Shown: piece after piece, positions 1-64,000 of the stretch | Layout: every line of letters begins with the position of its first letter | Numbering within the stretch: position 1 is the stretch's first letter | Source of the DNA: Actinomycetota bacterium | GTDB lineage: Bacteria > Actinomycetota > Acidimicrobiia > Acidimicrobiales > Ilumatobacteraceae | Assembly (NCBI GenBank): GCA_026393475.1 | Contig: JAPLAA010000101.1 | Coordinates: 62,001-126,000, forward strand | Length of the DNA: 64,000 bases | Direction of reading: 5' to 3' | The notes under the pieces: model-generated | What the model saw: the letters and a program-made list of their open reading frames with translations, nothing else | Told to the model about the DNA's origin: nothing | Databases searched by the model: none | Position numbers and translations under genes: made by a program

Positions 1-299
1 ACCAGCGAGGTGAACTCGTGGCCGAGGGGGATGCCGGCGAAGTCCACCCCGATGGGGGAGCCGGTGCGGGCGATGCGGAACGACGGCCGACGCGAGTCGG
101 TGCCGTCACGGCGGACCGTGATCAGCGACGACATGGTGGCCAGCTCGTCGAGGAGCTCGAGGAGCTCGGTCGACTTGCGGGCCGTTGTCGTCGTGCTGGC
201 CGAGGAGGGGGTGACGTCGATGCTGGCGATGAGCTCGACCGGGTGGGCGAGCTTCTCGAGGTGGGTGCGGAGCTGGGCGGCGAGACGTGTGTCGAGCAT
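1..299 (-). CDS. ahpF: Alkyl hydroperoxide reductase subunit F, N-terminal part (cut by window edge)
   Basis: The reverse strand reads from an ATG at 299 into the window edge, giving 99 residues that begin MLDTRLAAQLRTHLEKL. This resembles the N-terminal thioredoxin-like domain of AhpF, the flavoprotein that passes NAD(P)H electrons to AhpC. The FAD and pyridine-nucleotide domains would lie outside the window. It is 63 bases downstream of ahpC on the same strand, the usual ahpC-ahpF order, so one transcript is likely. The redox-active cysteines cannot be checked here. The call rests on the N-terminal match plus the neighbour. Confidence 0.75.
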   Translation of the reverse strand, partial: MLDTRLAAQLRTHLEKLAHPVELIASIDVTPSSASTTTTARKSTELLELLDELATMSSLITVRRDGTDSRRPSFRIARTGSPIGVDFAGIPLGHEFTSL

Positions 300-362
300 G
301 GGTTCAGGTCTCCAGTTGGGGGATCCGTCGAAAGGGGAGGGTGGGGACTGGAGCCCGAGGGC

Positions 363-926
363 TCAGAGCTTGCCGACGAGGTCGAGAGACGGGGCGAGGG
401 TGTCGTCGCCCTCTTCCCACTTGGCGGGGCAGACCTCGCCCGGGTGGGCGGCGATGTACTGGGCGGCTTTCACCTTGCGGAGCAGTTCGGCGGCGTTGCG
501 GCCGACGCCCTCGCACGAGACCTCCATCACCTGGATGACGCCCTGGGGATCGATCACGAACGTGCCGCGGTCGGCGAGACCCTGGCCCTCGCGCATCACG
601 CCGAAGTTGTTGGTGACGACGCCCGACGGGTCGCCGATCATCGGGTACTGGATCTTGGCGATCGTGTCGCTCGCGTCGTGCCACGCCTTGTGGGTGAAGT
701 GGGTGTCGGTGGACACCGAGTAGATCTCGACGCCGAGGCGCTGGAAGTCGGCGTAGTGGTCGGCGAGGTCGCCGAGTTCGGTGGGGCACACGAACGTGAA
801 GTCGGCGGGGTAGAAGAACACGACCGACCACTTGCCCTGCAGGTCGGCATCGCTGACGGGGACGAACGCTCCGTTGTGGAAGGCGGTCGACGAGAACGGC
901 TTGATCTGGGTGTTGATGAGCGACAT
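363..926 (-). CDS. ahpC: Peroxiredoxin AhpC
   Basis: A 187-residue typical 2-Cys peroxiredoxin that reduces hydrogen peroxide and organic peroxides in the cytoplasm. The peroxidatic cysteine lies in the FTFVCPTEL motif and the resolving cysteine in GEVCPAKW near the C-terminus. The E. coli-like start [11 protein letters not shown] is preceded by a GGAGGA ribosome site, so I use 926 rather than the longer reading to 968. AhpF follows on the same strand. A palindrome and an imperfect inverted repeat upstream (959-1005) are candidate sites for a peroxide-sensing regulator, which is not in this window. Confidence 0.96.
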
Positions 927-958
927 GGGGGAGTCCTCCGGGTGATGGTCAATGATTG

Positions 959-1005
959 ATGACGTCATTCACCATACGGAACATCAATAGACAACGTGCA
1001 TCGTT
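959..1005. promoter_or_regulatory. Possible ahpC operator region
   Basis: ATGACGTCAT at 959-968 is a perfect 10-base palindrome, and AACG (993-996) is mirrored by CGTT (1002-1005) inside a longer imperfect repeat. Both sit in the 175-base gap between divergent ahpC and the DUF454 gene, in locally AT-richer DNA. Control by an OxyR-type protein is a guess; no regulator gene is adjacent. Confidence 0.3.
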
Positions 1006-1088
1006 TGTCGCGATCGTTGCGGTAGGCGTCATGAATCGCCGATGCGCACGTCGGGGCACGTCGAGGCCGCGCACGGACGCCGTGTGGC

Positions 1089-1094
1089 TACCGT
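1089..1094 (+). promoter_or_regulatory. Leaderless -10 (TACCGT) of the DUF454 gene
   Basis: The hexamer ends seven bases before the ATG at 1102, so transcription should start at or next to the start codon. No ribosome site is visible. This selects 1102 over the upstream in-frame ATG at 1042. Confidence 0.6.
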
Positions 1095-1101
1095 CGTCGC
1101 G

Positions 1102-1554
1102 ATGGATTCCACCGGACCGCAGCTCGCGACCGACGTCGCCCAGCGCGGTCGTGTCGCCCGTGCGTGCTGGAGCGCTGCCGGCTTCGGCGCCGTCGCGATC
1201 GGCGCCGTCGGCGTGGTCGTGCCCGGCCTGCCCACCACTGGGTTCTTCGTGCTGGCGGCGTGGTGCTTCAGCCGGTCGAGTCCCCGCTTCGAGCAGTGGG
1301 TGCTCGACCTGCCCCGCATCGGTCCGCTCGTGCGCGACCATCGGGCGGGTCTCGGCATGCCCGCGCGGGCGAAGGTGACCGCGATCGCGATGATGTGGTC
1401 GGCCATCGCGCTCAGCACCTGGCTGCTGCGTGACCGGTGGTGGATCGCCGCCGGGGTGATCGCGCTCGGCGTCATCGGCACCGCCTACCTCGGGTGGCGA
1501 GTGCCCACGAAGCGGGTCGCGACGGTCCCGGCGGACCCACCACCGTTGGTCTGA
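1102..1554 (+). CDS. DUF454 (YbaN-type) inner-membrane protein
   Basis: A 150-residue membrane protein of the DUF454/YbaN family. Three hydrophobic stretches are visible: the GAVAIGAVGVVVPGLPTTGF segment with the family's PGLPTTxF signature, then AIAMMWSAIALSTWLL and IAAGVIALGVIGTAYLGW. The signature is followed by the usual CFSRSSPRFEQWVLD block. No enzymatic role is established for the family. It is alone in its transcript, divergent from ahpC and ahead of an SDR gene that has its own promoter. The start at 1102 comes from the TACCGT-N7-ATG arrangement; the length is slightly above the family norm because of a short N-terminal tail. Confidence 0.85.
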   Translation: MDSTGPQLATDVAQRGRVARACWSAAGFGAVAIGAVGVVVPGLPTTGFFVLAAWCFSRSSPRFEQWVLDLPRIGPLVRDHRAGLGMPARAKVTAIAMMWSAIALSTWLLRDRWWIAAGVIALGVIGTAYLGWRVPTKRVATVPADPPPLV

Positions 1555-1595
1555 CCAACAGGCCATCTGATCGCGAGGCGAGCGTGTCGGCGAAC

Positions 1596-1601
1596 TACCG
1601 T
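1596..1601 (+). promoter_or_regulatory. Leaderless -10 (TACCGT) of the SDR gene
   Basis: TACCGT then seven bases then the ATG at 1609, the same arrangement as the gene before it. Confidence 0.6.
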
Positions 1602-1608
1602 CGCCGGG

Positions 1609-2409
1609 ATGGACATCCAGACGCTGTTCTCCATCCGCGGCAAGGTCGCGCTCGTCACCGGCGGCTCGCGCGGCATCGGTGAGATGATCGCCGCCGGCTA
1701 CCTCGCCAACGGCGCCAAGGTCTACATCAGCTCGCGCAAGGCCGACGTGTGCGACGCGACCGCGGCCCGGCTCGCCGACACCTACGGCGGCGAGTGCATC
1801 TCGCTGCCGGCGAACCTGGCCGACCTCGCCGGCATCGACGCACTCACCGCACAGCTGCGAGAGCGCGAGCAGCACCTCGACATCCTGGTCAACAACGCCG
1901 GCGTCTCGTGGGGCGCCCCGATCGACGAGTTCCCCGAGATGGGCTGGGACAAGGTGTTCGACACCAACGTGAAGGGCGTCTTCTTCCTCACCCAACGGCT
2001 GCTGCCGCTGCTCGAGGCGAACGCCACGGGCGACGACCCGTCACGCGTCATCAACATCGGCTCGATCGACGGCATCCGCACACCCGTGTTCGACACCCAC
2101 TCGTACGGCCCCTCCAAGGCCGCCGTCCACGCACTCACGCGCCAGATGGCGTCCAAGCTCGTGAAGCGCAACATCATCGTCAACGCGATCGCCCCCGGCC
2201 CGTTCCCCACCTGGATGCTGAGCACCGGTGTCGGCACCGGCGGCGACGTCGACGGCACCGACTGGAGCGTGGTGGGCGACCGCAATCCTCGCGGCCGTGT
2301 CGGCACGCCCGAGGACATCGCCGGCCTCGCCATCTTCCTGGCCTCACGGGCCGGTGCGTTCACCGTCGGCGAGGTGATCACGTGTGACGGTGGCACCGTC
2401 GTCTCGTAG
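1609..2409 (+). CDS. SDR-family oxidoreductase (RhlG/gluconate-dehydrogenase-like)
   Basis: A 266-residue classical short-chain dehydrogenase. The NAD(P)-binding TGGSRGIG motif is near residue 18, NNAG near 97, the catalytic Ser in INIGSID, and the Tyr/Lys pair in SYGPSKAA. An Arg in ISSRK after the second beta strand suggests NADP(H) preference. The C-terminal GEVITCDGG block is typical. It resembles RhlG-type 3-oxoacyl reductases, but the substrate cannot be read from sequence. The TSUP transporter begins three bases after its stop, so the two are co-transcribed. Confidence 0.9.
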   Translation: MDIQTLFSIRGKVALVTGGSRGIGEMIAAGYLANGAKVYISSRKADVCDATAARLADTYGGECISLPANLADLAGIDALTAQLREREQHLDILVNNAGVSWGAPIDEFPEMGWDKVFDTNVKGVFFLTQRLLPLLEANATGDDPSRVINIGSIDGIRTPVFDTHSYGPSKAAVHALTRQMASKLVKRNIIVNAIAPGPFPTWMLSTGVGTGGDVDGTDWSVVGDRNPRGRVGTPEDIAGLAIFLASRAGAFTVGEVITCDGGTVVS

Positions 2410-2412
2410 GCC

Positions 2413-3204
2413 ATGTCGATCGGTGACTTCATCGCGATCCTGCTGGCCGGCATCGGCGCAGGCACCATCAACACCGTGGTCGGTTCTGGTTCGCTGATCA
2501 CGTTCCCCACGCTCGTGGCGCTCGGCTACACGCCGCTGATCGCCAACGTGTCGAACAACATCGGCCTCGTCCCCGGCTCGCTGTCGGGTGCGTACGGCTA
2601 CCGGCGCGAGCTCGCCGGTCAGCGTCCCCGGCTGAAGAAGCTCATCCCCGCGTCCGCGGTCGGTGCGCTCACCGGATCGACCCTGCTGCTGATCCTGCCG
2701 AGCGACGTCTTCGACAGCGTGGTCATCGTGCTGATCGTGGTGGCGCTCACCCTCGTGGTGCTGCAACCGACGATCTCCAAGCGCCTCGCCGTGCGTCGCC
2801 AGGCACGCGCCGAGGCCGCCGAACACGGCGGCACGATCCAGCTGCACCGCGACGTCACGCCGGCGCTCATGGCCGTGGTGGCCGCGGCTGGCATCTACGG
2901 TGGCTACTTCGGTGCGGCCCAGGGCATCATCCTCATCGCGTCGCTCGGCATCTTCATCGACGACAATCTGCAACGCCTCAACGGCTGCAAGAACGTCCTC
3001 GCGCTCACCGTCAACGCGGTCGCCTCGGTTGTGTTCATCCTCACCACCGAAGTCGACTGGGCGGTGGTCGGTACCATCGCCATCGGCTCGACCATCGGTG
3101 GCCAGATCGGCGCCAAGGTCGGGCGCAGGTTCGACCCGCGGCTGTTGCGCGGGGTCATCGTGCTCGTCGGCCTGTCGGCACTGGTGCGGCTCCTCACCCG
3201 CTGA
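2413..3204 (+). CDS. TSUP-family (TauE/SafE) membrane permease
   Basis: A 263-residue polytopic membrane protein of the TSUP/DUF81 family, which exports sulfite, sulfoacetate or other small organic anions. It opens with the family motif IGAGTINTVVGSGSLITFPTL and contains the repeated half with GGYFGAAQGI. About seven to eight hydrophobic segments are separated by a basic cytoplasmic loop around residues 125-150. It starts three bases after the SDR stop with no promoter of its own. A twin hairpin element (3224-3322) follows and probably ends the transcript. Confidence 0.9.
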   Translation: MSIGDFIAILLAGIGAGTINTVVGSGSLITFPTLVALGYTPLIANVSNNIGLVPGSLSGAYGYRRELAGQRPRLKKLIPASAVGALTGSTLLLILPSDVFDSVVIVLIVVALTLVVLQPTISKRLAVRRQARAEAAEHGGTIQLHRDVTPALMAVVAAAGIYGGYFGAAQGIILIASLGIFIDDNLQRLNGCKNVLALTVNAVASVVFILTTEVDWAVVGTIAIGSTIGGQIGAKVGRRFDPRLLRGVIVLVGLSALVRLLTR

Positions 3205-3223
3205 CACCCGTCGAACGCTCGCG

Positions 3224-3322
3224 ATGAGAGATGAGTGGCGGTGCCGCCCCGATCTCTCATGGCCTCGAGGCGGCCCCGGCCGTGATGAGAGATGGGCGCG
3301 CCACGGCCGCTCATCTCTCATC
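3224..3322. repeat. Twin hairpin element (REP-like)
   Basis: Two hairpins 60 bases apart share the same arm. ATGAGAGAT (3224-3232) pairs with ATCTCTCAT (3252-3260), with an inner GGCGG/CCGCC stem. GATGAGAGATG (3284-3294) pairs with CATCTCTCATC (3312-3322). They fill most of the gap between the TSUP stop and dinB. There is no T-run, so they may act as factor-dependent or bidirectional terminators or as REP elements. Confidence 0.7.
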
Positions 3323-3363
3323 GCGGGGGTCATGAAGGCTGGACGATCGAACAGGTGTTCGAT

Positions 3364-3369
3364 TAGAGT
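3364..3369 (+). promoter_or_regulatory. Leaderless -10 (TAGAGT) of dinB
   Basis: TAGAGT then seven bases then GTG at 3377. This places the start right before the conserved Y-family N-terminus and discards about 159 codons of open frame upstream. Confidence 0.6.
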
Positions 3370-3376
3370 TCTCGAC

Positions 3377-4645
3377 GTGGGACAGGGCCCGACGATCCTG
3401 CACGCCGACCTCGATGCGTTCTACGCATCGGTCGAGCAGCTGCTCGATCCATCGTTGCGCGGCCGCCCGATCGCCGTCGGCGGCAGCGCCTCAGGTGGCG
3501 TCGTGCTCGCAGCCAGCTACGAGGCAAAGCGGTTCGGGGTGCAGGGCGCGATGCCCGGTTGGCGGGCCAAGCGCCTGTGTCCCGATCTGGTCTTCGTCGG
3601 CGGTCACTTCGGCGAGTACCAGCGGCTCGCCGATCGGGTCATGGCCGTGCTGTACGACATGACGCCCCACGTCGAACGCATCTCGATCGACGAGGCGTTC
3701 CTCGACGTCGCCGGCTCGGTGCACCTGTTCGGTCCGCCCGCCACCATCGGTGCCACGATCCGCGAACGCGTGCGCAGCGAGATCGGCCTGCCCATCTCGG
3801 TCGGTGCGGCGCGCACGAAGCACCTCGCCAAGATCGCCTCACAGGTGGCCAAGCCCGACGGCATCGTGGTCGTCGACCCCGAACGCGAACGAGTGTTCCT
3901 CGAGCCCCTCCCGGTCGGCCTCGTGTGGGGCGTCGGGCCGGTCACCCAGGAGAAGCTGCGCCAGCGCGGCATCCACACCATCGGCCAGTTGGCTGCCTCC
4001 AGCGACACGGCGCTGCAGTCACTGCTCGGCTCCTCCATCGGGGCCAAGGTGTTCGCCCTCGCGGCCAACGACGACGAGCGAAAGGTCGAAGGCGTCCGCC
4101 GCGCGGGGTCGGTCGGCGCCCAGTCGGCGTTCGGTCGGCGCGACCCCAGCCCCGACCTCGTGCGACAGGTGCTCGGCCATCTCGCCGATCGCGTCGCCGG
4201 CCGCCTGCGCGCCAAGCAGCGGGCCGGGCGCACCGTCACCGTCCGCGTGCGTTTCTCCAGCCGCGAGCGCGGGATGCGCGCCGTCACCCGGTCGCGAACG
4301 GGCAAGGAGGCGGTGTCCACCACGCTGACGCTCACCGAGATCGCCGAGGAGCTCGTGTACGCGGCGCTCGGCGATCATCCCGACGAGGCGACCATCTCGC
4401 TGCTCGCGATCTCGGTGTCGAACCTCGTCGACCAGCCGGTGCTGCAGCTCGAACTGCCCGTACTGCCCGATGAGGCTGCCCGTCCCGGATCGCCGACGGG
4501 TTCGGCGCGGTGGGCCGTCGACACCTCGATGGACGCCGTCAGGCGCAAGTTCGGTCGGGCAGCGGTCGGCTACGCATCCACGGCGCTGTCGGAACACGCC
4601 ACCGTGCCCGAGGAGTTCCGCGAACTGGCCGAACGCGAGCTGTGA
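3377..4645 (+). CDS. dinB: DNA polymerase IV (Y-family)
   Basis: A 422-residue translesion DNA polymerase. The N-terminus has ILHADLDAFYASVEQ with the first metal-binding aspartate, and SIDEAFLDV near residue 105 carries the other catalytic acids. A helix-hairpin-helix thumb (LRQRGIHTIGQLA) and the little-finger domain with the HLADRVAGRLR region follow. There is no visible C-terminal clamp-binding QLxLF motif beyond a weak QLELPVLP near residue 360. The GTG start is set by a leaderless -10. No LexA box was recognised upstream, so SOS control is not evident. Confidence 0.94.
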   Translation: MGQGPTILHADLDAFYASVEQLLDPSLRGRPIAVGGSASGGVVLAASYEAKRFGVQGAMPGWRAKRLCPDLVFVGGHFGEYQRLADRVMAVLYDMTPHVERISIDEAFLDVAGSVHLFGPPATIGATIRERVRSEIGLPISVGAARTKHLAKIASQVAKPDGIVVVDPERERVFLEPLPVGLVWGVGPVTQEKLRQRGIHTIGQLAASSDTALQSLLGSSIGAKVFALAANDDERKVEGVRRAGSVGAQSAFGRRDPSPDLVRQVLGHLADRVAGRLRAKQRAGRTVTVRVRFSSRERGMRAVTRSRTGKEAVSTTLTLTEIAEELVYAALGDHPDEATISLLAISVSNLVDQPVLQLELPVLPDEAARPGSPTGSARWAVDTSMDAVRRKFGRAAVGYASTALSEHATVPEEFRELAEREL

Positions 4646-4730
4646 CCCGTGTGCCGGCGACCGAGCTCCTGGAAGGTCCCGAATCCACACGCCGGGCCCG
4701 CCGAGGTTCGCCCCACCGAAGGCCGATCGG

Positions 4731-4736
4731 TAGGGT
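4731..4736 (+). promoter_or_regulatory. -10 (TAGGGT) of an acyl-CoA dehydrogenase with a short leader
   Basis: TAGGGT lies 52 bases before the ATG at 4789, and an AAAGGTGA ribosome site sits just before the start. This gene has a normal 5' leader, in contrast to most neighbours. Confidence 0.5.
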
Positions 4737-4788
4737 CCGGTGCACACAGGGGAGGGCCGGGGAACGGCCACGACGAAAGGTGACCGGC

Positions 4789-6111
<1,323 letters not shown>

Positions 6112-6155
6112 TCGGCATCAGATCGGTACCGGTCGAGCCACACCAGGTTCGTGAC

Positions 6156-6185
6156 CGATGGCCCGCCGGCGACGGCGGGCCATCG
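6156..6185. terminator. Bidirectional hairpin terminator
   Basis: CGATGGCCCGCC (6156-6167) pairs perfectly with GGCGGGCCATCG (6174-6185) across a six-base loop. It lies between the convergent acyl-CoA dehydrogenase and aldehyde dehydrogenase genes and can serve both. No U-tract follows, as is common in high-GC actinobacteria. Confidence 0.75.
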
Positions 6186-6214
6186 TCGCGTCCGGGCCGC
6201 TTCCCGGGCCGGCG

Positions 6215-7633
6215 TCAGGCCGGGCGGAACCCTTCCCGGGGTGCCGGCTCGAGGTGCTTCATCATCACGTGGTGGGCGACGGTGAAGTCGGCGACGGCGT
6301 CGTGGCCCATGTCCTTGCCGAACCCGGAGGCGCCCCGGCCGCCGTGGGGCATCTCGCTCGCGATCGGGAGGTGGTCGTTGATCCAGGTGACCCCGGCACG
6401 GATGCGGTGCGTGACCCGCAGCGCCCGGTCGATCTGCGGCGTCCACACCGACGAGGCCAATCCGTAGGCGCTGTCGTTGGCGAGCGCGATCGCCTCGTCC
6501 TCGGTGTCGAACGGGATGACGGTGAGCACGGGGCCGAACACCTCGTCCTGCACGACCTCGGACCGCTGGTCGACGCCGACCAGCAGGGTGGGCGGGAAGA
6601 ACCATCCGTCCCGGTCGATCGGGGCGCCGCCGGCGAGCACCCGCGCCCCCGCATCGACCGCCCGGTCGACGAAGCCGTGCACCCGGGTGCGATGGGCCGC
6701 CGAGATCAGCGGGCCGATGTCGGCACCGTCGTCGGGCGCACCGAGGGTGACAGCGCGCATCGTCTCGGCGAGCGACTCGACCAGGCGGTCGTGTGCGCTG
6801 CGCTCGACGTACACGCGCGTGGCCGCGGTGCAGTCCTGGCCGCTGTTGTAGCTGGCGGCGAGGGCGGCGGCCTGGCCGACGGCCTGCAGGTCGGCGTCGG
6901 CGAACACGAGCAGCGGCGCCTTGCCGCCGAGCTCGAGGTGCACACGCGCCGGGCGCCCCGACGCGAGGGCCATGATCCGGCGGCCGGTGGCCGTAGACCC
7001 GGTGACGGTGACCATGTCGGTGAGCGGATGGGTCACCATCGCCTCGCCCACCTCGGCGTCGCCGGTCACCACGGTGAACGCGCCGGCGGGGAGGCCTGCT
7101 TCGAGCGCCAGCTCGGCGAGCCGGATCGACGACCGGGGCGTGGCCGGCGCTGGCTTGAGCACGACCGTGCAGCCTGCCGCGAGCGCTGCGCCGATCTTCC
7201 AGATCGCCATGATCAGCGGGAAGTTCCACGGGGTGATCGCTGCCACGACGCCCACGGGCCGACGGATCAGCATGGACGTGTACCCGGCGCTGAACACGCC
7301 GGCCGCACTCCCGTCGACGCCGCGGGCCGCGGCCGCGAAGAAGCGGAGGTTGTCGACCGCGAACGGCAGCTCGCCCTCGCGCATCACCGGCCACGGCTTG
7401 CCCGTCTCGGCCACCTCGAGCCGGCACAGTTCGTCGGCGTGGCGTTCGACGAGATCGGCCAGGCGCAGCAGCACGTTCGACCGTTCGGACGGCAGCGCGT
7501 GATGCCAGCTGCGGCCCGCCTCGGCGGCCGCACGCATCGCCCGATCCACGTCGGCGGCGGAGGCGTCGTCGACCGTGGCGATCAGCGCGCCGGTGGAGGG
7601 ATCGATCAGGTCGCGGGAGAAGTGGTGCTGCAC
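6215..7633 (-). CDS. Aldehyde dehydrogenase, aminobutyraldehyde/betaine-aldehyde type
   Basis: A 472-residue NAD(P)-dependent aldehyde dehydrogenase. It has the PWNFPL segment, the catalytic Glu in LELGGKAP and the nucleophilic Cys in NSGQDCTAATRVYV, a context typical of gamma-aminobutyraldehyde and related amino-aldehyde dehydrogenases. The substrate is inferred from that context only. The start is a GTG at 7633 chosen by TACGGT-N7-GTG on the reverse strand; the open frame extends 32 codons further with no supporting signal. It is divergent from the glycosyltransferase across a 70-base gap. Confidence 0.88.
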   Translation of the reverse strand: MQHHFSRDLIDPSTGALIATVDDASAADVDRAMRAAAEAGRSWHHALPSERSNVLLRLADLVERHADELCRLEVAETGKPWPVMREGELPFAVDNLRFFAAAARGVDGSAAGVFSAGYTSMLIRRPVGVVAAITPWNFPLIMAIWKIGAALAAGCTVVLKPAPATPRSSIRLAELALEAGLPAGAFTVVTGDAEVGEAMVTHPLTDMVTVTGSTATGRRIMALASGRPARVHLELGGKAPLLVFADADLQAVGQAAALAASYNSGQDCTAATRVYVERSAHDRLVESLAETMRAVTLGAPDDGADIGPLISAAHRTRVHGFVDRAVDAGARVLAGGAPIDRDGWFFPPTLLVGVDQRSEVVQDEVFGPVLTVIPFDTEDEAIALANDSAYGLASSVWTPQIDRALRVTHRIRAGVTWINDHLPIASEMPHGGRGASGFGKDMGHDAVADFTVAHHVMMKHLEPAPREGFRPA

Positions 7634-7640
7634 GCCTCGC

Positions 7641-7696
7641 ACCGTACCGACCCCGCGAGTGAACCCCCGCTGCCCGAAAGCGGTGACGACTACGAT
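7641..7696. promoter_or_regulatory. Divergent leaderless promoter pair
   Basis: Reverse strand: TACGGT (7646-7641) then seven bases then GTG at 7633. Forward strand: TACGAT (7691-7696) then seven bases then ATG at 7704. Both fit in a 70-base gap, leaving room for shared upstream control. Confidence 0.6.
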
Positions 7697-7703
7697 CCGC
7701 CGC

Positions 7704-8993
7704 ATGGCCGCGAAGACCTTCCTGTTCATGCCCGAGAGCGCCTACGGGCCCACGAACAACTGCATCGGCATCGGCAACGAACTGCGCCGACGGGGCCATC
7801 GGGTCGTGTTCGCCGCCGAGGCCTCGTGGGAGGGCCGGCTCGAGACCCTCGGCTTCGTCGAGGACCTCGTGCACCTGTCGGAGCCGCCGCCGGCCGATGC
7901 GCCCGAACAGTCGGCCGGGCAGTTCTGGACCGACTTCATCCGCGACACCTCGCCCGAGTTCCGCAAGCCGACGATCGAACAGCTCACGACGTTCGTGCAG
8001 CCCACGTGGCAGGCGTTGATCGACGGGGCGATGTACTGCGAGCCGCAGCTGCGCGAGATCATCGCCCGCCAGCGGCCCGACGTGATCATCGAGGACAACG
8101 TGAACTGCTTCCCGGCGCTGCTCACCGGTGGTGTCCCGTTCGTGCGCATGGCGAGCTGCAACCCGTTGGAGGTTCGCGGACCCGACGTGCCCCCCGTGTT
8201 CAGCGGCTACGCGAGCGACGACCGCACCGGCTGGGACGAGTTCCGCGCCGAGTACGACCGCACGCACCGGCCGATGTGGCAGGCCTACGACGAGTGGGTC
8301 CGCTCGTGCGGCGCCCCCGGGCTGCCCGACCTCGACTTCATCCACACGAGCGAGCACCTCAACCTGTACCTGTACCCGGAGGTCGTCGACTACACCGAGC
8401 GCCGCCCGCTCGATCGCACCTGGACCCGGCTCGACTCGTCCGTGCGCGCCACCGACCAGGCGTTCGAGGTGCCCGAGCAGCTCCGCGACGGCGAGGGCGC
8501 GCTCATCTACCTGTCGCTCGGTTCGCTCGGCTCGGCCGACGTCGACCTGATGCGCCGACTGGTCGACGTGCTCGGTCGCACGAAGCACCGGTACATCGTG
8601 AGCAAGGGGCCGCAGGCCGACGAGTACGAACTGGCCGACAACATGTGGGGTGCGCAGCAGGTGCCGCAGACCAACGTGCTGCCCCTCGTCGACCTCGTGA
8701 TCACCCACGGAGGCAACAACACCACGACCGAGAGCTTCCACTTCGGCAAGCCGATGATCGTCCTGCCGTTGTTCTGGGATCAGTACGACAACGCACAACG
8801 GGTGCACGAGACCGGCTTCGGCATCCGGCTCCGCACCTACGACTTCACCGACGACGAGCTCACCGGCGCCATCGACGGCCTGCTCGCCGACACGGCGCTG
8901 CGTGCCCGGCTCGCCGACATCGGCGGCGCCATCCGCGCCCGGTCGGGTGTCGAGCGTGCGGCCACGGCGCTCGAGGCGGTCACCGCCGGCTGA
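7704..8993 (+). CDS. GT1-family glycosyltransferase (UGT/MGT-like)
   Basis: A 429-residue GT-B glycosyltransferase. The N-terminal half starts KTFLFMPESAYGPTNNCIGI and GHRVVFAAE, the acceptor-binding Rossmann domain. The C-terminal half carries LIYLSLGSLGS and the nucleotide-sugar signature around THGGNNTTTESFHFGKPMI and PLFWDQYDNA. Family members glycosylate lipids, sterols, carotenoids or macrolides with UDP- or dTDP-sugars; which acceptor is used here is unknown. The leaderless -10 at 7691-7696 fixes the start. A 10-bp hairpin follows the stop. Confidence 0.88.
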   Translation: MAAKTFLFMPESAYGPTNNCIGIGNELRRRGHRVVFAAEASWEGRLETLGFVEDLVHLSEPPPADAPEQSAGQFWTDFIRDTSPEFRKPTIEQLTTFVQPTWQALIDGAMYCEPQLREIIARQRPDVIIEDNVNCFPALLTGGVPFVRMASCNPLEVRGPDVPPVFSGYASDDRTGWDEFRAEYDRTHRPMWQAYDEWVRSCGAPGLPDLDFIHTSEHLNLYLYPEVVDYTERRPLDRTWTRLDSSVRATDQAFEVPEQLRDGEGALIYLSLGSLGSADVDLMRRLVDVLGRTKHRYIVSKGPQADEYELADNMWGAQQVPQTNVLPLVDLVITHGGNNTTTESFHFGKPMIVLPLFWDQYDNAQRVHETGFGIRLRTYDFTDDELTGAIDGLLADTALRARLADIGGAIRARSGVERAATALEAVTAG

Positions 8994-9003
8994 TCCCGGT
9001 CAT

Positions 9004-9028
9004 CGCTGACCCGCTGCACGGGTCAGCG
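9004..9028 (+). terminator. Hairpin terminator after the glycosyltransferase
   Basis: CGCTGACCCG (9004-9013) pairs perfectly with CGGGTCAGCG (9019-9028) around a five-base loop, 11 bases after the stop codon. Confidence 0.7.
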
Positions 9029-9110
9029 AGCGGACCCCCCGATCCGGACGATTCTTCGGATTGGATCGGTTCTCGAACTCGACGCTGCATCCGAGGGCGG
9101 TTCGGCCACC

Positions 9111-9116
9111 TACAGT
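9111..9116 (+). promoter_or_regulatory. Leaderless -10 (TACAGT) of a sensor kinase
   Basis: TACAGT, six bases, then GTG at 9123. Confidence 0.55.
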
Positions 9117-9122
9117 GGCGCG

Positions 9123-10631
9123 GTGGCAGAGGTCGGGGAGAGGCCGTCGAGCGGTCCGGGTGCCGGCGACAAGCTCGGCGTTCTCGATCGTCGCCGCGTC
9201 GCCCTGCTGCTCTCGGCGCGCTACGGCGCGATCATCGCCATGGCGGCGAGCATCGTGGTCGCCGCGTTCCTGTATCCGCAGGACGAGTCGGGCACGATCA
9301 CCTGGTTGATCGTCCGCGTCGTCGTGTCGCTCGGGATGATCGCCGCGTACATCCACGTCGAGCGCGATGCCGCTGCCGATCCGGCACGGTCGATCACGAA
9401 GTTCTCGATCATCACCGGGTTCGGTGGCGTCGCCTGGGGCCTGTTGCCCGTGCTCGTGCGTCCCGAGCAGCCCGAGTGGCAGGCGATCATGCTCTTCGCC
9501 CTCGTCGGCAGCCTGAGCGTGCTGGCCTCGGGATGTTCGCCCGACCGGCGCGCCTTCCTGGCGGGTGCGCTCCCGGAGGTGCTGATCGGCCTGGTGGGCT
9601 TCGCCACCTTCGACGGCAGTTACTCGGTCGTGCTGTGTCTGTCGCTCGTGCTCGCAGCGATCTACGCCTACGTGATCTTCGCCGAGTCCAACCGTGTCCT
9701 CATGGCGTCGTTCGAGGCCGACCTGAAGAACGAGAACCTCGTCGTCGAACTCGAGCAGCACCGGGCCGACCTGCACGAGATCAACGAGCGCCTCCACGCC
9801 CTCGTCGAACGACAGTCGATGACGCTCGAGGAGCGCGACGCGCTCATCGCCGCCGTCTCTCACGACCTCCGCTCGCCCCTGGCCGCCGTCTCGCTGATGT
9901 CGCAGACGCTCGCGCAGCGGAGCTCGATGATGACCGAGGACCAGCGCCGGGAGATGGCCGAGCGGATCAGCGCCGACGCACGCCACACGGTGGAGGTGCT
10001 GGCCGATCTCGCATCAGCGCAGCGGCTCCGCGTGCAGGACGTCGCCGCCACCCGCAGCCCTGTCGATCTCTCTGCCCTGGTCGACGACGTCGTGCGGGCC
10101 CACCCCACCGAGACGCACCACGTCCGACGGGGTGACGTCGAGGTCGGTGACGGCCCCGTGACCGCCGACCGGGTCCTGGTGAGCCGCATCCTCGAGAACC
10201 TCGTCGCCAACGCGATCAAGCACACACCGCCCGGCACCGAAGTGGTCGTGGGCGCCTGCCGCTCGGGTGGCGACGTGCTCGTCCACGTCGACGACGACGG
10301 GCCCGGCCTGCCGGAACCGATCCAGGAGACCGTGTTCGACGCGTACGTGCGCGGCGCTGCGGCGACCGTGCGACCCGGCAGCGGGGTGGGGCTGTTCCTC
10401 GTGCGCACCTTCGCCCATCTGCACGGCGGGCGGGCCTGGTGGGAGCCGAGTGCCATCGGCGGCTCTCGATTCGTCGTGTCGCTGCCGCAGTCGCCCGCCG
10501 CCGACATCACCGACATCACCGACATCACCGACATCACCGACATCACCGACATCACCGACATCACCGACATCGCGGACGACGCAGGCGTCGGCCCCGGTCC
10601 GGCCGGGCCGGCGGCCCCCGTCGCTCAGTAG
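9123..10631 (+). CDS. Orphan membrane sensor histidine kinase
   Basis: A 502-residue kinase. About six hydrophobic segments occupy residues 25-195, including AIIAMAASIVVAAFLY and VVLCLSLVLAAIYAYVIF, with little periplasmic sequence, so the stimulus is probably sensed in or near the membrane. A coiled-coil follows, then the phospho-acceptor His in AAVSHDLRSPLAA, the N box NLVANAIKHTPPG and the G boxes DDGPGLP and GSGVGLFLVR. No response regulator is adjacent. The C-terminal tail is seven exact copies of Asp-Ile-Thr from a 9-base repeat. The GTG start follows TACAGT-N6. Confidence 0.88.
   Translation: MAEVGERPSSGPGAGDKLGVLDRRRVALLLSARYGAIIAMAASIVVAAFLYPQDESGTITWLIVRVVVSLGMIAAYIHVERDAAADPARSITKFSIITGFGGVAWGLLPVLVRPEQPEWQAIMLFALVGSLSVLASGCSPDRRAFLAGALPEVLIGLVGFATFDGSYSVVLCLSLVLAAIYAYVIFAESNRVLMASFEADLKNENLVVELEQHRADLHEINERLHALVERQSMTLEERDALIAAVSHDLRSPLAAVSLMSQTLAQRSSMMTEDQRREMAERISADARHTVEVLADLASAQRLRVQDVAATRSPVDLSALVDDVVRAHPTETHHVRRGDVEVGDGPVTADRVLVSRILENLVANAIKHTPPGTEVVVGACRSGGDVLVHVDDDGPGLPEPIQETVFDAYVRGAAATVRPGSGVGLFLVRTFAHLHGGRAWWEPSAIGGSRFVVSLPQSPAADITDITDITDITDITDITDITDIADDAGVGPGPAGPAAPVAQ
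10503..10571 (+). repeat. In-frame 9-base tandem repeat, seven copies
   Basis: GACATCACC occurs seven times (10503-10565) and is followed by a changed copy. It encodes (Asp-Ile-Thr)7 near the C-terminus of the sensor kinase. Every copy is identical at the DNA level, which points to recent slippage rather than selection on protein sequence. Confidence 0.95.
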
Positions 10632-11127
10632 CGAGGGCGGGCGAAGACCTCACGCACGAGCGGCTCGAAGTGGGCGAGCGGCTCGGTGTCGCCTCGCACA
10701 GGGCGTACCACGGCTCGTCGCGGAACTGTTCGCGAAGGTCGGTGCGCATCCCGAAATGGCCGTAGTAGTGGCGGCCCTGGAAGTCCTGGTGGTTCTTGAT
10801 CATGTGGAACACGTCGGGACGAACGTACGGCTTGAGCATTTCGGCGGCGATCGCGCCGTGGTTCGGCACGCTGATCGCCTTGCCGATGTCGTGGCACAGC
10901 GACGCGACGATCACCTCGTCGTCCGCGCCGGCCCGCTCGGCGAGCGTCGCGGTCTGGAGGCAGTGCGTGAGCTGGTCGGTGGCGAAGCCGTCGGTGATGT
11001 CCGACAGCGACTCGAGCAGCATCAGGATGCGGTCGGCGACCCGGCCCTGATTGCGGCTGGTCTCGGCCCCGATGGCGGCCCACTCCTCGGCGGTCGACTG
11101 ATCCATGCGCGTGAACGTTGCGGTCAT
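10625..11127 (-). pseudogene. HD-domain diiron-oxygenase-like gene with internal deletion and frameshift
   Basis: From the ATG at 11127 the reading is a close paralogue of the intact HD gene at 18487: His in QLTHCLQTA, LCHDIGK, PNHGAIAAEML and IKNHQDF. After residues WYALCE the frame runs off into Arg/Ser-rich sequence. The expected ending (TEPLAHFEPLVREVFARPRY) appears in the neighbouring frame and stops at 10625. About 12-15 residues that in the paralogue contain CERWDQASFDP are missing, including the last metal-binding Asp. The missing block makes a simple base-call error unlikely. If expressed, the shifted product would run to 10561 inside the kinase gene. Confidence 0.65.
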
Positions 11128-11222
11128 GCTGGCAGTCTCGCACGCCGGGACCGGGGTCCCGTGGCCGTGCGGCCGGTCCGTCCGGCTCGTCCCGACCCGC
11201 CGTCGGGGAGAATGCTCACGGC

Positions 11223-12491
11223 ATGGATTTCGACCTGCCGCAGGAACTGTCCGACTATCTCGTCGAGCTCGACGAGTTCATCGAGCGGGTGATCAAGCCG
11301 CTCGAGAACGCCGACGACAACATCCGCTTCTTCGACCACCGTCGTGAGGACGCTCGCACCGACTGGGACAACCAGGGTCTCCCCAACGAGGAGTGGGAGC
11401 AGCTGCTCGGCAAGGCCAAGCGTCTCGCCGATCAGGCCGGCCACTACCGCTACCCGCTGTCGGAGGAGTACGGCGGCCGCAACGGCACCAACCTCGGCAT
11501 GGCCGTGATCCGTGAGCACTTCGCTCGCAAGGGACTCGGCCTCCACAACGACCTGCAGAACGAGCACTCGATCGTGGGCAACAACGTCGGCCTGCTGCTG
11601 ATGATCGCCTACGGCACCGACGAGCAGAAGGCCGAGTGGATCGACGACCTGGCGGAGGGCCGCAAGGGATTCGCGTTCGGCATCACCGAACCGAACCACG
11701 GCAGCGACGCGACCCACATGGAGACCACCGCGGTCCGCGACGGCGACGAGTGGATCATCAACGGTGAGAAGACCTGGAACACCGGCATCCACAAGGCCCA
11801 GTACGACATGATCATGGCGCGCACCAGTGGCAAGGCCGGCGACGGCGGCGGCATCACCGCGTTCCTGGTCCCGACCAAGAGCCCTGGCTTCGAGATCCTC
11901 GAATACCTGTGGACCTTCAACATGCCCACCGACCACGCGCACATCCGGCTCACCGAGGTGCGCGTGCCGCACAGCGCGATCTTCGGTGGCGAGGGCAAGG
12001 GCCTGCAGGTCGTGCAGCACTTCTTCAACGAGAACCGCATCCGCCAGGCCGCGTCGAGCCTCGGTGCCGCGCAGTACTGCATCGACGAGTCGGTGACGTA
12101 CGCGAAGGAGCGCAAGCCGTTCGGCAAGCCGCTCGCCAGCAACCAGGCGATCCAGTTCCCGCTCGTCGAGCTGCAGACCCAGTGCGAGATGCTGCGCGCC
12201 CTCATCCACAAGACCGCCTGGTCGATGGACAAGTACGGCGCGTTCAGCCAGAGCGACAAGGTCTCGATGTGCAACTACTGGGCCAACCGGCTCTGCTGCG
12301 AGGCCGCCGACCGGGCCATGCAGGTGCACGGTGGCATGGGCTACAGCCGCCACAAGTCGTTCGAGCACATCTACCGCCACCACCGTCGCTACCGCATCAC
12401 CGAGGGCGCCGAGGAGATCCAGATGCGCCGAGTGGCCGGCTACATGTTCGGCTTCATGAGCCAGCAGGCGCCGAAGGGTGTCGACGCGTGA
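11223..12491 (+). CDS. Acyl-CoA dehydrogenase
   Basis: A 422-residue acyl-CoA dehydrogenase. The FAD-contacting AFGITEPNHGSDATHMET region, the WIINGEKTWNTG strand and the RKPFGKPLASNQAIQFPL helix are all present. The catalytic base is the Glu in YRITEGAEEIQ, the standard position. An N-terminal insert (about residues 35-60) makes it longer than short-chain forms. A weak GAGAAT -10 lies nine bases before the ATG. It overlaps the following monooxygenase gene by four bases (GTGA), so the two are translationally coupled and probably act on the same substrate. The substrate is not identifiable. Confidence 0.9.
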   Translation: MDFDLPQELSDYLVELDEFIERVIKPLENADDNIRFFDHRREDARTDWDNQGLPNEEWEQLLGKAKRLADQAGHYRYPLSEEYGGRNGTNLGMAVIREHFARKGLGLHNDLQNEHSIVGNNVGLLLMIAYGTDEQKAEWIDDLAEGRKGFAFGITEPNHGSDATHMETTAVRDGDEWIINGEKTWNTGIHKAQYDMIMARTSGKAGDGGGITAFLVPTKSPGFEILEYLWTFNMPTDHAHIRLTEVRVPHSAIFGGEGKGLQVVQHFFNENRIRQAASSLGAAQYCIDESVTYAKERKPFGKPLASNQAIQFPLVELQTQCEMLRALIHKTAWSMDKYGAFSQSDKVSMCNYWANRLCCEAADRAMQVHGGMGYSRHKSFEHIYRHHRRYRITEGAEEIQMRRVAGYMFGFMSQQAPKGVDA

Positions 12492-14458
12492 CGGGTCCGA
12501 GTTCGGGGATCGACGTCACCGCCTCGCCGAGCCCGTTCCTGCACGGCGTGGTGCCGATCACGGAGACCGACGACGACATCGGGGCCGCCCTCGAACAGGC
12601 CGAGCTGCCGCCGCTGCTGCCGGCGCTCGCGTACCTCACCGGCGACCTGACGCTGCTCGCGCCGCACCTGCGACCCGACCCGTTGTTGATGGGGATGCCG
12701 CAGGGCGGCCTCACCGACGAGCAGCAGGCCGAGGTCCGTGCGACCGCGCTGCGCGTACTGAGCGCGTACCGCGACGGCGGATGTCGGCCCGCGCCGGTGC
12801 CCACCGACGCCGAGCTGCAGCAGATCCTCGAGTACATCGTCGGCGGCGCGCCGATGGGGGAGTACCTGCCCTTGGTGGAGGAGGAACTCGCCTATCGCGG
12901 CGAGGACCGCCGCGCACCGGGATGGCACCTCTCGCAGGTCGCGCCCGGCCGGGCGTTCCACGTGGTCATCATCGGCTCGGGCATGTCGGGGCTGCTGTCC
13001 GCCCACCGCCTCCAGCAGGCCGGCGTGTCGTTCACCATCCTCGACAAGAACGACGACGTCGGTGGTACCTGGCACGAGAGCGTCTACCCGGGCTGCCGGG
13101 TCGACAACCCGAATCACAACTACAGCTACTCCTTCGCCCAGCGCCACGACTGGCCGTTCCACTACTCGCCACAAGGCGTGCTCGAGCAGTACTTCCGCGA
13201 CTGCGCCGAGGCCTTCGGCGTGCGTCCGCACATCCGCTCCGGCAGCGCGGTGCAGTCGGCAGCGTGGAACGACGAGACCAAGCAGTGGACCGTGCACTAC
13301 CTGCGCAACGGCGTCGCCGAGACGATCACCGGCGACGCCGTCATCTCAGCTGTCGGCCAACTGAACCGCCCGCTGTGGCCCACCATCGACGGCATCGCGG
13401 ACTTCCAGGGCGAGTACTTCCACTCGGCCGAATGGCGCCACGACCTCGACCTCACCGGCAAGCGGGTCGCGGTCATCGGCACCGGTGCGAGCGCGCTGCA
13501 GTTCATCCCCGAGGTCGCGAAGGTCGCCGGTCACGTGACGGTGTTCCAGCGCACGCCACCGTGGATCGCGCCGACACCCGACTACCACGACGAGATCGCG
13601 CCGGGGCTGCGTTGGCTCTACGGCCACGTGCCCACCTACAGCGAACTCAACCGGTTCGCCATCTTCTGGCGGATGGGCGACGGGGCGCTCGAGAGTGTGC
13701 GCGTCGACCCGAACTGGCAGGGCGACGGCTCCTCGGTGAACGAGATCAGCGAGTTCGGCAAGCAGATGCTGCTCGAGTACTACCGCGAACAGTTCGCCGG
13801 TCGGCCCGATCTGCTCGACAAGGTGATCCCGAACTACCCGCCGGGCGCGAAGCGTGCGGTGCGCGACAACGGCATCTGGGCCACGACCCTCAAGCGCGAC
13901 AACGTGGTCCTGCGCACCGACGGCATCGCTGGCGTCGATGCCACCGGTGTGGCGATGGCCGACGGCTCGCACGTCGACGCCGACGTGATCATCTACGGCA
14001 CCGGCTACCAGGCGTCGAAGTTCCTCACGCCGATGCAGGTGACCGGCCAGGACGGTGTCGACCTGCACGAGCAGTGGGCCGGCGACGCCCGCGCCTATCT
14101 GGGCGTGTCGATCCCGGGCTTCCCGAACTTCTGGTGCCTCTACGGCCCCAACACCAACATCGTCATCAACGGCAGCATCATCTACTTCAGCGAGTGCGGG
14201 GTGCGGATGATCCTCGGCCTCGTGCGCGAGGTGGTCGCCAACGACGCTGCGGCCATCGTCGTGAAGCGCGACGTGCACGACGAGTTCAACGCCGCCGTCG
14301 ACGCCGAGAACCGGGCGATGGCGTGGGGCTGGAGCCCGGTGAACAGCTGGTACAAGAACGAGCACGGCCGCGTCGCCCAGAACTGGCCGTTCACGCTGCT
14401 CGAGTACTGGCGGCGCACCAAGCAGATCGTCCCGGACGAGTTCGAACTGATCCGCTGA
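12488..14458 (+). CDS. Flavin-dependent Baeyer-Villiger monooxygenase
   Basis: A 656-residue class B flavoprotein monooxygenase. An N-terminal extension of about 155 residues precedes the FAD Rossmann motif VVIIGSGMSGLLSAH. The Baeyer-Villiger fingerprint reads FQGEYFHSAEWRHD, and the NADPH motif is VIGTGASALQFIP. The family inserts oxygen next to a carbonyl using NADPH and O2, turning ketones into esters. Such long forms are common in actinobacterial steroid or cyclic-ketone catabolism, but the substrate here is unknown. The GTG start overlaps the acyl-CoA dehydrogenase stop. Confidence 0.9.
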   Translation: MTGPSSGIDVTASPSPFLHGVVPITETDDDIGAALEQAELPPLLPALAYLTGDLTLLAPHLRPDPLLMGMPQGGLTDEQQAEVRATALRVLSAYRDGGCRPAPVPTDAELQQILEYIVGGAPMGEYLPLVEEELAYRGEDRRAPGWHLSQVAPGRAFHVVIIGSGMSGLLSAHRLQQAGVSFTILDKNDDVGGTWHESVYPGCRVDNPNHNYSYSFAQRHDWPFHYSPQGVLEQYFRDCAEAFGVRPHIRSGSAVQSAAWNDETKQWTVHYLRNGVAETITGDAVISAVGQLNRPLWPTIDGIADFQGEYFHSAEWRHDLDLTGKRVAVIGTGASALQFIPEVAKVAGHVTVFQRTPPWIAPTPDYHDEIAPGLRWLYGHVPTYSELNRFAIFWRMGDGALESVRVDPNWQGDGSSVNEISEFGKQMLLEYYREQFAGRPDLLDKVIPNYPPGAKRAVRDNGIWATTLKRDNVVLRTDGIAGVDATGVAMADGSHVDADVIIYGTGYQASKFLTPMQVTGQDGVDLHEQWAGDARAYLGVSIPGFPNFWCLYGPNTNIVINGSIIYFSECGVRMILGLVREVVANDAAAIVVKRDVHDEFNAAVDAENRAMAWGWSPVNSWYKNEHGRVAQNWPFTLLEYWRRTKQIVPDEFELIR

Positions 14459-14485
14459 CGATCGCCGATCGGTGACCGAGAGGGA

Positions 14486-14491
14486 TACGGT
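14486..14491 (+). promoter_or_regulatory. Leaderless -10 (TACGGT) of the FAD-linked oxidase
   Basis: TACGGT, seven bases, then GTG at 14499. It selects this codon over the in-frame GTG at 14472, nine codons upstream. Confidence 0.55.
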
Positions 14492-14498
14492 CGGCGGC

Positions 14499-15860
14499 GT
14501 GGATGCGGTGGTGCTGCGCGAGCTCGTCGACGTCGTCGGCTCGGCGCACGTGGTCACCGACCGCGACGTCGTGGCCACGCACGAGGTCGACTGGACCGGG
14601 CGGTTCCGCGGCTCGACGCCCGCCGTGGTGCGCCCGGCCGACACCGCCGAGGTGGCCGGCGTGCTCGACGTCTGTCGTCGTCACGGTGTGCCGGTGGTCC
14701 CCCAGGGCGGCAACACCGGGATGGTGGGCGGCGGCGTGCCGCTCGCCGGTGAACTCGTGCTCGATCTCCGCCGCCTCGACCACGTGGGCGAGGTCGATGT
14801 CGCTGCGAAGCAGATCACTGTCGGTGGGGGTGCGACCGTCGAGGCGGTACAGCAGGCGGCCGCAGCGGCGGGGCTCCGGTACGCGGTCGACTTCGGGGCA
14901 CGAGGCACTGCCACCATCGGCGGCTCGATCGCCACCAACGCCGGCGGCATCAACGTGCTCCGCTACGGCGGCACGCGCGAGCAGCTACTGGGCGTGGAAG
15001 CGGTGATGGGGACCGGCGAGGTCGTCAGCCGGTTGTCGGGCCTGCTCAAGGACAACACCGGCTATCACCTGGCGGGGTTGCTCTGCGGCAGCGAGGGCAC
15101 GCTCGGCATCGTGACCGCGGCACGACTCCGACTCGTCCCGGCACACGCACACACCGTCACGGCGTTCGTCGCATTCGAGTCGCTCGTCTCGGCGATCGCC
15201 GCCGTGTCCGGGTGGCGTTCCTCGCTCGACGTGCTCGACGCCGCCGAGATCGTGCTCCACGACGGCGTGGCGCTCGTGGCCTCGGCCTTCGGCTACTCGT
15301 TGCCGTTCGAGCGCCCGTGTCCCGCGTACGTCCTCGTGGAGGTCAGCGCCCACAGCGATCCCACCGATCTGCTCGCGGAGGCCGTTGCAGATGCAACGGG
15401 TGTGGTCGATGTAGCCGTCGCACACGACGCGGTGAGACGTGCGGTGCTCTGGCGCTATCGGGAGGAGCACACCGCGGCGATCAACACCGTCGGCGTGCCC
15501 CACAAGTTCGACGTCACCGTGCCGATCGCTGGTCTCGCCGAGTTCATGGCCACGGTGCCATCGGTGGTGCGCGCGGTCGAGCCCGACGCGGTCACGTGGC
15601 AGTTCGGTCATGTGGGCGACGGCAACATCCACGTCAACGTCACCGGGGCGGCGCCCGACGCCGACGCGCTCGACGAGCAGGTCTATCGGTACGTGGTGGC
15701 GTGCGGCGGCAGCATCAGCGCCGAGCACGGCATCGGCACCGCCAAGGCGAAGTGGCTGCCGTTGAACCGGTCGGCCGGCGAGCTCACCACCATGCGAGCG
15801 ATCAAACAGGCGCTCGACCCTGCCGGGATCATGAACCCGGGCGTGCTGTTCGCCCGATGA
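14499..15860 (+). CDS. FAD-linked oxidase, D-2-hydroxyacid dehydrogenase type (GlcD/D-LDH-like)
   Basis: A 453-residue member of the VAO/FAD_binding_4 family. The PQGGNTGMVGGGVP and GSIATNAGG segments form the FAD domain. The C-terminal substrate domain contains WQFGHVGDGNIHVNV and SAEHGIGTAKAKWL, where the conserved His residues bind metal and substrate in D-lactate, glycolate and D-2-hydroxyglutarate dehydrogenases. Which 2-hydroxyacid is used cannot be decided; no GlcE/GlcF partners are present, which favours a single-subunit enzyme. The stop codon lies in the first copy of a 14-base tandem repeat. Confidence 0.9.
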   Translation: MDAVVLRELVDVVGSAHVVTDRDVVATHEVDWTGRFRGSTPAVVRPADTAEVAGVLDVCRRHGVPVVPQGGNTGMVGGGVPLAGELVLDLRRLDHVGEVDVAAKQITVGGGATVEAVQQAAAAAGLRYAVDFGARGTATIGGSIATNAGGINVLRYGGTREQLLGVEAVMGTGEVVSRLSGLLKDNTGYHLAGLLCGSEGTLGIVTAARLRLVPAHAHTVTAFVAFESLVSAIAAVSGWRSSLDVLDAAEIVLHDGVALVASAFGYSLPFERPCPAYVLVEVSAHSDPTDLLAEAVADATGVVDVAVAHDAVRRAVLWRYREEHTAAINTVGVPHKFDVTVPIAGLAEFMATVPSVVRAVEPDAVTWQFGHVGDGNIHVNVTGAAPDADALDEQVYRYVVACGGSISAEHGIGTAKAKWLPLNRSAGELTTMRAIKQALDPAGIMNPGVLFAR

Positions 15861-15938
15861 GTGTCGCCCGATGAGTGTCGCCCGATGAGTGTCGCCCGAT
15901 GAGTGTCGCCCGATGAGTGTCGCCCGATGACCGCGCCC
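15855..15938. repeat. 14-base tandem repeat carrying the stop codon, five copies plus a degenerate sixth
   Basis: The unit CGATGAGTGTCGCC occurs five times from 15855 to 15924, with a degraded copy to 15938. The oxidase stop TGA (15858-15860) is inside copy 1. Because 14 is not a multiple of three, the repeated TGAs fall in all three frames. Confidence 0.95.
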
Positions 15939-15948
15939 GAGCGGATGA

Positions 15949-16458
15949 TCAGGCGATGAAGGCGGCCAGCTTGTCGAGGGTCTGACCGCCGAGCTCGACC
16001 GCGCCGAAGCCGATGCCGTTGAGCCGTTGCTCGACGGTGGGGTGCAGTTGGCGCAGGCTCAACACCGTCTTGCCGTCCTGCTGGGAGTCGAAGGTGAGGG
16101 TGACGCGGAAGCGTTCGGGGTCGTCGTCGATGTCGGAGCCGTGGTCGAACACGATCCGCACGTCCTGCACGATCTCGAGGAACTCGATCCGGCTCGGCCA
16201 GGACTCGCCCGCCGGGCCGAACATGTCGAACCGCCAGCGACCGCCCACGCGCGCCTCGAACTCGTGGGTGGTGCACCCGTACCCGTGGGGGCCGAACCAC
16301 TCGCCGATCGTCGGTGACGTGAACGCGGCGAAGACGCGTTCACGAGGTGCGGCGATGACGCGGGTGAGCACGATCTCCCGATCGAGCGACCACGTCTCGA
16401 GCGGGGAACCGCCCGACGGCTCGGGCGAGGTGTTGACGGCGGTGGTGGGCTGGGTCAT
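15949..16458 (-). CDS. SRPBCC (AHSA1-like) domain protein
   Basis: A 169-residue START/Bet v1-like protein of the AHSA1 group. It contains the typical EIVLTRVIAAPRERVFAAFTS opening and the EWFGPHGY and GGRWRFDMFGP segments. These proteins have a hydrophobic pocket, and their individual roles are mostly unknown. Its ATG overlaps the stop of the upstream ArsR gene by four bases (16455-16458). ArsR/SRPBCC pairs of this kind are widespread in actinobacteria, and the regulator probably controls the SRPBCC gene directly. Confidence 0.9.
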   Translation of the reverse strand: MTQPTTAVNTSPEPSGGSPLETWSLDREIVLTRVIAAPRERVFAAFTSPTIGEWFGPHGYGCTTHEFEARVGGRWRFDMFGPAGESWPSRIEFLEIVQDVRIVFDHGSDIDDDPERFRVTLTFDSQQDGKTVLSLRQLHPTVEQRLNGIGFGAVELGGQTLDKLAAFIA

Positions 16459-16871
16459 GACGGGGTTCCCTTCGAGGGTGTGTCGGTACGGGGTTCGGCG
16501 TCGCCGTGGTCACCGGCGGTCGGGTCGGTGGCGAGGAACTGCTCGAGGCGGTCGAGTCGCTGTTCCCACGCCGAACGGGTGTGGACGACGTAGCGGCCCA
16601 TGGCATCGAGCGCGTCGAGGCGGAGCCGGCACGGCCGTCGCTGGGCGTCGCGGCCACGGCTGATGAGACCGGCCTGTTCGAGCACCTTCAGGTGCCGACT
16701 GATCGCCGGCAGGCTGATCGCGAACGGGGCGGCGAGCTGGTTGACGCTGCACTCACCCTCGGCGAGTCGGCTGACGATGGCGCGCCGGGTGGGATCGGCG
16801 AGGGCAGCGAAGGCACGGTCGAGATCGATCTCGCGTCGGTCGCCGCGTTCGAGCAGGCCGGTGTCTGCCAT
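16455..16871 (-). CDS. ArsR-family transcriptional regulator
   Basis: A 138-residue winged-helix regulator. The domain runs from about residue 18 to 100, with RAFAALADPTRRAIVSRLAEG, the recognition helix in ISLPAISRHLKVLEQAGLI and the wing RGRDAQRRPCRLR. No metal-binding CxC pair is seen, so it probably does not sense arsenic; it matches the metal-free subgroup that pairs with SRPBCC proteins. A good GGGAGGA ribosome site precedes the ATG. The promoter contains a 16-base inverted repeat (16894-16909) next to the -10, which implies autorepression. Confidence 0.92.
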   Translation of the reverse strand: MADTGLLERGDRREIDLDRAFAALADPTRRAIVSRLAEGECSVNQLAAPFAISLPAISRHLKVLEQAGLISRGRDAQRRPCRLRLDALDAMGRYVVHTRSAWEQRLDRLEQFLATDPTAGDHGDAEPRTDTPSKGTPS

Positions 16872-16886
16872 TGCTGTCCTCCCTCG

Positions 16887-16909
16887 ATCGTAGTTAACGA
16901 AGATGTTAA
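16887..16909 (-). promoter_or_regulatory. Promoter and operator of the ArsR/SRPBCC operon
   Basis: On the reverse strand TACGAT (16892-16887) is a -10. Directly upstream, TTAAC (16894-16898) and GTTAA (16905-16909) form a perfect inverted repeat with a six-base spacer. It is AT-rich against a GC-rich background, the usual look of an ArsR site. Confidence 0.6.
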
Positions 16910-16955
16910 GTACATCGCCCCACCGAGGTCAAGTCGATGGTCGGTGCTCGTCGTC

Positions 16956-16961
16956 TACCGT
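16956..16961 (+). promoter_or_regulatory. Leaderless -10 (TACCGT) of a small zinc-ribbon gene
   Basis: TACCGT, seven bases, GTG at 16969. This is the main evidence that the short frame is a gene. Confidence 0.5.
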
Positions 16962-16968
16962 GGCGGCC

Positions 16969-17151
16969 GTGACCGACCCGCACCGAGCACCGCAGGCGAC
17001 CACCGCTGAGCAGTCGCCGCCCCCTCCGGCGGCTCGTGACGAGTCGTGCATGTCCTGCGGATCGCCGCAGGCCAGGTCGTGGAGCACGCCCGACGGACCG
17101 GCACGGCTCTGCCCGCCGTGTGCCGCCCTGCACGGCGTCGGCTGCCCCTGA
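16969..17151 (+). CDS. Small CxxC...CxxC zinc-ribbon-like protein (60 aa)
   Basis: A 60-residue protein starting at GTG. The N-terminal half is Pro/Ala/Thr-rich and probably disordered. The C-terminal half has CMSC, 17 residues, then CPPC, spaced as in a small zinc ribbon, and ends ALHGVGCP. I do not recognise a family. It lies 89 bases ahead of the 2-oxoglutarate oxygenase gene on the same strand, but each has its own leaderless -10. Support comes from the promoter position and the paired cysteines; homologue conservation is untested. Confidence 0.5.
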   Translation: MTDPHRAPQATTAEQSPPPPAARDESCMSCGSPQARSWSTPDGPARLCPPCAALHGVGCP

Positions 17152-17227
17152 CCCGACCGACACCATCGACCTCGGGCGCGTTGCGCCCGCTCCCGACCGG
17201 ACCACTTCCGGGCGGCCGTCGGAGGTC

Positions 17228-17233
17228 TACGCT
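17228..17233 (+). promoter_or_regulatory. Leaderless -10 (TACGCT) of the 2-oxoglutarate oxygenase gene
   Basis: TACGCT, seven bases, GTG at 17241. It trims 65 codons from the open frame and gives the normal family length. Confidence 0.55.
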
Positions 17234-17240
17234 CAGCGAC

Positions 17241-18395
17241 GTGAGCGCCGTGAGCTTCTCGATCGATTCGTCAGGAGGAGCGCCCGTGCTCCTCGTCACC
17301 GTGGACGGGACCTCGCAGCCCGTCCCCGCGTTGTGGCTGCGTGAGCAGAGCCGTGACGCATCGCAGCTCGACCTGGTGAGCGACCAGCGGTTGTTCGACC
17401 CACACCTGCTGCCACTCGACCTGTCGATCACGGACGCGACCGTCGACACCGTCAACGCCGCCGACGACACGACGACCGTCTGGGCCCGCTTCAGCGACGG
17501 GCACGAGGAGCGCTTCGCCGCCGACGAACTGGCGATCGCGATCGATCCCGACGACGGCTGCCCCGATCCCATCGCCTGGCGATCCGACCTCGGGTCCCCG
17601 CCCCGGCACGACTGGCGGCGCCTGCAGGACCCCGCCGGGCTCGAAGCGGCGCTGCACGACTTCCTCGCCTACGGCACGATCGTCGTGCACGACTCGCCCA
17701 CCACCGAGCTCACCGTGCTCGACATCGCCACCCGGTTCGGGTACGTGCGCGAGACCAACTTCGGCCGCTACTTCGACGTGCGCTCGGTACCCAAGGCCAA
17801 CGACCTGGCCTACAGCCCGGTGCCGCTCGGCCCCCACACCGACAACCCGTACCGCGTGCCCACCCCCGGCATCCAGCTCCTGCACTGCCTCGTGAACGAG
17901 ACCAGCGGCGGGCTGAGCACCCTCGTCGACGCGATCGCCGTCACCGACCAGCTGCGCAGCGAGGACCCCGAGGGCCTCGACCTGCTGATCGACACCGTCG
18001 TGCGATTCCACTTCCGCGACGACGACACCGCGCTCGACTCGCACCGTCCCATCGTCGACGTCGACCACAAGCGTCGCGTCACCGGACTCCACTACAGCCC
18101 CCGCCTCGACCACATCCCGCTGATGTCGGTCGAGCAGACCCAGGCCTTCCACCGGGCGCGCCGGCGGCTCGCCGAACTGCTCGCCGACCCTGCGTTCGAG
18201 ATCCGGTTCCTGCTGAACGCGGGCGAGGCAGCAGTCTTCTCGAACGACCGGGTGCTCCACGGCCGCACCGGCTTCGACCCGCAGGAGGGCATGCGTCACC
18301 TGCAGGGCTGCTACATCGACCACGACGCCCCGCGCAGCCGCTACCGGGTGCTGCGCCGCAACCTCACCCGCTCGTTCGCGAGCCTCGCCCCGTAG
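17241..18395 (+). CDS. Gamma-butyrobetaine hydroxylase-like 2-oxoglutarate/Fe(II) oxygenase (TmpA-like)
   Basis: A 384-residue cytoplasmic oxygenase with the two-domain layout of gamma-butyrobetaine hydroxylase. An N-terminal DUF971-like domain (about 1-105) has LWLREQSRD and DQRLFDP, but the cysteines that bind zinc in relatives are absent. The TauD-type domain carries the iron ligands H199 and D201 in GPHTDNPYR and a distal His at 340 in NDRVLHGR. ANDLAYS and GIQLLHC are shared with enzymes acting on trimethylammonium substrates. The next gene is an HD-domain oxygenase-like protein, the TmpA/TmpB arrangement that breaks 2-(trimethylammonio)ethylphosphonate to glycine betaine. The substrate is inferred from context, not proven. 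Confidence 0.8.
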   Translation: MSAVSFSIDSSGGAPVLLVTVDGTSQPVPALWLREQSRDASQLDLVSDQRLFDPHLLPLDLSITDATVDTVNAADDTTTVWARFSDGHEERFAADELAIAIDPDDGCPDPIAWRSDLGSPPRHDWRRLQDPAGLEAALHDFLAYGTIVVHDSPTTELTVLDIATRFGYVRETNFGRYFDVRSVPKANDLAYSPVPLGPHTDNPYRVPTPGIQLLHCLVNETSGGLSTLVDAIAVTDQLRSEDPEGLDLLIDTVVRFHFRDDDTALDSHRPIVDVDHKRRVTGLHYSPRLDHIPLMSVEQTQAFHRARRRLAELLADPAFEIRFLLNAGEAAVFSNDRVLHGRTGFDPQEGMRHLQGCYIDHDAPRSRYRVLRRNLTRSFASLAP

Positions 18396-18448
18396 CCGGA
18401 CCTCCCGGACCTCCCGGACCACCCGGACCACCCGGACGACCCGGACCA
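18396..18448. repeat. 9-base tandem repeat directly after a stop codon
   Basis: CCGGACCTC/CCGGACCAC-type units run for nearly six copies from the base after the oxygenase stop (18395). They fill over half of the 91-base gap to the HD gene. Confidence 0.9.
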
Positions 18449-18486
18449 GTGGCCCACCTGCACCAGCACACGAACAGGAACGATCG

Positions 18487-19062
18487 ATGAGCACCACACA
18501 GGTCGCCTTCACCCAGATGAAGGACGGCACCAAGGCCGAGTACGAGTACCTCCACGGGCTCGAGGCGCAGTACATCGCACGCACGCCCGACCGGATCATC
18601 GAGAGCCTCCGCCGCCTCGGCGGCGGCCTCGAGGGCTACCAGGTCAGTCGTTACGAGCACTCGTTGCAGAGCGCCACGCGGGCCGAGGCCGACGGCGCCG
18701 ACATCGAGATGATCGTCGCCGCGCTCGTGCACGACATCGGTGACGAACTCGCCCCGGAGAACCACTCGCAGCTCGCGGCCGCGATCATCCGGCCCTACGT
18801 CCGCGCCGAGGTCACCTGGGTCGTCAACATGCACGGCATCTTCCAGCAGCTGTACTACGGCCACCACGTGGGCATCGATCCGAACGCCCGCGACGCCTAT
18901 CGCGACCACCCGTGGTTCGACAGCTGCGCGACGTTCTGCGAGCGGTGGGACCAGGCGTCGTTCGACCCGACCTATCCGACGAAGCCGCTCGAACACTTCG
19001 AGCCCATGCTGCGCGACGTGTTCTCCCGGCACCCGTTCGACCCGGCCATCACCGGGGAGTGA
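18487..19062 (+). CDS. HD-domain protein, likely mixed-valent diiron oxygenase (TmpB/PhnZ-like)
   Basis: A 191-residue HD-domain protein. All six expected diiron ligands can be placed: H58 in YEHSLQ, H82/D83 in LVHDIGD, H93 in ENHSQL, H116 in VNMHGIF and D155 in CERWDQASFDP. The 24-residue gap between the first two His matches PhnZ, so an oxygenase related to PhnZ, TmpB and myo-inositol oxygenase is more likely than a phosphohydrolase. It lacks the PhnZ Tyr/Glu pair ten and seven residues before the first His; here those are Leu48 and Tyr51. It is 91 bases behind the TmpA-like gene with an AGGAA ribosome site. The stop is in a 14-base duplication. Confidence 0.75.
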   Translation: MSTTQVAFTQMKDGTKAEYEYLHGLEAQYIARTPDRIIESLRRLGGGLEGYQVSRYEHSLQSATRAEADGADIEMIVAALVHDIGDELAPENHSQLAAAIIRPYVRAEVTWVVNMHGIFQQLYYGHHVGIDPNARDAYRDHPWFDSCATFCERWDQASFDPTYPTKPLEHFEPMLRDVFSRHPFDPAITGE

Positions 19063-19075
19063 TCACGGGGGAGTG
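19048..19075. repeat. 14-base duplication spanning a stop codon
   Basis: ATCACCGGGGAGTG (19048-19061) is followed at once by the same sequence with one change (19062-19075). The HD-gene stop TGA (19060-19062) spans the junction, and a second TGA follows copy 2. Confidence 0.85.
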
Positions 19076-19089
19076 ACCCGTGCCCGCAC

Positions 19090-19095
19090 TAGCCT
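19090..19095 (+). promoter_or_regulatory. Possible -10 (TAGCCT) of the methyltransferase gene
   Basis: TAGCCT lies 37 bases before the ATG at 19133, so a short leader is possible. The gene could also be read through from the HD gene 70 bases upstream. Confidence 0.4.
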
Positions 19096-19132
19096 GACCT
19101 CCCGTTCCGACCCTCCCGGGAGACCCACACCG

Positions 19133-20137
19133 ATGCGGACCACGCTCGCCGAACTGCTCGCCACCACGGACGTCGTCCTCGCCGATGGCGCCACCGGCAC
19201 CAACTTCTTCCAGCGCGGCCTCATGGCGGGTCACGCGCCCGAGCTGTGGAACCACGAGCACCCCGAGCACGTCCGGTGGCTGCATCAGCAGTTCGTCGAT
19301 GCCGGTGCCGACATCATCCTCACGAACTCCTTCGGCGGCACGGCCCAGCGGCTCAAGCTCCACCACGCCCAGGACCGCGTCGTCGAAATCAACCGTCGCG
19401 CCGCCGAACTCGCCCGTGAGATCGCCGACGCAGCCGATCGCCCGGTCGTGGTGGCCGGCTCCGTCGGCCCCACCGGCGAGCTGTTCGAGCCGCTCGGTGC
19501 CCTCACCGAGGACGTCGCGATCGCCAGCTTCCGCGAGCAGATCCAGGGCCTGAAGGAAGGTGGCGTCGACGTCATCTGGATCGAGACCATGTCGTCGGTC
19601 GAGGAGGTGCGCGCCGCATCGAAGGCAGCGATCGCCGAGGGCATGCCGTACACGGCGACCTGCTCGTTCGACACCGCCGGCCGCACGATGATGGGCGTGA
19701 TGCCCGATGCGCTCGTGCGTGCCTTCGACGGCCTCGAGGTCGCGCCGCTGGCCTTCGGTGCCAACTGCGGCGTCGGCGCGAGCGACATCCTCGTCACCGT
19801 GTTGTCGATGTGCTCCGGCGAGCACAGCGCGGTCATCTCGAAGGGCAACTGCGGCATCCCGCAGTTCCAAGGCACCGAGATCGTCTACTCGGGCACGCCC
19901 GAGCTGATGGCGAGCTACGCCCAGATGGCGGCGGACGCGGGGGCGCGGATCGTCGGCGGGTGCTGTGGCACCTCGCCCGAGCACCTCGCGTCGATGCGCC
20001 GGGCGCTCGATGCCCGCGTCGCCGGGCCTGCACCGACGATCGAGGAGATCGTCGAGCGCATCGGGCCGCTCACCAACTCGGCGCCCACCGCGAACGCCGA
20101 GGGCGATCGCGGTCGCCGTCGCAGCCGCCGAGACTGA
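19133..20137 (+). CDS. Betaine-homocysteine S-methyltransferase-like protein
   Basis: A 334-residue zinc enzyme of the homocysteine S-methyltransferase family. It has LADGATGTNFFQRGL, TNSFGGTAQRLKLH and VAGSVGPTGELFEPLG. The three zinc cysteines are in GANCGVG and GGCCGTSPEHL. Length and motifs follow the single-domain bacterial betaine-homocysteine methyltransferases (rhizobial Bmt type) rather than full MetH. The expected reaction moves a methyl from glycine betaine to homocysteine, giving dimethylglycine and methionine. It sits behind two genes that may produce glycine betaine. The methyl donor is inferred from family likeness and context. Confidence 0.82.
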   Translation: MRTTLAELLATTDVVLADGATGTNFFQRGLMAGHAPELWNHEHPEHVRWLHQQFVDAGADIILTNSFGGTAQRLKLHHAQDRVVEINRRAAELAREIADAADRPVVVAGSVGPTGELFEPLGALTEDVAIASFREQIQGLKEGGVDVIWIETMSSVEEVRAASKAAIAEGMPYTATCSFDTAGRTMMGVMPDALVRAFDGLEVAPLAFGANCGVGASDILVTVLSMCSGEHSAVISKGNCGIPQFQGTEIVYSGTPELMASYAQMAADAGARIVGGCCGTSPEHLASMRRALDARVAGPAPTIEEIVERIGPLTNSAPTANAEGDRGRRRSRRD

Positions 20138-20145
20138 TCCCGACC

Positions 20146-20175
20146 GATCGCCACTGATCGCCACTGATCGCCACC
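20146..20175. repeat. 10-base tandem repeat after a stop codon
   Basis: GATCGCCACT is present three times (third copy ends in C), starting eight bases after the methyltransferase stop. Confidence 0.85.
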
Positions 20176-20221
20176 GGCCCGCCGTGCCGGAACTGGGCGG
20201 AGCGTCCGACGATCGAGCACG

Positions 20222-20227
20222 TAGCGT
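20222..20227 (+). promoter_or_regulatory. Leaderless -10 (TAGCGT) of arfB
   Basis: TAGCGT, seven bases, GTG at 20235. Confidence 0.55.
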
Positions 20228-20234
20228 GCCCGTC

Positions 20235-20654
20235 GTGAACGCCCTCGGCCCCGACGACCACACGACCGCTCGCGGCCTCGTCGTCCCCGAGGCCTCGCTC
20301 GCGTGGCGGTTCATGCGGTCGTCGGCACCCGGCGGCCAGCACGTGAACACCTCGAGCACCCAGGTCGAGCTGCGCTGCGACCTCACCCAGCTGCGCGGCC
20401 GCGAGGCCGACGTCGCACGGGTGCGGGACCGCCTCGGCGACGAGGTGCGGCTGCGGTCGTCCGAGCACCGCTCGCAGGTGCGGAACCGTGCCGATGCGCT
20501 GCAGCGGTTGCTGGAGCGGATCGACACCGCCTCGATCGGCGAGGTACCTCGCCGGAAGACCAAGCCGTCGCGCTCGGCCGTGCGGGCCCGGCTGTCGGAC
20601 AAGAAGCAGCACGCCGAACGCAAGTCGTCACGGCGCTGGCGCCCCGACGACTGA
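20235..20654 (+). CDS. arfB: Alternative ribosome-rescue factor ArfB (GGQ-domain hydrolase)
   Basis: A 139-residue peptidyl-tRNA hydrolase that frees stalled ribosomes. The catalytic GGQ is in SSAPGGQHVNTSST, and the RF1-like domain follows. The basic C-terminal tail, RKTKPSRSAVRARLS and onward, is the part that enters the empty mRNA channel in ArfB and separates it from true release factors. The leaderless GTG start gives the normal family length. Immediate neighbours are unrelated. Confidence 0.93.
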   Translation: MNALGPDDHTTARGLVVPEASLAWRFMRSSAPGGQHVNTSSTQVELRCDLTQLRGREADVARVRDRLGDEVRLRSSEHRSQVRNRADALQRLLERIDTASIGEVPRRKTKPSRSAVRARLSDKKQHAERKSSRRWRPDD

Positions 20655-20680
20655 TCGACCGAATCAGGTCGGGTGCGGGA

Positions 20681-23026
20681 TCAGAGCTGGCCGGCGCGGT
20701 GCTCGCCGCGCAGCAGCGGGAAGCGGCCGATGCGCTCGAGCGCCGACACGGTGGACCGCATCGCGTCGGCCGGCACCGGGTGGCTGATCAGGTAGCCCTG
20801 CGCCTTGCGGCACCCGAGCTCGTGCAGCACCTGGATCTGGTGCAGGCTCTCGACGCCTTCGGCCACCATGTCGAGGCCGAGCGACTGACCCATGGCGATG
20901 ATCGTGCGCACCAGCGCCCTGTCGCTCGGGTTGTCGGCCACGCCCTGCACGAAGGCCCGGTCGATCTTGATCCGCTGCAGCGGGAAGCGCTGGAGCAGCG
21001 ACAGCGAGGAGTAGCCCGTACCGAAGTCGTCGAGCGCGACCCGCACGCCGAGCGCCTTCATCTTCTGCAGCGTCGCCAGGGCGAGCTCGGGCTCGCTGAT
21101 CATCACGCTCTCGGTGATCTCGATCCACAGGTGGCTGGCGTCGACGCCCGACCGGGCAAGGGCCTCGCTCACGATCGACGGCAGGCTCGGGTCGGCGAGC
21201 TGACGGGGCGACACGTTCACCGACATCGTGGCCTGCGGGCTGCAGACCGAGTCGTCGATCCACCGACGAAGCTGGGTGAGTGACTCGAGCAGCGCCCACG
21301 CGCCGATCGGCACGATCGTGCCGGTGTCCTCGGCGATGGGGATGAACTCGGCGGGGGAGACGATCGTGCCGTCACCCTGCTGCCAGCGCATGAGGGCCTC
21401 GAAGCCGACGACCTCGCCGGTGTCGAGGTCGAGGATGGGCTGGTGGAACATCCGCAGTTCGTGACGGTCGAGCGCCCGGTACAGCGCGGTCTCCACCGAC
21501 AAGCGGTGGGCGATGCGCTCGTGCATCGATTCGTCGTAGAACGCCATGCAGTTGCGGCCAGAGTCCTTCGCCCGGTACATCGCCGTGTCGGCGTGGCGCA
21601 GGACGTCCTCGGGCTTGGCCGCCATCGAGTCGATCGACGACACGCCGATGCTCGCGGTGACGAACACGTCGCCCTGGGCGAGCGCGATCGGCTCGCGGAA
21701 CACGGCGAGCAGCCGCTCGGCGAGCGCGGAGGCCGATCCCAGCGTCTTCGTGGTCGGGTCGAGCACGACGTACTCGTCGCCCGAGAGCCGGGCGACCATC
21801 GCCTCGGGTGGCGCGGCGTTCACCAGTCGCTCCGCCACGATGCGGAGCACCTCGTCGCCGGCGGAGTGGCCGAGCGAGTCGTTGATGTTCTTGAAGCGGT
21901 CGAGGTCGACGAAGTACAGCGTGGGCTCGCGATCGGCCCGCCACGCCTCGTGGACGTAGGACGAGATCTGCTCGAGCAGCAGGATGCGGTTGGGGAGCCC
22001 GGTGAGCGGATCGGTCTGCGCGGCGCGCAGCAGTTCGGCCTGCGCATCGCTGTTGGCCCGCACCGAGAACACGACGCGCAGGGTGACCGCGCCGGCGAGC
22101 ACCAACGCCGACATGCTGCGCACGATCTGGTCGGCGGTGTCCTGCGGGCCCGATGCGGCGAGCACGATCACGGGGAACACCAACGACGACGTGGTGATGA
22201 TGAGGCGACCGAGGAGCCGCTGCGAATCGCCGGTGCCCTGCGAGTGTTCGATCGCCGTGACGCTGCGGTGCATGAAGGCGGCGGCGACGGTGAAGTAGGC
22301 CATCGTGTACAGCGCGGTCGACAGCACGAGGATGCCGTCGCCGACGTGGCCCGCCGTGACGAGTGCGTAGATCAGGTCGCCGACGAGCATCAGCAGCACG
22401 GTGCCGCCGATGAGCCACGAGGCGACGTTGGAGGTGCTCTCGGTGAAGAGGTACACCGCCATCAGGAACAGGATCACGGAGCCGGTCGGCTGGTAGAAGC
22501 CGGCGACCAGCGACGACAGGACCGGCTCGTCGCTCAGGCGGAGCGTCGGCTCGAGGAACGCGACCCAGGAGATCAGCCAGCTGCCGAGGCCGACGATGAG
22601 CGCGTCGCCGAGCACGCCGGCGGCGTTCATGCCCCGACGGCGACGGACGAGCATCGACATGCCGACGGTGATGACGATGGCACCGACGAGGGCGAACAGG
22701 TTGCTGATGAACAGCGGCGTGCCCGTGTCGCCGAAGATCGACTCGATCGCAGCGCCGGCGGCGAAGCTCAGGCCGACGCCGGTGAGCGCGAGCACCATGC
22801 CCTTGGGGACGTCGTAGGTGCGGTACGACCACCACATCACGAGGGGGAGTTGGGCGGCGGCGAAGGTGTAGACGCCGACCGCCATCCCGTCGCCCACCAG
22901 CATCGCGGCGATCGACGCGGCGCAGCCCACCAGCAGGTACGCCCAGATCGCTTTCGATGGGATGGCTGTCACGGCTCGCCTGCCTCGCTGTGGGCCGACG
23001 ACTACGGGCCCGCCTGAACGACCCAT
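20681..23026 (-). CDS. Membrane GGDEF-EAL protein (cyclic-di-GMP turnover)
   Basis: A 781-residue protein. About nine hydrophobic segments (roughly residues 25-325) form an integral membrane sensor. A GGDEF domain follows, starting TDPLTGLPNR, whose signature reads RLSGDEYVVL (SGDEY instead of GGDEF). An EAL domain has GFEALMRW, DDFGTGYSSL and IKIDRAFVQG. The EAL motifs look complete, so cyclic-di-GMP hydrolysis is likely; the altered GGDEF site may bind GTP rather than make c-di-GMP. A GTG at 22972 is an alternative start. TACGAT (23058-23053) lies 26 bases upstream of 23026. Confidence 0.9.
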   Translation of the reverse strand: MGRSGGPVVVGPQRGRRAVTAIPSKAIWAYLLVGCAASIAAMLVGDGMAVGVYTFAAAQLPLVMWWSYRTYDVPKGMVLALTGVGLSFAAGAAIESIFGDTGTPLFISNLFALVGAIVITVGMSMLVRRRRGMNAAGVLGDALIVGLGSWLISWVAFLEPTLRLSDEPVLSSLVAGFYQPTGSVILFLMAVYLFTESTSNVASWLIGGTVLLMLVGDLIYALVTAGHVGDGILVLSTALYTMAYFTVAAAFMHRSVTAIEHSQGTGDSQRLLGRLIITTSSLVFPVIVLAASGPQDTADQIVRSMSALVLAGAVTLRVVFSVRANSDAQAELLRAAQTDPLTGLPNRILLLEQISSYVHEAWRADREPTLYFVDLDRFKNINDSLGHSAGDEVLRIVAERLVNAAPPEAMVARLSGDEYVVLDPTTKTLGSASALAERLLAVFREPIALAQGDVFVTASIGVSSIDSMAAKPEDVLRHADTAMYRAKDSGRNCMAFYDESMHERIAHRLSVETALYRALDRHELRMFHQPILDLDTGEVVGFEALMRWQQGDGTIVSPAEFIPIAEDTGTIVPIGAWALLESLTQLRRWIDDSVCSPQATMSVNVSPRQLADPSLPSIVSEALARSGVDASHLWIEITESVMISEPELALATLQKMKALGVRVALDDFGTGYSSLSLLQRFPLQRIKIDRAFVQGVADNPSDRALVRTIIAMGQSLGLDMVAEGVESLHQIQVLHELGCRKAQGYLISHPVPADAMRSTVSALERIGRFPLLRGEHRAGQL

Positions 23027-23052
23027 CCGCCCGCCGGCTGGTACGTCTCAGT

Positions 23053-23058
23053 ATCGTA
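23053..23058 (-). promoter_or_regulatory. -10 (TACGAT) of the GGDEF-EAL gene
   Basis: On the reverse strand TACGAT lies 26 bases before the ATG at 23026, giving a short untranslated leader. Confidence 0.45.
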
Positions 23059-23163
23059 AGGAAGCGGGCGGAGAAACGCAAGGGGTGTTGTCGTGCGCGC
23101 GCTGCGCGCGACCGAGGTTGAGCATTCCTTGACGAATCGCCAGACCAATGACAAGGAGGCGTC

Positions 23164-23826
23164 GTGTTCGTCACCCGCCACAGCAATGTCACCAGCCCCG
23201 AGCTCCGCGAGAAGCTGTGGCACCTCTACGAGCTGGCCTACCGGCCGATGGCCACCGAAGCCGTCACCCGCGAGACCTTCTACCGCCACGAGTTCGATGA
23301 ACTCCTGAGCGACCCGTCGAACCGGCTCTGGGTGGCCTGGCAGGACCAGGACCCGGTGGCAGCCGCGATGATCGCCACCGACATCGCCGCCACGCGCTAC
23401 CTGAGCAGGGCCTACTTCGACCACCACTACCCCGAGCACACGCTGCGGAGCGTGGTCCACTACATCCTCTGGGTCGTCGTGCATCCGGCCCATGTCGCCA
23501 AGGGCACCCTCGTGCGGTTGTCGAAGGAGGCGTTCGCGCTCGAGGCCGACGAAGGGGCACTGTTGGTGTTCGACGTGCCCCAGGTGCACCAACCGTCCGA
23601 GGCCGGGGCCTTCGCGGAGATGATGCACCGCACCGGCAACATGGTCTCGCCGGGGACGGAGGTGTCCCAGATCGAGGTCCAGCGCTACTACGTCGCCGAC
23701 TTCGCGCTGGGGGCGCGGCACCTCGAGCACCTCATCGATCGACCGGCAGATCGACCGGCCGATCGACCGGCCGATCGACCGGCGGCAGACGCTCACCGTG
23801 ACCGCTCCACACCGACGCGCAGCTGA
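23164..23826 (+). CDS. GNAT-like acyltransferase candidate
   Basis: A 220-residue protein starting at GTG after a very good AAGGAGG site. The LWHLYELAYRPM opening, the FYRHEFDELLSDPSNRLWVAW block and the ILWVVVHPAHVAKGTLVRL segment resemble the substrate and acetyl-CoA-binding parts of certain actinobacterial GNAT proteins, but the canonical Q/RxxGxG/A loop is not clear. The C-terminal tail contains four copies of Asp-Arg-Pro-Ala from a 12-base repeat. It is divergent from the GGDEF-EAL gene. Substrate unknown. Confidence 0.55.
   Translation: MFVTRHSNVTSPELREKLWHLYELAYRPMATEAVTRETFYRHEFDELLSDPSNRLWVAWQDQDPVAAAMIATDIAATRYLSRAYFDHHYPEHTLRSVVHYILWVVVHPAHVAKGTLVRLSKEAFALEADEGALLVFDVPQVHQPSEAGAFAEMMHRTGNMVSPGTEVSQIEVQRYYVADFALGARHLEHLIDRPADRPADRPADRPAADAHRDRSTPTRS
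23737..23784 (+). repeat. In-frame 12-base tandem repeat, four copies
   Basis: GATCGACCGGCA/C/G occurs four times back to back near the 3' end of the acyltransferase-like gene and encodes Asp-Arg-Pro-Ala repeats. Only the last base of the unit varies. Confidence 0.95.
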
Positions 23827-23853
23827 TCCGTCCTGCTCGCGGTTCCGATTCGC

Positions 23854-23859
23854 TACCCT
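23854..23859 (+). promoter_or_regulatory. -10 (TACCCT) before the phoH leader ORF
   Basis: TACCCT, nine bases, ATG at 23869. The first ATG of the phoH transcript therefore belongs to a 13-codon leader frame, not to phoH. Confidence 0.5.
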
Positions 23860-23868
23860 GGAACCGAC

Positions 23869-23910
23869 ATGAGTCCCTCCGCTGCCACCGTCGCAGCCCC
23901 TCCTGCATGA
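23869..23910 (+). CDS. Thirteen-residue leader ORF overlapping the phoH start
   Basis: The frame reads MSPSAATVAAPPA and stop. It starts nine bases after a -10 and its TGA overlaps the phoH ATG as ATGA (23907-23910). Ribosomes loading on the leaderless 5' end would finish here and restart on phoH, so translational coupling is the likely role. No amino acid is strongly enriched in the way classical attenuator peptides show, apart from Ala and Pro. Confidence 0.5.
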   Translation: MSPSAATVAAPPA

Positions 23911-24995
23911 CGTCCGCCACCTCCGCCTACACCGTGGTCGTCCCCGGCCCACACGTCATGCCGGCCCTGTGTGGCCCGCGCGACGTGTTCCTGCGCCAGA
24001 TCGAGCGTGCCTTCCCGCGAGCGACGATCGTCGTGCGCGGCAACGAGGTGCACCTCGAGGGAGACGACGCCGAACGGGCCGGCCGGCTCGTCGAGGAGCT
24101 CGTGATGCTGCTGCAGCGTGGTCAGCACCTCGACGAAGCCGTCCTCGGACGGGCCATCGACATGGTCCACCACGACGAACGCCCGAGCGCCGTCCTCAGC
24201 GACGACATCATGCGCGGGGCGAAGGGACGTGCGGTCCGGCCGAAGACCGCCGGCCAGAAGAAGTACATCGACGCCATCCGCCAGAACGTGATCACGTTCG
24301 GGCTCGGCCCGGCGGGCACCGGCAAGAGCTGGCTCGCGGTCGCCATGGCCGTCCAGGCGCTCCAGAGCAAGCAGGTGCAACGGATCATCCTCACGCGACC
24401 TGCGGTCGAGGCCGGAGAGCGACTCGGCTTCCTGCCCGGCGACCTGATGGCCAAGATCGATCCCTACCTGCGGCCGTTGTACGACGCCCTCTACGACATG
24501 GTCGAGCAGGAAGGCGCCCAGAAGCTGCTCGAGCGTCAGGCCGTCGAGGTCGCACCGCTCGCGTTCATGCGTGGCCGCACGCTGAACAACAGCTTCATCA
24601 TCCTCGACGAGGCCCAGAACTCCACGCCCGAGCAGATGAAGATGTTCCTCACGCGCATCGGCTTCGGGTCGAAGGTGGTCGTCACCGGCGACACCACCCA
24701 GATCGACGTGCCCGACGGTCGCTCCGGCCTGCTCGGTCTGGAACGTACGCTGCAGGGCATCGACGGTCTCGGGTTCGTCCATCTCGGTGCCGGCGACGTG
24801 GTGCGTCATCGCATCGTCGCCGACATCGTCGCCGCGTACGAGCGCTCCACCGTGCGCCAGACCCAGCAGCAGGCCGAGCAGCGCAGCGGTCGACGCTCCC
24901 CGCAAGCGACGCCGCCGGCGGCCGCGGTCGCACCCGATCGCGATCCCGATCCTGAACCCGCCACCGACGTGACCACGGACGGCACCGATGGGTGA
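23907..24995 (+). CDS. phoH: PhoH-family ATPase
   Basis: A 362-residue P-loop ATPase. An N-terminal KH-like region (about 25-75) has FPRATIVVRGNEVHLEG. The PhoH domain has Walker A GLGPAGTGKSW, Walker B FIILDEAQN and the TGDTTQIDVP sensor. PhoH proteins are linked to RNA metabolism, and in actinobacteria the gene normally precedes ybeY, as here. The C-terminal 55 residues are Gln/Pro/Asp-rich and probably disordered. The stop overlaps the ybeY start by eight bases. A short leader ORF overlaps its own start. Confidence 0.93.
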   Translation: MTSATSAYTVVVPGPHVMPALCGPRDVFLRQIERAFPRATIVVRGNEVHLEGDDAERAGRLVEELVMLLQRGQHLDEAVLGRAIDMVHHDERPSAVLSDDIMRGAKGRAVRPKTAGQKKYIDAIRQNVITFGLGPAGTGKSWLAVAMAVQALQSKQVQRIILTRPAVEAGERLGFLPGDLMAKIDPYLRPLYDALYDMVEQEGAQKLLERQAVEVAPLAFMRGRTLNNSFIILDEAQNSTPEQMKMFLTRIGFGSKVVVTGDTTQIDVPDGRSGLLGLERTLQGIDGLGFVHLGAGDVVRHRIVADIVAAYERSTVRQTQQQAEQRSGRRSPQATPPAAAVAPDRDPDPEPATDVTTDGTDG

Positions 24996-25581
24996 CCCCA
25001 GCCGACCACGGCTCTCGGGTCGACCGCGCGTCGGTGGCGACGGCGAGCCCGAAGTGTTCTGCGCGGACGAGCAGTCCGACGTCCCGCTCGAACTCGACCG
25101 GTGGCAGGATCTCGCGATGCAGGTGCTCCGCGACGAAGGGGTCCGCGGCCTCGCCGAGCTCTCCATCCTGTTCGTCGCCGAGCAGGAGATGGCCGAACTG
25201 AACCGCGACTACATGGGCAAGGACGGCCCCACCGACGTGCTCGCGTTCCCCATCGATGCGCACGACGTCACCCAGGTCGTCGCGCCCGCCGGGGCGACGC
25301 GTGGCCCCGACCGGGCGCCCGTCGATCCCGGTGAGCTGCCGTTGCTGCTCGGTGACGTCGTGGTGTGCCCGGCCGTCGCTCGACGCCAGGCGCCCGATCA
25401 TGCCGGCACCCTCGACGACGAACTCGCGCTGCTGATCGTCCACGGCGTGCTGCACGTGCTCGGGCGCGACCACGCCGAGCCGGAGGAGGCCGAGGAGATG
25501 CGAGCCCGCGAGCGAGCCCTGCTCGAGGCCCACCACTGGCACGGTCCGGCACCCGAAGGTTTCCGACAGGAGCAGGAGTGA
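24988..25581 (+). CDS. ybeY: Endoribonuclease YbeY
   Basis: A 197-residue zinc-dependent rRNA maturation and quality-control enzyme. The zinc site is HGVLHVLGRDH, the exact HGxLHxxGxDH family motif. The GPTDVLAFP motif lies upstream and RNRDYMGKD-like sequence is present as NRDYMGKD. An N-terminal tail and an insert near residues 95-110 make it longer than the E. coli protein. It overlaps phoH by eight bases and the CNNM gene by four, a tight phoH-ybeY-CNNM operon. Confidence 0.95.
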   Translation: MGDPSRPRLSGRPRVGGDGEPEVFCADEQSDVPLELDRWQDLAMQVLRDEGVRGLAELSILFVAEQEMAELNRDYMGKDGPTDVLAFPIDAHDVTQVVAPAGATRGPDRAPVDPGELPLLLGDVVVCPAVARRQAPDHAGTLDDELALLIVHGVLHVLGRDHAEPEEAEEMRARERALLEAHHWHGPAPEGFRQEQE

Positions 25582-26876
25582 TCGCCTTGGCGCAGTCCGA
25601 CATCTGGATGCTGATCGCGATCGGCCTGCTGCTGATCGTGCTGGTGTTCCTCGCCGTCGCGGAGATGGGCCTGTCCCGCATCAGCAAGCACCGAGCGACC
25701 AGCCTCGCCGACGCCGGCAGCAAGTCGGGCAAGTCGCTGCTGTGGCTGGTGAGCGAGCCCGAGCGCTGGGTGAACCCGTTGCTGCTCACCGTCAACATCT
25801 GCCAGACCGTGCAGGCGACCCTCACCGGTATTCTCGCCAACCGCCTGTTCGGCGGAGCCGGTGTGGCCATCGGTGTCGTGCTCAACGTCATCGTGTTCTT
25901 CGTGCTGGCCGAGGCCGTGCCGAAGACCTACGCGGTCCTCTACCCCGAACGGGCCGCGAAGCTGGCGGCGCGGCCGGTGAGCGCCCTGGTGAAGTTCCCG
26001 CTCCTGCGATGGATCTCGCGTGGCCTCATCGGGCTCACCAACGTGATCGTCAAGGGCAAGGGCCTCGAGAAGGGGCCGTTCGTCAACGAGCAGGAGTTGC
26101 TCGGCATCGTCGAGACCGCCGCCGAGGAAGGCGTGGTGGAGCACGAGGAGCGCGAGCTCATCGAAAGCATCATCGAGTTCGGTGACACCGTCGCCCGCGA
26201 GGTGATGGTGCCCCGCCCCGACATGGTCACCATCGAGTACCTGTCCACGGTCACCACCGCACTCGACGTGGCGATCGAGCACGGCTACAGCCGCTTGCCG
26301 GTGCTGGGCGACGGTGAGGACGACGACGTCGTCGGCCTGGCGTACACCAAGGACCTGATGCGCGTCGAGCGTGAGGGCGGCGGTGCCCGTCCGGTCACCG
26401 ATCTCGTCCGGCCCGTGCGCTTCATCCCCGAGAACAAGCTCGTCAACCGGCTGATGCGCGAGATGCAGACCGAGAAGTTCCACCTCGCCATCGTCGCCGA
26501 CGAGTACGGCGCCATCGCCGGGCTGATCACCCTCGAGGACTGCCTCGAGGAACTGGTGGGCGACATCGTCGACGAGTACGACGAGGAGGACGCCGAGATC
26601 GTCCACCTGCCCGACGGCGGCTACCTCGTCGACGGCCGCGTCGCGATCGACGAACTCGACGAGGTGCTCGAGACCGACCTGCCCGACGACGACTGGGACA
26701 CCCTGGGCGGTCTGGTGTTCAACACCCTCGGACACGTGCCGGTCGAGGGTGACCACATCGTCACCCACGGCTGGCGGTTCACGGTGCGCGAGATGGAAGG
26801 CCGCCGGATCAAACGGGTGGAGGTCGCTCGCGAGGTCGACGCCGCCAACGGCGAACTGGTCGACGCCGACAGCTGA
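25578..26876 (+). CDS. CNNM/CBS-domain membrane protein (HlyC/CorC family)
   Basis: A 432-residue membrane protein. The N-terminal DUF21/CNNM domain (about 1-190) has three to four transmembrane helices, including IAIGLLLIVLVFLAVAEMGL. It is followed by a CBS pair (about 205-325) with EVMVPRPDM and ITLEDCLEELVGDIVDE. A CorC_HlyC domain closes the protein. Relatives take part in magnesium or cobalt transport. The GTG start overlaps the ybeY stop (GTGA) with an AGGAG site. Its 3' end, including the stop, is duplicated downstream. Confidence 0.92.
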   Translation: MIALAQSDIWMLIAIGLLLIVLVFLAVAEMGLSRISKHRATSLADAGSKSGKSLLWLVSEPERWVNPLLLTVNICQTVQATLTGILANRLFGGAGVAIGVVLNVIVFFVLAEAVPKTYAVLYPERAAKLAARPVSALVKFPLLRWISRGLIGLTNVIVKGKGLEKGPFVNEQELLGIVETAAEEGVVEHEERELIESIIEFGDTVAREVMVPRPDMVTIEYLSTVTTALDVAIEHGYSRLPVLGDGEDDDVVGLAYTKDLMRVEREGGGARPVTDLVRPVRFIPENKLVNRLMREMQTEKFHLAIVADEYGAIAGLITLEDCLEELVGDIVDEYDEEDAEIVHLPDGGYLVDGRVAIDELDEVLETDLPDDDWDTLGGLVFNTLGHVPVEGDHIVTHGWRFTVREMEGRRIKRVEVAREVDAANGELVDADS

Positions 26877-26946
26877 CCGGGCGGCGCCGACAGCTGACAC
26901 GTCGACGCCGCCAACGGCGAACTGGTCGACGCCGACAGCTGACCGG
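26835..26946. repeat. 46-base duplication of a gene's 3' end including its stop
   Basis: The 46 bases at 26835-26880, which encode the last residues VDAANGELVDADS and the stop of the CNNM gene, recur without change at 26901-26946. The 20 bases between carry a third partial copy (GCGCCGACAGCTGAC). Confidence 0.97.
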
Positions 26947-26961
26947 TCGACGGGCCACGGC

Positions 26962-26967
26962 TAGGGT
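26962..26967 (+). promoter_or_regulatory. Leaderless -10 (TAGGGT) of an SDR gene
   Basis: TAGGGT, eight bases, ATG at 26976, just after the duplicated segment. Confidence 0.55.
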
Positions 26968-26975
26968 CCGCACCC

Positions 26976-27749
26976 ATGCAGATCTCACTCGACGGCAAGG
27001 TCGCGCTGGTCACCGGCGCATCGAAGGGCATCGGCAAGGCCATCGCCACCACCCTCGCGACGAGCGGGGCGAAGGTGATGCTCGCCTCGCGCAAGATCGA
27101 TCAGCTGCAGGCCGCGGCGGCCGAGATCGCCGCTGCCGGCGCAGCAGCCGGTGTCCCGGTCGACACCGAGGTGTTCGTGGCGAACGTCGGTGATCTCGAC
27201 GCGGCACAGGCCTGCGTGTCGGCCACCGTCGAACGGTTCGGATCGGTCGACATCCTCGTCAACAACGCGGCGACGAACCCGTACTTCGGCGCCACGCTCG
27301 GCGTCGACAGCGCCCGCTACGACAAGACCTTCCAGGTGAACCTGAAGGGCCCGTTGTTCTGGACCCAGGCGGTGTGGGAGGCCGGGTTGAAGGAGCGTCC
27401 GGGCGTGATCGTCAACGTCGCCTCCGTCGGTGGCCTCCGTGCCGAAGGCGGCCTCGGTGTCTACAACCTCACCAAGGCGGCGCTGATCCACCTGACGCGG
27501 CAACTCGCCAGCGAGCTCGGGCCCACCCGGGTCGTCGGCGTGGCCCCGGGCCTCGTGCAGACCGACTTCGCGGCGTTCCTCGTCGACAACTTCGGCGACA
27601 AGCTCGCGGCGCAACTGCCGCTGAAGCGCCTCGGCGATCCGCAGGACATCGCCAACCTGGTGACGTTCCTCGTGAGCGATGCGGCATCGTGGATCACCGG
27701 TGAGACCTACGTGATCGACGGCGGGGCGGGCGTCCGCGGCGTCGCCTGA
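26976..27749 (+). CDS. SDR-family oxidoreductase
   Basis: A 257-residue classical short-chain dehydrogenase. The cofactor motif TGASKGIG is near residue 14, ASRK follows strand 2 (NADP preference likely), NNAA is near 98, and the catalytic set is VNVASVGG plus YNLTKAA. The ending GETYVIDGGAGVRG fits 3-oxoacyl reductase-like members. It is monocistronic with its own -10. The stop lies in a 14-base duplication, and the MFS gene converges from the other strand. Confidence 0.88.
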   Translation: MQISLDGKVALVTGASKGIGKAIATTLATSGAKVMLASRKIDQLQAAAAEIAAAGAAAGVPVDTEVFVANVGDLDAAQACVSATVERFGSVDILVNNAATNPYFGATLGVDSARYDKTFQVNLKGPLFWTQAVWEAGLKERPGVIVNVASVGGLRAEGGLGVYNLTKAALIHLTRQLASELGPTRVVGVAPGLVQTDFAAFLVDNFGDKLAAQLPLKRLGDPQDIANLVTFLVSDAASWITGETYVIDGGAGVRGVA

Positions 27750-27770
27750 TCACGAGCGCCTGATCGCGAG
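27743..27770. repeat. 14-base duplication carrying a stop codon
   Basis: CGCCTGATCACGAG (27743-27756) is followed directly by the same unit with one change. The SDR stop TGA (27747-27749) is in copy 1 and is repeated in copy 2 in another frame. Confidence 0.85.
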
Positions 27771-27785
27771 CGACCGGTCGAGCGT

Positions 27786-29078
27786 TCAGTCGAAGAGCGG
27801 ATCCCGACGGGCGACCGGGGTGTCGTCGAGGCCGGTGGCCACCCGGTTGGCCGACAGGGCACGGACGATGCCGGCCGTGTTGACATGGCGCACGAGCACC
27901 AACACAGCCACCACCATCACCCCGGCGGCCACGAAGTAGTTGGCGCGCAAGCCCAGGTGGTAGGCCACCTGGCCCCCGATGATCGACCCGATCGGGAGCG
28001 TTCCCCACGCGAGCCAGCGATAGACCCCGTTGACGCGGCCGAAGAGCTGGTCGGGGATCGCCTGCTGGCGGAGTGAGATGGTGACGACGTTCCACACGGT
28101 CGCGGCGAGCGACTCGATCGCGACCGCGACGGCGACGAACCACGCCTGGGGGTAGATCGGTACGGCGAGCAGGGTGACGACCCAGGTGCAGATCGCGCCG
28201 TAGATGCACTGGGTCTGCCCGAACCGGTTCACGATCCGGTCGCCCACGAGCCCGCCGACGATGGCGCCGGCCCCCATGACGGCGAGGAGGAAACCGAACC
28301 CCGTCTCGCCCACGCCGAGCTCTTCGCGGGCGAAGAGCACGAACACCGCCTGCGGCATCTGGAACGCGAGGTTCGACAGCGCCAGCGACAGTGCGATCGA
28401 CCGGAGCAACGGTTGCTTCCACAACCACCGCATCCCGGTGCGCATCTCGGCGTACAGCGATGCTGTCTCGTGCCGTGGGGCCGTGTTCGGGTTGTACTTG
28501 CCGCGCACGCCGATCACGAGGATCACGGCGATCGCGAATGACGCCGCATCGACACCGAACGGGAGGGCCACCGACACGCCGAACAGCAGCGAACCGAGCG
28601 GGGCCCCGAGGAACGTGTTCGTCGTGAGATCGACCGAGTACTTGCGACCGTTTGCCTTCTCGAGCAGCGGCGCAGGTACCACCGCCGGCAGCATCGCCTG
28701 AGACGCGCTGTCGAAGAACACCTCGGCCGTGCCGAGACCGAGCGCGAGCACCCACAGCATCCAGATCTCGACCACGTCGAGGGCGACGGCCACGGCCAGC
28801 AGACCCACCATCACGGCGCGCGCGGTGTCGGTGATCACCATGATCTGCTTGCGGTCGTACCGGTCGATGATCGCGCCGATGGGCAGCGAGAAGATCAGCC
28901 ACGGCATCACCGCAGCGGCGGCGACGAGCGACACGCCGATCGCGTCGCCGGACAGCCGCGCCGCGAGCAGCGGCAGCGCGACGATGAAGATGCCGTCGCC
29001 GAGGTTGGAGATCCCGCTCGCGGTGAGCAGCCGCCAGTACTCGGACGGCAGACGCTGCCCGGTCGACGTGGACGTCAT
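27786..29078 (-). CDS. MFS transporter
   Basis: A 430-residue major facilitator with about twelve transmembrane helices. The loop 2-3 motif is present as GAIIDRYDRKQIMVITD, and the second half starts near MGAGAIVGGLVGDRIVNRFG. It is close to MFS groups labelled as enterobactin or macrolide exporters, but the cargo is unknown. The ATG overlaps the preceding SDR stop by four bases, so the two form an operon. A long open frame upstream of the ATG is spurious, as it runs antiparallel over menE and the SDR. Confidence 0.9.
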   Translation of the reverse strand: MTSTSTGQRLPSEYWRLLTASGISNLGDGIFIVALPLLAARLSGDAIGVSLVAAAAVMPWLIFSLPIGAIIDRYDRKQIMVITDTARAVMVGLLAVAVALDVVEIWMLWVLALGLGTAEVFFDSASQAMLPAVVPAPLLEKANGRKYSVDLTTNTFLGAPLGSLLFGVSVALPFGVDAASFAIAVILVIGVRGKYNPNTAPRHETASLYAEMRTGMRWLWKQPLLRSIALSLALSNLAFQMPQAVFVLFAREELGVGETGFGFLLAVMGAGAIVGGLVGDRIVNRFGQTQCIYGAICTWVVTLLAVPIYPQAWFVAVAVAIESLAATVWNVVTISLRQQAIPDQLFGRVNGVYRWLAWGTLPIGSIIGGQVAYHLGLRANYFVAAGVMVVAVLVLVRHVNTAGIVRALSANRVATGLDDTPVARRDPLFD

Positions 29079-29866
29079 GAAGGGGTCGGCCCCACCAGGC
29101 GAGCAAAGGCGCTGGGCAGGTCGGGGTACCGCTTGGTCGACGCGCCGCCGTCGACCGAGAAGAACCCGGCGGAGACGAACGTCGACCCTGGCCCGACCAG
29201 GAACGAGACCATGTCGGCGATGTCGTCGGGCTGTGCGAACCGGCCGACCGTGGTGTTCTCGACGAACTCCTCGACGACACCGGGCACCATGAAGAAGCCG
29301 GAGGTGGCAGCGGTCTCGACGAGGCCGGGCGCGACGGTGTTGACGCGGATCGCACGGTCGCCCAGTTCCATCGCTGCAACCTTGGTGAGCATCGCGACGC
29401 CGGCTTTGGCGGTGCAGTAGGCAGCCATGCCCGCGGAGGGCTGGATCGCGTTGAGCGAGGCGATGTTGACGATGCTGCCGCCGTCGTTCATCACGCGACC
29501 CGCGTGCTTGACCGTGAGGAACACGCCGGTGAGGCAGAGATCGATGATCTCCTGCCAGGTCTCCAAGGGGTGTTCGACGATGAGACCGTAGGCGCCCTTG
29601 CCCGCGTTGGCGACGGCGGCGTCGAGGCCTCCGTGGTCGGCGGCGAGGTCCGCGAGCGCTGCGACGGACGCCTCGTCGGTGACATCGCACCGCTGGGTGA
29701 TCACCTGGCCGCCACCGTGCGCTCGGAGCGCGGCAAGCCCGGTCTCGTCGATGTCGCCAGCGATCACGAGCATGCCGTCGGCGACCAGCCGTTCGGTGAT
29801 GCTCCGTCCGATCCCGGCTGCGGCGCCGGTCACCAGTGCCACTCGCTGCCGTGCGTCTGCTGTCAT
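29075..29866 (-). CDS. SDR-family oxidoreductase
   Basis: A 263-residue short-chain dehydrogenase with TGAAAGIG near residue 15, an Asp in AGDIDE that favours NAD, ANAG near 89, and the SLN/YCTAKAG catalytic set. The C-terminus has FFSVDGG. It overlaps the MFS gene. Its -10 TAGGGT (29881-29876) starts with the TAG stop of menE, so promoter and upstream stop codon share bases, and nine bases separate it from the ATG. A role in menaquinone synthesis is not implied. Confidence 0.88.
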   Translation of the reverse strand: MTADARQRVALVTGAAAGIGRSITERLVADGMLVIAGDIDETGLAALRAHGGGQVITQRCDVTDEASVAALADLAADHGGLDAAVANAGKGAYGLIVEHPLETWQEIIDLCLTGVFLTVKHAGRVMNDGGSIVNIASLNAIQPSAGMAAYCTAKAGVAMLTKVAAMELGDRAIRVNTVAPGLVETAATSGFFMVPGVVEEFVENTTVGRFAQPDDIADMVSFLVGPGSTFVSAGFFSVDGGASTKRYPDLPSAFARLVGPTPS

Positions 29867-29875
29867 CGGCCGTCG

Positions 29876-29881
29876 ACCCTA
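29876..29881 (-). promoter_or_regulatory. -10 (TAGGGT) overlapping the menE stop codon
   Basis: The first three bases of this hexamer on the reverse strand are the menE TAG stop. The SDR ATG follows after nine bases. Confidence 0.5.
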
Positions 29882-31012
29882 GTCGCTCGACGGCGCGTGG
29901 CCGGATGCCAACGCTGAGCGCACGACCTTGCCGAGTGCCGTCCTCGGCACCTCGTCGATCAGCACCAGTTCCTTCGGAGCCATGAAGGTGGGGTGGTGTT
30001 CGGACACGACCGCGCGGACATCGGCGAGCGAGGGCGGTGCGGTCGGGTCGGCGGGCACGATCCACGCGACCACCCGCTGGCCCCAGGCGGCGTCGACCAC
30101 ACCCGCCACGGCGACGTCGCGCACCCCGGGGTGGTGGCGGAGCGCGTCCTCGACCGTCTCCGGCCAGACGTTCTCGCCGCCCGTGATGATCAGGTCGCCG
30201 CGCCGACCCGCCACGTGCAGCCGTCCGTCGGGGAGCCAGACGCCGAGATCGCCGGTGGCGAACCAGCCGTCGCCATCGATCGGATCGGTGCCGTCGCGGT
30301 AGCAGCGGAGCAACATCGGGCCGCGCACCCGGATGCCGCCGTCGTCGTCGAGCCCGACATCCACACCGTCGAGGGGACGACCGTCGTACACGATGCCGCT
30401 GCCGGTCTCGGTGAGGCCGTAGGTGGCGACGGTGTTGGTCGGCCGGTCGGCGGGTGGACGGCTGCCGCCCAGGACGATCACGCGGAAACGGGCGGGGTCG
30501 ATCCGTGCCAGTGCGGTGGCGACCAGGCTGACCAACGTGCACCCGGCGTCGGCGGCGGCCATGACGGCGGAGGCGTCGAACCCCGGGAGCACGGTGAGTC
30601 GGGTGCCGGTGGTCCAGGCCTTGGTGAGCACCGAGAACCCGCCGATGTGGGCGAGGGGCAGGCAGGCCAGCCAGTGGTCGTCGTCGGTGACGCCGAGGCG
30701 AGTGCTCGTCGCCCGCGCCGAGGCGTCGAGGGCCGCGTGGGTGAGTACGACACCCTTCGGCACACCGGTCGAGCCGCTCGTCGGCATCACCAGTGCGTCG
30801 CCGGGCTCGACGGGCCGTCCGCCGGCAAGCGGGTGCTCGCCGTCGGCGTCGAGGCGGGCCGAGGGGGCCATGGTCGCGAGCAGGGTGTCGCGCGCCGCGG
30901 CGGGGAGACGCTGATCGACCGGGAGCACGGCGTCCCCGTCGTCCCACACCCGGCGAACGGCCTTGGCGTACGCCGGCCCGCCGGGCAGGTCGAGGGCGAC
31001 GAGGCGGGACAT
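29879..31012 (-). CDS. menE: o-Succinylbenzoate-CoA ligase MenE
   Basis: A 377-residue adenylate-forming enzyme that activates o-succinylbenzoate in menaquinone synthesis. It has the P-loop PTSGSTGVPKGVVLTH, TYGLTETGSG, the GDLG hinge aspartate and the C-terminal catalytic Lys in RTALGKVVRSAL. It is shorter than typical acyl-CoA ligases, as MenE is in actinobacteria. The start at 31012 follows TATCCT-N6. Other men genes lie within 10 kb on both strands, which supports this role over a generic ligase. Confidence 0.88.
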   Translation of the reverse strand: MSRLVALDLPGGPAYAKAVRRVWDDGDAVLPVDQRLPAAARDTLLATMAPSARLDADGEHPLAGGRPVEPGDALVMPTSGSTGVPKGVVLTHAALDASARATSTRLGVTDDDHWLACLPLAHIGGFSVLTKAWTTGTRLTVLPGFDASAVMAAADAGCTLVSLVATALARIDPARFRVIVLGGSRPPADRPTNTVATYGLTETGSGIVYDGRPLDGVDVGLDDDGGIRVRGPMLLRCYRDGTDPIDGDGWFATGDLGVWLPDGRLHVAGRRGDLIITGGENVWPETVEDALRHHPGVRDVAVAGVVDAAWGQRVVAWIVPADPTAPPSLADVRAVVSEHHPTFMAPKELVLIDEVPRTALGKVVRSALASGHAPSSD

Positions 31013-31018
31013 GGCTGC

Positions 31019-31063
31019 AGGATACGGAGGCGACGCCACCCGGACGGCGGTTCTCCCTACGAT
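31019..31063. promoter_or_regulatory. Divergent promoters between menE and a membrane-protein gene
   Basis: Reverse strand: TATCCT (31024-31019), six bases, ATG at 31012. Forward strand: TACGAT (31058-31063), six bases, then ATC at 31070 in the frame of the downstream gene, with no ATG or GTG in reach. Confidence 0.5.
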
Positions 31064-31069
31064 GCGCCG

Positions 31070-31807
31070 ATCGACCCCGATCCCACATCCGGACGCCCCG
31101 CGCCACGGGGCGCGCGAACCCCGCTCCGGGCGTCGATCGCCGCGGACTTCCGCGAGTCCGGGTGGGGCCGGCGGCTCGCCCTCGTCGCGCTCGTCGCGTG
31201 GATCGTCTACGAGTGGGGACCGGGGAACGAGACCGTCACTCCCTGGCTGGTGCTCCAGGTCATCGATCGAGCCGACCACGGCGCGCAGGTGATGCTGGCC
31301 GCGGGCACCGTCGGCTTCGCGTTCACGTTCGTGCAACAGCTGCTGTCGGGGCTCACCGCCCTCGTGGCGTTCTCGCTGTTCGAACGCACCGCAGCAGCAT
31401 CGTGGGACCGGCTGAGCGTCGGCGGGACCAGGACCCTGCGCGGGTGGCACGGCGCCTCGATCGTGTCGAAGCTCGCCGTGGCGTTCACGATCGGGACATC
31501 GGCGGTCGCGTTGGTGCAGATCGTCACGTCGGGTCGGGTCGGCGTTCGCCCGCACGTCCGCGCCGTCACCGAGAGCGCCGTCGCGGTCGGCGCCGTCGCG
31601 GGCGGGATCGCCACGGTCGCGGGCGCCCTCGTGTGGCTCGGTCGGTCGGTGTCGAGCCTGTCGGGGGTGACCGACTCGATCGTCGACGTGCTCGGCAACC
31701 CGCTGCTGTGGCTCGGGCTGGCGGCCGCCGCGCTCGCGGTCGAGTGGCGCAGGCACCGTCGAGCGGTCCCCCCGGGGGCCCACAGCGCCGGCCCGACGCC
31801 GGGGTGA
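31070..31807 (+). CDS. Predicted membrane protein with unclear start
   Basis: About 245 residues with four clear hydrophobic segments: LALVALVAWIVYEWG, MLAAGTVGFAFTFVQQLL, KLAVAFTIGTSAVALVQIV and a Gly/Ala/Val-rich one near residue 185, with NPLLWLGLAAAALAVEW near the end. I do not recognise the family. No ATG, GTG or TTG exists in this frame between the divergent menE start and the first helix. The promoter rule points to an ATC at 31070. A one-base error would instead join the frame to the ATG at 31062. The GTG of menA overlaps its stop, so it is the first gene of a menA operon. Confidence 0.6.
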   Translation: MDPDPTSGRPAPRGARTPLRASIAADFRESGWGRRLALVALVAWIVYEWGPGNETVTPWLVLQVIDRADHGAQVMLAAGTVGFAFTFVQQLLSGLTALVAFSLFERTAAASWDRLSVGGTRTLRGWHGASIVSKLAVAFTIGTSAVALVQIVTSGRVGVRPHVRAVTESAVAVGAVAGGIATVAGALVWLGRSVSSLSGVTDSIVDVLGNPLLWLGLAAAALAVEWRRHRRAVPPGAHSAGPTPG

Positions 31808-32754
31808 CAGACTCCTCGTCCGTGAGCGACGAGTCGACCAGCGAGCCATCAGCGACCACCACCCGAGGCGGCGGCGCCGACGTCGGTGCGCGCATCTGGG
31901 TGGCCGGTGCACGGCCTCGGACGCTGCCCGCCGCCGTGGTGCCCGTCGCCCTCGGCGCGGTCGTCGCCGTGGGGGAGAGCGGTGCCCGGTGGTGGACCGT
32001 CGCGCTCGCCCTCGTGGTGAGCCTGGCCCTGCAGGTGGGCGTCAACTACGCGAACGACTACAGCGACGGCGTGCGCGGCACCGACGAGGTGCGCGTGGGG
32101 CCGGTCCGACTCGTCGCGAGCGGGCTCGCATCACCCGGAGCGGTCAAGCGGGCGGCGTTCGCTGCATTCGGCGTGGCCGCGATGGCCGGACTCGTGCTCG
32201 CTGCATCGACGTCGTGGTGGTTGCTCGTCGTCGGCGTCGCGAGCATGCTCGCCGGCTGGTTCTACACGGGAGGGTCGCACCCGTACGGCTACCTCGGGCT
32301 CGGCGAGGTGTTCGTGTTCGTGTTCTTCGGTCTCGTCGCCACGGTGGGCACGACGTTCGTCGTGCTCGAACGTCTGCCCGCCCTGTCGTGGGTGCTCGGG
32401 TGCGTGGCCGGCTGCCTCGCGTGTGCGCTGCTGGTGGTCAACAACCTGCGCGACATCCCGACCGACCGCGAGGTGGGCAAGCGCACGCTCGCCGTCCGCC
32501 TGGGCGACCGGCGGACACGCTGGTTCTACACCGCGTTGGTGGCCGCCGCGTTCGCCCTCGTCGTGGTCGCCTCGTTCGTCGGGGCCTGGGGCGCCGTCCT
32601 CGGCCTGGCCGCCATCGTGCTCGCGGTGCCACCGGTGCGCATCGTGTTGGGAGGCGCCGTCGGACGCGAGCTCATCGCCGTGCTCGGGGGCACCGGCAAG
32701 GTGCAGCTCGCCGCCGGCGCGCTCGTCACCGTCGGCATCGCGCTCACGGCCTGA
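31804..32754 (+). CDS. menA: 1,4-Dihydroxy-2-naphthoate polyprenyltransferase MenA
   Basis: A 316-residue membrane prenyltransferase that attaches the isoprenoid tail to dihydroxynaphthoate. The two aspartate motifs are visible as NYANDYSDGVRGTDE and NNLRDIPTDREVGKRT. About eight transmembrane helices follow a polar tail of 35 residues. The GTG at 31804 overlaps the upstream stop (GTGA). A second GTG at 31822 has a weak CAGACT -10 eight bases away and is an alternative start. Confidence 0.94.
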   Translation: MTDSSSVSDESTSEPSATTTRGGGADVGARIWVAGARPRTLPAAVVPVALGAVVAVGESGARWWTVALALVVSLALQVGVNYANDYSDGVRGTDEVRVGPVRLVASGLASPGAVKRAAFAAFGVAAMAGLVLAASTSWWLLVVGVASMLAGWFYTGGSHPYGYLGLGEVFVFVFFGLVATVGTTFVVLERLPALSWVLGCVAGCLACALLVVNNLRDIPTDREVGKRTLAVRLGDRRTRWFYTALVAAAFALVVVASFVGAWGAVLGLAAIVLAVPPVRIVLGGAVGRELIAVLGGTGKVQLAAGALVTVGIALTA

Positions 32755-32767
32755 GGCCGTTGGAGCG

Positions 32768-33550
32768 TCAGCGACGCAGGAAGGCCTCGAGGCGGGTGAT
32801 CACCTGCATCGGTTGCTGCAGATGCGCGGCGTGGCCGGCGTCGTGGATCACACCGAACGACCCCTCCGGGACGCTGGCGGCGATCCGCTCGGCGATGGGC
32901 ACGAACTTCGTGTCGAGCGCACCCGCCATCGCGAGGACGGGCATGTTCAGCTCGACCAGCCGCTCCCACATCGACAGCTGCGTCCCGGTGCCGCACAGGC
33001 GCAGGCTGTCGGCCAGCCCCGCCGCGGTGTTCCGGCGGCGATCGGCGAGCTCGTCGGCATCGAGCTCGAGCCCGTGGAACAGCGGGAGCGCACTCCACTC
33101 GTCGAGGAAGGCCTCGACGCCGATCTCGAGAATGCGCTGTGCCAGCAGATCGTCGGCCTGGCGTCGCAGGGCGCGCTCGTCGTCGTCGACGATGCCGGGC
33201 GTCGCGCCGAGCAGCACGAGGCGTTCGACGACGTGCGGGTACATGAGCGCGAGGTGCAGGCACACGCGACCGCCCAGGCTGTAGCCGATGTAGGTCGCCT
33301 CACCGGTGGTGGACGCGAGCAGGTCGGCCGTGCGCCGCAGGTCGGCACGGATCGCGCTGGATCCTCCGTGCCCGGGCAGGTCGACGAGGGCGACCTGGTG
33401 GCGGTGGGTGCCGCTGACGGCAGCGAAGTGCTCGGCCACGCGCTCCCACGAGTGGCCCGTCTGGGTGAAGCCGTGGACGAACACGAGGCGTCGCCCCGCC
33501 CCGCGGGTGCGCGCGGCGAGCGGGCCGGCGAGCGGCCGCCAGTCAGGCAT
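32768..33550 (-). CDS. menH: Alpha/beta hydrolase, likely MenH (SHCHC synthase)
   Basis: A 260-residue alpha/beta hydrolase. The oxyanion HGFTQTGHSW loop, the nucleophile in IGYSLGGRVCLHLAL and the catalytic His in HDAGHAAHLQQP are present; GYSxGGR is the form seen in MenH. MenH removes pyruvate from the SEPHCHC product of MenD. The call rests on this motif plus position beside menA and menD. The ATG overlaps the stop of the DsbA-like gene by eight bases. Confidence 0.75.
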   Translation of the reverse strand: MPDWRPLAGPLAARTRGAGRRLVFVHGFTQTGHSWERVAEHFAAVSGTHRHQVALVDLPGHGGSSAIRADLRRTADLLASTTGEATYIGYSLGGRVCLHLALMYPHVVERLVLLGATPGIVDDDERALRRQADDLLAQRILEIGVEAFLDEWSALPLFHGLELDADELADRRRNTAAGLADSLRLCGTGTQLSMWERLVELNMPVLAMAGALDTKFVPIAERIAASVPEGSFGVIHDAGHAAHLQQPMQVITRLEAFLRR

Positions 33551-34319
33551 CTGCCTCGGGGGTGTCTCCCGGCGCTGTGGCCTCGGTGGGTGCAGCGGGT
33601 GAGTCGGGTGAGTCGGGTGAGTCGGGTGAGTCGGGTGAGTCGGGTGAGGCGGCGCGCATGCGATCGGCGAGGCGGCGCAGCCCCTGCACGAACACGTCGC
33701 TCTCCTGCGCCCCTGGCACCATCCAGCCCTGTCCTTCGGGTCCGGCGAACACGAACGTCGGCACCGCGGTGATCTCCGACTCACGGGCCACCTGCAGCCA
33801 TTGCTGCACCTCGGCCACGCCGTCGTCGCTGTCGAGGAACGCCCGCACCCGGTCGCGGTCGAGACCGACCTCGGCAGCGCAGTCGGCGAGCACGTCGGGA
33901 TCGCCCACGTCGAGGCCGTCCTCGAAGTAGGCGCGCAGCAGCCGCTCCTTGAGCGCGCCCTGGTGGCCGGTGGTCTCGGTGAGCAGCAACAGACGGTGGG
34001 CGAGCAGGGTGTTGGCCCGCAACGCCCGCTCCATGTGGAACTCGATGCCCTCGCCTGCTGCGATTCCGGTCACATGACCGATGATCTGCTCGGCACGTTC
34101 CGGCCCGCCGAACTTCTTGGCGTACGCATCCTTGACCGGCGTCGCCTTCCCGGGTGACGCCGTGGGATCGAGCTGGTACGGCCGGTACACCGCCCGCACC
34201 TCGATGTCGTCGCCTGCCTCGTGCAGCTCGGCGAGGGCGTTCTCGAAACGCCGTTTGCCGATGTAGCACCACGGGCAGACGACATCGGACCAGATCTCGA
34301 CCTCGAGCACGGTAGCCAT
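33543..34319 (-). CDS. DsbA-family thioredoxin-like oxidoreductase (FrnE-like)
   Basis: A 258-residue cytoplasmic protein (no signal peptide) with EIWSDVVCPWCYIGKRRFE, a CPWC active site, and the cis-Pro loop AVPTFVFAG. It matches the FrnE/2-hydroxychromene-isomerase-like branch of the DsbA superfamily. The C-terminal tail has five Ser-Pro-Asp copies from a 9-base repeat. It is placed between menH and menD but has no known menaquinone role. The start follows TAGTCT-N7 on the reverse strand. Confidence 0.88.
   Translation of the reverse strand: MATVLEVEIWSDVVCPWCYIGKRRFENALAELHEAGDDIEVRAVYRPYQLDPTASPGKATPVKDAYAKKFGGPERAEQIIGHVTGIAAGEGIEFHMERALRANTLLAHRLLLLTETTGHQGALKERLLRAYFEDGLDVGDPDVLADCAAEVGLDRDRVRAFLDSDDGVAEVQQWLQVARESEITAVPTFVFAGPEGQGWMVPGAQESDVFVQGLRRLADRMRAASPDSPDSPDSPDSPDSPAAPTEATAPGDTPEADA
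33601..33645 (-). repeat. In-frame 9-base tandem repeat, five copies
   Basis: GAGTCGGGT occurs five times exactly, flanked by partial copies. Read on the reverse strand it gives the Ser-Pro-Asp tail of the DsbA-like protein. Confidence 0.95.
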
Positions 34320-34326
34320 CGATCCA

Positions 34327-34345
34327 AGACTAGGGCCCGTATCGT
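34327..34345. promoter_or_regulatory. Back-to-back leaderless promoters for the DsbA-like gene and menD
   Basis: Reverse: TAGTCT (34332-34327), seven bases, ATG at 34319. Forward: TATCGT (34340-34345), seven bases, GTG at 34353. The two genes are only 33 bases apart, so any upstream element of one must overlap the other gene. Confidence 0.6.
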
Positions 34346-34352
34346 TCCTGGC

Positions 34353-36038
34353 GTGTCAGCAGCTGAGCGCGCTCGAGCGAACGCAGAGGTCCAGGCCACG
34401 TTCTGCGCCACCCTGGTCGACCAGTGGGTGCGCGACGGCGTGACCCACGCGATGGTGTCGCCCGGTTCGCGATCGACACCGATGGCGCTCGCGATCGCGG
34501 CGTGCGCCGACCTGCACGTCGAGGTGTTCCACGACGAGCGCTCGGCGGCGTTCGCCGCGCTCGGCGCCGGCCTGGCGAGTGGACGCCCCGCGCTGCTGCT
34601 GTGCACCAGCGGCACCGCCGCCACCCACTTCCACGGTGCGGTCGTCGAGGCGCACCTGAGCCAGGTGCCGATGCTCGTCCTGACGGCCGATCGCCCACCC
34701 GAGTCGCGCGATGTCGGCGCGCCGCAGACCATCGACCAGACCAAGCTCTACGGCGACGCTGTCCGGTGGTACCACGATCCCGGCGTGCCCACCGTCGACA
34801 CCGCCGGCTCCTGGCGCGCCGTCGCCCGGCACACGCTCGCCCGCACGCTCGGCTCGCACGCCGGTCCTGTCCATCTGAACCTGCCGTTCCGCGAACCGCT
34901 CGTGGGCGACGCGGGCGAGCTCCCCGACGCGCATCTCGGCCGCCTGCTCGTCGAGGCGCCGTCGGTCCGGCTCGGCACGCTCGCGATGCAGCTCGACCGC
35001 GAGCGCGGCGTCATCGTCGCCGGCCGTGGCGTCGACGACCCCGCTGCCGTCGCGGCGCTGTCGGCCGCCACCGGGTGGCCGGTGCTGGCCGATCCGCGAT
35101 CGGGATGTCGTGGCATCGCGGGCGCGGCGAGCGCGTTCGACTCGTTGCTGCGCCACGACGACTTCGCCGCGTCACATCTGCCCGAAGTGGTGGTCCACCT
35201 CGGTGAGCCGCCGGCGTCGAAGGTGCTGTCCACCTGGCTCGCCGCGTCGGGCGCCGTGCAGGTGCGCGTCACCGCGACCGACACCTGGATCGATCCCGCG
35301 CACTCGGTGGCGCACCGGGTCGTCGCACCGATCGGTGAGTTCTGCCGCCGATTGGCGGGCGAGTTGCGTGGCGCCGGTGGCAGCGACTGGGTGCAGCGCT
35401 GGGCCCATGTGACGGCCATCGCCGATCGTGAACTCGGCAGCGCACTCGACGGTGCCACCGAGCTCACCGAGCCGTTGGTGGCCCGCGTGGTCTCACGCCT
35501 CGACGGCCACGTCGTCGTCGCCTCGTCGATGCCCGTGCGCGACCTCGAGTGGTTCGGCGATCCCGACCAGCGGGCGACGGTGTGGTCCAACCGGGGAGCG
35601 AACGGCATCGACGGCACGGTCGCGACGGCGATCGGGATCGCCGCGGTCACGGGCCGTCCGGTCACGGTGCTGCTCGGCGACGTCGCGTTGTTGCACGACG
35701 CCTCGTCGCTGACGGCGCTCGCCGGGCGCGACCTGCAGGTGCGCATCGTCGTGGTCGACAACGACGGCGGCGGCATCTTCTCGTTCCTGCCGCAGGCGTC
35801 GGCGCTCGCGGCCGACCGGTTCGAGCAGCTCTTCGGCACGCCGCACGGCACCGACGTGGTCGGGCTCGCGGCCGCACACGGGCTGCGGGCGTCCAGCGTG
35901 TGCGACCGCGGCGAGCTCGAGGCGAGGCTGGCCGAGGCCGGGTCGCAGCTCATCCGGGTGCCGAGCGAACGTGGGGCGAACGTGCACGAGCACGCCCGCC
36001 TCCACGCCGTGGTCACCTCGGCGATGCGCCCCGACTGA
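34353..36038 (+). CDS. menD: SEPHCHC synthase MenD
   Basis: A 561-residue thiamine-diphosphate enzyme joining isochorismate and 2-oxoglutarate in menaquinone synthesis. The N-terminal domain has the catalytic Glu region HAMVSPGSRSTPMALA and HDERSAAFAALG. The cofactor domain has LLGDVALLHD and VVVDNDGGGIFSFLPQ. The GTG start is set by TATCGT-N7. The isochorismate supplier menF is 2.5 kb downstream on the other strand. Confidence 0.95.
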   Translation: MSAAERARANAEVQATFCATLVDQWVRDGVTHAMVSPGSRSTPMALAIAACADLHVEVFHDERSAAFAALGAGLASGRPALLLCTSGTAATHFHGAVVEAHLSQVPMLVLTADRPPESRDVGAPQTIDQTKLYGDAVRWYHDPGVPTVDTAGSWRAVARHTLARTLGSHAGPVHLNLPFREPLVGDAGELPDAHLGRLLVEAPSVRLGTLAMQLDRERGVIVAGRGVDDPAAVAALSAATGWPVLADPRSGCRGIAGAASAFDSLLRHDDFAASHLPEVVVHLGEPPASKVLSTWLAASGAVQVRVTATDTWIDPAHSVAHRVVAPIGEFCRRLAGELRGAGGSDWVQRWAHVTAIADRELGSALDGATELTEPLVARVVSRLDGHVVVASSMPVRDLEWFGDPDQRATVWSNRGANGIDGTVATAIGIAAVTGRPVTVLLGDVALLHDASSLTALAGRDLQVRIVVVDNDGGGIFSFLPQASALAADRFEQLFGTPHGTDVVGLAAAHGLRASSVCDRGELEARLAEAGSQLIRVPSERGANVHEHARLHAVVTSAMRPD

Positions 36039-36060
36039 TCTGTGACCGGGGCCGGGCCGG

Positions 36061-36729
36061 TCAGCCGAAGACGTCGGTGAAGATCTGCTCGAACTCCGGC
36101 GTCGCCGGTCCGCTCGATCCGCAGCTGGTGACCACGCCGTCGACGGCGGTCACGAGGTAGCGGGTGCCGACCACGAAGTCGACACCGTCGAGGGCCGCGG
36201 TGAAGCCGGCTGGGACGGCGAGGTCGACGACGTCGGAGTCGCCGCCGCGGAACCAGCGGTCGACCTCGATGCGGATCGTGGAGCCGGTCGTCTGATCACC
36301 GGTGATCTCGGTGACGGTGCCGCCGAAGGCGATCTCGACACCGGCCAGCTGTGACGGTTCGAAAGCGAGGCAGATGCTCGTCAGGGGATCGACGGGCGTG
36401 ACCGCGAGCTCGGTGGCCGTGACGGTCGGGGATGCGCCGTTGGACGCGATGAGTGCGATCGCAGCAGCGGCGACGACGCCGGCACCGCCGACGGCGAACC
36501 AGCGCCGGCGGCTGCGAGGCGCGAGAGAGGCGTGGGACCGGGTCGGGGCGTCGTCGTCGACGAGTGGGGTGGACATGATGGCCTCCAGGAGGGTGCGGGC
36601 CCGATCGCTCGTGATCAGGTCGATGGGTGGTTCCGTGTGTGAGGTCGCATCGGCGATCGGATCGAGGGCGACGAGCGCGGCTCGCAGCCGTCCGTCCGGG
36701 CTTCGGGGGTCGTGCTGGTCGGTGCTCAT
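36061..36729 (-). CDS. Single-pass membrane protein, probable anti-sigma partner
   Basis: A 222-residue protein with a cytoplasmic N-terminus of about 75 residues, one transmembrane helix (GGAGVVAAAAIALIASNG) and an extracytoplasmic domain of about 120 residues containing two cysteines (SICLAF and TSCGSS). No HxxxCxxC zinc anti-sigma motif is present. It overlaps the upstream ECF sigma factor gene by four bases, and that coupling is the reason for the anti-sigma proposal. The outer domain has no family I recognise. Confidence 0.6.
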   Translation of the reverse strand: MSTDQHDPRSPDGRLRAALVALDPIADATSHTEPPIDLITSDRARTLLEAIMSTPLVDDDAPTRSHASLAPRSRRRWFAVGGAGVVAAAAIALIASNGASPTVTATELAVTPVDPLTSICLAFEPSQLAGVEIAFGGTVTEITGDQTTGSTIRIEVDRWFRGGDSDVVDLAVPAGFTAALDGVDFVVGTRYLVTAVDGVVTSCGSSGPATPEFEQIFTDVFG

Positions 36730-37418
36730 CGGTCCTCCTTCCGTCTGTCGATGCGTTCACCCGGGAGGTGTCCACCTGCCTGTCGGATCTTTCGCACCAG
36801 CCACCGATCGAAGGTGTGTCCTCCGACCGAGAGGAACCCTGCGTCTCGTGCAGGCCCCAGCCGTTCCGCGAGACGTTGCTTCACCCGGTGCAATCGGATG
36901 CTCACCGCGTTGGCGCTCAGCCCGAGTGCGACGGCGATGTCCCGCGGCGGCAGTCCGTCCCATGCCCACAGCAGGACGATCTCGCGATCGGTGTCGGGCA
37001 GTTCTGCGAGTGCGGTGTGCAGGTCGGCGACGAGATCGTTCTCGTCGGCGGAGTCCGGCGGCGCCACCGGTTGGGCCGCCAGCCGATGGCCGACGTTCGC
37101 CTGGCGACGTTCGCCGCGTCGGTCGTTGGCCAGGCATCGGCGGGCGACGCCCAACGTCCAGGCGAGCGCAGCGTCGTCGGGCACGTCGTCGAGTCGGCGC
37201 CAGCACACGAGCAGGGTGTCGCTGACGACGTCGTCGGCCGCCGCTGCATCGATGCGGCGACGAACGTATCGCTGGAGCGGCTCGTACACCTCCGTGGCGA
37301 GCGCCTCGAAGCGGGCGCGACGCATCGCATCGTGCGCGTCGGCCGGTGCGGTGGATGTCGGGCGTGCTCCCACGACACCTCCGGTGTCCGGCCCACCCCG
37401 TTTCCTTTCACGCGCCAC
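36726..37418 (-). CDS. ECF-type RNA polymerase sigma factor
   Basis: A 230-residue sigma-70-family factor. Region 2 (about 40-105) has YEPLQRYVRRRIDAAAADDVVSDT and TLGVARRCLANDRR. Region 4 (about 140-195) has LPDTDREIVLLWAWDGLPPRDIAVALGLSANAVSIRLHRVKQRL. The next gene overlaps its stop and is probably its membrane-bound regulator. The start is a GTG at 37418; MRRARFEALA, about 30 codons later, is an alternative. Target promoters are unknown. Confidence 0.9.
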   Translation of the reverse strand: MARERKRGGPDTGGVVGARPTSTAPADAHDAMRRARFEALATEVYEPLQRYVRRRIDAAAADDVVSDTLLVCWRRLDDVPDDAALAWTLGVARRCLANDRRGERRQANVGHRLAAQPVAPPDSADENDLVADLHTALAELPDTDREIVLLWAWDGLPPRDIAVALGLSANAVSIRLHRVKQRLAERLGPARDAGFLSVGGHTFDRWLVRKIRQAGGHLPGERIDRRKEDR

Positions 37419-37461
37419 GGAGAGATCCTGCCCCGCTTCTCTGCGCCCGCGCGATCACCGC

Positions 37462-37514
37462 TCGGACCTTCGCTCAGAATCCGTCGTCCACGACGGATTC
37501 AGCGAGAATGTCGC
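37462..37514. repeat. REP-like palindromic repeat, left copy
   Basis: GAATCCGTCGT (37477-37487) pairs with ACGACGGATTC (37490-37500) across two bases. The 30 bases at 37479-37508 are identical to 38507-38536, and an outer TCGGACCTT is also shared. This copy supplies the last two codons and the stop of the DUF559 gene. Confidence 0.95.
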
Positions 37515-38482
37515 GTGGTCGCTCGCTGGTCGATGAGTGCGACGAGTTCCTCGAGTACCTCGTCGAGCCGATCGAGATCGGTCCACCAGACCTCGACGAT
37601 CTCCCAGCCGAGTGCTCGGAGCCGGCGCCGGCGGCGGGCATCGTCCGCCCGTGCGGTCGGCGTGGCGTGCCACCGCCAGCTCTGGCACTCCACCCCGATG
37701 AGCAGGTCGGGGATGGCGAGATCGAGCCGGGCGATGGGGTGGCGGGTGCCGTCGAACACCTGGTGCTCGTCGAGCAGCTCGATGCCTCTCAGGGCGAATG
37801 CTGTGCGTGCCAGGCGCTGGAACCAACTGCCGGGGAGCGGAGCGTCGATGCGCTCGCGCAGCAGCTGGAAAACGATCGACGCGCCAGGCATGCGATGTGA
37901 CCGCCACTCGGTCGCGACCGTGCGCACCCACTCTGGCGATCGGCCCGCACGGAGCATGCCGTCGAAGGCCTTGCCGGCCGCGTCGGCGCCGTCGGCCGCG
38001 GCGAGCTGGAGCAGCGCGACCGGTTGGATCACCGAACGGAAGCCACCGACGACGACGCTGTGGCGATCCGTGAGCACGACGGAGCGATGCACCACGGTGC
38101 CCGGCGTCGAGCGCAGGCCATGCCCGTCGGTCGATGAGATCTCGATGCGTTCGTCGCGGTCGTAACCGTCGAAGCCGTGGAGTCTGCCCGCGGTCGCATG
38201 GCTGGCCACCGCGTACGGGCCGGCGGCGAGCAGCGCCGCCCGGACGTCGGGGGCCCACGACGGAGCGGCGCCGGTCAGCCCGAGCACCTGGCGGTGGATC
38301 CGGCGCCACTCCCGGGTGCGCAGGCGCTGGCGGATGAAGCCCTCCGTCACGCCGACGGCGCGGAGCTGGCCGACGGTCGCGAGGCCCTGCTGGTGGGCGA
38401 ACACGGAGGTGGCGCGAGCGATCGTCGGGATGTCCACGCGAACACAGAGGTGCACCGACCGAGGGTGATCGGAAGTTCGCAT
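37499..38482 (-). CDS. AbiEi-like / DUF559 protein flanked by direct repeats
   Basis: A 327-residue protein. The N-terminal 75 residues resemble the winged-helix domain of type IV antitoxins (FAHQQGLATVGQLRAVGV, RREWRRIHRQV-like). The C-terminal region, DLAIPDLLIGVECQSWRWH to LGWEIVEVWWTDL, is a DUF559 endonuclease-like (Vsr-related) fold with the acidic residues retained. No toxin partner is adjacent. The stop lies in the left repeat and the ATG is eight bases from the right repeat, so the gene exactly fills the space between two copies. Function unknown; such genes are often strain-variable. Confidence 0.8.
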   Translation of the reverse strand: MRTSDHPRSVHLCVRVDIPTIARATSVFAHQQGLATVGQLRAVGVTEGFIRQRLRTREWRRIHRQVLGLTGAAPSWAPDVRAALLAAGPYAVASHATAGRLHGFDGYDRDERIEISSTDGHGLRSTPGTVVHRSVVLTDRHSVVVGGFRSVIQPVALLQLAAADGADAAGKAFDGMLRAGRSPEWVRTVATEWRSHRMPGASIVFQLLRERIDAPLPGSWFQRLARTAFALRGIELLDEHQVFDGTRHPIARLDLAIPDLLIGVECQSWRWHATPTARADDARRRRRLRALGWEIVEVWWTDLDRLDEVLEELVALIDQRATTRHSR

Positions 38483-38489
38483 CGCGATC

Positions 38490-38542
38490 TCGGACCTTTG
38501 CGCTGTATCCGTCGTCCACGACGGATTCAGCGAGAACGTCGT
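38490..38542. repeat. REP-like palindromic repeat, right copy
   Basis: Second copy of the palindromic element, 1028 bases from the first, with 30 identical bases (38507-38536). It lies between the DUF559 start and the 3' end of menF. Confidence 0.95.
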
Positions 38543-38569
38543 GCCGACAGCCGGGCCTGCTCGCCGGGG

Positions 38570-39754
38570 TCAGGGGCGGACGATGGCGCTGAGCATCGCC
38601 TGCAGCTTCGCCTGCGTCTCGGCCAACTCGGCTGACGGCTCGCTCGCCGCGACGATCCCGCCGCCGGCGACGAGGCGCGCGCTGCGGCGGTCGGCCGAGA
38701 ATTCGGCGCAGCGGATCGTGACCGCCCAGCGGCCGTCACCGTTCGCATCGACCCATCCCACCGCACCCCCGTAGCGGCCGCGCTCGAACCCCTCGTGCTC
38801 GGCGATCAGCCGGAGCGCCTCGTCGCGTGGGAAGCCCCCGAGCGCCGGCGTGGGCGACAGCGCACGGACGAGGGTGAGGACGTTCGGTCGCGGGTCGGAC
38901 AGCCGACCCTCCATCGCCGTCGCCAGGTGCTGCACGTTGGCGACGGTCATGATCGACGGCTCGGGCTCCCAGTCGAGATAGCTGCACCAGGGGAGCAGGG
39001 TGTCGTGGATCATGTCGATCACGACCCGGTGCTCGACCTGGTCCTTGGTGCTCGCGACCAGCTGTGCTGCGACCCGCTCGTCGGTGGCGGGGTCGCCCGT
39101 GCGCGGTGCGGTGCCCGCCAGTGGGTGCGATCGCACCTCGTCGCCGTCGACGGCCACGAGCAGCTCGGGCGACGCGCCCACGAGCCCGTCGATCGAGTAC
39201 CGGTGGCTCGACCCGAACGACGCCTTCAACCGGAGCAGCACGGCGTGCACGTCGATCGGTTCGTCGCTGCGCACCGAGACCTCACGAGCGATGACCGCCT
39301 TCAGCAACTCGCCGTCGCGCACGGCGTCGCGTGCCGCCGTGACCGCCGCCAGATAGCGGTCGACCGGCGTGAGCGGGCCGACCTCGAAGCGCTGGGCCCG
39401 CGGTGCGGGTCGGGGTGTGGCGCGGAGCTCGGGCGCCGGCTCGTCACCGCCTTCGACACGGGTGACCCATCGGGTGCCGTCGACCGCGACCCCGATGAGC
39501 AGCGCCGGGATCACGAGGGTCGCCGCGGCGCCGGGTTCGAACGGCACGCTGCCGACCGCGATGGGGGAGCGACCACCCACGCCGTCGTCGTGCTCGATCG
39601 ACGCCAGGACGGCGGGGGCGTCGTCGGCGCTCACCCGTGCGGCGACGCCTCGTCCGGCGATGCCCACGCCGTCGCGCACGAACAGGTAGCCGTCGGATGC
39701 TGCGAGGTCGTCGAGCTCGATCGCGTCGAGCAGCGGGCGGGTGACGGCGCGCAT
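38570..39754 (-). CDS. menF: Isochorismate synthase MenF
   Basis: A 394-residue chorismate-utilising enzyme that makes isochorismate. Motifs include LKAVIAREVSV, SSHRYSIDGLVGASPELL, SHPLAGTAPRTGD, STKDQVEHRVVIDMI and PTPALGGFPRDEAL in the C-terminal catalytic domain. Isochorismate could also feed siderophores, but the neighbouring menG (one base away) and menD favour menaquinone. It follows menG on the same strand and shares its promoter. The REP-like repeat downstream may act as its terminator. Confidence 0.92.
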   Translation of the reverse strand: MRAVTRPLLDAIELDDLAASDGYLFVRDGVGIAGRGVAARVSADDAPAVLASIEHDDGVGGRSPIAVGSVPFEPGAAATLVIPALLIGVAVDGTRWVTRVEGGDEPAPELRATPRPAPRAQRFEVGPLTPVDRYLAAVTAARDAVRDGELLKAVIAREVSVRSDEPIDVHAVLLRLKASFGSSHRYSIDGLVGASPELLVAVDGDEVRSHPLAGTAPRTGDPATDERVAAQLVASTKDQVEHRVVIDMIHDTLLPWCSYLDWEPEPSIMTVANVQHLATAMEGRLSDPRPNVLTLVRALSPTPALGGFPRDEALRLIAEHEGFERGRYGGAVGWVDANGDGRWAVTIRCAEFSADRRSARLVAGGGIVAASEPSAELAETQAKLQAMLSAIVRP

Positions 39755-39755
39755 G

Positions 39756-40460
39756 TCAGCGACGCGTGCCCACCATCAGCTGGGTGAGGCCACCCGAGAG
39801 CTGGCGGTGCACGGCATCGTCGAACCCGGCGTCGCGCAGGAGTTGCACCAATTGCTCGCGCGGCGGCAGGTAGGCGACGCTCTTGGGCAGGTAGCGGTAC
39901 GCGGCGCCGTCGCTGAGCAGCGCGCCGATCTTCGGTACGACCTTGCCGAAGTAGATGTTGTTACCGAACCGGATGACGGGATTGTGGGGGACGCCGACGT
40001 CGAGCAGGGCGAAGCGCCCGCCGGGCCGGACGACGCGGGCGAGCTCGGCGAAGAACGTGGGCAGGTCGACCAGGTTGCGCAGTGCGAACCCGCACGTGAC
40101 ACCGTCGACCGAACCGTCGGGCACGGGCAGGCGCAGGATGTCGGCCTGCATGCGCGGCACACCGCTGCGATCGGCGCTGAGCATGCCGAAGCTGAGGTCG
40201 GTGGAGAGCGGGTGGAACCCGGCAGCGGCGAGGTCGATGCACAGGTCGCCGGTGCCGCTCGCGAGATCGAGCACGGTGCTGCCCGCGGGGAGGTGCAGCG
40301 ACTTCACCGCGATGCGGCGCCAGCGCACGTCGAGCCGGAAGGTCATGATCCGGTTGACCAGGTCGTAGCGCGGTGCGATCGCGTCGAACATCTGGCGGAC
40401 CGCCACCACCTTCTCGTCCCCCTCGGGGAGGGTCTCGCTGTCCCAGGCACGTTGGTTCAC
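39756..40460 (-). CDS. menG: Demethylmenaquinone methyltransferase MenG/UbiE
   Basis: A 234-residue SAM-dependent methyltransferase that performs the last step of menaquinone synthesis. MFDAIAPRYDLVNRIMTF, the SAM motif VLDLASGTGDLCIDLA, and the FALRNLVD family block are all visible. It begins at a GTG found by TAGCCT-N6 on the reverse strand and leads a two-gene operon with menF. The amidase gene is divergent. Confidence 0.95.
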   Translation of the reverse strand: MNQRAWDSETLPEGDEKVVAVRQMFDAIAPRYDLVNRIMTFRLDVRWRRIAVKSLHLPAGSTVLDLASGTGDLCIDLAAAGFHPLSTDLSFGMLSADRSGVPRMQADILRLPVPDGSVDGVTCGFALRNLVDLPTFFAELARVVRPGGRFALLDVGVPHNPVIRFGNNIYFGKVVPKIGALLSDGAAYRYLPKSVAYLPPREQLVQLLRDAGFDDAVHRQLSGGLTQLMVGTRR

Positions 40461-40466
40461 ACCGTG

Positions 40467-40472
40467 AGGCTA
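40467..40472 (-). promoter_or_regulatory. Leaderless -10 (TAGCCT) of menG-menF
   Basis: TAGCCT on the reverse strand, six bases, GTG at 40460. Confidence 0.55.
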
Positions 40473-40534
40473 GGGCCGGGCGACCGTACGAGCAGGTCTG
40501 GCGGGGTGTGCCCCGTGTGACAGCATCGGCGGCC

Positions 40535-41941
40535 ATGGGGAACGAACTGTGGCGTCACGGAGCATTGGAACTCGCGGGCATGATCGCTCGCGGCGAGGTG
40601 TCGAGCGTGGAGGTGGTGCACGCGCACCTCGCTCGCATCGACGAGGTGAACCCGAAACTGAACGCGGTCGTGCGTCGCTTCGACGACGACGCGCTCGCCG
40701 CGGCGGCTGCGGCCGACGCAGCCGTGGCGTCGGGTGCGCCGCTCGGTGTGCTCCACGGCGTGCCGATGACCGTGAAGGAGAACATCGACCTCGCCGGCAC
40801 GCCGACGACCAGTTCGCTCGTGGCCTTCGCCGATGCGATCGTGCCGAGGGACGCGCCGGTGGTCGAGCGGATGAAGGCTGCGGGTGCCATCCCGATCGGC
40901 CGCACGAACCTGCCCGACATGGGATTGCGGGTCACCACCGAGTCGTCGTTGCACGGCGTGACGCACAACCCGTGGCACCGCGATCGCACCGCCGGGGGTT
41001 CGAGCGGTGGCGAGGCGTCGGCACTGTCGAGCGGCATGAGCCCGATCGGGCTCGGCAACGACATCGGCGGATCGCTGCGCAACCCGGCCCACTGCTGCGG
41101 CATCGCGTCGATCAAGCCGTCGGTGGGCGTCATCCCGTCGGCCGCGACGTTGCCGCCGGAGGACATGACGATCAGCTTCCAGCTGATGGCGGTCGAAGGT
41201 GTGATGGCCCGCACGGTGGCCGATGTGCGGGCGGGCTTCCTCGCGGTGGCCGGTCCGCACGAGCGCGATCCGCTGGCGCTGCCCGTCCAGCTCGCCGACC
41301 TCGACACGTCTCGACCGCTGCGCGTTGCGTTGATCCCCGAGCCGGCCGGTGGCAGTACCGACCCGGGCATCGCCGCCGCGATCCGTGGGGCGGGCGAGGC
41401 GCTGGCGAAGCAGGGTGCGATCGTCGAGGAGGCCTCGCCGGCGAGCTACGAGCGGGCCATCGAGCTCTGGGGCGCACTGCTCGGCACCGAGCTCACGCTG
41501 ATGCGGCCGTTGCTCGACATGGTGATGGGAGAGGGCGGGCGGCAGTTCCTCGACCTCACCACGCAGATCATCCCGACCGCCGACCTCGCCGGGTTCTCAC
41601 AGGTGTTCCTCGGCCGTCACGCTGCGGAGAAGGACTTCCACACGTTCCTCGGTCGCTACGACGTGATCATCAGCCCGACGTGGGCGCTGCCGGCGTTCGA
41701 GCTCGGGTCGGATGCGGCGAGCCTCGAGGGTGCGCAGCGCACGCTCGAGACGATGCGTCCGGTGCTCCCGGCCAACTTCCTGGGCCTGCCCGCCGCGGTG
41801 GTCCCGGTGGGCGTGTCCGACGGCCTGCCCGTCGGCGCGCAGGTGATCGCCCGCCGGTTCGCCGATCTGCGCTGCCTCACCGTGGCGCAGATGCTGGAGG
41901 ACGCGTTCGGCACGATCACCCCGATCGACCCGACCTGGTGA
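40535..41941 (+). CDS. Amidase (amidase-signature family)
   Basis: A 468-residue amidase. The Ser-cisSer-Lys triad is placed as Lys in MTVKENIDLAG, cis-Ser in DRTAGGSSGGEASAL and nucleophile Ser in GNDIGGSLRNPAHCCG. It is not GatA, since no GatB or GatC lies nearby and the C-terminal part differs. It likely hydrolyses small or xenobiotic amides. A weak CAGCAT -10 lies eight bases before the ATG. It is followed by a twin hairpin element. Confidence 0.9.
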   Translation: MGNELWRHGALELAGMIARGEVSSVEVVHAHLARIDEVNPKLNAVVRRFDDDALAAAAAADAAVASGAPLGVLHGVPMTVKENIDLAGTPTTSSLVAFADAIVPRDAPVVERMKAAGAIPIGRTNLPDMGLRVTTESSLHGVTHNPWHRDRTAGGSSGGEASALSSGMSPIGLGNDIGGSLRNPAHCCGIASIKPSVGVIPSAATLPPEDMTISFQLMAVEGVMARTVADVRAGFLAVAGPHERDPLALPVQLADLDTSRPLRVALIPEPAGGSTDPGIAAAIRGAGEALAKQGAIVEEASPASYERAIELWGALLGTELTLMRPLLDMVMGEGGRQFLDLTTQIIPTADLAGFSQVFLGRHAAEKDFHTFLGRYDVIISPTWALPAFELGSDAASLEGAQRTLETMRPVLPANFLGLPAAVVPVGVSDGLPVGAQVIARRFADLRCLTVAQMLEDAFGTITPIDPTW

Positions 41942-41944
41942 CCC

Positions 41945-42039
41945 TTCGTGAGCGGCATGCGCCCATACGGCGCAGATCGCTCACCAACGACCATCGTTCG
42001 TGAGCGGAGTGCGCAACTGCGGCGCACATCGCTCACGAA
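41945..42039. repeat. Twin hairpin element (REP-like), second family
   Basis: Two related units start with TTCGTGAGCGG at 41945 and 41997. Unit 1 pairs GTGAGCG (41948-41954) with CGCTCAC (41978-41984) and TGCGCC with GGCGCA inside. Unit 2 pairs TTCGTGAGCG (41997-42006) with CGCTCACGAA (42030-42039) and GTGCGC with GCGCAC. It sits exactly between the convergent amidase and acyl-CoA synthetase genes. Confidence 0.85.
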
Positions 42040-42048
42040 GCACCGGTG

Positions 42049-43662
42049 TCAGGCGTCGATGGCGGTCTGCTTGGCCCAGCGGTAGTCGGCCTTGCCCGAC
42101 GGCGACCTGACGATCTCGTCGACGAACACGAACGCCTTGGGCAGCTTGTACCGGGCCACGTGGCGCTCGGCCTCGGCGAGGAGCGAGGCCGTATCGGCCT
42201 CGGCGCCCTCGCGCATGCGCACGATCGCCACGACCTCGTTGCCCCATCGTTCGCTCGGGCGGCCGGCGACCACGCAGTCGTAGACGCCGGCGTGCGCCTT
42301 GATCGCGGCCTCGACCTCCTCGGCGAAGATCTTCTCGCCGCCGGAGTTGATCGTCACCGAGTCGCGTCCGTGGAGCTCGATGATGCCGTCGACGCGGAGC
42401 CGGGCGCGGTCGCCCGGGACGGCGTAGCGCACACCGTCGACGACGGGATACGTGCGCGAGGTCTTCGCCGCGTCACCGAGGTAGCCGAGCGCGAGGCGTC
42501 CGCTCTTGGCGAGCCAGCCGAGCTCGTCCTCGCCGGGCGCGAGCTCGCGGTCGAGATCGCCCGACAGCACGTGGTTGCCGGGTGAGATCGGGAACGTGCC
42601 CGTGGTGGCACCGCCGCCGGCGGACACCTGCGACAGCTGACCGCCGGCCTCGGACGAGCCGAGTCCGTCGACGATCATCATCGTCGGCAGGTGCTGCAGG
42701 AACTCGTTCTTCAACCCGGCCGACAGCGGGGCGCCGCCGGAGAGGAGCACGGTGAGCGTGGACAGGTCGTACCGATGGCGTGAGAGTTCGTCGAGCAGCG
42801 GCCGACCGAAGGCGTCGCCGACGATCAGCAGGAAGTTGAGCTGCTCGCGTTCGATGAGCCCCCAGACGTCGGTGGGGTCGAGCCGCTCGGGCACGCTCTG
42901 CACGTAGACGCAGCCGCCCGAGTTCCAGGTGCGGAAGCTCATCCAGTGGCCGGCGCCGTGCATGAACGGGGGAGCGAGCAGTGCCTTGAGACCGCCGACG
43001 GCCTCGTCCACGATGCCCTCGATGGTCTCGGCCCGCGAGCCGCCGAAGCACTCGACGTTGGCGTCGGCGTTGCGCCACAGCACACCCTTGGGCATGCCGG
43101 TGGTGCCGCCGGTGTAGAGGATGTAGAGGTCGTCGCCACTCCACGTCACGGCGGGCTTCTCGGGCGACGCTGCGGCGAGGGCCTCCTCGTACCAGACCGC
43201 CCCCGGCAGGAGGTCGTGGCCCGACTCGTCGGGCACCTGCAGGATCACGCGCAGCTTCGGCAGGTCGCGCAGCACCTCAGCGAGCGTGGGGGCGAACTGG
43301 CTGTGGACCACGATCGCCTCGGCCGCGGAGTCGGTGAGCAGGTAGCGCAGTTCCTCGGCGACGTACCGGTAGTTGACGTTGAACGGGGCGACCCGCGCCT
43401 TGAACGAGCCGAGCATCGCCTCGAGGTACTCGTTGCCGTTGTGCAGGTAGATCGCGAGGTGCGACTGGCCGCTCTCGTGTCCGGCGAGTTCGGACCGCTC
43501 GGTGCGCACGCCGAGGCCCTGGGCGAGCAGGTGGTTCGCGAAGCGGCGGGTGCGGTCGGTGACCTGGCCCCACGTGAGACGCCGGTCGCGGAAGACGAGA
43601 CACTCCTGGTCGGGGCGGGTGGCGGCGATCGCTTCGTGGACGTCGGCGACGGAGAACTCCAT
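42049..43662 (-). CDS. Acyl-CoA synthetase (FadD-like)
   Basis: A 537-residue adenylate-forming acid-CoA ligase. The P-loop is YTGGTTGMPKGVLWRN, the A5 region GLGSSEAGG, the hinge GDRARLRVDG, and the C-terminal catalytic Lys is in SPSGKADYRW. The LLSGGAPLSAGLK block is typical of the actinobacterial FadD group acting on medium or long fatty acids or steroid side-chains. The chain length is unknown. TAGGTT-N6 on the reverse strand sets the start. Confidence 0.9.
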   Translation of the reverse strand: MEFSVADVHEAIAATRPDQECLVFRDRRLTWGQVTDRTRRFANHLLAQGLGVRTERSELAGHESGQSHLAIYLHNGNEYLEAMLGSFKARVAPFNVNYRYVAEELRYLLTDSAAEAIVVHSQFAPTLAEVLRDLPKLRVILQVPDESGHDLLPGAVWYEEALAAASPEKPAVTWSGDDLYILYTGGTTGMPKGVLWRNADANVECFGGSRAETIEGIVDEAVGGLKALLAPPFMHGAGHWMSFRTWNSGGCVYVQSVPERLDPTDVWGLIEREQLNFLLIVGDAFGRPLLDELSRHRYDLSTLTVLLSGGAPLSAGLKNEFLQHLPTMMIVDGLGSSEAGGQLSQVSAGGGATTGTFPISPGNHVLSGDLDRELAPGEDELGWLAKSGRLALGYLGDAAKTSRTYPVVDGVRYAVPGDRARLRVDGIIELHGRDSVTINSGGEKIFAEEVEAAIKAHAGVYDCVVAGRPSERWGNEVVAIVRMREGAEADTASLLAEAERHVARYKLPKAFVFVDEIVRSPSGKADYRWAKQTAIDA

Positions 43663-43822
43663 GACGGGAACCTAGGCAAGATGTGTCGGACGTCACGAAT
43701 CGTCGCCGGGGACCGTTCCCGGCCCGGGACCGATCCGATCAGGGATCGAGTCGCCTGAGTCGTTCGGACCATCTGGATCGCCACGCATGGTGGTGCACGA
43801 CCACTTCCGGCATCATCGATCC
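43663..43822. other. Divergent intergenic region (160 bases)
   Basis: It contains the reverse-strand -10 TAGGTT (43674-43669) for the synthetase and, at its far end, a CATCAT element six bases before the ATG at 43823. I saw no convincing gene, RNA or long palindrome in the rest. Confidence 0.5.
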
Positions 43823-43927
43823 ATGTTCCAGATCCTGCAGCGGGCGGCGATGGTGGTGGCGGCCCTCGAGGTCTCGTTGAGCCTGCGGTGCCTGCTCGGA
43901 TCCCGGGTGCGTGGAGGTGCACGATGA
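43823..43927 (+). CDS. Small 34-residue hydrophobic protein
   Basis: The frame reads MFQILQRAAMVVAALEVSLS and ends RVRGGAR. The middle is hydrophobic enough for one short membrane helix, with Arg at the C-terminus. Its TGA overlaps the ATG of the next gene (ATGA at 43924-43927), and the GGAGG used by that gene lies within this frame. A CATCAT element six bases upstream fits the leaderless pattern weakly. Possible roles are a small membrane subunit or a coupling leader. Confidence 0.45.
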   Translation: MFQILQRAAMVVAALEVSLSLRCLLGSRVRGGAR

Positions 43928-44316
43928 ACGATCTGACGGCATTGGCCGAGACAGCGCTGTGGCCCCTCGTGGCCATCGTGCTCGTCCTCCTCGGCGCGAC
44001 GTTCGCCACGAGCGGACGTCCAGGACACGCTGCCACCGGGACGCAGGGTCGTTCGGAGGTCGGGCCGTCGGGCGGGACGACCACCTCCGATCGGCCCCGC
44101 GGCGGCCGGCGTGCCACCGATCATCTGCCCGGCGACCGGCTGATGGTCGTGGTCGCCGGCGGTGACGGCGACGAGACGGTTCGCTCCGCGGTCGACGCGG
44201 CGCGGCGGGCCGGCAGCGGCGTCACCGTGGTCGGCGATGCCACGGCTGCCGCCAGGGCCTACGACGGGCCGGGCACTCGCAGTGGACAGGTGATCGCGGT
44301 CAACAGTCGCGCCTGA
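43924..44316 (+). CDS. Hypothetical membrane-anchored protein
   Basis: A 130-residue protein with an N-terminal helix (LWPLVAIVLVLLGATFA) and then a Gly/Ser/Arg-rich linker. The C-terminal stretch DRLMVVVAGGDGDETVRSAVDAARRAGSGVTVVGD looks like an alternating strand-helix unit, but I cannot assign a family. It has a good GGAGG site and overlaps the preceding 34-residue ORF. The F420 oxidoreductase gene 25 bases downstream has its own promoter. Confidence 0.6.
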   Translation: MNDLTALAETALWPLVAIVLVLLGATFATSGRPGHAATGTQGRSEVGPSGGTTTSDRPRGGRRATDHLPGDRLMVVVAGGDGDETVRSAVDAARRAGSGVTVVGDATAAARAYDGPGTRSGQVIAVNSRA

Positions 44317-44320
44317 CCTC

Positions 44321-44340
44321 GGCGTCACTATGGTGACGCC
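44321..44340 (+). promoter_or_regulatory. Palindromic operator over the -10 of the F420 oxidoreductase gene
   Basis: GGCGTCAC (44321-44328) and GTGACGCC (44333-44340) form a perfect inverted repeat around TATG. The -10 TATGGT (44329-44334) lies across its centre, and the ATG at 44342 follows. A bound dimer would block transcription directly. The regulator is not identifiable here. Confidence 0.6.
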
Positions 44341-44341
44341 G

Positions 44342-45307
44342 ATGAGCGACAAGATGATCTTCGGCATGTTCATGCCACAGGGCTGGAAGATGGAGCTGTC
44401 AGGGATCGACGGCGCCGCGGCGAAGTGGGACAAGGCGGTCGAGATCGCGGTGAAGGCCGAGGAGCTCGGCTACGACTCGATCTGGGTGTACGACCACTTC
44501 CACAACGTGCCCCGCCCTGCGCACGAGGCGGTGTTCGAGTGCTGGACCACGATCGCCGCGATCAGCCAGCGCACGTCGCGGGTTCGGCTCGGCCAGATGG
44601 TCGGCTGCAACAGCTACCGCAACCCCGCCGTCCTGGCCAAGATCACCTCCACCGTCGACGTCATCAGCGGCGGCCGCCTCGACTGGGGCATCGGCGCCGG
44701 CTGGTACGAGAACGAGTACAAGGGCTACGGCTTCGAGTTCCCGAAGCCGAAGGACCGCATCGGCATGCTCAACGAGAGCGTGGAGATCGTCCGCAGCATG
44801 TGGACCCAGACCGAGACCGACTACGACGGCCGCTACTACAAGGTCTCCCGCGCGAACTGTGATCCGAAGCCGCTGCAACAGCCCCACCCGCCGATCTGGA
44901 TCGGCGGCGGCGGCGAGCAGCTCACGCTGCGCGTGGTCGCGAAGTACGCCGACTACTCGAACTTCGGCGGCAAGCCCGACGAGTGGGCGCGCAAGCGCGA
45001 GATCCTGAAGGGCCACTGCAAGGCGGTCGGTCGCGACGAGGAGACCATCGGCAAGACGTGGTCGCCCGAGGTGTTCATCCGCAGCACCGAGGCCGAGGTG
45101 GTCGCCGCCGGCACGAAGAGCCTGTGGGGCGAACCGTTCGAGGCGTGGCGCGATGCGAACCTGGTGGGTACCCCCGAGCAGGTGAGCGAGAAGATCCAGA
45201 CCTACGTCGAACTCGGCTGCACCGGGTTCATCCCGTGGTGCCCCGACTACCCGAGCACCGAGACGATGGAGCTGTTCGCCCAGCACGTGATGCCGAACTT
45301 CCGCTGA
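44342..45307 (+). CDS. LLM-class F420-dependent oxidoreductase
   Basis: A 321-residue TIM-barrel protein of the luciferase-like monooxygenase superfamily, in the F420-dependent group. GYDSIWVYDHFHNVP, the SRVRLGQMVGCNSYRNPAVLAKI block, SGGRLDWGIGAGWYENEYKGYG and the C-terminal LVGTPEQVSEKIQTYVELGCTGF are characteristic. Substrates in this group range from sugars to xenobiotics and cannot be read from sequence. The start at 44342, four codons inside the longest frame, is fixed by TATGGT-N7. Confidence 0.9.
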   Translation: MSDKMIFGMFMPQGWKMELSGIDGAAAKWDKAVEIAVKAEELGYDSIWVYDHFHNVPRPAHEAVFECWTTIAAISQRTSRVRLGQMVGCNSYRNPAVLAKITSTVDVISGGRLDWGIGAGWYENEYKGYGFEFPKPKDRIGMLNESVEIVRSMWTQTETDYDGRYYKVSRANCDPKPLQQPHPPIWIGGGGEQLTLRVVAKYADYSNFGGKPDEWARKREILKGHCKAVGRDEETIGKTWSPEVFIRSTEAEVVAAGTKSLWGEPFEAWRDANLVGTPEQVSEKIQTYVELGCTGFIPWCPDYPSTETMELFAQHVMPNFR

Positions 45308-45340
45308 CGCGGGAGCGGCATCGATGCGGCTGCGGCCGCG

Positions 45341-45820
45341 TCAGTGGGCGTGGGTGGCGATCAGCGCATCGAGCCGGTCGGCGCTGGCCTCTTCGAGCGC
45401 GCTGCAGGTGGCCATCTCGGCGATCACGCGCTGATCGCTGGTGCGGCTCGCGATGTTCCGCCATGCCTGGGCGCCCTGGCGTTCGGCGTTGGCCTGCACG
45501 CGCAGCTGGTCCCACACGTCCATGCCGGTGAAGACGTCGTAGTAGGTGCGCTTCGCCTCGGGCAGCGGCGCTTCCAGTGCGTCGCGCAGCGACTCGTCGA
45601 GGGCGAACACCGCCTCGACGCGATCCGCGATCTCGTCCTCGGCGCTCGAACAGGTGAGCAGCGCGTCGGCGTGCTCGGGCAGCATCTCGGCCCAACCGCG
45701 GTATCGCTCGGCGGCACCCCGCTCGAGCAGCGCCAGGAAGCGCGGCATCGCCTCGGCCGGCACGGCACCGATGTAGGGGGCCAGGAGGGCGCCGAAGTTC
45801 GGGATCTGCAGATCTGTCAT
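45341..45820 (-). CDS. Uncharacterised helical protein
   Basis: A 159-residue protein that looks almost entirely alpha-helical and acidic, with repeated Ala/Glu-rich helices such as SSAEDEIADRVEAVFAL and QLRVQANAERQGAQAWRNI. It has some feel of a ferritin-like bundle, but I find no ExxH metal motif and make no functional call. The start follows TACGTT-N7 on the reverse strand; the longer frame upstream is Arg/Pro-rich and unlikely to be coding. It converges on the F420 oxidoreductase gene. Confidence 0.65.
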   Translation of the reverse strand: MTDLQIPNFGALLAPYIGAVPAEAMPRFLALLERGAAERYRGWAEMLPEHADALLTCSSAEDEIADRVEAVFALDESLRDALEAPLPEAKRTYYDVFTGMDVWDQLRVQANAERQGAQAWRNIASRTSDQRVIAEMATCSALEEASADRLDALIATHAH

Positions 45821-45827
45821 ACGGCCG

Positions 45828-45833
45828 AACGTA
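45828..45833 (-). promoter_or_regulatory. Leaderless -10 (TACGTT)
   Basis: On the reverse strand, TACGTT then seven bases then ATG at 45820; it decides the start of the helical protein. Confidence 0.5.
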
Positions 45834-45894
45834 CCCCGCGGGCGTCGGCGTGGTCGTGGCGGGCGCGCCGGCCGCACGGGATGAACGGATCGGT

Positions 45895-46731
45895 TCAGCG
45901 CATACGGATGACGTTGCCGGTGACCATACGTGCCTCGTCGGAGCAGAGCCATGAGATGACGCCGGCCGCCTCCACCGGCTCGGCGACGTGGAAGTGCTCC
46001 GAGCTCGTCGCGGCGAACTCGCGGACCGCATCGTTCACCCAGCCCGTGTCGGTGATGGGCGGGTGGATGATGTTCGCCGTCACGCCATGGCGACCGAGCT
46101 CGGTGGCGGCCGCCATCGTGTAGTTCTCCTGTGCGTACTTCGCCGCGCCGTAGGTGACCTCGCCGGGGAACCCGTTGGGACCGCCCGAGGTGAGGCCGAC
46201 GATGCGCCCCCAGCGACCGCCGCGGGCGAGCAATCGCCGTGAGAACTCGGCGATCATCAACGCCGCGGCGCGGGCGTCCACCCCGAACGTGCGGTCGAAC
46301 AGCTGGGCGGTGACGGGGGTGGTGGAGCGACCGGCGGCATCGAGTCCACCTGCGGTGAACGAGTCGCCGGCCGCCCAGCCGGTCGCATTGTTGATCAGCA
46401 CGTCGACCGGCCCGAAGGTCTCCTCGGCGACCTCGAACAGCATCGTCGGCGTCCGGTCGTCGAGCAGATCCGCCTCGACCGCGATCGCCCGACCACCAGC
46501 GGCACGGATGCGTTCGGCGACCGTCTCGCCGTCGGTCTCGCGGTTGCGGTGGTACTGCTCGGGCGTCTCGGGATCGGTGGTCACCGCAGACCGGAGGAAC
46601 GCGACGACGACCGCCGCACCGTCGGCGGCGAGGCGTTCGGCGACCGCCGCGCCGATCCCGTGGTTGGCGCCGGTCACGAGCGCGACTCGTGATGCGACAT
46701 GGGAGGCGGGTGCTGGTGCAGCGTCGGTCAT
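45895..46731 (-). CDS. SDR-family oxidoreductase
   Basis: A 278-residue short-chain dehydrogenase with TGANHGIG near residue 21, an insert around residues 48-70 longer than usual, NNAT near 117, and the catalytic Ser in GLTSGG and Tyr/Lys in TYGAAKYA. NNAT in place of NNAG and the insert set it apart from the other three SDRs in the window. A GATGAT element six bases upstream of the ATG fits the leaderless layout weakly. Substrate unknown. Confidence 0.87.
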   Translation of the reverse strand: MTDAAPAPASHVASRVALVTGANHGIGAAVAERLAADGAAVVVAFLRSAVTTDPETPEQYHRNRETDGETVAERIRAAGGRAIAVEADLLDDRTPTMLFEVAEETFGPVDVLINNATGWAAGDSFTAGGLDAAGRSTTPVTAQLFDRTFGVDARAAALMIAEFSRRLLARGGRWGRIVGLTSGGPNGFPGEVTYGAAKYAQENYTMAAATELGRHGVTANIIHPPITDTGWVNDAVREFAATSSEHFHVAEPVEAAGVISWLCSDEARMVTGNVIRMR

Positions 46732-46771
46732 CGGCAGATCATCACACCGGTTGCCGTTCGATCGCGACGGG

Positions 46772-47140
46772 TTATCGACGCGCTGCGTCGAGCGCCTCGT
46801 CGATCTCGGGCGGTTGCGCGCCGATCGACTGGGCGAAGTCGATGAACTGCGACGCCGCTCGGCGCAGCGCCTGTCGCCGATCGCGCGGCAGTCGGGATCG
46901 TTGCCGCTCGCTCACGACGGTGCCGTGGCGGCCGCGGCTCTCGACGACGCCCTCTGCCTCGAGCTCGCGGTAGGCGCGCTGCACCGTGCCCGGGGCGACG
47001 CCGAGGTCCTCCGCCAGCTGTCGCACCGTCGGGAGTCGATCGCCGGGTGCGAGCGCGCCGCGCGAGACCAGTTCGGTGACGCGCACCCTGATCTGCTCGT
47101 ACGGCGGGACCGCCGACCGATGGTCGACCTCGAGGTTCAC
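46772..47140 (-). CDS. GntR-family regulator, YtrA type
   Basis: A 122-residue regulator made of little more than a DNA-binding domain: PPYEQIRVRVTELVSRGALAPGDRLPTVRQLAEDLGVAPGTVQRAYRELEAEGVVESRGRHGTVV, with a short dimerisation tail. This minimal form is the YtrA subfamily, which usually controls an adjacent membrane or ABC gene. Its GTG overlaps the stop of the membrane-protein gene upstream (GTGA), so it is made from the same transcript. The operator at 47967-47996 is probably its binding site. Confidence 0.88.
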   Translation of the reverse strand: MNLEVDHRSAVPPYEQIRVRVTELVSRGALAPGDRLPTVRQLAEDLGVAPGTVQRAYRELEAEGVVESRGRHGTVVSERQRSRLPRDRRQALRRAASQFIDFAQSIGAQPPEIDEALDAARR

Positions 47141-47967
47141 GATGCCAGCAGCGCTCCGCGGTCGCGGCGCACCATGCGCGTCGGCATCCACCACCACGCC
47201 ACCGCGGCGCCCGCGAAGCTCGCGACCGTGAGGGCGGCGGGCAGCCACGAGAACGGCGATCGGGCGAGTTCGGCGGTCTGCCACGAGAGCCAGCCCGTGC
47301 ACACGAGTTGCAGCGCCGACCAGCCGGCGATCACCCGAACGGCCGAGGCCACACGAATGGCGTGCTCGGCGAGGTCCAGGTCGTTGCCGGCGATCGGGAA
47401 GGGTGCGCGGCCGATCGCCCGCAACCCACGCCAGGTGACGACCGCGAGGAGCGCGCTGGCGATGCACACGGCGACGACGCGGGCTGGTGTGGGGAGATCG
47501 ATGCCGTCGCGCAGCACCATCGGCGAATAGCGCGTCGCGAGAGCGAGCACGATCGACAGCACGGTGGTGAGCGAGGTGGCGGCGATCGTGTGGCGAGCGG
47601 CGGGGGAGAGCAGGTCGGTGGCGGTCCACAGCGAGGCGACGGTCGGTTCGTTGCGTCGGCGTCGCCCGGTCATCTCGGCGACGAGTCCGGCGGCGAGCCA
47701 CCCGATGCAGATGGAGATGACGAGCGGGATGCGTACGTCGGTGAACGTCACCACGGCGAGGGGGACCACGAACCCGGTGCCGGCACCCAGCACGCGCCAC
47801 ACGCGGGTGCGGAACAGATAGGCGCGCACCAGCGACCGGGCGCGCACGGAGTCGGGTACGTCGTACTGGAAACAGAACCAGCCGAGCATCGGCTCGACCC
47901 GGGTGGCGCTGATCAACCAGGCGACCAGCGTGCTGAACAGGATGATGCCGACAAGCCCCTCGAACAT
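47137..47967 (-). CDS. Polytopic membrane protein controlled by the GntR partner
   Basis: A 276-residue protein with about seven to eight hydrophobic segments, among them FEGLVGIILFSTLVAWLIS, LVISICIGWLAAGLVAEM and LPAALTVASFAGAAVAWWW. I do not recognise the family. It starts at an ATG inside an inverted repeat, with TACATT-N6 on the reverse strand, and is coupled to the GntR gene by a four-base overlap. This arrangement implies a transporter or permease-like protein that is repressed until a ligand is sensed. Confidence 0.7.
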   Translation of the reverse strand: MFEGLVGIILFSTLVAWLISATRVEPMLGWFCFQYDVPDSVRARSLVRAYLFRTRVWRVLGAGTGFVVPLAVVTFTDVRIPLVISICIGWLAAGLVAEMTGRRRRNEPTVASLWTATDLLSPAARHTIAATSLTTVLSIVLALATRYSPMVLRDGIDLPTPARVVAVCIASALLAVVTWRGLRAIGRAPFPIAGNDLDLAEHAIRVASAVRVIAGWSALQLVCTGWLSWQTAELARSPFSWLPAALTVASFAGAAVAWWWMPTRMVRRDRGALLAS

Positions 47968-47996
47968 TGTATCAATGTACTGATACTTTGATACAA
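47967..47996 (-). promoter_or_regulatory. GntR/YtrA-type operator over promoter and start codon
   Basis: TTGTATCAA (47967-47975) and TTGATACAA (47988-47996) form a perfect 9-base inverted repeat with a 12-base spacer. The spacer holds a further half-site, TGATAC (47981-47986). The -10 TACATT (47979-47974) and the first base of the ATG are covered. It is the most AT-rich stretch nearby. Confidence 0.7.
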
Positions 47997-48033
47997 AAGC
48001 GAGGATGCTGCGAGCGCCTGGGTACGGACGCGA

Positions 48034-48080
48034 CAACACCGGGTCGAGACACGCCAGGCGGCGTGCTCGACCCGGTGTTG
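48034..48080. terminator. Long hairpin downstream of the MaoC gene
   Basis: A 15-base arm (48034-48048) pairs perfectly with 48066-48080. Inside, after one unpaired base, CACGCC pairs with GGCGTG around a four-base loop. It lies between the 3' end of the MaoC gene and the start of the membrane-protein gene. Without a U-run it may be a factor-independent GC hairpin of actinobacterial type. Confidence 0.6.
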
Positions 48081-48122
48081 CCGGTCGATCTCAGATGTTG
48101 CAGCGGGGCGAACCCGCAGCGA

Positions 48123-48584
48123 TCACTCGTACGAGCGGAAGATGACCTCGGCGACGCAGCTCGGCTTCGCCGCGCCCTCGCACTCGAAGGTGAAGCCGTA
48201 GGTGACCTGCACGCCGCCGGCGATGTCCTCGACCTGCATCAGTGTGACGCCCAGGCGGAGCTTCGCGCCCACGGGCACGGGCGACATGAATCGCACCTTG
48301 TTCGCGCCATAGTTGACGCCCATACGGAAACCGGTGGTCATGACGACCTGCGGCATGAGCACCGGGCCGAGTGAGAGGGTGAGGTACCCGTGGGCGATGG
48401 GGCCGCCGAAGGGGCTCTCGGCCTTCGCCCGCTCCGCGTCGATGTGGATCCACTGGTGGTCGCCGGTCGCGTCGGCGAACTGGTTCACCCGCTCCTGGGT
48501 GATCTCCATCCACTCGCTGTAGCCGAGGTGCTCCCCGACGAGCGCCTTGAGTTCTGCCGTGCCGTTGATGATGCGTGCTGCCAT
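48123..48584 (-). CDS. MaoC-like hydratase
   Basis: A 153-residue single hot-dog protein of the MaoC/(R)-hydratase group. The catalytic Asp/His pair is in FADATGDHQWIHID, with GPIAHGYLTLSL after it. It probably hydrates trans-enoyl-CoA, close to mycobacterial HtdX/NodN-like members. It is divergent from an acyl-CoA synthetase gene 41 bases away, which suggests shared control and use in fatty-acid breakdown. No strong ribosome site is seen; CAAGCT lies six bases before the ATG. Confidence 0.9.
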   Translation of the reverse strand: MAARIINGTAELKALVGEHLGYSEWMEITQERVNQFADATGDHQWIHIDAERAKAESPFGGPIAHGYLTLSLGPVLMPQVVMTTGFRMGVNYGANKVRFMSPVPVGAKLRLGVTLMQVEDIAGGVQVTYGFTFECEGAAKPSCVAEVIFRSYE

Positions 48585-48612
48585 GTCGGAAGCTTGACAG
48601 GTCGCCGTCGCC

Positions 48613-48618
48613 TACGGT
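48613..48618 (+). promoter_or_regulatory. Leaderless -10 (TACGGT) of an acyl-CoA synthetase
   Basis: TACGGT, seven bases, ATG at 48626; it discards 17 upstream codons of open frame. Confidence 0.55.
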
Positions 48619-48625
48619 GAAGCCG

Positions 48626-50260
48626 ATGGATCTCGTGCGCGCGCTCACCTACCCACTACGCGTCACGAAGCAGTCCGCGCGCCTGCTACGAAGTGTCCTC
48701 ATGGGGGACTTTCTGAGCGCGTACGCAGTCACACAGGGGACCAAGCTCGCGGTGGTCGACGACCGTCCCGACGGCACCCTCCGACAGCTCACGTTCGCGG
48801 AGCTCGAGGCCGCATCGAACCGGCTGGCGAACGTGCTGCTCGACCTCGGCGTCCGGCCCGGCGACTCGAAGGTCGTCTGGTGCGGGCAGAACTCGATCGG
48901 GCTGGTGCAGATGGTGAACGCGGCCCGCAAGATCGGCGTCACCGCGGTGCCGCTCAACTACCGGTTGAGCGACGAGGAGGCGGCCTACGTCACCGACCAC
49001 AGCGACACGACGATCGTGTACGTCGACGCCGAGTTCGCGCCGATGTTCGAACGCATCCGCGGTGAGCTCCCCAAGGTCGAGCACTACCTCGTGTTCGACG
49101 GCGCGGTGCCCGAAGGAATGATCGACGTCGACGCGCTCACCGCTGCCGCATCGGCCGGCGAACCGAAGGTGCCCGAGGGCACCGAGGCCGGCGCCACGAT
49201 GATCTACACCAGCGGCACGACCGGCAAGCCGAAGGGTGCACTGCGCCGGGGCACGTCGGGCGCCGCGCAGTCGGCGGCGATGATCGGGTTCATCGGCTAC
49301 AGCCCCGACGACGTGTACGTGCCCACCGGCCCGCTCTACCACTCGGGCCCCGGCGGGTTCATGGGCATCGCCCAGGCGCTCGGCCAGACCGTGGTGCTGC
49401 AGCGCAGGTTCAACCCCGAGGACTGGCTGCGTCTCGTCGAGAAGTACCAGGTCACCTCCACGTTCAGTGCACCGACGCCGATCCGCATGATCTGCAATCT
49501 GCCCGACGACGTGAAGGCGAAGTACGACGTCAGCTCGATGAAGCGGATGATCGCCAACGCCGCGCCGTGGAGCTTCGCTCTGAAGCAGATGTACCTCGCG
49601 TACTTCCCGGGCGACTCGCTGTTCGAGGTGTACGGCAGCACCGAGCTGGGCGTGAACTGCATCCTCCGGCCGGAGGACCAGTTGCGCAAGCCCGGCTCCT
49701 GCGGGCAGCCGGCACCGATGGTCGAGGTGAAGCTGTTCGACGACGACGGCAACGAGGTCACCGGCGTCGGCCCTGAGCACACCGGCGAGCTGTTCGTGAA
49801 GAGCCCGAGCGTGTTCGCCGACTACTACAAGCAGCACGACAAGTTCCTCGCCGACAGCAAGCACGGCTACCAGACCGTCGGCGACATCGCCTACCGCGAC
49901 GACGAGGGTTACATCTACATCTGCGACCGCAAGAAGGACATGATCATCTCGGGTGGCATGAACATCTACCCGGCCGAGATCGAGGCCGCGCTCGAGCATC
50001 ATCCCGACGTGCTCGAGGTCGCCGTGTTCGGCACGCCGAGCGAGGAGTGGGGCGAGAGCGTCCACGCCGTCGTCGTCGTACGCGAGGGCGGCTCGATGGC
50101 CGCCGACGATGTGATGGCCTTCGCCCGCGAGCACCTCGCGAGCTACAAGGTGCCGCGGTCGGTGACGTTCATCGACGAGCTGCCGAAGACCGGCAGCGGC
50201 AAGGTGCTGAAGCGCGAGCTGCGGGCCCCGTTCTGGGCCGGCCGCGACAGCAAGGTCTAG
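48626..50260 (+). CDS. Acyl-CoA synthetase (FadD-like)
   Basis: A 544-residue adenylate-forming ligase. The P-loop is MIYTSGTTGKPKGALRRG, the A5 motif YGSTELGVN, the hinge GDIAYRDDEGYIYICDRKKDMI, and the catalytic Lys is in TGSGKVLKREL. The N-terminal VRALTYPLRVTKQSARLLRSVL is a basic amphipathic region that may contact the membrane. It is divergent from the MaoC gene. Its TAG stop overlaps the era TAG on the other strand through a shared CTAG. Confidence 0.9.
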   Translation: MDLVRALTYPLRVTKQSARLLRSVLMGDFLSAYAVTQGTKLAVVDDRPDGTLRQLTFAELEAASNRLANVLLDLGVRPGDSKVVWCGQNSIGLVQMVNAARKIGVTAVPLNYRLSDEEAAYVTDHSDTTIVYVDAEFAPMFERIRGELPKVEHYLVFDGAVPEGMIDVDALTAAASAGEPKVPEGTEAGATMIYTSGTTGKPKGALRRGTSGAAQSAAMIGFIGYSPDDVYVPTGPLYHSGPGGFMGIAQALGQTVVLQRRFNPEDWLRLVEKYQVTSTFSAPTPIRMICNLPDDVKAKYDVSSMKRMIANAAPWSFALKQMYLAYFPGDSLFEVYGSTELGVNCILRPEDQLRKPGSCGQPAPMVEVKLFDDDGNEVTGVGPEHTGELFVKSPSVFADYYKQHDKFLADSKHGYQTVGDIAYRDDEGYIYICDRKKDMIISGGMNIYPAEIEAALEHHPDVLEVAVFGTPSEEWGESVHAVVVVREGGSMAADDVMAFAREHLASYKVPRSVTFIDELPKTGSGKVLKRELRAPFWAGRDSKV

Positions 50261-51333
50261 TAGCCGAGGCGCTCGACCCGGTCGGGCTTGCGCTGCCAGT
50301 CCTTGTCGACCTTCACGAACAGCTCGATGTAGACGCCTTCGGGCAGCTGCTTGCGCACGAGGGTGCCGACCTCTTTGAGGACCGCGCCCTTCTTCCCGAT
50401 GACCATGCCCTTCTGGCTGTCGCGCTCGACGATGATCTCGCAGCGGACGCGTGGCCATTCCCACTCGGTCACCCGGGTGGCGATGGAGTAGGGCAGCTCG
50501 TCGCGGGTGACGGCGAGCAGTTGCTCGCGCACGAGCTCGGCGACCCATTCGGGCTCGGGCAGATCGCGTACGACATCGTCGGGGAAGTACATCGGCCCCT
50601 CGGGCATCAGGCCGACGAGGTGCGCGACCAGGTCGCCCACACCGTCGCCGGTGCGCGCGCTGACAGGGAAGTAGGCGGCAGCGCCCAGCTTCGACACCGC
50701 GTTCAACTGGGCGAGGATCTTGGTGGGGTCGATCCGGTCGATCTTGTTCAGCACGACGATCGCCTTGCTGACGTCGAAGCGTGAGGCCACCCACTCGTCG
50801 CCCTTGCCGAAGCCGGCGGTCGCATCGATCACGAGCATCACCGCGTCGACGTCGCTCATGCTGTCGATCGCTGTGGCGTTCACCCGCTCGCCGAGCGCGG
50901 TGACGGCCTTGTGCAGGCCGGGCGTGTCGACGAACACGAGCTGGCTGCCCGGCCGGGTGAGCACGCCGCGCACGCGGGTGCGGGTGGTCTGCGGCTTGTC
51001 GCTGACGATGCTCACCTTGCTGCCGCAGATGGCGTTGAGGAGCGTGCTCTTGCCCACGTTCGGTCGACCGACGATCGCGATGAACCCGCTGCGCAGGTCG
51101 CCCTCGTGCACGCCGAGCGTTCGGTCGCCGAACTCGTCGTCGTCGTCCTCGTCCTCGTCCTCGTTCTCGTCGGTCTCGTCGTCGAAGCCGTCTGCTTCGT
51201 CCTCGTCCTCGTCCTCGAGTTCGTCGAGTTCGTCGAGTTCGTCGAGTTCGTCGAGTTCGTCGAGGTCGAGGTCGAGCTCGTCGTCGACGGCCTCGGCGTG
51301 CGGGTCGGATGCGGTGGGTTCGTCGGTCGACAT
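50257..51333 (-). CDS. era: GTPase Era with an acidic repeat-rich N-terminal extension
   Basis: A 358-residue ribosome-assembly GTPase. G1 GRPNVGKST, G3 DTPGLHK, G4 NKIDR and the KH domain with GMVIGKKGAVLKEVG are intact. Before the GTPase domain are about 70 residues made almost entirely of Asp and Glu, including Asp-Glu-Leu copies from a 9-base repeat. Typical Era is about 300 residues and lacks this. A -10 TAGCGT (51349-51344) lies ten bases before the ATG. The stop is shared through CTAG with the convergent synthetase. Confidence 0.94.
   Translation of the reverse strand: MSTDEPTASDPHAEAVDDELDLDLDELDELDELDELDELEDEDEDEADGFDDETDENEDEDEDDDDEFGDRTLGVHEGDLRSGFIAIVGRPNVGKSTLLNAICGSKVSIVSDKPQTTRTRVRGVLTRPGSQLVFVDTPGLHKAVTALGERVNATAIDSMSDVDAVMLVIDATAGFGKGDEWVASRFDVSKAIVVLNKIDRIDPTKILAQLNAVSKLGAAAYFPVSARTGDGVGDLVAHLVGLMPEGPMYFPDDVVRDLPEPEWVAELVREQLLAVTRDELPYSIATRVTEWEWPRVRCEIIVERDSQKGMVIGKKGAVLKEVGTLVRKQLPEGVYIELFVKVDKDWQRKPDRVERLGY
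51217..51261 (-). repeat. In-frame 9-base tandem repeat in era, five copies
   Basis: GAGTTCGTC occurs five times exactly. On the coding strand it gives Asp-Glu-Leu repeats in the N-terminal extension. More degenerate acidic repeats surround it. Confidence 0.95.
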
Positions 51334-51343
51334 GAGGGGATCG

Positions 51344-51349
51344 ACGCTA
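51344..51349 (-). promoter_or_regulatory. -10 (TAGCGT) of era
   Basis: On the reverse strand TAGCGT is ten bases before the era ATG at 51333, the widest spacing in this set. It lies between era and the lipoprotein gene upstream. Confidence 0.45.
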
Positions 51350-51359
51350 TCCGGCCGGT

Positions 51360-51381
51360 CGATCAACCGCCGATCAACCGC
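51360..51381. repeat. 11-base duplication carrying the lipoprotein stop codon
   Basis: CGATCAACCGC is repeated exactly (51360-51370 and 51371-51381). The reverse-strand stop of the lipoprotein gene (51374-51376) is in one copy and is duplicated in the other. Confidence 0.9.
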
Positions 51382-52093
51382 CGACGGAGGTGCCCGGGGC
51401 GACCTCGGTGGCCGGCGGGACGGGCACGGTCGTCGTGGTGCTCGTCGTGGTCTGCGGCGCACCGACGAGCAGGTCCTGGTAGTCGTCGACCGTGACCGCC
51501 TCGCCGGGGTCACCGGTGGAGCCGTCACCCCGGATCGCGCTCGTCGGCTCACCGGCGAGGGTGAACTGCACCGGACCGATGCCGCCGAGCTGACCGATCG
51601 TCAGCACCAACTGAGCGAAGAACAGCCGTTGGTCGCGCAGCGGCATGGTGTCGAAGATGTCGGCGGGCAGGTCGATCACCGCGGTCCCGCGTTCACGGAC
51701 GACGGTGATGTCCGCGTCCGCAGGGACGGTGGTGCGCAGGCCGAGCCCGATGTCGCTCGGCGGTCCCTCCTGCAACGCGCTCAACGCTCGCTGCGGCACA
51801 ACGGGGCTCGTGAGCGGCAACGACACCGGGTTGAGCTGGCTGCCGGCCACGAAGTACAGCTCGACGAACTCCGTCGGGATCTCGGTCGTCGTGGTCTGGG
51901 CGATCGTGGTGCTCGTCGCGTCGATCGTGGTCGGGGGGATGGTCGACGTCGAGGTGGTGGTGGTCTGGTCGAGCCCGAACTGCACCTCGTCGCCGCTGAT
52001 CTGCTCGAACTCGCTCGACTGGGGCAGGCCGCACGCGATCGCGATCAACGGCAGCGCGGTGAGCGCCAGGATCCGCTTGCTCCCTCTCATCAC
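51374..52093 (-). CDS. GerMN-domain lipoprotein, small LpqB-like
   Basis: A 239-residue lipoprotein with a signal peptide ending LIAIAC, where the Cys would be lipidated. A Thr-rich linker follows (about 42-70), then a GerMN domain (about 75-170) with VELYFVAGSQLNPV and ALSALQEGPPS, then a second Thr/Pro-rich tail. Position after an MtrB-like kinase with a four-base overlap matches mtrB-lpqB of actinobacteria. Usual LpqB is over 550 residues with a beta-propeller, which is missing here. It probably modulates the kinase from outside the membrane. Confidence 0.82.
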   Translation of the reverse strand: MMRGSKRILALTALPLIAIACGLPQSSEFEQISGDEVQFGLDQTTTTSTSTIPPTTIDATSTTIAQTTTTEIPTEFVELYFVAGSQLNPVSLPLTSPVVPQRALSALQEGPPSDIGLGLRTTVPADADITVVRERGTAVIDLPADIFDTMPLRDQRLFFAQLVLTIGQLGGIGPVQFTLAGEPTSAIRGDGSTGDPGEAVTVDDYQDLLVGAPQTTTSTTTTVPVPPATEVAPGTSVGG

Positions 52094-53469
52094 GCCACCT
52101 CGTTGAAGCTCACGACGAACCGGGCGCCGCCACCCGGGCGGTCCTCCACCCAGGCCTCGCCGCCATGGGCATGAGCGTGCTCGGCCACGAGCGACAACCC
52201 GAGCCCGGTACCCACCTTGTGGCGGGCGGCGCTGCCACGGGCGAAGCGTTCGAAGATTCGTGAGCGCTCACCCCTGGCGACGCCGGGGCCGTTGTCCTCG
52301 ACGGCGAGCACGAGGCCGTGGCGACCGCGTGGCTCGATGACGACCCTGATCGGGCCGCCGCCGTGCTGGTTGGCGTTGTCGAGCAGGTTGGCGAGGATCC
52401 GTTCGAAACGCAGCTTGTCGAGCTGCACGGTGGCAGGCACCTTGCGGCCGATCTCGATGGGCACGTCGGCGAAGCCGTAGCGGTGGGCGATGCGGGTGAC
52501 CAGCTCCTCGATCGACACGCCTTCGCGGTGGAGCTCGGTGGAACCGGCGTCGATGCGCGACAGCTCGAGCAGGTCCATCACCATCTGGTCGAAGCGGCGC
52601 ACCTGGGTGACCACGACGTCGAGCGCCTGCTGGGTGCGGTCGGGTAGGTCGGCGCGGCGGCCGTCGAGCACCTCGACCGCCGCCGACAGGGCGGTGATGG
52701 GGGAGCGCAGCTCGTGGCTGACGTCGCTCGCGAAGCGGGCTTCGCGCTCGAGTCGGGCCTGCACCGCGTCGGCCATGTCGTTGAACGAGGTGGCGAGTTT
52801 CGCGAGATCGGGGTCGGCTTCCGGCGCCATGCGTGCATCGAGGCCGCCGCCGGCGATCTCACCGGCGGCTTGGGCGACGCGCGTGAGCGGTCGCAGCAGC
52901 CGTCGGTTCGTCCACCAACCGATGAACCCGGCGATGAGCGCGGTGACCGCCGCACCGACGAGCAGCGCGGTGGCGATCGCCCCGAGCGTGCGGTCGGTGG
53001 TCTCGAGCGGGAAGCCCTCGAAGTACAGCGTGTCGAACTCGGCGATGTAGATGCCGGCGCCGAGGAACGGCTCGCCGTTCGCCTCGAACCGTTGCAGGCC
53101 GTAGTTGCGGGCCTTCACGTTGGTCGTCAGCTCGCCGGGCAACACCTCGTCGGGGAAGCGCTGGTCGGAGAAGAACGACCGCTCGGGGGTGATCAGGATC
53201 GCGAAGCCGTCGGTCTCGGGCAGCTGGGCGATGAAGGTGAGCAGGTCGGCCGACTCGGGCGCTCGCATCTCGGCCCGGATCGCGTTCGCGTTGGAGAAGC
53301 TCTGCGTGCGCGCGACGCTCGTGCGCTGGTCGATGAGGTAGTTGCGGGCCACGGCGTAGGTGACCACGGCGAGGGCGAGGCTGGCGGCGAGCGTGGCCAC
53401 GCTGAAGAACAGGGTGACGCGTGTGCGCAGGCGCAGGGTGCGCCGGGGCGTGGCAGCAGTGGTGGTCAC
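52090..53469 (-). CDS. mtrB: Sensor histidine kinase, MtrB-like
   Basis: A 459-residue kinase. Transmembrane helix 1 is LFFSVATLAASLALAVVTYAVA, an extracytoplasmic domain spans about 45-150, and helix 2 is IATALLVGAAVTALIAGFIGWW. HAMP follows with RLLRPLTRVAQAAGEIA. The phospho-acceptor is in SDVSHELRSPITALSA, and the ATP-binding motifs are NLLDNANQHG and GTGLGLSLVAEHAHAHGG. The downstream GerMN lipoprotein and divergent OmpR regulator support MtrB identity. It starts at GTG, with CACACT six bases upstream. Confidence 0.85.
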   Translation of the reverse strand: MTTTAATPRRTLRLRTRVTLFFSVATLAASLALAVVTYAVARNYLIDQRTSVARTQSFSNANAIRAEMRAPESADLLTFIAQLPETDGFAILITPERSFFSDQRFPDEVLPGELTTNVKARNYGLQRFEANGEPFLGAGIYIAEFDTLYFEGFPLETTDRTLGAIATALLVGAAVTALIAGFIGWWTNRRLLRPLTRVAQAAGEIAGGGLDARMAPEADPDLAKLATSFNDMADAVQARLEREARFASDVSHELRSPITALSAAVEVLDGRRADLPDRTQQALDVVVTQVRRFDQMVMDLLELSRIDAGSTELHREGVSIEELVTRIAHRYGFADVPIEIGRKVPATVQLDKLRFERILANLLDNANQHGGGPIRVVIEPRGRHGLVLAVEDNGPGVARGERSRIFERFARGSAARHKVGTGLGLSLVAEHAHAHGGEAWVEDRPGGGARFVVSFNEVA

Positions 53470-53564
53470 GGCTCCAGTGTGGCCGATGAGCCCCCTCGAG
53501 TTCGGGGCAGGCGCGTCGGTGACGTCGGCCTTGGCGGTCGCCCTGGCGTTCAGGGCGCGGGCGC

Positions 53565-53921
53565 TCAGGCGGCAGCGCGGGTGAGGGGCAACGCCTGCTC
53601 CACCGCTTCCACCACCGGCACCAGGGTGTCGAGATCGGCGAGTACCAGGTCGGTGCGGCGATCGAGATCACCGCACACGACGACCATCGTCTGGCCGATC
53701 TCGATCGATTCGTGGGCGACCGATCGCAGCGCTTCGAGCGAGGACTCGCTGAACGCCGTGGCACCCGTGAGGTCGATGATCAGGCTGTGGCCACCGGGGA
53801 CCGCCGGGAGCACCATGCGCAGGGCTTCGACGTGATCGGGGTCGACCAGGGGACCGTCCACCGTCATCACCAGCAACTGGCGGGACGAATCGGTCGATGC
53901 GATGAGGATCGGCGAGAGCAT
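53565..53921 (-). CDS. STAS-domain protein (anti-sigma-factor antagonist-like)
   Basis: A 118-residue single STAS domain: QLLVMTVDGPLVDPDHVEALRMVL, then SLIIDLTGATAFSESSLEALRSV, where the Ser residues sit at the site phosphorylated in SpoIIAA-type proteins. It has a strong AGGAGG ribosome site and, unlike most genes here, a clear leader. It lies between the MtrA-like regulator (divergent) and the MtrB-like kinase. No anti-sigma kinase is nearby, so its partner is unknown. Confidence 0.82.
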   Translation of the reverse strand: MLSPILIASTDSSRQLLVMTVDGPLVDPDHVEALRMVLPAVPGGHSLIIDLTGATAFSESSLEALRSVAHESIEIGQTMVVVCGDLDRRTDLVLADLDTLVPVVEAVEQALPLTRAAA

Positions 53922-54161
53922 TCGAGGGACCTCCTGGGGTGGAACTGCTGAGACATTCGGCGAGTCGTGTGGGACTCGATCGAGAGATGCGCCGCCCGGC
54001 GGTCCACCGCTGCAGGTGGGGCACCAGGGGGAGGTTGGTACCCCACCTAGGCAGCGTGAACAGGTGCCATATTCATCGTCGTTTGTGACAGGTCCACTCG
54101 CCTTGTGCGCGATTTGTGTAACAGAATCGGCGGCTGTCGTGGGGTGGGGCATGATCCATCC
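53922..54161. promoter_or_regulatory. Divergent control region between STAS and MtrA-like genes
   Basis: 240 bases, AT-richer in 54060-54130. Two similar motifs, TTTGTGACAG (54082-54091) and TTTGTGTAACAG (54113-54124), are direct near-repeats and could be regulator sites; the second contains GTAAC, the core of published MtrA boxes. A CATGAT element lies six bases before the GTG at 54162. No other gene is seen. Confidence 0.4.
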
Positions 54162-54845
54162 GTGACTTCGCTGCTGTTCATCGAGGACGACGATTCGATC
54201 CGTCTGGCCCTCACGCTGGCGTTGGAGGACGAGGGCTACGAGGTCCGCGAGGCCGCCGACGGCCGGACCGGCCTGGAGATGTTCACCGCCCAGGAGCCCG
54301 ATCTCGTGCTGCTCGACCTGCGACTGCCCGACATCGGGGGCTTCGAGGTGTGCCGCACCATGCGCGCGAACAGCATCGTCCCGATCATCATCGTCACCGC
54401 CCAGACCGACACCTACGACCTGGTCGCCGGCCTCGAGGCGGGCGCCGACGACTACGTGACCAAGCCGGTGGTGCCCAAGGAACTCGCGGCCCGCATCCGC
54501 GCCGCGCTGCGCCGGGTGCAGCTGCACGAGACGTCGACGGCGCCGCCGCGGAGCAAGTTCGGTGACGTCGAACTGCGTCGTGAGCAGGGCATCGCCCTGA
54601 AGAACGGCGAGGAGCTCAACCTCACCAAGACCGAGTTCCGCCTGCTCTGCGAGTTCGCCGACCACGCCGGGATGGTGCTGTCGCGGGACCAGCTGCTCGA
54701 GCGGGTGTGGGGCTACGAGTACCTGGGCGACAGCCGCCTGGTCGACGCCCACGTGCGCCGTCTGCGGGTGAAGGTCGAGGACCAACCCGACGACCCCCGC
54801 CTCATCGTCACCGCGAGAGGCATCGGCTACCGCCTCCTCGTGTGA
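54162..54845 (+). CDS. mtrA: OmpR-family response regulator, MtrA-like
   Basis: A 227-residue regulator. The receiver domain has EDDDSIRLAL, the phospho-accepting Asp in LVLLDLRLPDIGG, the Thr in IIVTAQTD and the Lys in DDYVTKPVVPKEL. The winged-helix output has LTKTEFRLLCEFADHAGMVLSRDQLLERVWGYEYLGDSRLVDAHVRRLRVKVE, close to MtrA. It is transcribed away from its presumed kinase, with the STAS gene between, instead of the usual mtrA-mtrB-lpqB operon. The GTG start is preceded by CATGAT-N6. Confidence 0.88.
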   Translation: MTSLLFIEDDDSIRLALTLALEDEGYEVREAADGRTGLEMFTAQEPDLVLLDLRLPDIGGFEVCRTMRANSIVPIIIVTAQTDTYDLVAGLEAGADDYVTKPVVPKELAARIRAALRRVQLHETSTAPPRSKFGDVELRREQGIALKNGEELNLTKTEFRLLCEFADHAGMVLSRDQLLERVWGYEYLGDSRLVDAHVRRLRVKVEDQPDDPRLIVTARGIGYRLLV

Positions 54846-54860
54846 GTCGACCTCCTTCGC

Positions 54861-54878
54861 TCTGGCGTCAGCGCCAGA
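54861..54878. terminator. Hairpin spanning a convergent gene end
   Basis: TCTGGCG (54861-54867) pairs with CGCCAGA (54872-54878). The four-base loop contains the reverse-strand stop of the carboxylase fusion (54868-54870), so the structure can serve both the mtrA-like gene and the fusion gene. Confidence 0.6.
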
Positions 54879-57800
54879 CGCGGCTGCGGAGGTACTCGCC
54901 GAGGCCCTTGGCCTGAGGGTCGAAGGCGGTGCTGCTGGCCACGCCCTCGCCCAGGTAGCCCACGATCACGAAGTTGAGGGCGTGCAGGTTGGGCAGTTCG
55001 AACCGACGCACCTCGAGTTCGCGTGCTTCGGGGATCAGCTCACGCACCATGGCGGCCGTGAGGTGCTGGTGCAGCCAGGCGTAGCCGGCCTCGTCACGGG
55101 CGAACATGCCGACGTTGGCGTTGCCGCCCTTGTCGCCCGAACGGGCGGCGAAGTACCTGCCGAGCGGTTCTCCGGTCGATGGACCCGCAGGTGGGGCGGT
55201 GGGCGCCGGGTGAACGCCCAGCTCAGCGGCATTGCCGGTGAGCAGCGGTGTCGGGATCGTGGTGTGCGACCCGTCGGCGTGCACGACCACCTGGGTGACC
55301 TCGTCGTTCGGCACGAGCGCCGGCCAGTACACGCCGAACGCCTGCGCCTCGCCCGGGGCTGAACTGGAGAAGAAGCCCGGGTAGTTGGCGAGGGCGAGCT
55401 CGACAACGGCCGAGCTGAACGCCCGACCGACGAGGCGCTCGTCGGTGCTCTTCACCGTCACGTGCAACCGGCCCGACGCGGCCTCCTGCGGCTCGGCGTC
55501 GCTCGGCGCCTCCACGAACCGCACGTCGACCTCGTCGAAGCGGTCCTTCCCGCCGAGGCGGGCGAACAGGGCCGACTCGGCCCAGTCGGCCTTCTCGCGC
55601 TGGTCGAGCCCGGTGAGCACGAAGCTCATCCGGTTGCGGAACCCGCCCTCGAGGTTGATGCAGACCTTGGTGGTGGCCGGCCCGGGGGTGCCGCGGGTGC
55701 CGTGGATCTTCACCCGGTCGAGTCCCTGTTGCGACAGCTCGATGGTGTCGAAATGGCTGGTGACGTCGGGGTTCAGGTACTGCGGCGGACCGATCTCGTA
55801 CAGCAGTTGCGAGGTGACGGTGCCGACGTCGACCAGGCCTCCGGTGTCGGGGTGCTTGGTGATGATGCACGAACCGTCGCGGTCGATCTCGGCGATCGGG
55901 AATCCTGGTGCCTTGGTGCGGTCGCCGATGTCGGCGAACCACGAGTGGTTACCACCGGTCGCCTGCGCGCCGCACTCGATGACGTGCCCGGCGACGACGG
56001 CTCCGGCGAGGGCGTTCCAGTCGTCGGTGTCCCAGTCCCACCACCAGGCCGCAGGTCCGAGGACGACCGCGGCATCGGTGACACGCGGTGCGACCACCAC
56101 GTCGGCGCCGCCTGCGAGGGCGGCGGCGATGCCCCACCCGCCGAGGTAGGCGTTGGCCGACACGGGTGATCCGGTGAATTCGGCGCCGGTGTCGAGGTGT
56201 GCGAGGTGTGGCCGCAGGCCGTCGATGCGCGGCAGCAGGTCGTCGCCCTCGATGTGGGCCACGTTCACGCGGATGCCCAGCTTGTCGGCGATCTGGCGCA
56301 CCCGATCGGCGCAGCCGGCCGGGTTGAGGCCACCGGCGTTGGTGACCACCTTGATGCCCTGGTCGATGCACGTACCGAGCACCTGTTCCATCTGGGTGAG
56401 GAACGTGCTCGCGTAGCCGAGGTCGGCGTTGCGGCTGCGCTGCTTGTGCAGGATGAGCATGGTCAGCTCGGCGAGCCAGTCGCCCGTGAGCACGTCGATC
56501 GGGCTGTCGGCGGTGACGGCGGGGTCGACCATCTCGCGTGCCGCGGAGAGGCGGTCGCCGAAGAAGCCCGAGCAGTTGGCGATGCGGGCCTCGATGCGGA
56601 CCAGGACCTGGCCGTGATCGAGCTGTTGGCCGGCCTGGACGAAGATCTCCGCCACCGTGCCGCCGGTGGGCGCCACCACCTGGTGCTCCATCTTCATCGC
56701 CTCCATGGCCAGCATCGGTTGGCCGGGGACGACCGTGTCGCCCACGGCGACGAGGATGCGCAGCACCGACCCGGGCATCGGGGCCACCAACGATCCGGCG
56801 CGGCCGGCGTCGTCGGGTGGGCTGAACCGGGGCGGGACGTCGAGTGCGAGCCGGCCGCCGAGCAGGTGCACCACACCGTCGATCACGAGCGGGGGACGCA
56901 GCCGGGCGATGTCACGCGCGGTCTGCACCTCGATCGGCGTGTCGCCGATGAGCAGTTCGGAGATCGCGCCCCACCGATCGACGCCGTAGCGGACGGTGTG
57001 GTCGCCGATGCTCAGTTCGTGCAGCTGTGACGGCACGTTGCGCCAGCCGAACGGCACGCCGGGCAGCGTGGTGCGGGCGGCGGCCTGTGCGTCGATCACC
57101 GCCACCGCAGCGGCCGCGACGAGGTCGTGGTCGGGCGGCGGTGGCGCGCTCATCGGGGTGCGGTCGAGGTAGCTGGTGTCGACGACGTCGTCGATCGACT
57201 CGAGGATCGACGCCAGGTGGATCAGCTGCTCGCGGTTGGTGGTGGGGCCGATGATCGTCGCGCCGGTGAGCGCCTGCACGATGCGCCGTGCGGCGATGCG
57301 CCGGGTGGCGCCGTGGGCGATCACCTTGGCGACCATCGAGTCGTAGTACGGGCTCACCACCGAGCCGCTCTCGATGCCGCTGTCGATGCGCACGCCCTCG
57401 ATCGCCGGGAACTCGACGGTGTGGAACGTGCCCGAGCTGGGGCGGTAGCCGTTGAACGGGTCTTCGGCACAGAGCCGCACCTCGATCGCGTGGCCGGTGC
57501 TGACGGGGTCGACGGCGGCGTGGGGGAGCGGCTCGCCATCGGCCACCCGGAGCTGCAGTTCGACGAGGTCGAGGCCGGTGACCATCTCGGTCACCGGGTG
57601 CTCCACCTGCAGGCGGGTGTTCATCTCGAGGAAGAAGAAGTTGCCACTGCGGTCGAGCAGGAACTCGACGGTGCCGGCGCCCACGTAGCCGACGGCCCGT
57701 GAGGCGGCGATGGCGGCGTTGCCCATCCGTTGGCGCAGTTCGGGGTCGACGGCCGGCGACGGGGATTCCTCGACGATCTTCTGGTGGCGACGCTGCAGCG

Positions 57801-58485
57801 TGCAGTCGCGCTCGAACAGCGACACGGTGGCGCCGAGCGTGTCGGCGAACACCTGGATCTCGACGTGCCGGCCGCCCTCGACGTAGCGCTCGACGAACAC
57901 GGTGCCGTCGCCGAAGGCCGACAGTGCTTCGCGTTCGGCGGAGGCGATGGCGTCGGCGAGCCCGTCGGCGTCTCGAACGACGCGCATGCCACGCCCGCCA
58001 CCGCCGGCGGATGCCTTCACGAGTGCGGGCAGACCGATCTCGTCGAGCGACTCGACCGTGTTGTCGGGCAGCACCGGCACGCCGGCGGCGCGCATGAGTT
58101 GCTTGGCGCCGATCTTCGACCCCATCGCGGCGATGGCCGACGCCGGCGGTCCGATCCACGTGAGTCCGGCGTTGGCGACGGCTTCGGCCGCGTCGGGCCG
58201 TTCGGACAGGAAGCCGTAGCCGGGGTGGATGGCCTGGGCGCCGGTGCGCTCGGCGGCGGCGATGAGGAGGTCGACGCGCAGGTAGGTGTCGGCCGATGCG
58301 GTGCCGGGCAGCCGGACGGCGACGTCGGCCTCGCGGACGTACGGGGCATCGGCATCCGCGTCGCTGTGGACCGCGACGGTCTCGATGCCGAGCCGTCGGC
58401 AGGTGCGGATGATCCGGCGTGCGATCTCGCCACGGTTGGCGATGAGGACGCGGTCGATCGGGGCACGGCGGGTGGTGGTGCTCAT
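54868..58485 (-). CDS. Fusion: biotin carboxylase + biotin carrier + AtuA (DUF1446)
   Basis: One uninterrupted frame of 1205 residues. Residues 1-445 are biotin carboxylase: IANRGEIARRI, the ATP-grasp loop KASAGGGGRGMRVV, FLEMNTRLQVEHPVTEM. Residues 563-632 are a biotin carrier with the lysine in LAMEAMKMEH (K598). With no linker, residues 633-1205 are a complete AtuA protein: RIANCSGFFGDRLSAAREM, GDWLAELTMLILHKQRSR, VVTNAGGLNPAGCADRVRQ, and the C-terminal ferredoxin-fold domain ARSGDKGGNANVGMFARD. AtuA normally is a separate protein of acyclic terpene (citronellol/geraniol) breakdown, encoded beside geranyl-CoA carboxylase. The carboxyltransferase gene is four bases upstream. Confidence 0.92.
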   Translation of the reverse strand: MSTTTRRAPIDRVLIANRGEIARRIIRTCRRLGIETVAVHSDADADAPYVREADVAVRLPGTASADTYLRVDLLIAAAERTGAQAIHPGYGFLSERPDAAEAVANAGLTWIGPPASAIAAMGSKIGAKQLMRAAGVPVLPDNTVESLDEIGLPALVKASAGGGGRGMRVVRDADGLADAIASAEREALSAFGDGTVFVERYVEGGRHVEIQVFADTLGATVSLFERDCTLQRRHQKIVEESPSPAVDPELRQRMGNAAIAASRAVGYVGAGTVEFLLDRSGNFFFLEMNTRLQVEHPVTEMVTGLDLVELQLRVADGEPLPHAAVDPVSTGHAIEVRLCAEDPFNGYRPSSGTFHTVEFPAIEGVRIDSGIESGSVVSPYYDSMVAKVIAHGATRRIAARRIVQALTGATIIGPTTNREQLIHLASILESIDDVVDTSYLDRTPMSAPPPPDHDLVAAAAVAVIDAQAAARTTLPGVPFGWRNVPSQLHELSIGDHTVRYGVDRWGAISELLIGDTPIEVQTARDIARLRPPLVIDGVVHLLGGRLALDVPPRFSPPDDAGRAGSLVAPMPGSVLRILVAVGDTVVPGQPMLAMEAMKMEHQVVAPTGGTVAEIFVQAGQQLDHGQVLVRIEARIANCSGFFGDRLSAAREMVDPAVTADSPIDVLTGDWLAELTMLILHKQRSRNADLGYASTFLTQMEQVLGTCIDQGIKVVTNAGGLNPAGCADRVRQIADKLGIRVNVAHIEGDDLLPRIDGLRPHLAHLDTGAEFTGSPVSANAYLGGWGIAAALAGGADVVVAPRVTDAAVVLGPAAWWWDWDTDDWNALAGAVVAGHVIECGAQATGGNHSWFADIGDRTKAPGFPIAEIDRDGSCIITKHPDTGGLVDVGTVTSQLLYEIGPPQYLNPDVTSHFDTIELSQQGLDRVKIHGTRGTPGPATTKVCINLEGGFRNRMSFVLTGLDQREKADWAESALFARLGGKDRFDEVDVRFVEAPSDAEPQEAASGRLHVTVKSTDERLVGRAFSSAVVELALANYPGFFSSSAPGEAQAFGVYWPALVPNDEVTQVVVHADGSHTTIPTPLLTGNAAELGVHPAPTAPPAGPSTGEPLGRYFAARSGDKGGNANVGMFARDEAGYAWLHQHLTAAMVRELIPEARELEVRRFELPNLHALNFVIVGYLGEGVASSTAFDPQAKGLGEYLRSRVWR

Positions 58486-58489
58486 GGGG

Positions 58490-60088
58490 TCACATCCGGA
58501 ACACGCCGTAGCCGCGGGTGCCCGCGGGGGCGTCGTTGTCGATGGCGCTGAGGCACATGCCCAGCACCGTGCGGGTGTCTCGCGGGTCGATGATGCCGTC
58601 GTCGTAGAGCTTGCCGCTCATGAACATGGCGAGCGACTCGCGTTCGATCTGCTCCTCGACGGTTCGGCGCATGACCTCGTCGGCCTCCTCGTCGAACGGC
58701 TTGCCCATCGAGGCCGCGGACTGACGGGCCACGATCGAGAGCACGCCGGCCAGCTGCTGCGGGCCCATCACCGCCGTCTTTGCGTTCGGCCAGGTGAACA
58801 GGAACCTGGGGCCGTACGAGCGGCCGCACATGCCGTAGTTGCCCGCGCCGTAGGAAGCGGCCATGTTGATCGTGAGGTGCGGCACACGGCTGTTGGTGAC
58901 CGCGTTGATCATCTTGGCGCCGTCCTTGATGATGCCCCGGCGCTCGAACTCCTTGCCGACCATGTAGCCGGTGGTGTTCTGGAGGAACACCAGCGGCGTG
59001 TCGATCTGGTTGGCGAGTTGGATGAACTGCGCCGCCTTCTCGCTCTCCTCGTTGAACAGCACGCCGCGGTGGTTGGCGAGGATGCCGATCGGGTAGCCGT
59101 GCAGCTCGGCGAAACCGGTGACGAGCGAGGTGCCGTACAGCGGCTTGAACTCGTCGAAGTCGCTGTCGTCGACGATGCGGGCGATCACCTGGCGCGGGTC
59201 GAAGGGGATCTTCGGATCGGCCGACGGGATGCCGATCAGCTGCTCCTGGTCGTAGCGGGGCGGCAGGCCCGCGCCGCGTGGCCCCGGCCCGCGCTTGCGG
59301 TGGTTGAGCCGGCGGATCACCTGCCGGCCGAGGCGGATGCCGTCCATCTCGTCGACCGCGAAGTAGTCGGCGAGGCCGCTGACGCGGGCGTGCATCTCGG
59401 CGCCGCCGAGGCTCTCGTCGTCGCTCTCCTCACCGGTGGCCATCTTCACCAGCGGCGGCCCGCCGAGGAACACCTTCGAGCGCTCCTTGATCATGACGAT
59501 GTAGTCGCTCATGCCGGGCGTGTAGGCGCCACCGGCGGTGGAGTTGCCGAACACGACGGCGATCGTGGGGATGCCGTCGGCCGACAGCGCGGTGATGTCT
59601 CGGAACGACTTGCCGCCGGGGATGAACGTGTCGCTCTGCGACGGCAGGTCGGCGCCGCCACTCTCGACGAGGTTGACGAGCGGCATGCGGTTCTCGCGGG
59701 CGATCTCCATGCCGCGCAACGCCTTCTTCATCGTGAGCGGGTTGCTCGCACCGCCGCGCACCGTGGGGTCGTTGGCGATGATCACGCACTCGACGCCCTC
59801 CACCACCCCGACGCCGAGCACCATCGCCGCACCGATCGGGAACTGGGTGCCGTACGCGGTGAGCGGGTTGATCTCGAGGAACGGGCTGCCCGGGTCGAGC
59901 AGTGCCTCCACCCGCTCGCGGGCGAGCATCTTGCCGCGCTTGCGGTGGCGCTCGACGTAGGCGGGGCCGCCGCCGCCGAGCACCTTCGCGAGTTCGGCGT
60001 CGTGTGCGGCCACCTGGGCGAGCATCGCGGCGCGGTTCTCCGCGTACGCCTCGGAGGTGGTGTTCAAGGTGTCGGGCAGGACCGGCAT
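58490..60088 (-). CDS. Acyl-CoA carboxylase beta subunit (carboxyltransferase), geranyl/methylcrotonyl type
   Basis: A 532-residue carboxyltransferase, partner of the biotin-bearing fusion protein. Motifs include RHRKRGKMLARERVEALLDPG, NDPTVRGGASNPLTMKK, ESGGADLPSQ, NTTGYMVGKEFERRGIIKDG, SYGAGNYGMCGRSYGPRFLF and MGPQQLAGV. The AGNYGMCGR context fits branched enoyl-CoA carboxylases (MccB, AtuC) rather than propionyl-CoA types. A GAGGAGA site precedes the ATG. It is the second gene of the hydratase-carboxyltransferase-fusion operon. Confidence 0.9.
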   Translation of the reverse strand: MPVLPDTLNTTSEAYAENRAAMLAQVAAHDAELAKVLGGGGPAYVERHRKRGKMLARERVEALLDPGSPFLEINPLTAYGTQFPIGAAMVLGVGVVEGVECVIIANDPTVRGGASNPLTMKKALRGMEIARENRMPLVNLVESGGADLPSQSDTFIPGGKSFRDITALSADGIPTIAVVFGNSTAGGAYTPGMSDYIVMIKERSKVFLGGPPLVKMATGEESDDESLGGAEMHARVSGLADYFAVDEMDGIRLGRQVIRRLNHRKRGPGPRGAGLPPRYDQEQLIGIPSADPKIPFDPRQVIARIVDDSDFDEFKPLYGTSLVTGFAELHGYPIGILANHRGVLFNEESEKAAQFIQLANQIDTPLVFLQNTTGYMVGKEFERRGIIKDGAKMINAVTNSRVPHLTINMAASYGAGNYGMCGRSYGPRFLFTWPNAKTAVMGPQQLAGVLSIVARQSAASMGKPFDEEADEVMRRTVEEQIERESLAMFMSGKLYDDGIIDPRDTRTVLGMCLSAIDNDAPAGTRGYGVFRM

Positions 60089-60113
60089 GTGCGTCTCCTC
60101 GTCCAGCTTCTGG

Positions 60114-60890
60114 TCAGGCGTCGGGTGCGGCGGGTGCAGCGGGTGTGGGCCAGTGCGGCGTGCGCCGTTCGGCGAAGGCCGCCATGCCCTCGCGGGCCTC
60201 GTCGCTCCAGAACAGCGATTCGCTGAGCGCCTGCATCTCCGCCCAGGTGCTGCCGCCCCGCAGCAGTCGCTTGGTGGCAGCGATGGCGTTCGGCGCGCCG
60301 AGCAACACCCCGTCGACGAGGGTGCGGACCGCCGCGGGCACGTCGTCGGCGACGTGGGTGACGAGGCCCAGGTCCTTCGCCGCGACGGCGTCGAAGGCCT
60401 CACCGGTGAGGAACGGCGCGGCCAGCTTGCTCCACCCGCATCGTTGCAGGATGGGCACGCTGATGATCGCCGGGGCGACGCCGATGCGGACCTCGGTGAA
60501 CGCGAACGTGACGTCGGGCTGCACGACGACCAGGTCGCACGACGCCATCAGCCCGATGCCGCCGGCCCGCACCGGGCCCCGCACGGCGGCGATCGTGGGC
60601 TGCGACGCCTCGATCAGCCGCTGCATCGCACGCACCATCGGGGTGGAGTCGGCCGGGCCGCTGCTGCGCTCCTTCAGGTCCGCTCCGGCGCAGAACGCCG
60701 GGGCGGTGTGGGTGAGCACGATCGCCCGCACATCGGGCTGCTCGGCGCGGTCGAGCGCGTCGTGCAGCCCGGCGAGCAGGGCGCGCGAGAGCGCGTTTCG
60801 GTTGGCCGGCGAGTCGAGCGTGATGGTCGCGACCCCGTCGGTCACCTCGCACCGCACGACCGGCCGCGTGTCCGACGAATCGTCCCCCAT
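60114..60890 (-). CDS. Enoyl-CoA hydratase/isomerase family protein
   Basis: A 258-residue crotonase-fold protein with ITLDSPANRNALSRAL, the oxyanion-hole segment FCAGADLKER and VRGPVRAGGIGLMASCDLVV, plus the acidic region TEVRIGVAPAI. As first gene of the carboxylase operon it is placed to hydrate the carboxylated product, the step done by LiuC/AtuE on methylglutaconyl- or isohexenylglutaconyl-CoA. That assignment comes from context. TACAGT-N8 on the reverse strand gives a leaderless start. Confidence 0.85.
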   Translation of the reverse strand: MGDDSSDTRPVVRCEVTDGVATITLDSPANRNALSRALLAGLHDALDRAEQPDVRAIVLTHTAPAFCAGADLKERSSGPADSTPMVRAMQRLIEASQPTIAAVRGPVRAGGIGLMASCDLVVVQPDVTFAFTEVRIGVAPAIISVPILQRCGWSKLAAPFLTGEAFDAVAAKDLGLVTHVADDVPAAVRTLVDGVLLGAPNAIAATKRLLRGGSTWAEMQALSESLFWSDEAREGMAAFAERRTPHWPTPAAPAAPDA

Positions 60891-60898
60891 GGCGGGCG

Positions 60899-60904
60899 AC
60901 TGTA
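60899..60904 (-). promoter_or_regulatory. Leaderless -10 (TACAGT) of the carboxylase operon
   Basis: TACAGT on the reverse strand, eight bases, ATG at 60890. No other promoter was seen before the two downstream genes, so it probably drives all three. Confidence 0.55.
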
Positions 60905-60968
60905 CCCCTCCGGTGCGCGGCGGGACCGATCCCGCCGGCCCCGTCCGCGTCGGTGCGTGAGGCCGACG

Positions 60969-62876
60969 TCAGTCGGGTCGGGGAGTGGCGCCGGTGGCGT
61001 CGGCGGTGAGTTCGCGCAGGAACGCCTCGGCCTCGGCGCGGTGCCGGGTGCGCTTCATCGGCGGCAACGCCTTCACGATGTCCCACCGGTAGTTCGCCTT
61101 GCCGAGCCGAGGGTCGAGCACGGCCACCACCCCTCGGTCGGTGGCGGTGCGGATGAGTCGGCCGGTCGCCTGCGCCAGCAGCATCGAGGCGCGCGGCACG
61201 TCGATCTCGGAGAACGCCGTCGCGCCGAGCAGGTCGCGCCGGGCCGACAGCAGCGGGTCGTCCGGGCGGGGGAACGGGATGCGGTCGATGATCACCAGGC
61301 TGAGCGTGCGACCCGGGATGTCGACGCCCTGGAAGAACCCGGCCGTGGCGAACAGGCAGGTCTCCTCGTCCTCGCTGAACTGCTTGACGAGTGCGTTCTT
61401 CGGCAGGTCGCGCTGGGTGATGATGGGCTGCGTCACCTTGAGTCGCACGGCGGCTGCGGCTTCGTCCATCGCCTTCCAACTGGTGAACAGCGCGAGCGTG
61501 CGACCGCCTGCAGCGGTGATCAGTGCGGCGATCTCGTCGTGGGTGGCGGCGGCCCGCTGGGGTGCCCGCGGGTCGGGCAGATGGAGCGCGCAGTACAGCA
61601 GCGCGTGGTGCTCGTAGTCGAACGGGCTGCCGACGTCGATGACGTCGATCTTCGCCGGATCGAGGCCCACCCGGTTCGCGAGCGAGCTGGGCACCGTCGC
61701 GCTGGTGAGGATCGCGGTGCGCCGACCCCAGATGCCCTCCGACAGCACCGGGCCGACGTCGAGCGGTGCGATCTCGAGTCGCGGTTGTTCGGGCGAACCG
61801 CTCACGAACGCGACGTAGCCCTCGCGGGCGCCGATCGCGATGTCGATCTGCTCGATGAGGCGCGTCGCCATCTGCTGGGCGCGCAGCTTTCGCTGCTTCG
61901 CATCCTCGACGTCGGTGTCGATCCGCCGCAGCGCGGACAGTGCCGCATCGACCCGTCCGCGCGAGGTGACGAGGGCCTCCTGGATGCTCGGCGGGAACGG
62001 CGACGACAGCCGCTGTCCGGCGTGCGGGCCGATGACGTCGCGCAGCAGCTGCGCCGATTCGGCGATGCCACCGACGATGGCCGGGTCGTCGATGATGCGG
62101 CGCACGGTGCCGGCGACGGTGACGAACCGGCCGGGGCCGATCTGCACGCCGACGGTGTCGCTCATGATGTCCTCGAGCTGGTGCGCCTCGTCGACGACGA
62201 CCACCTCGTGCTCGGGCAGGATCACGCCGCCGGAGGCGACGTCGAGCCCGTAGAGGTGCATGTTGACCACGATCACGTCGGCCGCCGCAGCGCGGGCGCG
62301 CGCACCCTCGGCGAAGCACGGCTGGCCGAGGGGACAGCGGGTGGCACCCGGGCACTCGTCGCTGCTGACCGTGACCGCACGCGTGGCGGCGTCGGTCGGC
62401 GACCAGTCGAGCTCGGCCAGGTCGCCGGTGCGGGTGGTGCCCGCCCAGGTCGCGAGCCGCTTGATCTCGACCTTGGTGGTGTTGGCCATCTCCTCCAGCT
62501 CGAGCTGGCCGTCGCCTGCCTGCGACAGCTCGCGCAGTCGCTGGAGGCACACGTAGTTGCTGCGCCCCTTCAGCACCGCCCACTCGAACGGCCGCCCGAG
62601 ATGCTCCTCGAGGAACGGCAGGTCCTTGCTGGCCAGCTGATCCTGCAGCGCCTTGGTGGCGGTGGCGACGATCGTGCGCTTGCCCGCGATCAGGGCCGGC
62701 ACGAGGTAGCCGAGGGTCTTGCCGGTGCCGGTGCCTGCCTCGACGATCAGGTGACGTCCGGTCTCGACCGATCGGGCGACCGCCTCGGCCATGGTGCGCT
62801 GTCCGGGCCGGTCCTCGCTGGCCGCCAGCGCGCCGGTGACACTCGCCAACGCCTTGCGAACCTGCTCCACCGACAT
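60969..62876 (-). CDS. DinG-like iron-sulfur ATP-dependent helicase
   Basis: A 635-residue superfamily 2 helicase of the XPD/DinG group. Walker A is EAGTGTGKTLGYLVP, the DEAH box is VVVDEAHQLED, and motif VI is LLAQATGRLIRT. Four cysteines, in NYVCLQR and DECPGATRCPLGQPCF, form the usual 4Fe-4S cluster site. It unwinds DNA 5' to 3', probably in repair or at R-loops. It is monocistronic, with TACCGT-N7 before the ATG. Confidence 0.93.
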   Translation of the reverse strand: MSVEQVRKALASVTGALAASEDRPGQRTMAEAVARSVETGRHLIVEAGTGTGKTLGYLVPALIAGKRTIVATATKALQDQLASKDLPFLEEHLGRPFEWAVLKGRSNYVCLQRLRELSQAGDGQLELEEMANTTKVEIKRLATWAGTTRTGDLAELDWSPTDAATRAVTVSSDECPGATRCPLGQPCFAEGARARAAAADVIVVNMHLYGLDVASGGVILPEHEVVVVDEAHQLEDIMSDTVGVQIGPGRFVTVAGTVRRIIDDPAIVGGIAESAQLLRDVIGPHAGQRLSSPFPPSIQEALVTSRGRVDAALSALRRIDTDVEDAKQRKLRAQQMATRLIEQIDIAIGAREGYVAFVSGSPEQPRLEIAPLDVGPVLSEGIWGRRTAILTSATVPSSLANRVGLDPAKIDVIDVGSPFDYEHHALLYCALHLPDPRAPQRAAATHDEIAALITAAGGRTLALFTSWKAMDEAAAAVRLKVTQPIITQRDLPKNALVKQFSEDEETCLFATAGFFQGVDIPGRTLSLVIIDRIPFPRPDDPLLSARRDLLGATAFSEIDVPRASMLLAQATGRLIRTATDRGVVAVLDPRLGKANYRWDIVKALPPMKRTRHRAEAEAFLRELTADATGATPRPD

Positions 62877-62883
62877 CCGTGCG

Positions 62884-62889
62884 ACGGTA
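62884..62889 (-). promoter_or_regulatory. Leaderless -10 (TACCGT) of the DinG-like gene
   Basis: TACCGT on the reverse strand, seven bases, ATG at 62876. Confidence 0.55.
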
Positions 62890-62911
62890 TCCGACCGTCA
62901 CGGCGAACCGG

Positions 62912-62927
62912 CGGAACCGTGGTTCCG
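62912..62927. terminator. 16-base palindrome after uppS
   Basis: CGGAACCGTGGTTCCG is fully self-complementary and lies 19 bases downstream of the uppS stop on the reverse strand, ahead of the helicase promoter. It could be a weak terminator or a protein site. Confidence 0.4.
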
Positions 62928-62946
62928 AGCCGGGACCGACGCCGCG

Positions 62947-63651
62947 TCAGGGGGTGACGAGGGCGAGCGCGGCGTCGAGCTCGGCCGCACCGAACTCCGG
63001 CCACGCCGTGTCGGTGAAGTAGGCCCGAGCCCCTGCGATCTGCCACAGCATGAAGTTCGAGATGCGCAGCTCGCCGGAGGTGCGCACGAGCACGTCGACC
63101 TGCGGCAGGCTCGGCACGTACAGGTGCTGGTTGATGCTCGCTTCGCTGATCGTCTCGCCGGCCCGACGGGCCTCCTCGGCGGCGTGCACCAGTTCGGCGC
63201 GGCTGCCGTAGTCGAAGGCCACAGTGAACACCATGCCGGTGTTGTTCCGCGTGTCGTGCAGCGCCTTGCGGATCGCCTTCTGCACGTACTTGGGCGTGCG
63301 CGCCTCCGGGCTGTCGAACGGTCGGCCCATCCACTCGATCCGCACGTTCAGCTCGTTCAACTCGGCGACGCGTCCGAACAACTGCTTGTGGAGGCCGAGG
63401 ATGTGGCGCACCTCGGTGCGCGGGCGCACCCAGTTCTCGGTCGAGAACCCGAACACGGTGAGCCAGCCGACGTTGCGGGTGACGGCGACGCGCACCAGGG
63501 CCGCCAGGTTCTCCTCGCCCTCGGTGTGGCCGGCGGTACGCGGCAGGTTGCGCCGCTTCGCCCAGCGACCGTTGCCGTCCATGATGCACGCGACATGGAC
63601 CGGACGGGGCTGCGGAGGCCGCCCGGACCGGCGTTCGTCGGTGTCGTGCAC
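62947..63651 (-). CDS. uppS: Isoprenyl (undecaprenyl/decaprenyl diphosphate) synthase UppS
   Basis: A 234-residue cis-prenyltransferase that makes the lipid carrier for cell-wall synthesis. The catalytic Asp is in HVACIMDGNGRWAKRRNLPR; LTVFGFSTENW, and the C-terminal RTSGELRISNFMLWQ with the substrate-binding Arg and Ser, are complete. The start is a GTG at 63651. TAACGT (63705-63700) on the reverse strand is a possible -10 giving a leader of about 40 bases; no clear ribosome site is seen. Confidence 0.92.
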   Translation of the reverse strand: MHDTDERRSGRPPQPRPVHVACIMDGNGRWAKRRNLPRTAGHTEGEENLAALVRVAVTRNVGWLTVFGFSTENWVRPRTEVRHILGLHKQLFGRVAELNELNVRIEWMGRPFDSPEARTPKYVQKAIRKALHDTRNNTGMVFTVAFDYGSRAELVHAAEEARRAGETISEASINQHLYVPSLPQVDVLVRTSGELRISNFMLWQIAGARAYFTDTAWPEFGAAELDAALALVTP

Positions 63652-63801
63652 CGTTGTGGAAGAGAGAGGGGACGGGGCGGGAACGTTGGTGATGCGGCCA
63701 CGTTAACCCGCGCACCCCGACCGGTCGGGGCCGGTGTGACCGGAGCGATGGCGGTGTGACCCCTGCGATGGCGGTGTTCGTGATCGGCGGGTCCGCCGTG
63801 G

Positions 63802-63807
63802 GAGAAT
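63802..63807 (+). promoter_or_regulatory. Leaderless -10 (GAGAAT) of the gene at the window edge
   Basis: GAGAAT, seven bases, ATG at 63815. The hexamer departs from TANNNT at its first base, but the spacing is the same as in other genes. Confidence 0.45.
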
Positions 63808-63814
63808 GAGGCAC

Positions 63815-64000
63815 ATGTCAGCCCGTTCGACGACCGACGACGAGCAGCTCGGCCTGCAGCACGTCATGGTCGTGGGCGGCACCGTCGCCGAGTGGGGCGA
63901 GCTGTCCGACGACCAGTGGCAGCACCGCATCCGGGTTCTCGGCTCGCTGGCCGGTAGCGCCGGCGCCCGCTGGCTCACGCTGCGCCCGTTCGAACGTGGC
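63815..64000 (+). CDS. Possible degenerate cis-prenyltransferase paralogue (cut by window edge)
   Basis: The first 62 residues are visible. LQHVMVVGGTVAEWGEL lines up with the HVACIMDGNGRWAK block of UppS but lacks the catalytic Asp and most of the signature. RWLTLRPFERG lines up with GWLTVFGFSTEN. Position next to and divergent from uppS supports a shared origin. If right, the protein would be inactive as a synthase and might be a partner subunit, as Nogo-B receptor/NgBR-like proteins are in eukaryotes. The rest of the gene is outside the window. Confidence 0.4.
   Translation, partial: MSARSTTDDEQLGLQHVMVVGGTVAEWGELSDDQWQHRIRVLGSLAGSAGARWLTLRPFERG

Follow-up and report, generated by a model that had tools for sequence, protein, structure and literature searches.

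The locus described here raises the question of why a perfect tandem array with a stop codon in every copy should lie over the end of a gene, and whether these additional stops do anything for it. In the window, by which we mean the whole 64,000-nucleotide stretch of DNA analyzed, the plus strand encodes a FAD-linked oxidase of 462 residues (FAD_binding_4 and FAD-oxidase_C; 14472–15860), whose TGA (15858–15860) falls inside the first copy of an array of the unit TCGCCCGATGAGTG (15850–15930, plus strand; 5.8 copies, 100% identity). Its 81 bases comprise five full TCGCCCGATGAGTG copies and 11 bases of a sixth. The original prediction had placed five exact 14-base copies from the oxidase stop onward; the array proved real and exact, with the corrections that it runs to 5.8 copies and starts 8 bases 5' of the TGA, within the last codons. 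Six TGAs (15858, 15872, 15886, 15900, 15914 and 15928) follow each other at 14-base spacing and, as had been foreseen, block every frame of the plus strand, whereas the minus strand of the array has a stop in no frame. TGAs occur in all frames because each unit brings along the stop of the gene and its 14-base length is not divisible by three. Likewise correct was the expectation of a convergent SRPBCC gene downstream: an AHSA1-type gene with a Pfam match to PF08327 lies on the minus strand (15949–16458), its end 18 bases past the array, and the AHSA1 family belongs to the SRPBCC superfamily.

The array is beyond chance. The longest exact self-match in the window at lag 14 spans 67 bases, compared to 7–23 bases at the lags from 6 to 40 once 9, 14 and multiples of either are set aside. 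No second site with two consecutive exact TCGCCCGATGAGTG copies exists in the genome assembly (G000; 136 contigs, 4.49 Mb, 93.6% complete), so that, judged by exact double copies, the array has a single locus. A further consequence of the 14-base unit is a chain of overlapping mini reading frames linked by ATGA on the plus strand (15857–15959), encoding MSVAR and then MTAPERMIRR, each followed by a stop; these frames showed no sign of use.

The comparison set included four further genomes of the same genus. The sister species (G001) has both genes, with 93% identity for the oxidase and 92% for the convergent gene, but the spacer between them measures 59 bases, against 88 bases here. There, a degenerate array with a 14-base unit (1.9 copies) overlies the oxidase stop, and a 15-base duplication is present separately; the 14-base period common to the two loci may reflect inheritance or coincidence. 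From 99 oxidase loci used as input we obtained 88 distinct ones with a readable stop, and in only three of these (L002, which is the sister species, L003 and L012) does an array touch the oxidase stop or start at most 30 nt after it, each time with a different unit. The remaining 85 have no array at the oxidase stop. The array of L012 (G012:C7), a distant relative, is a perfect 16-base repeat of 3.2 copies located 3–54 bases past the stop.

Short tandem arrays were catalogued with Tandem Repeats Finder (score 60, match 90%, period 6–60). In 884,613 bases of G000, spacers contained 38 arrays (0.398 per kb) and coding sequence contained 30 (0.038 per kb). The periods of the coding arrays are multiples of three in 29 of 30 cases, and those of the spacer arrays are spread over the remainders 0, 1 and 2 as 11, 14 and 13. 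Markov-shuffled sequence from a 576,774-base subset (five spacer shuffles, one coding shuffle) gave zero arrays. Genes were called by a simple codon-usage script, and some spacers may therefore contain missed genes. Contigs without a called gene were dropped (C12 and C38 of G000, C13 and C15 of G001, and perhaps others, silently, in later array counts), and because neither the copy-number threshold nor the treatment of overlapping arrays was the same throughout, counts vary by a few arrays. For G001, 8 spacer arrays (0.154 per kb) came from the first 386,547 bases; since an additional 301,645 bases gave 16 arrays in 32.4 kb of spacer, this species is not clearly poorer in arrays than G000. Small samples of other genomes contained 3 (G002, 0.374 per kb), 2 (G016, 0.167), 2 (G022, 0.139), 1 (G011, 0.178) and 1 (G026, 0.042) spacer arrays.

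The median protein identity between the two sister species is 95.8% (86 reciprocal best pairs). Under a looser filter, 48 orthologous spacers of contigs C21 (G000) and C39 (G001) could be sorted into 4 with an array in both species, 6 with one only in G000, 2 with one only in G001 and 36 with none. The same unit was found in just one of the four spacers with arrays in both, and we therefore conclude that array units turn over between close species.

Several individual arrays were noticed along the way. At 18396–18448, a 9-base array of CCGGACCAC (5.9 copies, 93%) starts at the first base past the stop of a TauD-type gene, and the orthologous spacer of G001 holds a different, 13-base array. Arrays at 19048–19076 (14 bases), 20133–20174 (10 bases) and 27743–27772 (14 bases) lie over the stops of genes ending at 19062, 20137 and 27749, respectively; under the same filter, the orthologous G001 spacers have no array. 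Within a histidine kinase gene, 7.9 perfect copies of the 9-base unit CCGACATCA (10501–10571) form an in-frame three-residue repeat. Elsewhere in the genome, a perfect 38-base array of 3.3 copies (G000:C117:47713-47836, in L041) covers the stop of a minus-strand gene.

How strongly arrays appear to cluster at stops depends on the null model. A whole gene stop lies inside 10 of the 38 spacer arrays of G000 (4.4 expected from random placement, P = 0.003) and inside 4 of the 8 of G001 (0.7 expected, P = 0.004), while a start codon lies inside 0 of 38 and 1 of 8. With uniform placement over all spacers, which is a cruder null, 27 of 84 arrays cover a stop where 8.6 are expected, and 17 of 84 begin 0–9 nt past a stop where 3.8 are expected. 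We prefer a null in which each array is collapsed to one unit, kept in its own spacer and placed only where proteins stay unchanged. Over all spacers, the stop-covering arrays then number 26 of 79, where 18.1 would be expected (P = 0.012); the excess lies in tandem spacers (9 observed, 2.7 expected), whereas convergent spacers have 16 stop-covering arrays against 15.4 expected. The clustering of arrays at stops, which looks very strong under the cruder null, thus shrinks under the own-spacer null and vanishes in convergent spacers. A preference for 3' ends beyond uniform neutrality is nevertheless indicated by the overall excess and its concentration in tandem spacers. Among spacers of up to 400 bases in G000 and G001, arrays are found in 30 of 281 convergent, 32 of 1069 tandem and 17 of 272 divergent ones. 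Convergent spacers are short, lack start codons and have the highest array frequency; together with their agreement with uniform placement, this is enough to account for the oxidase locus.

The original prediction saw in the array a translation barrier before the convergent gene. As a selected trait, the shifting TGAs would halt ribosomes that pass the oxidase stop by readthrough or frameshifting, ahead of that gene. All three plus-strand frames are closed within 39 nt of the stop, as in only 1.4% of 774 genes, and among 27 stop-covering arrays the number of sense frames closed is three in 17, two in 3 and one in 7, with every antisense frame left open in 24. Such closure is expected, however, where the unit includes a gene's stop and has a length not divisible by three, and an array over a real stop carries sense stops by construction. 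Comparison with a site reduced to one copy speaks against a selected barrier: downstream of the oxidase TGA, the next stops in frames 0, +1 and +2 lie at 39, 25 and 11 nt with the array and at 15, 52 and 26 nt with one copy (93, 67 and 23 nt in G001). A single copy therefore closes all frames within 52 nt, nearly equalling the array, and is better in frame 0, the frame used by readthrough. For the convergent gene, whose strand meets no stop within the array, the effect is mixed, as the array brings its next frame 0 stop nearer (117 nt, against 891 nt for one copy) and puts the other two farther away (961 and 263 nt, against 193 and 47 nt). The array is also not conserved in relatives, arrays in convergent spacers cover stops as uniform placement predicts, and a systematic test across eubacteria is reported to have turned up no compelling evidence that additional stops are under selection (PMC6764699). 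The barrier is thus not borne out, and we regard it as very unlikely. A weak effect of the array's stops may exist, given the rarity of such rapid closure among the 774 genes and a tendency of stop-covering arrays away from multiples of three.

This tendency is what a frame-closing role predicts. Under the strict filter, periods divisible by three occur in 3 of 26 stop-covering arrays but in 25 of the 56 other arrays in spacers (Fisher P = 0.003); under the looser filter the counts are 8 of 50 against 55 of 126 (P = 0.0005), and 3 of 27 differs from one third with P = 0.013. Yet the deficit was first noticed on 14 arrays (0 of 14) that are included in these pooled counts. On fresh stretches alone there is no significant difference, neither for 3 of 12 stop-covering against 14 of 26 other arrays (P = 0.16; against one third, P = 0.76) nor, with the looser filter, for 5 of 19 against 22 of 52 (P = 0.28), and other genomes and loci contributed a tiny sample of three stop-covering arrays, one of them a multiple of three. 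Moreover, unrecognized coding arrays among the other spacer arrays may exist and would raise their share of multiples of three. A genus-wide version of the barrier, in which stops would be preferred birth sites of minisatellites and arrays that are not multiples of three would be kept more often and so close every reading frame, yielding a self-made and fast-evolving translation barrier, strikes us as quite improbable.

Two further roles would act through the transcript. As a 3'-end RNA element, the transcribed array would form a hairpin with a role in transcription termination or in protecting the oxidase mRNA. The plus strand of 15840–15960 does fold better than shuffled sequences (z = −2.4; 5 of 200 shuffles as good) and the minus strand does not (z = −0.1), but the array alone reaches only z = −1.0, and across 38 spacer arrays, both strands considered, z ranges from −4.4 to 3.3, with 28% below −2. 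Within 15400–16500 we found no promoter-like site and no site resembling an intrinsic terminator (G+C-rich stem followed by a T run). The sole Rfam match in 15600–16200 is located outside the array and, at 14 bits, falls far short of the cut-off of 50. We give such an element scant credence. Alternatively, the array could work as a re-initiation chain, its overlapping ATGA steps passing ribosomes between five-codon frames, in the way proposed for the coupling by mycobacterial MIRUs. The unit indeed reads ATG-AGT-GTC-GCC-CGA-TGA, its TGA overlapped by the ATG of the following frame, and MIRUs have been described as coupled with −4 spacing (PMC12548453). The next gene is convergent, however, so that no co-directional gene would be served, and a sense-strand ATGA occurs in only 2 of 27 stop-covering arrays, making this role extremely improbable. 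Barrier, hairpin or terminator, and re-initiation functions were all tested for the array and are unsupported.

The array is very probably a lineage-specific minisatellite that leaves the protein unchanged. It would have arisen by tandem duplication of a 14-base segment spanning the 3' end of the oxidase gene with its stop, followed by an expansion for which replication slippage is the most likely mechanism, and the result appears to be neutral. With the last codons and the true stop preserved in the first copy, added copies leave the protein unaffected, and arrays are therefore tolerated at this place. That the expansion was recent, another part of the original prediction, is supported by the exactness of the copies and by the absence of the array from the sister species. 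The repair genes, too, speak for a minisatellite: none of six genomes, G000 included, has a match to MutS_V, and all six, again with G000, have a match to NucS. The NucS pathway has been described as not correcting short indels (PMC8228993). Classical mismatch repair, for its part, would probably miss loops of 14 bases as well.

Nothing we found shows a job for the extra stops of this array, which is one of many short repeat arrays in the genome, and the oxidase locus itself is of little significance. More broadly, the many unrelated minisatellites at or over stops in this actinobacterial lineage, in which NucS but no MutS was detected, could be useful as strain markers and for testing where slippage products survive.

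In its architecture the array agrees with bacterial minisatellites or VNTRs, that is, head-to-tail, near-identical units of about 10–60 bases. It resembles the VNTRs of Burkholderia pseudomallei (PMC1853098) in consisting of short head-to-tail units in a set that is mostly intergenic and whose coding members are mostly multiples of three. It differs in that many of the B. pseudomallei arrays have duplicates at other sites and differ from isolate to isolate, whereas TCGCCCGATGAGTG is found at one locus, in the one strain examined. We found no literature on Acidimicrobiia with tandem repeats.

The TAACTGA repeats of marine Beggiatoaceae (PMC4679880) share with the array a unit length that is not a multiple of three and stops in three frames on one strand; the array, like them, overlaps a stop codon. 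They have, however, a 7-base unit in 169 dispersed sets, which in the tabulated examples considered lie mostly toward start codons, in contrast to the 14-base TCGCCCGATGAGTG unit at a single locus. The MIRUs (PMC12548453) also offer an ATGA-type overlap that could couple translation, but are presented as apparently mobile elements that insert at start codons. Here, exact double copies of TCGCCCGATGAGTG occur only at the oxidase locus, over a stop, and the ATGA is followed by a convergent gene and not by a co-directional one to which it could be coupled. Additional or tandem stop codons (PMC6764699, PMC1088959) likewise place extra stops past the true one; they have been reported as selected in yeasts, not in eubacteria, and the array, which moves the nearest in-frame extra stop from 15 to 39 nt, does not bring a fail-safe stop nearer. 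Intergenic minisatellites are already known in bacteria, and the TCGCCCGATGAGTG array adds another instance.

Follow-up and report, generated by a model that had tools for sequence, protein, structure and literature searches.

In the window analyzed here, that is, the 64,000 nt that comprise positions 62,001-126,000 (forward strand) of contig JAPLAA010000101.1 from Actinomycetota bacterium GCA_026393475.1 (Ilumatobacteraceae), we identified a small acyclic-terpene-type operon that consists of genes for a hydratase, a carboxylase beta subunit, a carboxylase alpha subunit and AtuA. The most probable scenario (probability about 0.65) is that a deletion of about 59 bases joined the alpha subunit and AtuA genes of this operon, the product being a one-chain protein in which the carboxylase part would be followed by an acetate-releasing AtuA. 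The fusion itself is probably real; that it is a working bifunctional chain, with a geranyl-CoA carboxylase (GCC) alpha subunit and a complete AtuA lyase located after the biotin domain in a single holoenzyme, is a tentative proposition, to which we give somewhat less than even odds. The features involved are the following:

60114..60890, minus strand: enoyl-CoA hydratase/isomerase family gene, head of the run, putative AtuE role
58490..60088, minus strand: carboxyltransferase beta subunit, 532 aa, ATG at 60088, Gly158 at the GCC/MCC selectivity site, without the 3-residue insertion
54868..58485, minus strand: fused ORF, carboxylase alpha subunit and AtuA, 1205 aa, ATG at 58485
56590..58485, minus strand: alpha-subunit part, residues 1-632, with biotin carboxylase, BT region and BCCP (Pfam)
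56692..56694, minus strand: biotinylated-lysine codon, K598 in AMKM
56587..56599, minus strand: junction, both CCGCATCG copies present, 12 bases apart (71 apart in the relative KLAP8), net 59 bases fewer than in KLAP8
54868..56589, minus strand: AtuA part, residues 633-1205, with the AtuA domain and the AtuA ferredoxin-like domain (Pfam), without a start codon or ribosome site of its own

The frame runs from the ATG at 58485 to the stop at 54868 with no internal stop codon. Its N-terminal part has the domain order of an alpha subunit, namely the BC N-terminal, ATP-grasp and C-terminal domains (Pfam Biotin_carb_N, residues 10-118; CPSase_L_D2, 140-322; Biotin_carb_C, 335-441) followed by BCCP (Biotin_lipoyl, 567-631) with the biotinyl lysine in AMKM; the closest solved structure for this part is the Pseudomonas MCC alpha subunit 3u9s. 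The C-terminal part matches AtuA (PF07287, residues 634-1067, profile positions 2-435 of 437, 513 bits) and AtuA_ferredoxin (PF23544, residues 1113-1200, 68 bits), the curated cut-offs being 22.8 and 27 bits, respectively. BCCP, which ends in VLVRIE632, is separated by a single alanine from the conserved AtuA start R634-I-A-N-C-S-G, at about base 56589. The ORF and the Pfam matches thus confirm the layout proposed in the first-pass annotation of this DNA, a 1205-residue frame with biotin carboxylase, BCCP (K598) and a complete AtuA with its ferredoxin-like domain, and the linker-free junction placed there at residue 632/633. That annotation gave no strand; the fused ORF is on the minus strand.

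The nearest relative found is KLAP8 (genome G037, locus L032, CAUJET010000039.1), a member of the same genus in which alpha and AtuA are 95.7% and 97.4% identical, respectively, to the parts of the fused protein; the two loci are collinear, with about 92-94% DNA identity. In KLAP8, alpha (ending in VRIDSGDAEAGSGGAG before the stop) and AtuA (beginning with MHRGQRPVRIANCSG) are two genes with a 1-base overlap, TGATG, and a Shine-Dalgarno-like GGAGGAG directly precedes the ATG of AtuA. Compared to KLAP8, a net 59 bases are missing from the window; these encompass the last residues and the stop codon of alpha along with the GGAGGAG and ATG of AtuA. In the source lineage, the loss of about 59 bases probably joined the overlapping genes and thereby produced the fusion, in agreement with the small deletion that the first-pass annotation had put forward. 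The mechanism given there, deletion at a CGCATCG repeat, is not supported. The heptamer is indeed present on both sides of the junction, where each copy belongs to the 'VRI' codons native to the respective gene; however, KLAP8 has both GGTGCGCATCG copies 71 bases apart and the window has both 12 bases apart, which makes repeat-mediated deletion unlikely because recombination between two copies leaves one. A DNA hairpin was also considered as the cause and rejected, given that the KLAP8 segment as a single strand shows no better folding than shuffled sequences (z 0.33).

Two further observations concern the same genus. In the draft genome G066 (locus L003, minus strand, about 3256-3500), alpha is about 23 residues short and ends within BCCP (at AMKMEHQIVAPAAG); its stop is located 3 bases ahead of AtuA, with which alpha shares the frame. 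This represents a second deletion at the alpha/AtuA junction within the genus. At a contig end of KLAP8 (L078, 1-915), there is another fragment of the AtuA C-terminus, which shares 97% identity with the window protein; it may be either a second copy or a trace of a second strain in the KLAP8 assembly.

Among 853 distinct genomes (all 5 of the genus and samples of the family, 151, the class, 395, and the phylum, 396), a frame that passes through both parts without a stop was identified in one, the source genome, and every other match spanning both parts contains a stop. The fusion was found in 0 of the 80 loci from a GTDB-wide scan and in none of the plasmid matches listed, the best annotated of which are two genes. 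The match lists reach down to about 450-570 bits, and a fusion at 45-50% identity would be expected near at least 900 bits and hence among the matches listed, given that unfused in-frame pairs score 1000-1180 bits at 50-54%; these searches cover prokaryotes. Across these genomes, loci and listed plasmid matches, no second independent lineage with the same fusion was detected, and the architecture of GCC alpha and AtuA lyase in one chain was found in no other record searched, in line with the earlier statement that no described fusion of this kind was known. Given its presence in a single genome, the fusion is young and lineage-private, not a conserved architecture, with a consensus error as the less likely alternative.

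The unfused pair is tightly arranged, and the alpha and AtuA genes overlap in distant taxa: 12 of the 15 distinct adjacent pairs overlap, 8 of these by exactly 4 bases, and in Dietzia and Sphingobium plasmids the 4-base overlap is accompanied by adjoining beta and hydratase genes. In G416, G309, G435, G425, G209 and G162, alpha and AtuA are in the same frame with one stop between them, such that a single point mutation would join them. These pairs were considered as candidate readthrough fusions, but chance alone is expected to place about one third of separate gene pairs in a shared frame.

Because AtuA in the window has lost its ribosome-site-like sequence and its start codon, the full-length protein is probably made only as part of the fusion. 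An internal restart at the next in-frame ATG (residue 652) was rejected, as it would cost the invariant AtuA N-terminal residues (N, S, G, G, D, R; invariance judged over 45 AtuA proteins). The upstream GTG at residue 611 may be an alternative internal start.

The beta subunit gene is located upstream of the fused ORF, and four bases separate the end of the former from the start of the latter. According to the published rule, GCC differs from MCC in that Gly replaces Phe and a 3-residue insertion is absent in beta (Jurado et al., PMC4673880). The window beta subunit aligns without gaps to the GCC beta subunit 5ikl and has Gly at the site, whereas MCC beta chains carry the insertion; furthermore, it aligns from residue 2 with the N-terminus of MCC and GCC, the extended N-terminal helix of which distinguishes them from PCC. 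The full-length score favors the MCC beta subunit 3u9r (547 bits) over 5ikl (488 bits). By the published rule, the beta subunit sequence fits the geranyl-CoA carboxylase type. The terpene-type operon is surrounded by housekeeping genes (era, uppS), and elsewhere in the window (34221-43662) genes for a ThDP enzyme (34221-36038), a chorismate-binding protein (38570-39754) and an AMP-binding protein (42049-43662) are located close together and resemble a menaquinone-type cluster.

According to the published pathway, hydration of the carboxylase product is followed by a cleavage that yields acetate and a 3-oxoacyl-CoA (PMC4847356, PMC9973270, PMC4097962). AtuA has been proposed as the lyase that cleaves 3-hydroxy-3-alkylglutaryl-CoA, two steps after the carboxylase (PMC4847356, PMC9973270), whereas a review assigns the lyase step to LiuE instead (PMC4097962). 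The best solved match of our model of the AtuA part alone (pLDDT 92.3) is 9evf (E 1.7e-19, probability 1.00, TM 0.59/0.73, 14% identity), a citramalate lyase with ADP and pyruvate that was named both AtuA-family protein and citramalate lyase subunit A (CmlA) by its depositors. The sequence match to 9evf in the AtuA profile search is weak (E 0.009), and a phmmer search of AtuA alone against PDB sequences yielded no match, whereas the profile and fold searches did match. The significant structural match points to a CmlA-like fold and suggests which chemistry the AtuA family as a whole performs. AtuA fits the role of a lyase that releases acetate two steps downstream of the carboxylase, and because hydration intervenes, it would act on the product two steps on and not directly on the product of the biotin enzyme.

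The first-pass annotation had taken the fusion as an argument that AtuA acts directly on the substrate or product of the carboxylase. The argument itself is weak: only one genome was found to have the fusion, and one short deletion was enough to make it, so that it is hardly informative about function. The product side of the conclusion, with AtuA acting downstream of the carboxylase, is quite possibly correct on other grounds, namely the alpha/AtuA overlap across distant taxa, the geranyl-CoA-type beta subunit and the resemblance to CmlA. The functional argument is accordingly better founded on the beta subunit rule, the hydratase gene in the run and the CmlA resemblance than on the fusion. 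In the scenario that we favor, the fused ORF would yield a single chain, the alpha part of which, together with the separate beta subunit, would carboxylate a geranyl-CoA-like substrate at its gamma carbon. The hydratase would then add water, and the attached AtuA part would remove the carboxymethyl group as acetate, as the citramalate lyase subunit family does from citramalate. Apart from a fixed 1:1 ratio of alpha to AtuA, the fusion would probably bring about little change. BCCP has to travel about 80 A from one active site to the other (PMC4673880), a movement that a 570-residue load tethered to it via one alanine could hinder; the model of the whole fusion (pLDDT 60.5, below 50 at the junction), obtained from a shallow alignment, is too poor to interpret.

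Several other explanations have to be weighed. An assembly or consensus error in the draft genome, the true sequence being two overlapping genes as in the relatives, is unlikely albeit not far-fetched: every relative is unfused, and the 59-base gap is the largest indel across the stretch aligned to KLAP8, whereas the neighboring genes are in frame relative to KLAP8, with no frameshift. The in-frame outcome is expected by chance in about one case in three, and the draft genome G066 is also deleted at the junction, with about 23 BCCP residues gone, as if the site were troublesome. However, the junction lies deep inside the 159-kb contig, at about 118589, the flanks share a repeat of at most 8 bases, which would be too short alone to mislead a k-mer assembler, and the KLAP8 segment has an unremarkable single-strand fold. 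A real fusion could also be a step of decay, with alpha or AtuA impaired and the operon being lost or replaced by paralogues. We consider this rather improbable given that all domains are complete and that the window AtuA is the only AtuA copy in the source genome. The dN/dS values relative to KLAP8 (0.08 for alpha, 0.05 for AtuA) indicate purifying selection on both parts. When changes are polarized with L033, the window branch has 8 nonsynonymous and 85 synonymous changes, compared to 7 and 74, respectively, for the KLAP8 branch; this codon count, which is dominated by the time before the deletion, reveals no excess of amino-acid change on the window lineage, and relaxed selection after the fusion was rejected on the same count. 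A cruder count of amino-acid differences, 22 on the window branch vs 10, is without support from the codon-polarized count. The deletion may be too recent for selection to have tested the fusion, and the presence of the fusion in a single genome, the truncated BCCP of G066 as a second genus member, the other alpha-like matches in the source genome and the tight one-residue junction are all compatible with decay.

The adaptive explanation, which takes up the direct action proposed in the first-pass annotation and under which AtuA tethered beside BCCP channels the product directly, appears highly improbable. The physical linkage is in its favor, as is the conserved alpha/AtuA gene overlap, which suggests partners that are needed together, but the published pathway has a hydratase step that separates carboxylase from lyase, so that a direct BCCP-to-AtuA transfer would not be expected, and the fusion is fixed in no second lineage among the 853 genomes. 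A recent deletion that joined the two genes into one chain, with AtuA as the putative acetate-releasing lyase, is the reading that we prefer.

If real, this is a young natural fusion beside a nearly identical unfused sister species, such that the effect of joining overlapping genes is directly testable. The lyase role is disputed between AtuA and LiuE, and the resemblance to CmlA, together with the gene overlap with a geranyl-CoA-type carboxylase, makes the acetate-lyase idea concrete and testable. The fusion itself is of modest interest; the more useful result is the link between AtuA and a family of acetate-releasing lyases with a solved structure.

In single-chain biotin carboxylases, such as long-chain acyl-CoA carboxylase and pyruvate carboxylase, BCCP shares the chain with other enzyme parts; the part attached there is the carboxyltransferase, whereas in the window it is AtuA. 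The AtuC/AtuF geranyl-CoA carboxylase of Pseudomonas (PMC4673880) similarly has a BC-BT-BCCP alpha subunit and a separate beta subunit with Gly at the selectivity site and no insertion, but the window alpha runs on into AtuA, and the full-length score of its beta subunit is higher for MCC. Like AtuA of the acyclic terpene operons (PF07287 and PF23544), the window AtuA has both domains complete and the conserved N-terminal motif; it differs in being joined to BCCP and in having no start or ribosome site of its own. CmlA (9erq/9evf) is the solved structure that the AtuA model matches best in fold and is assigned to the AtuA family by its depositors, but it is shorter (456 vs 573 aa), 14% identical, acts on citramalate and is devoid of a carboxylase part. 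The unfused pair of KLAP8, from the same genus and with identical gene order and 95.7 and 97.4% identity, differs in comprising two genes with a 1-base overlap and in retaining the 59 bases that the window has lost.
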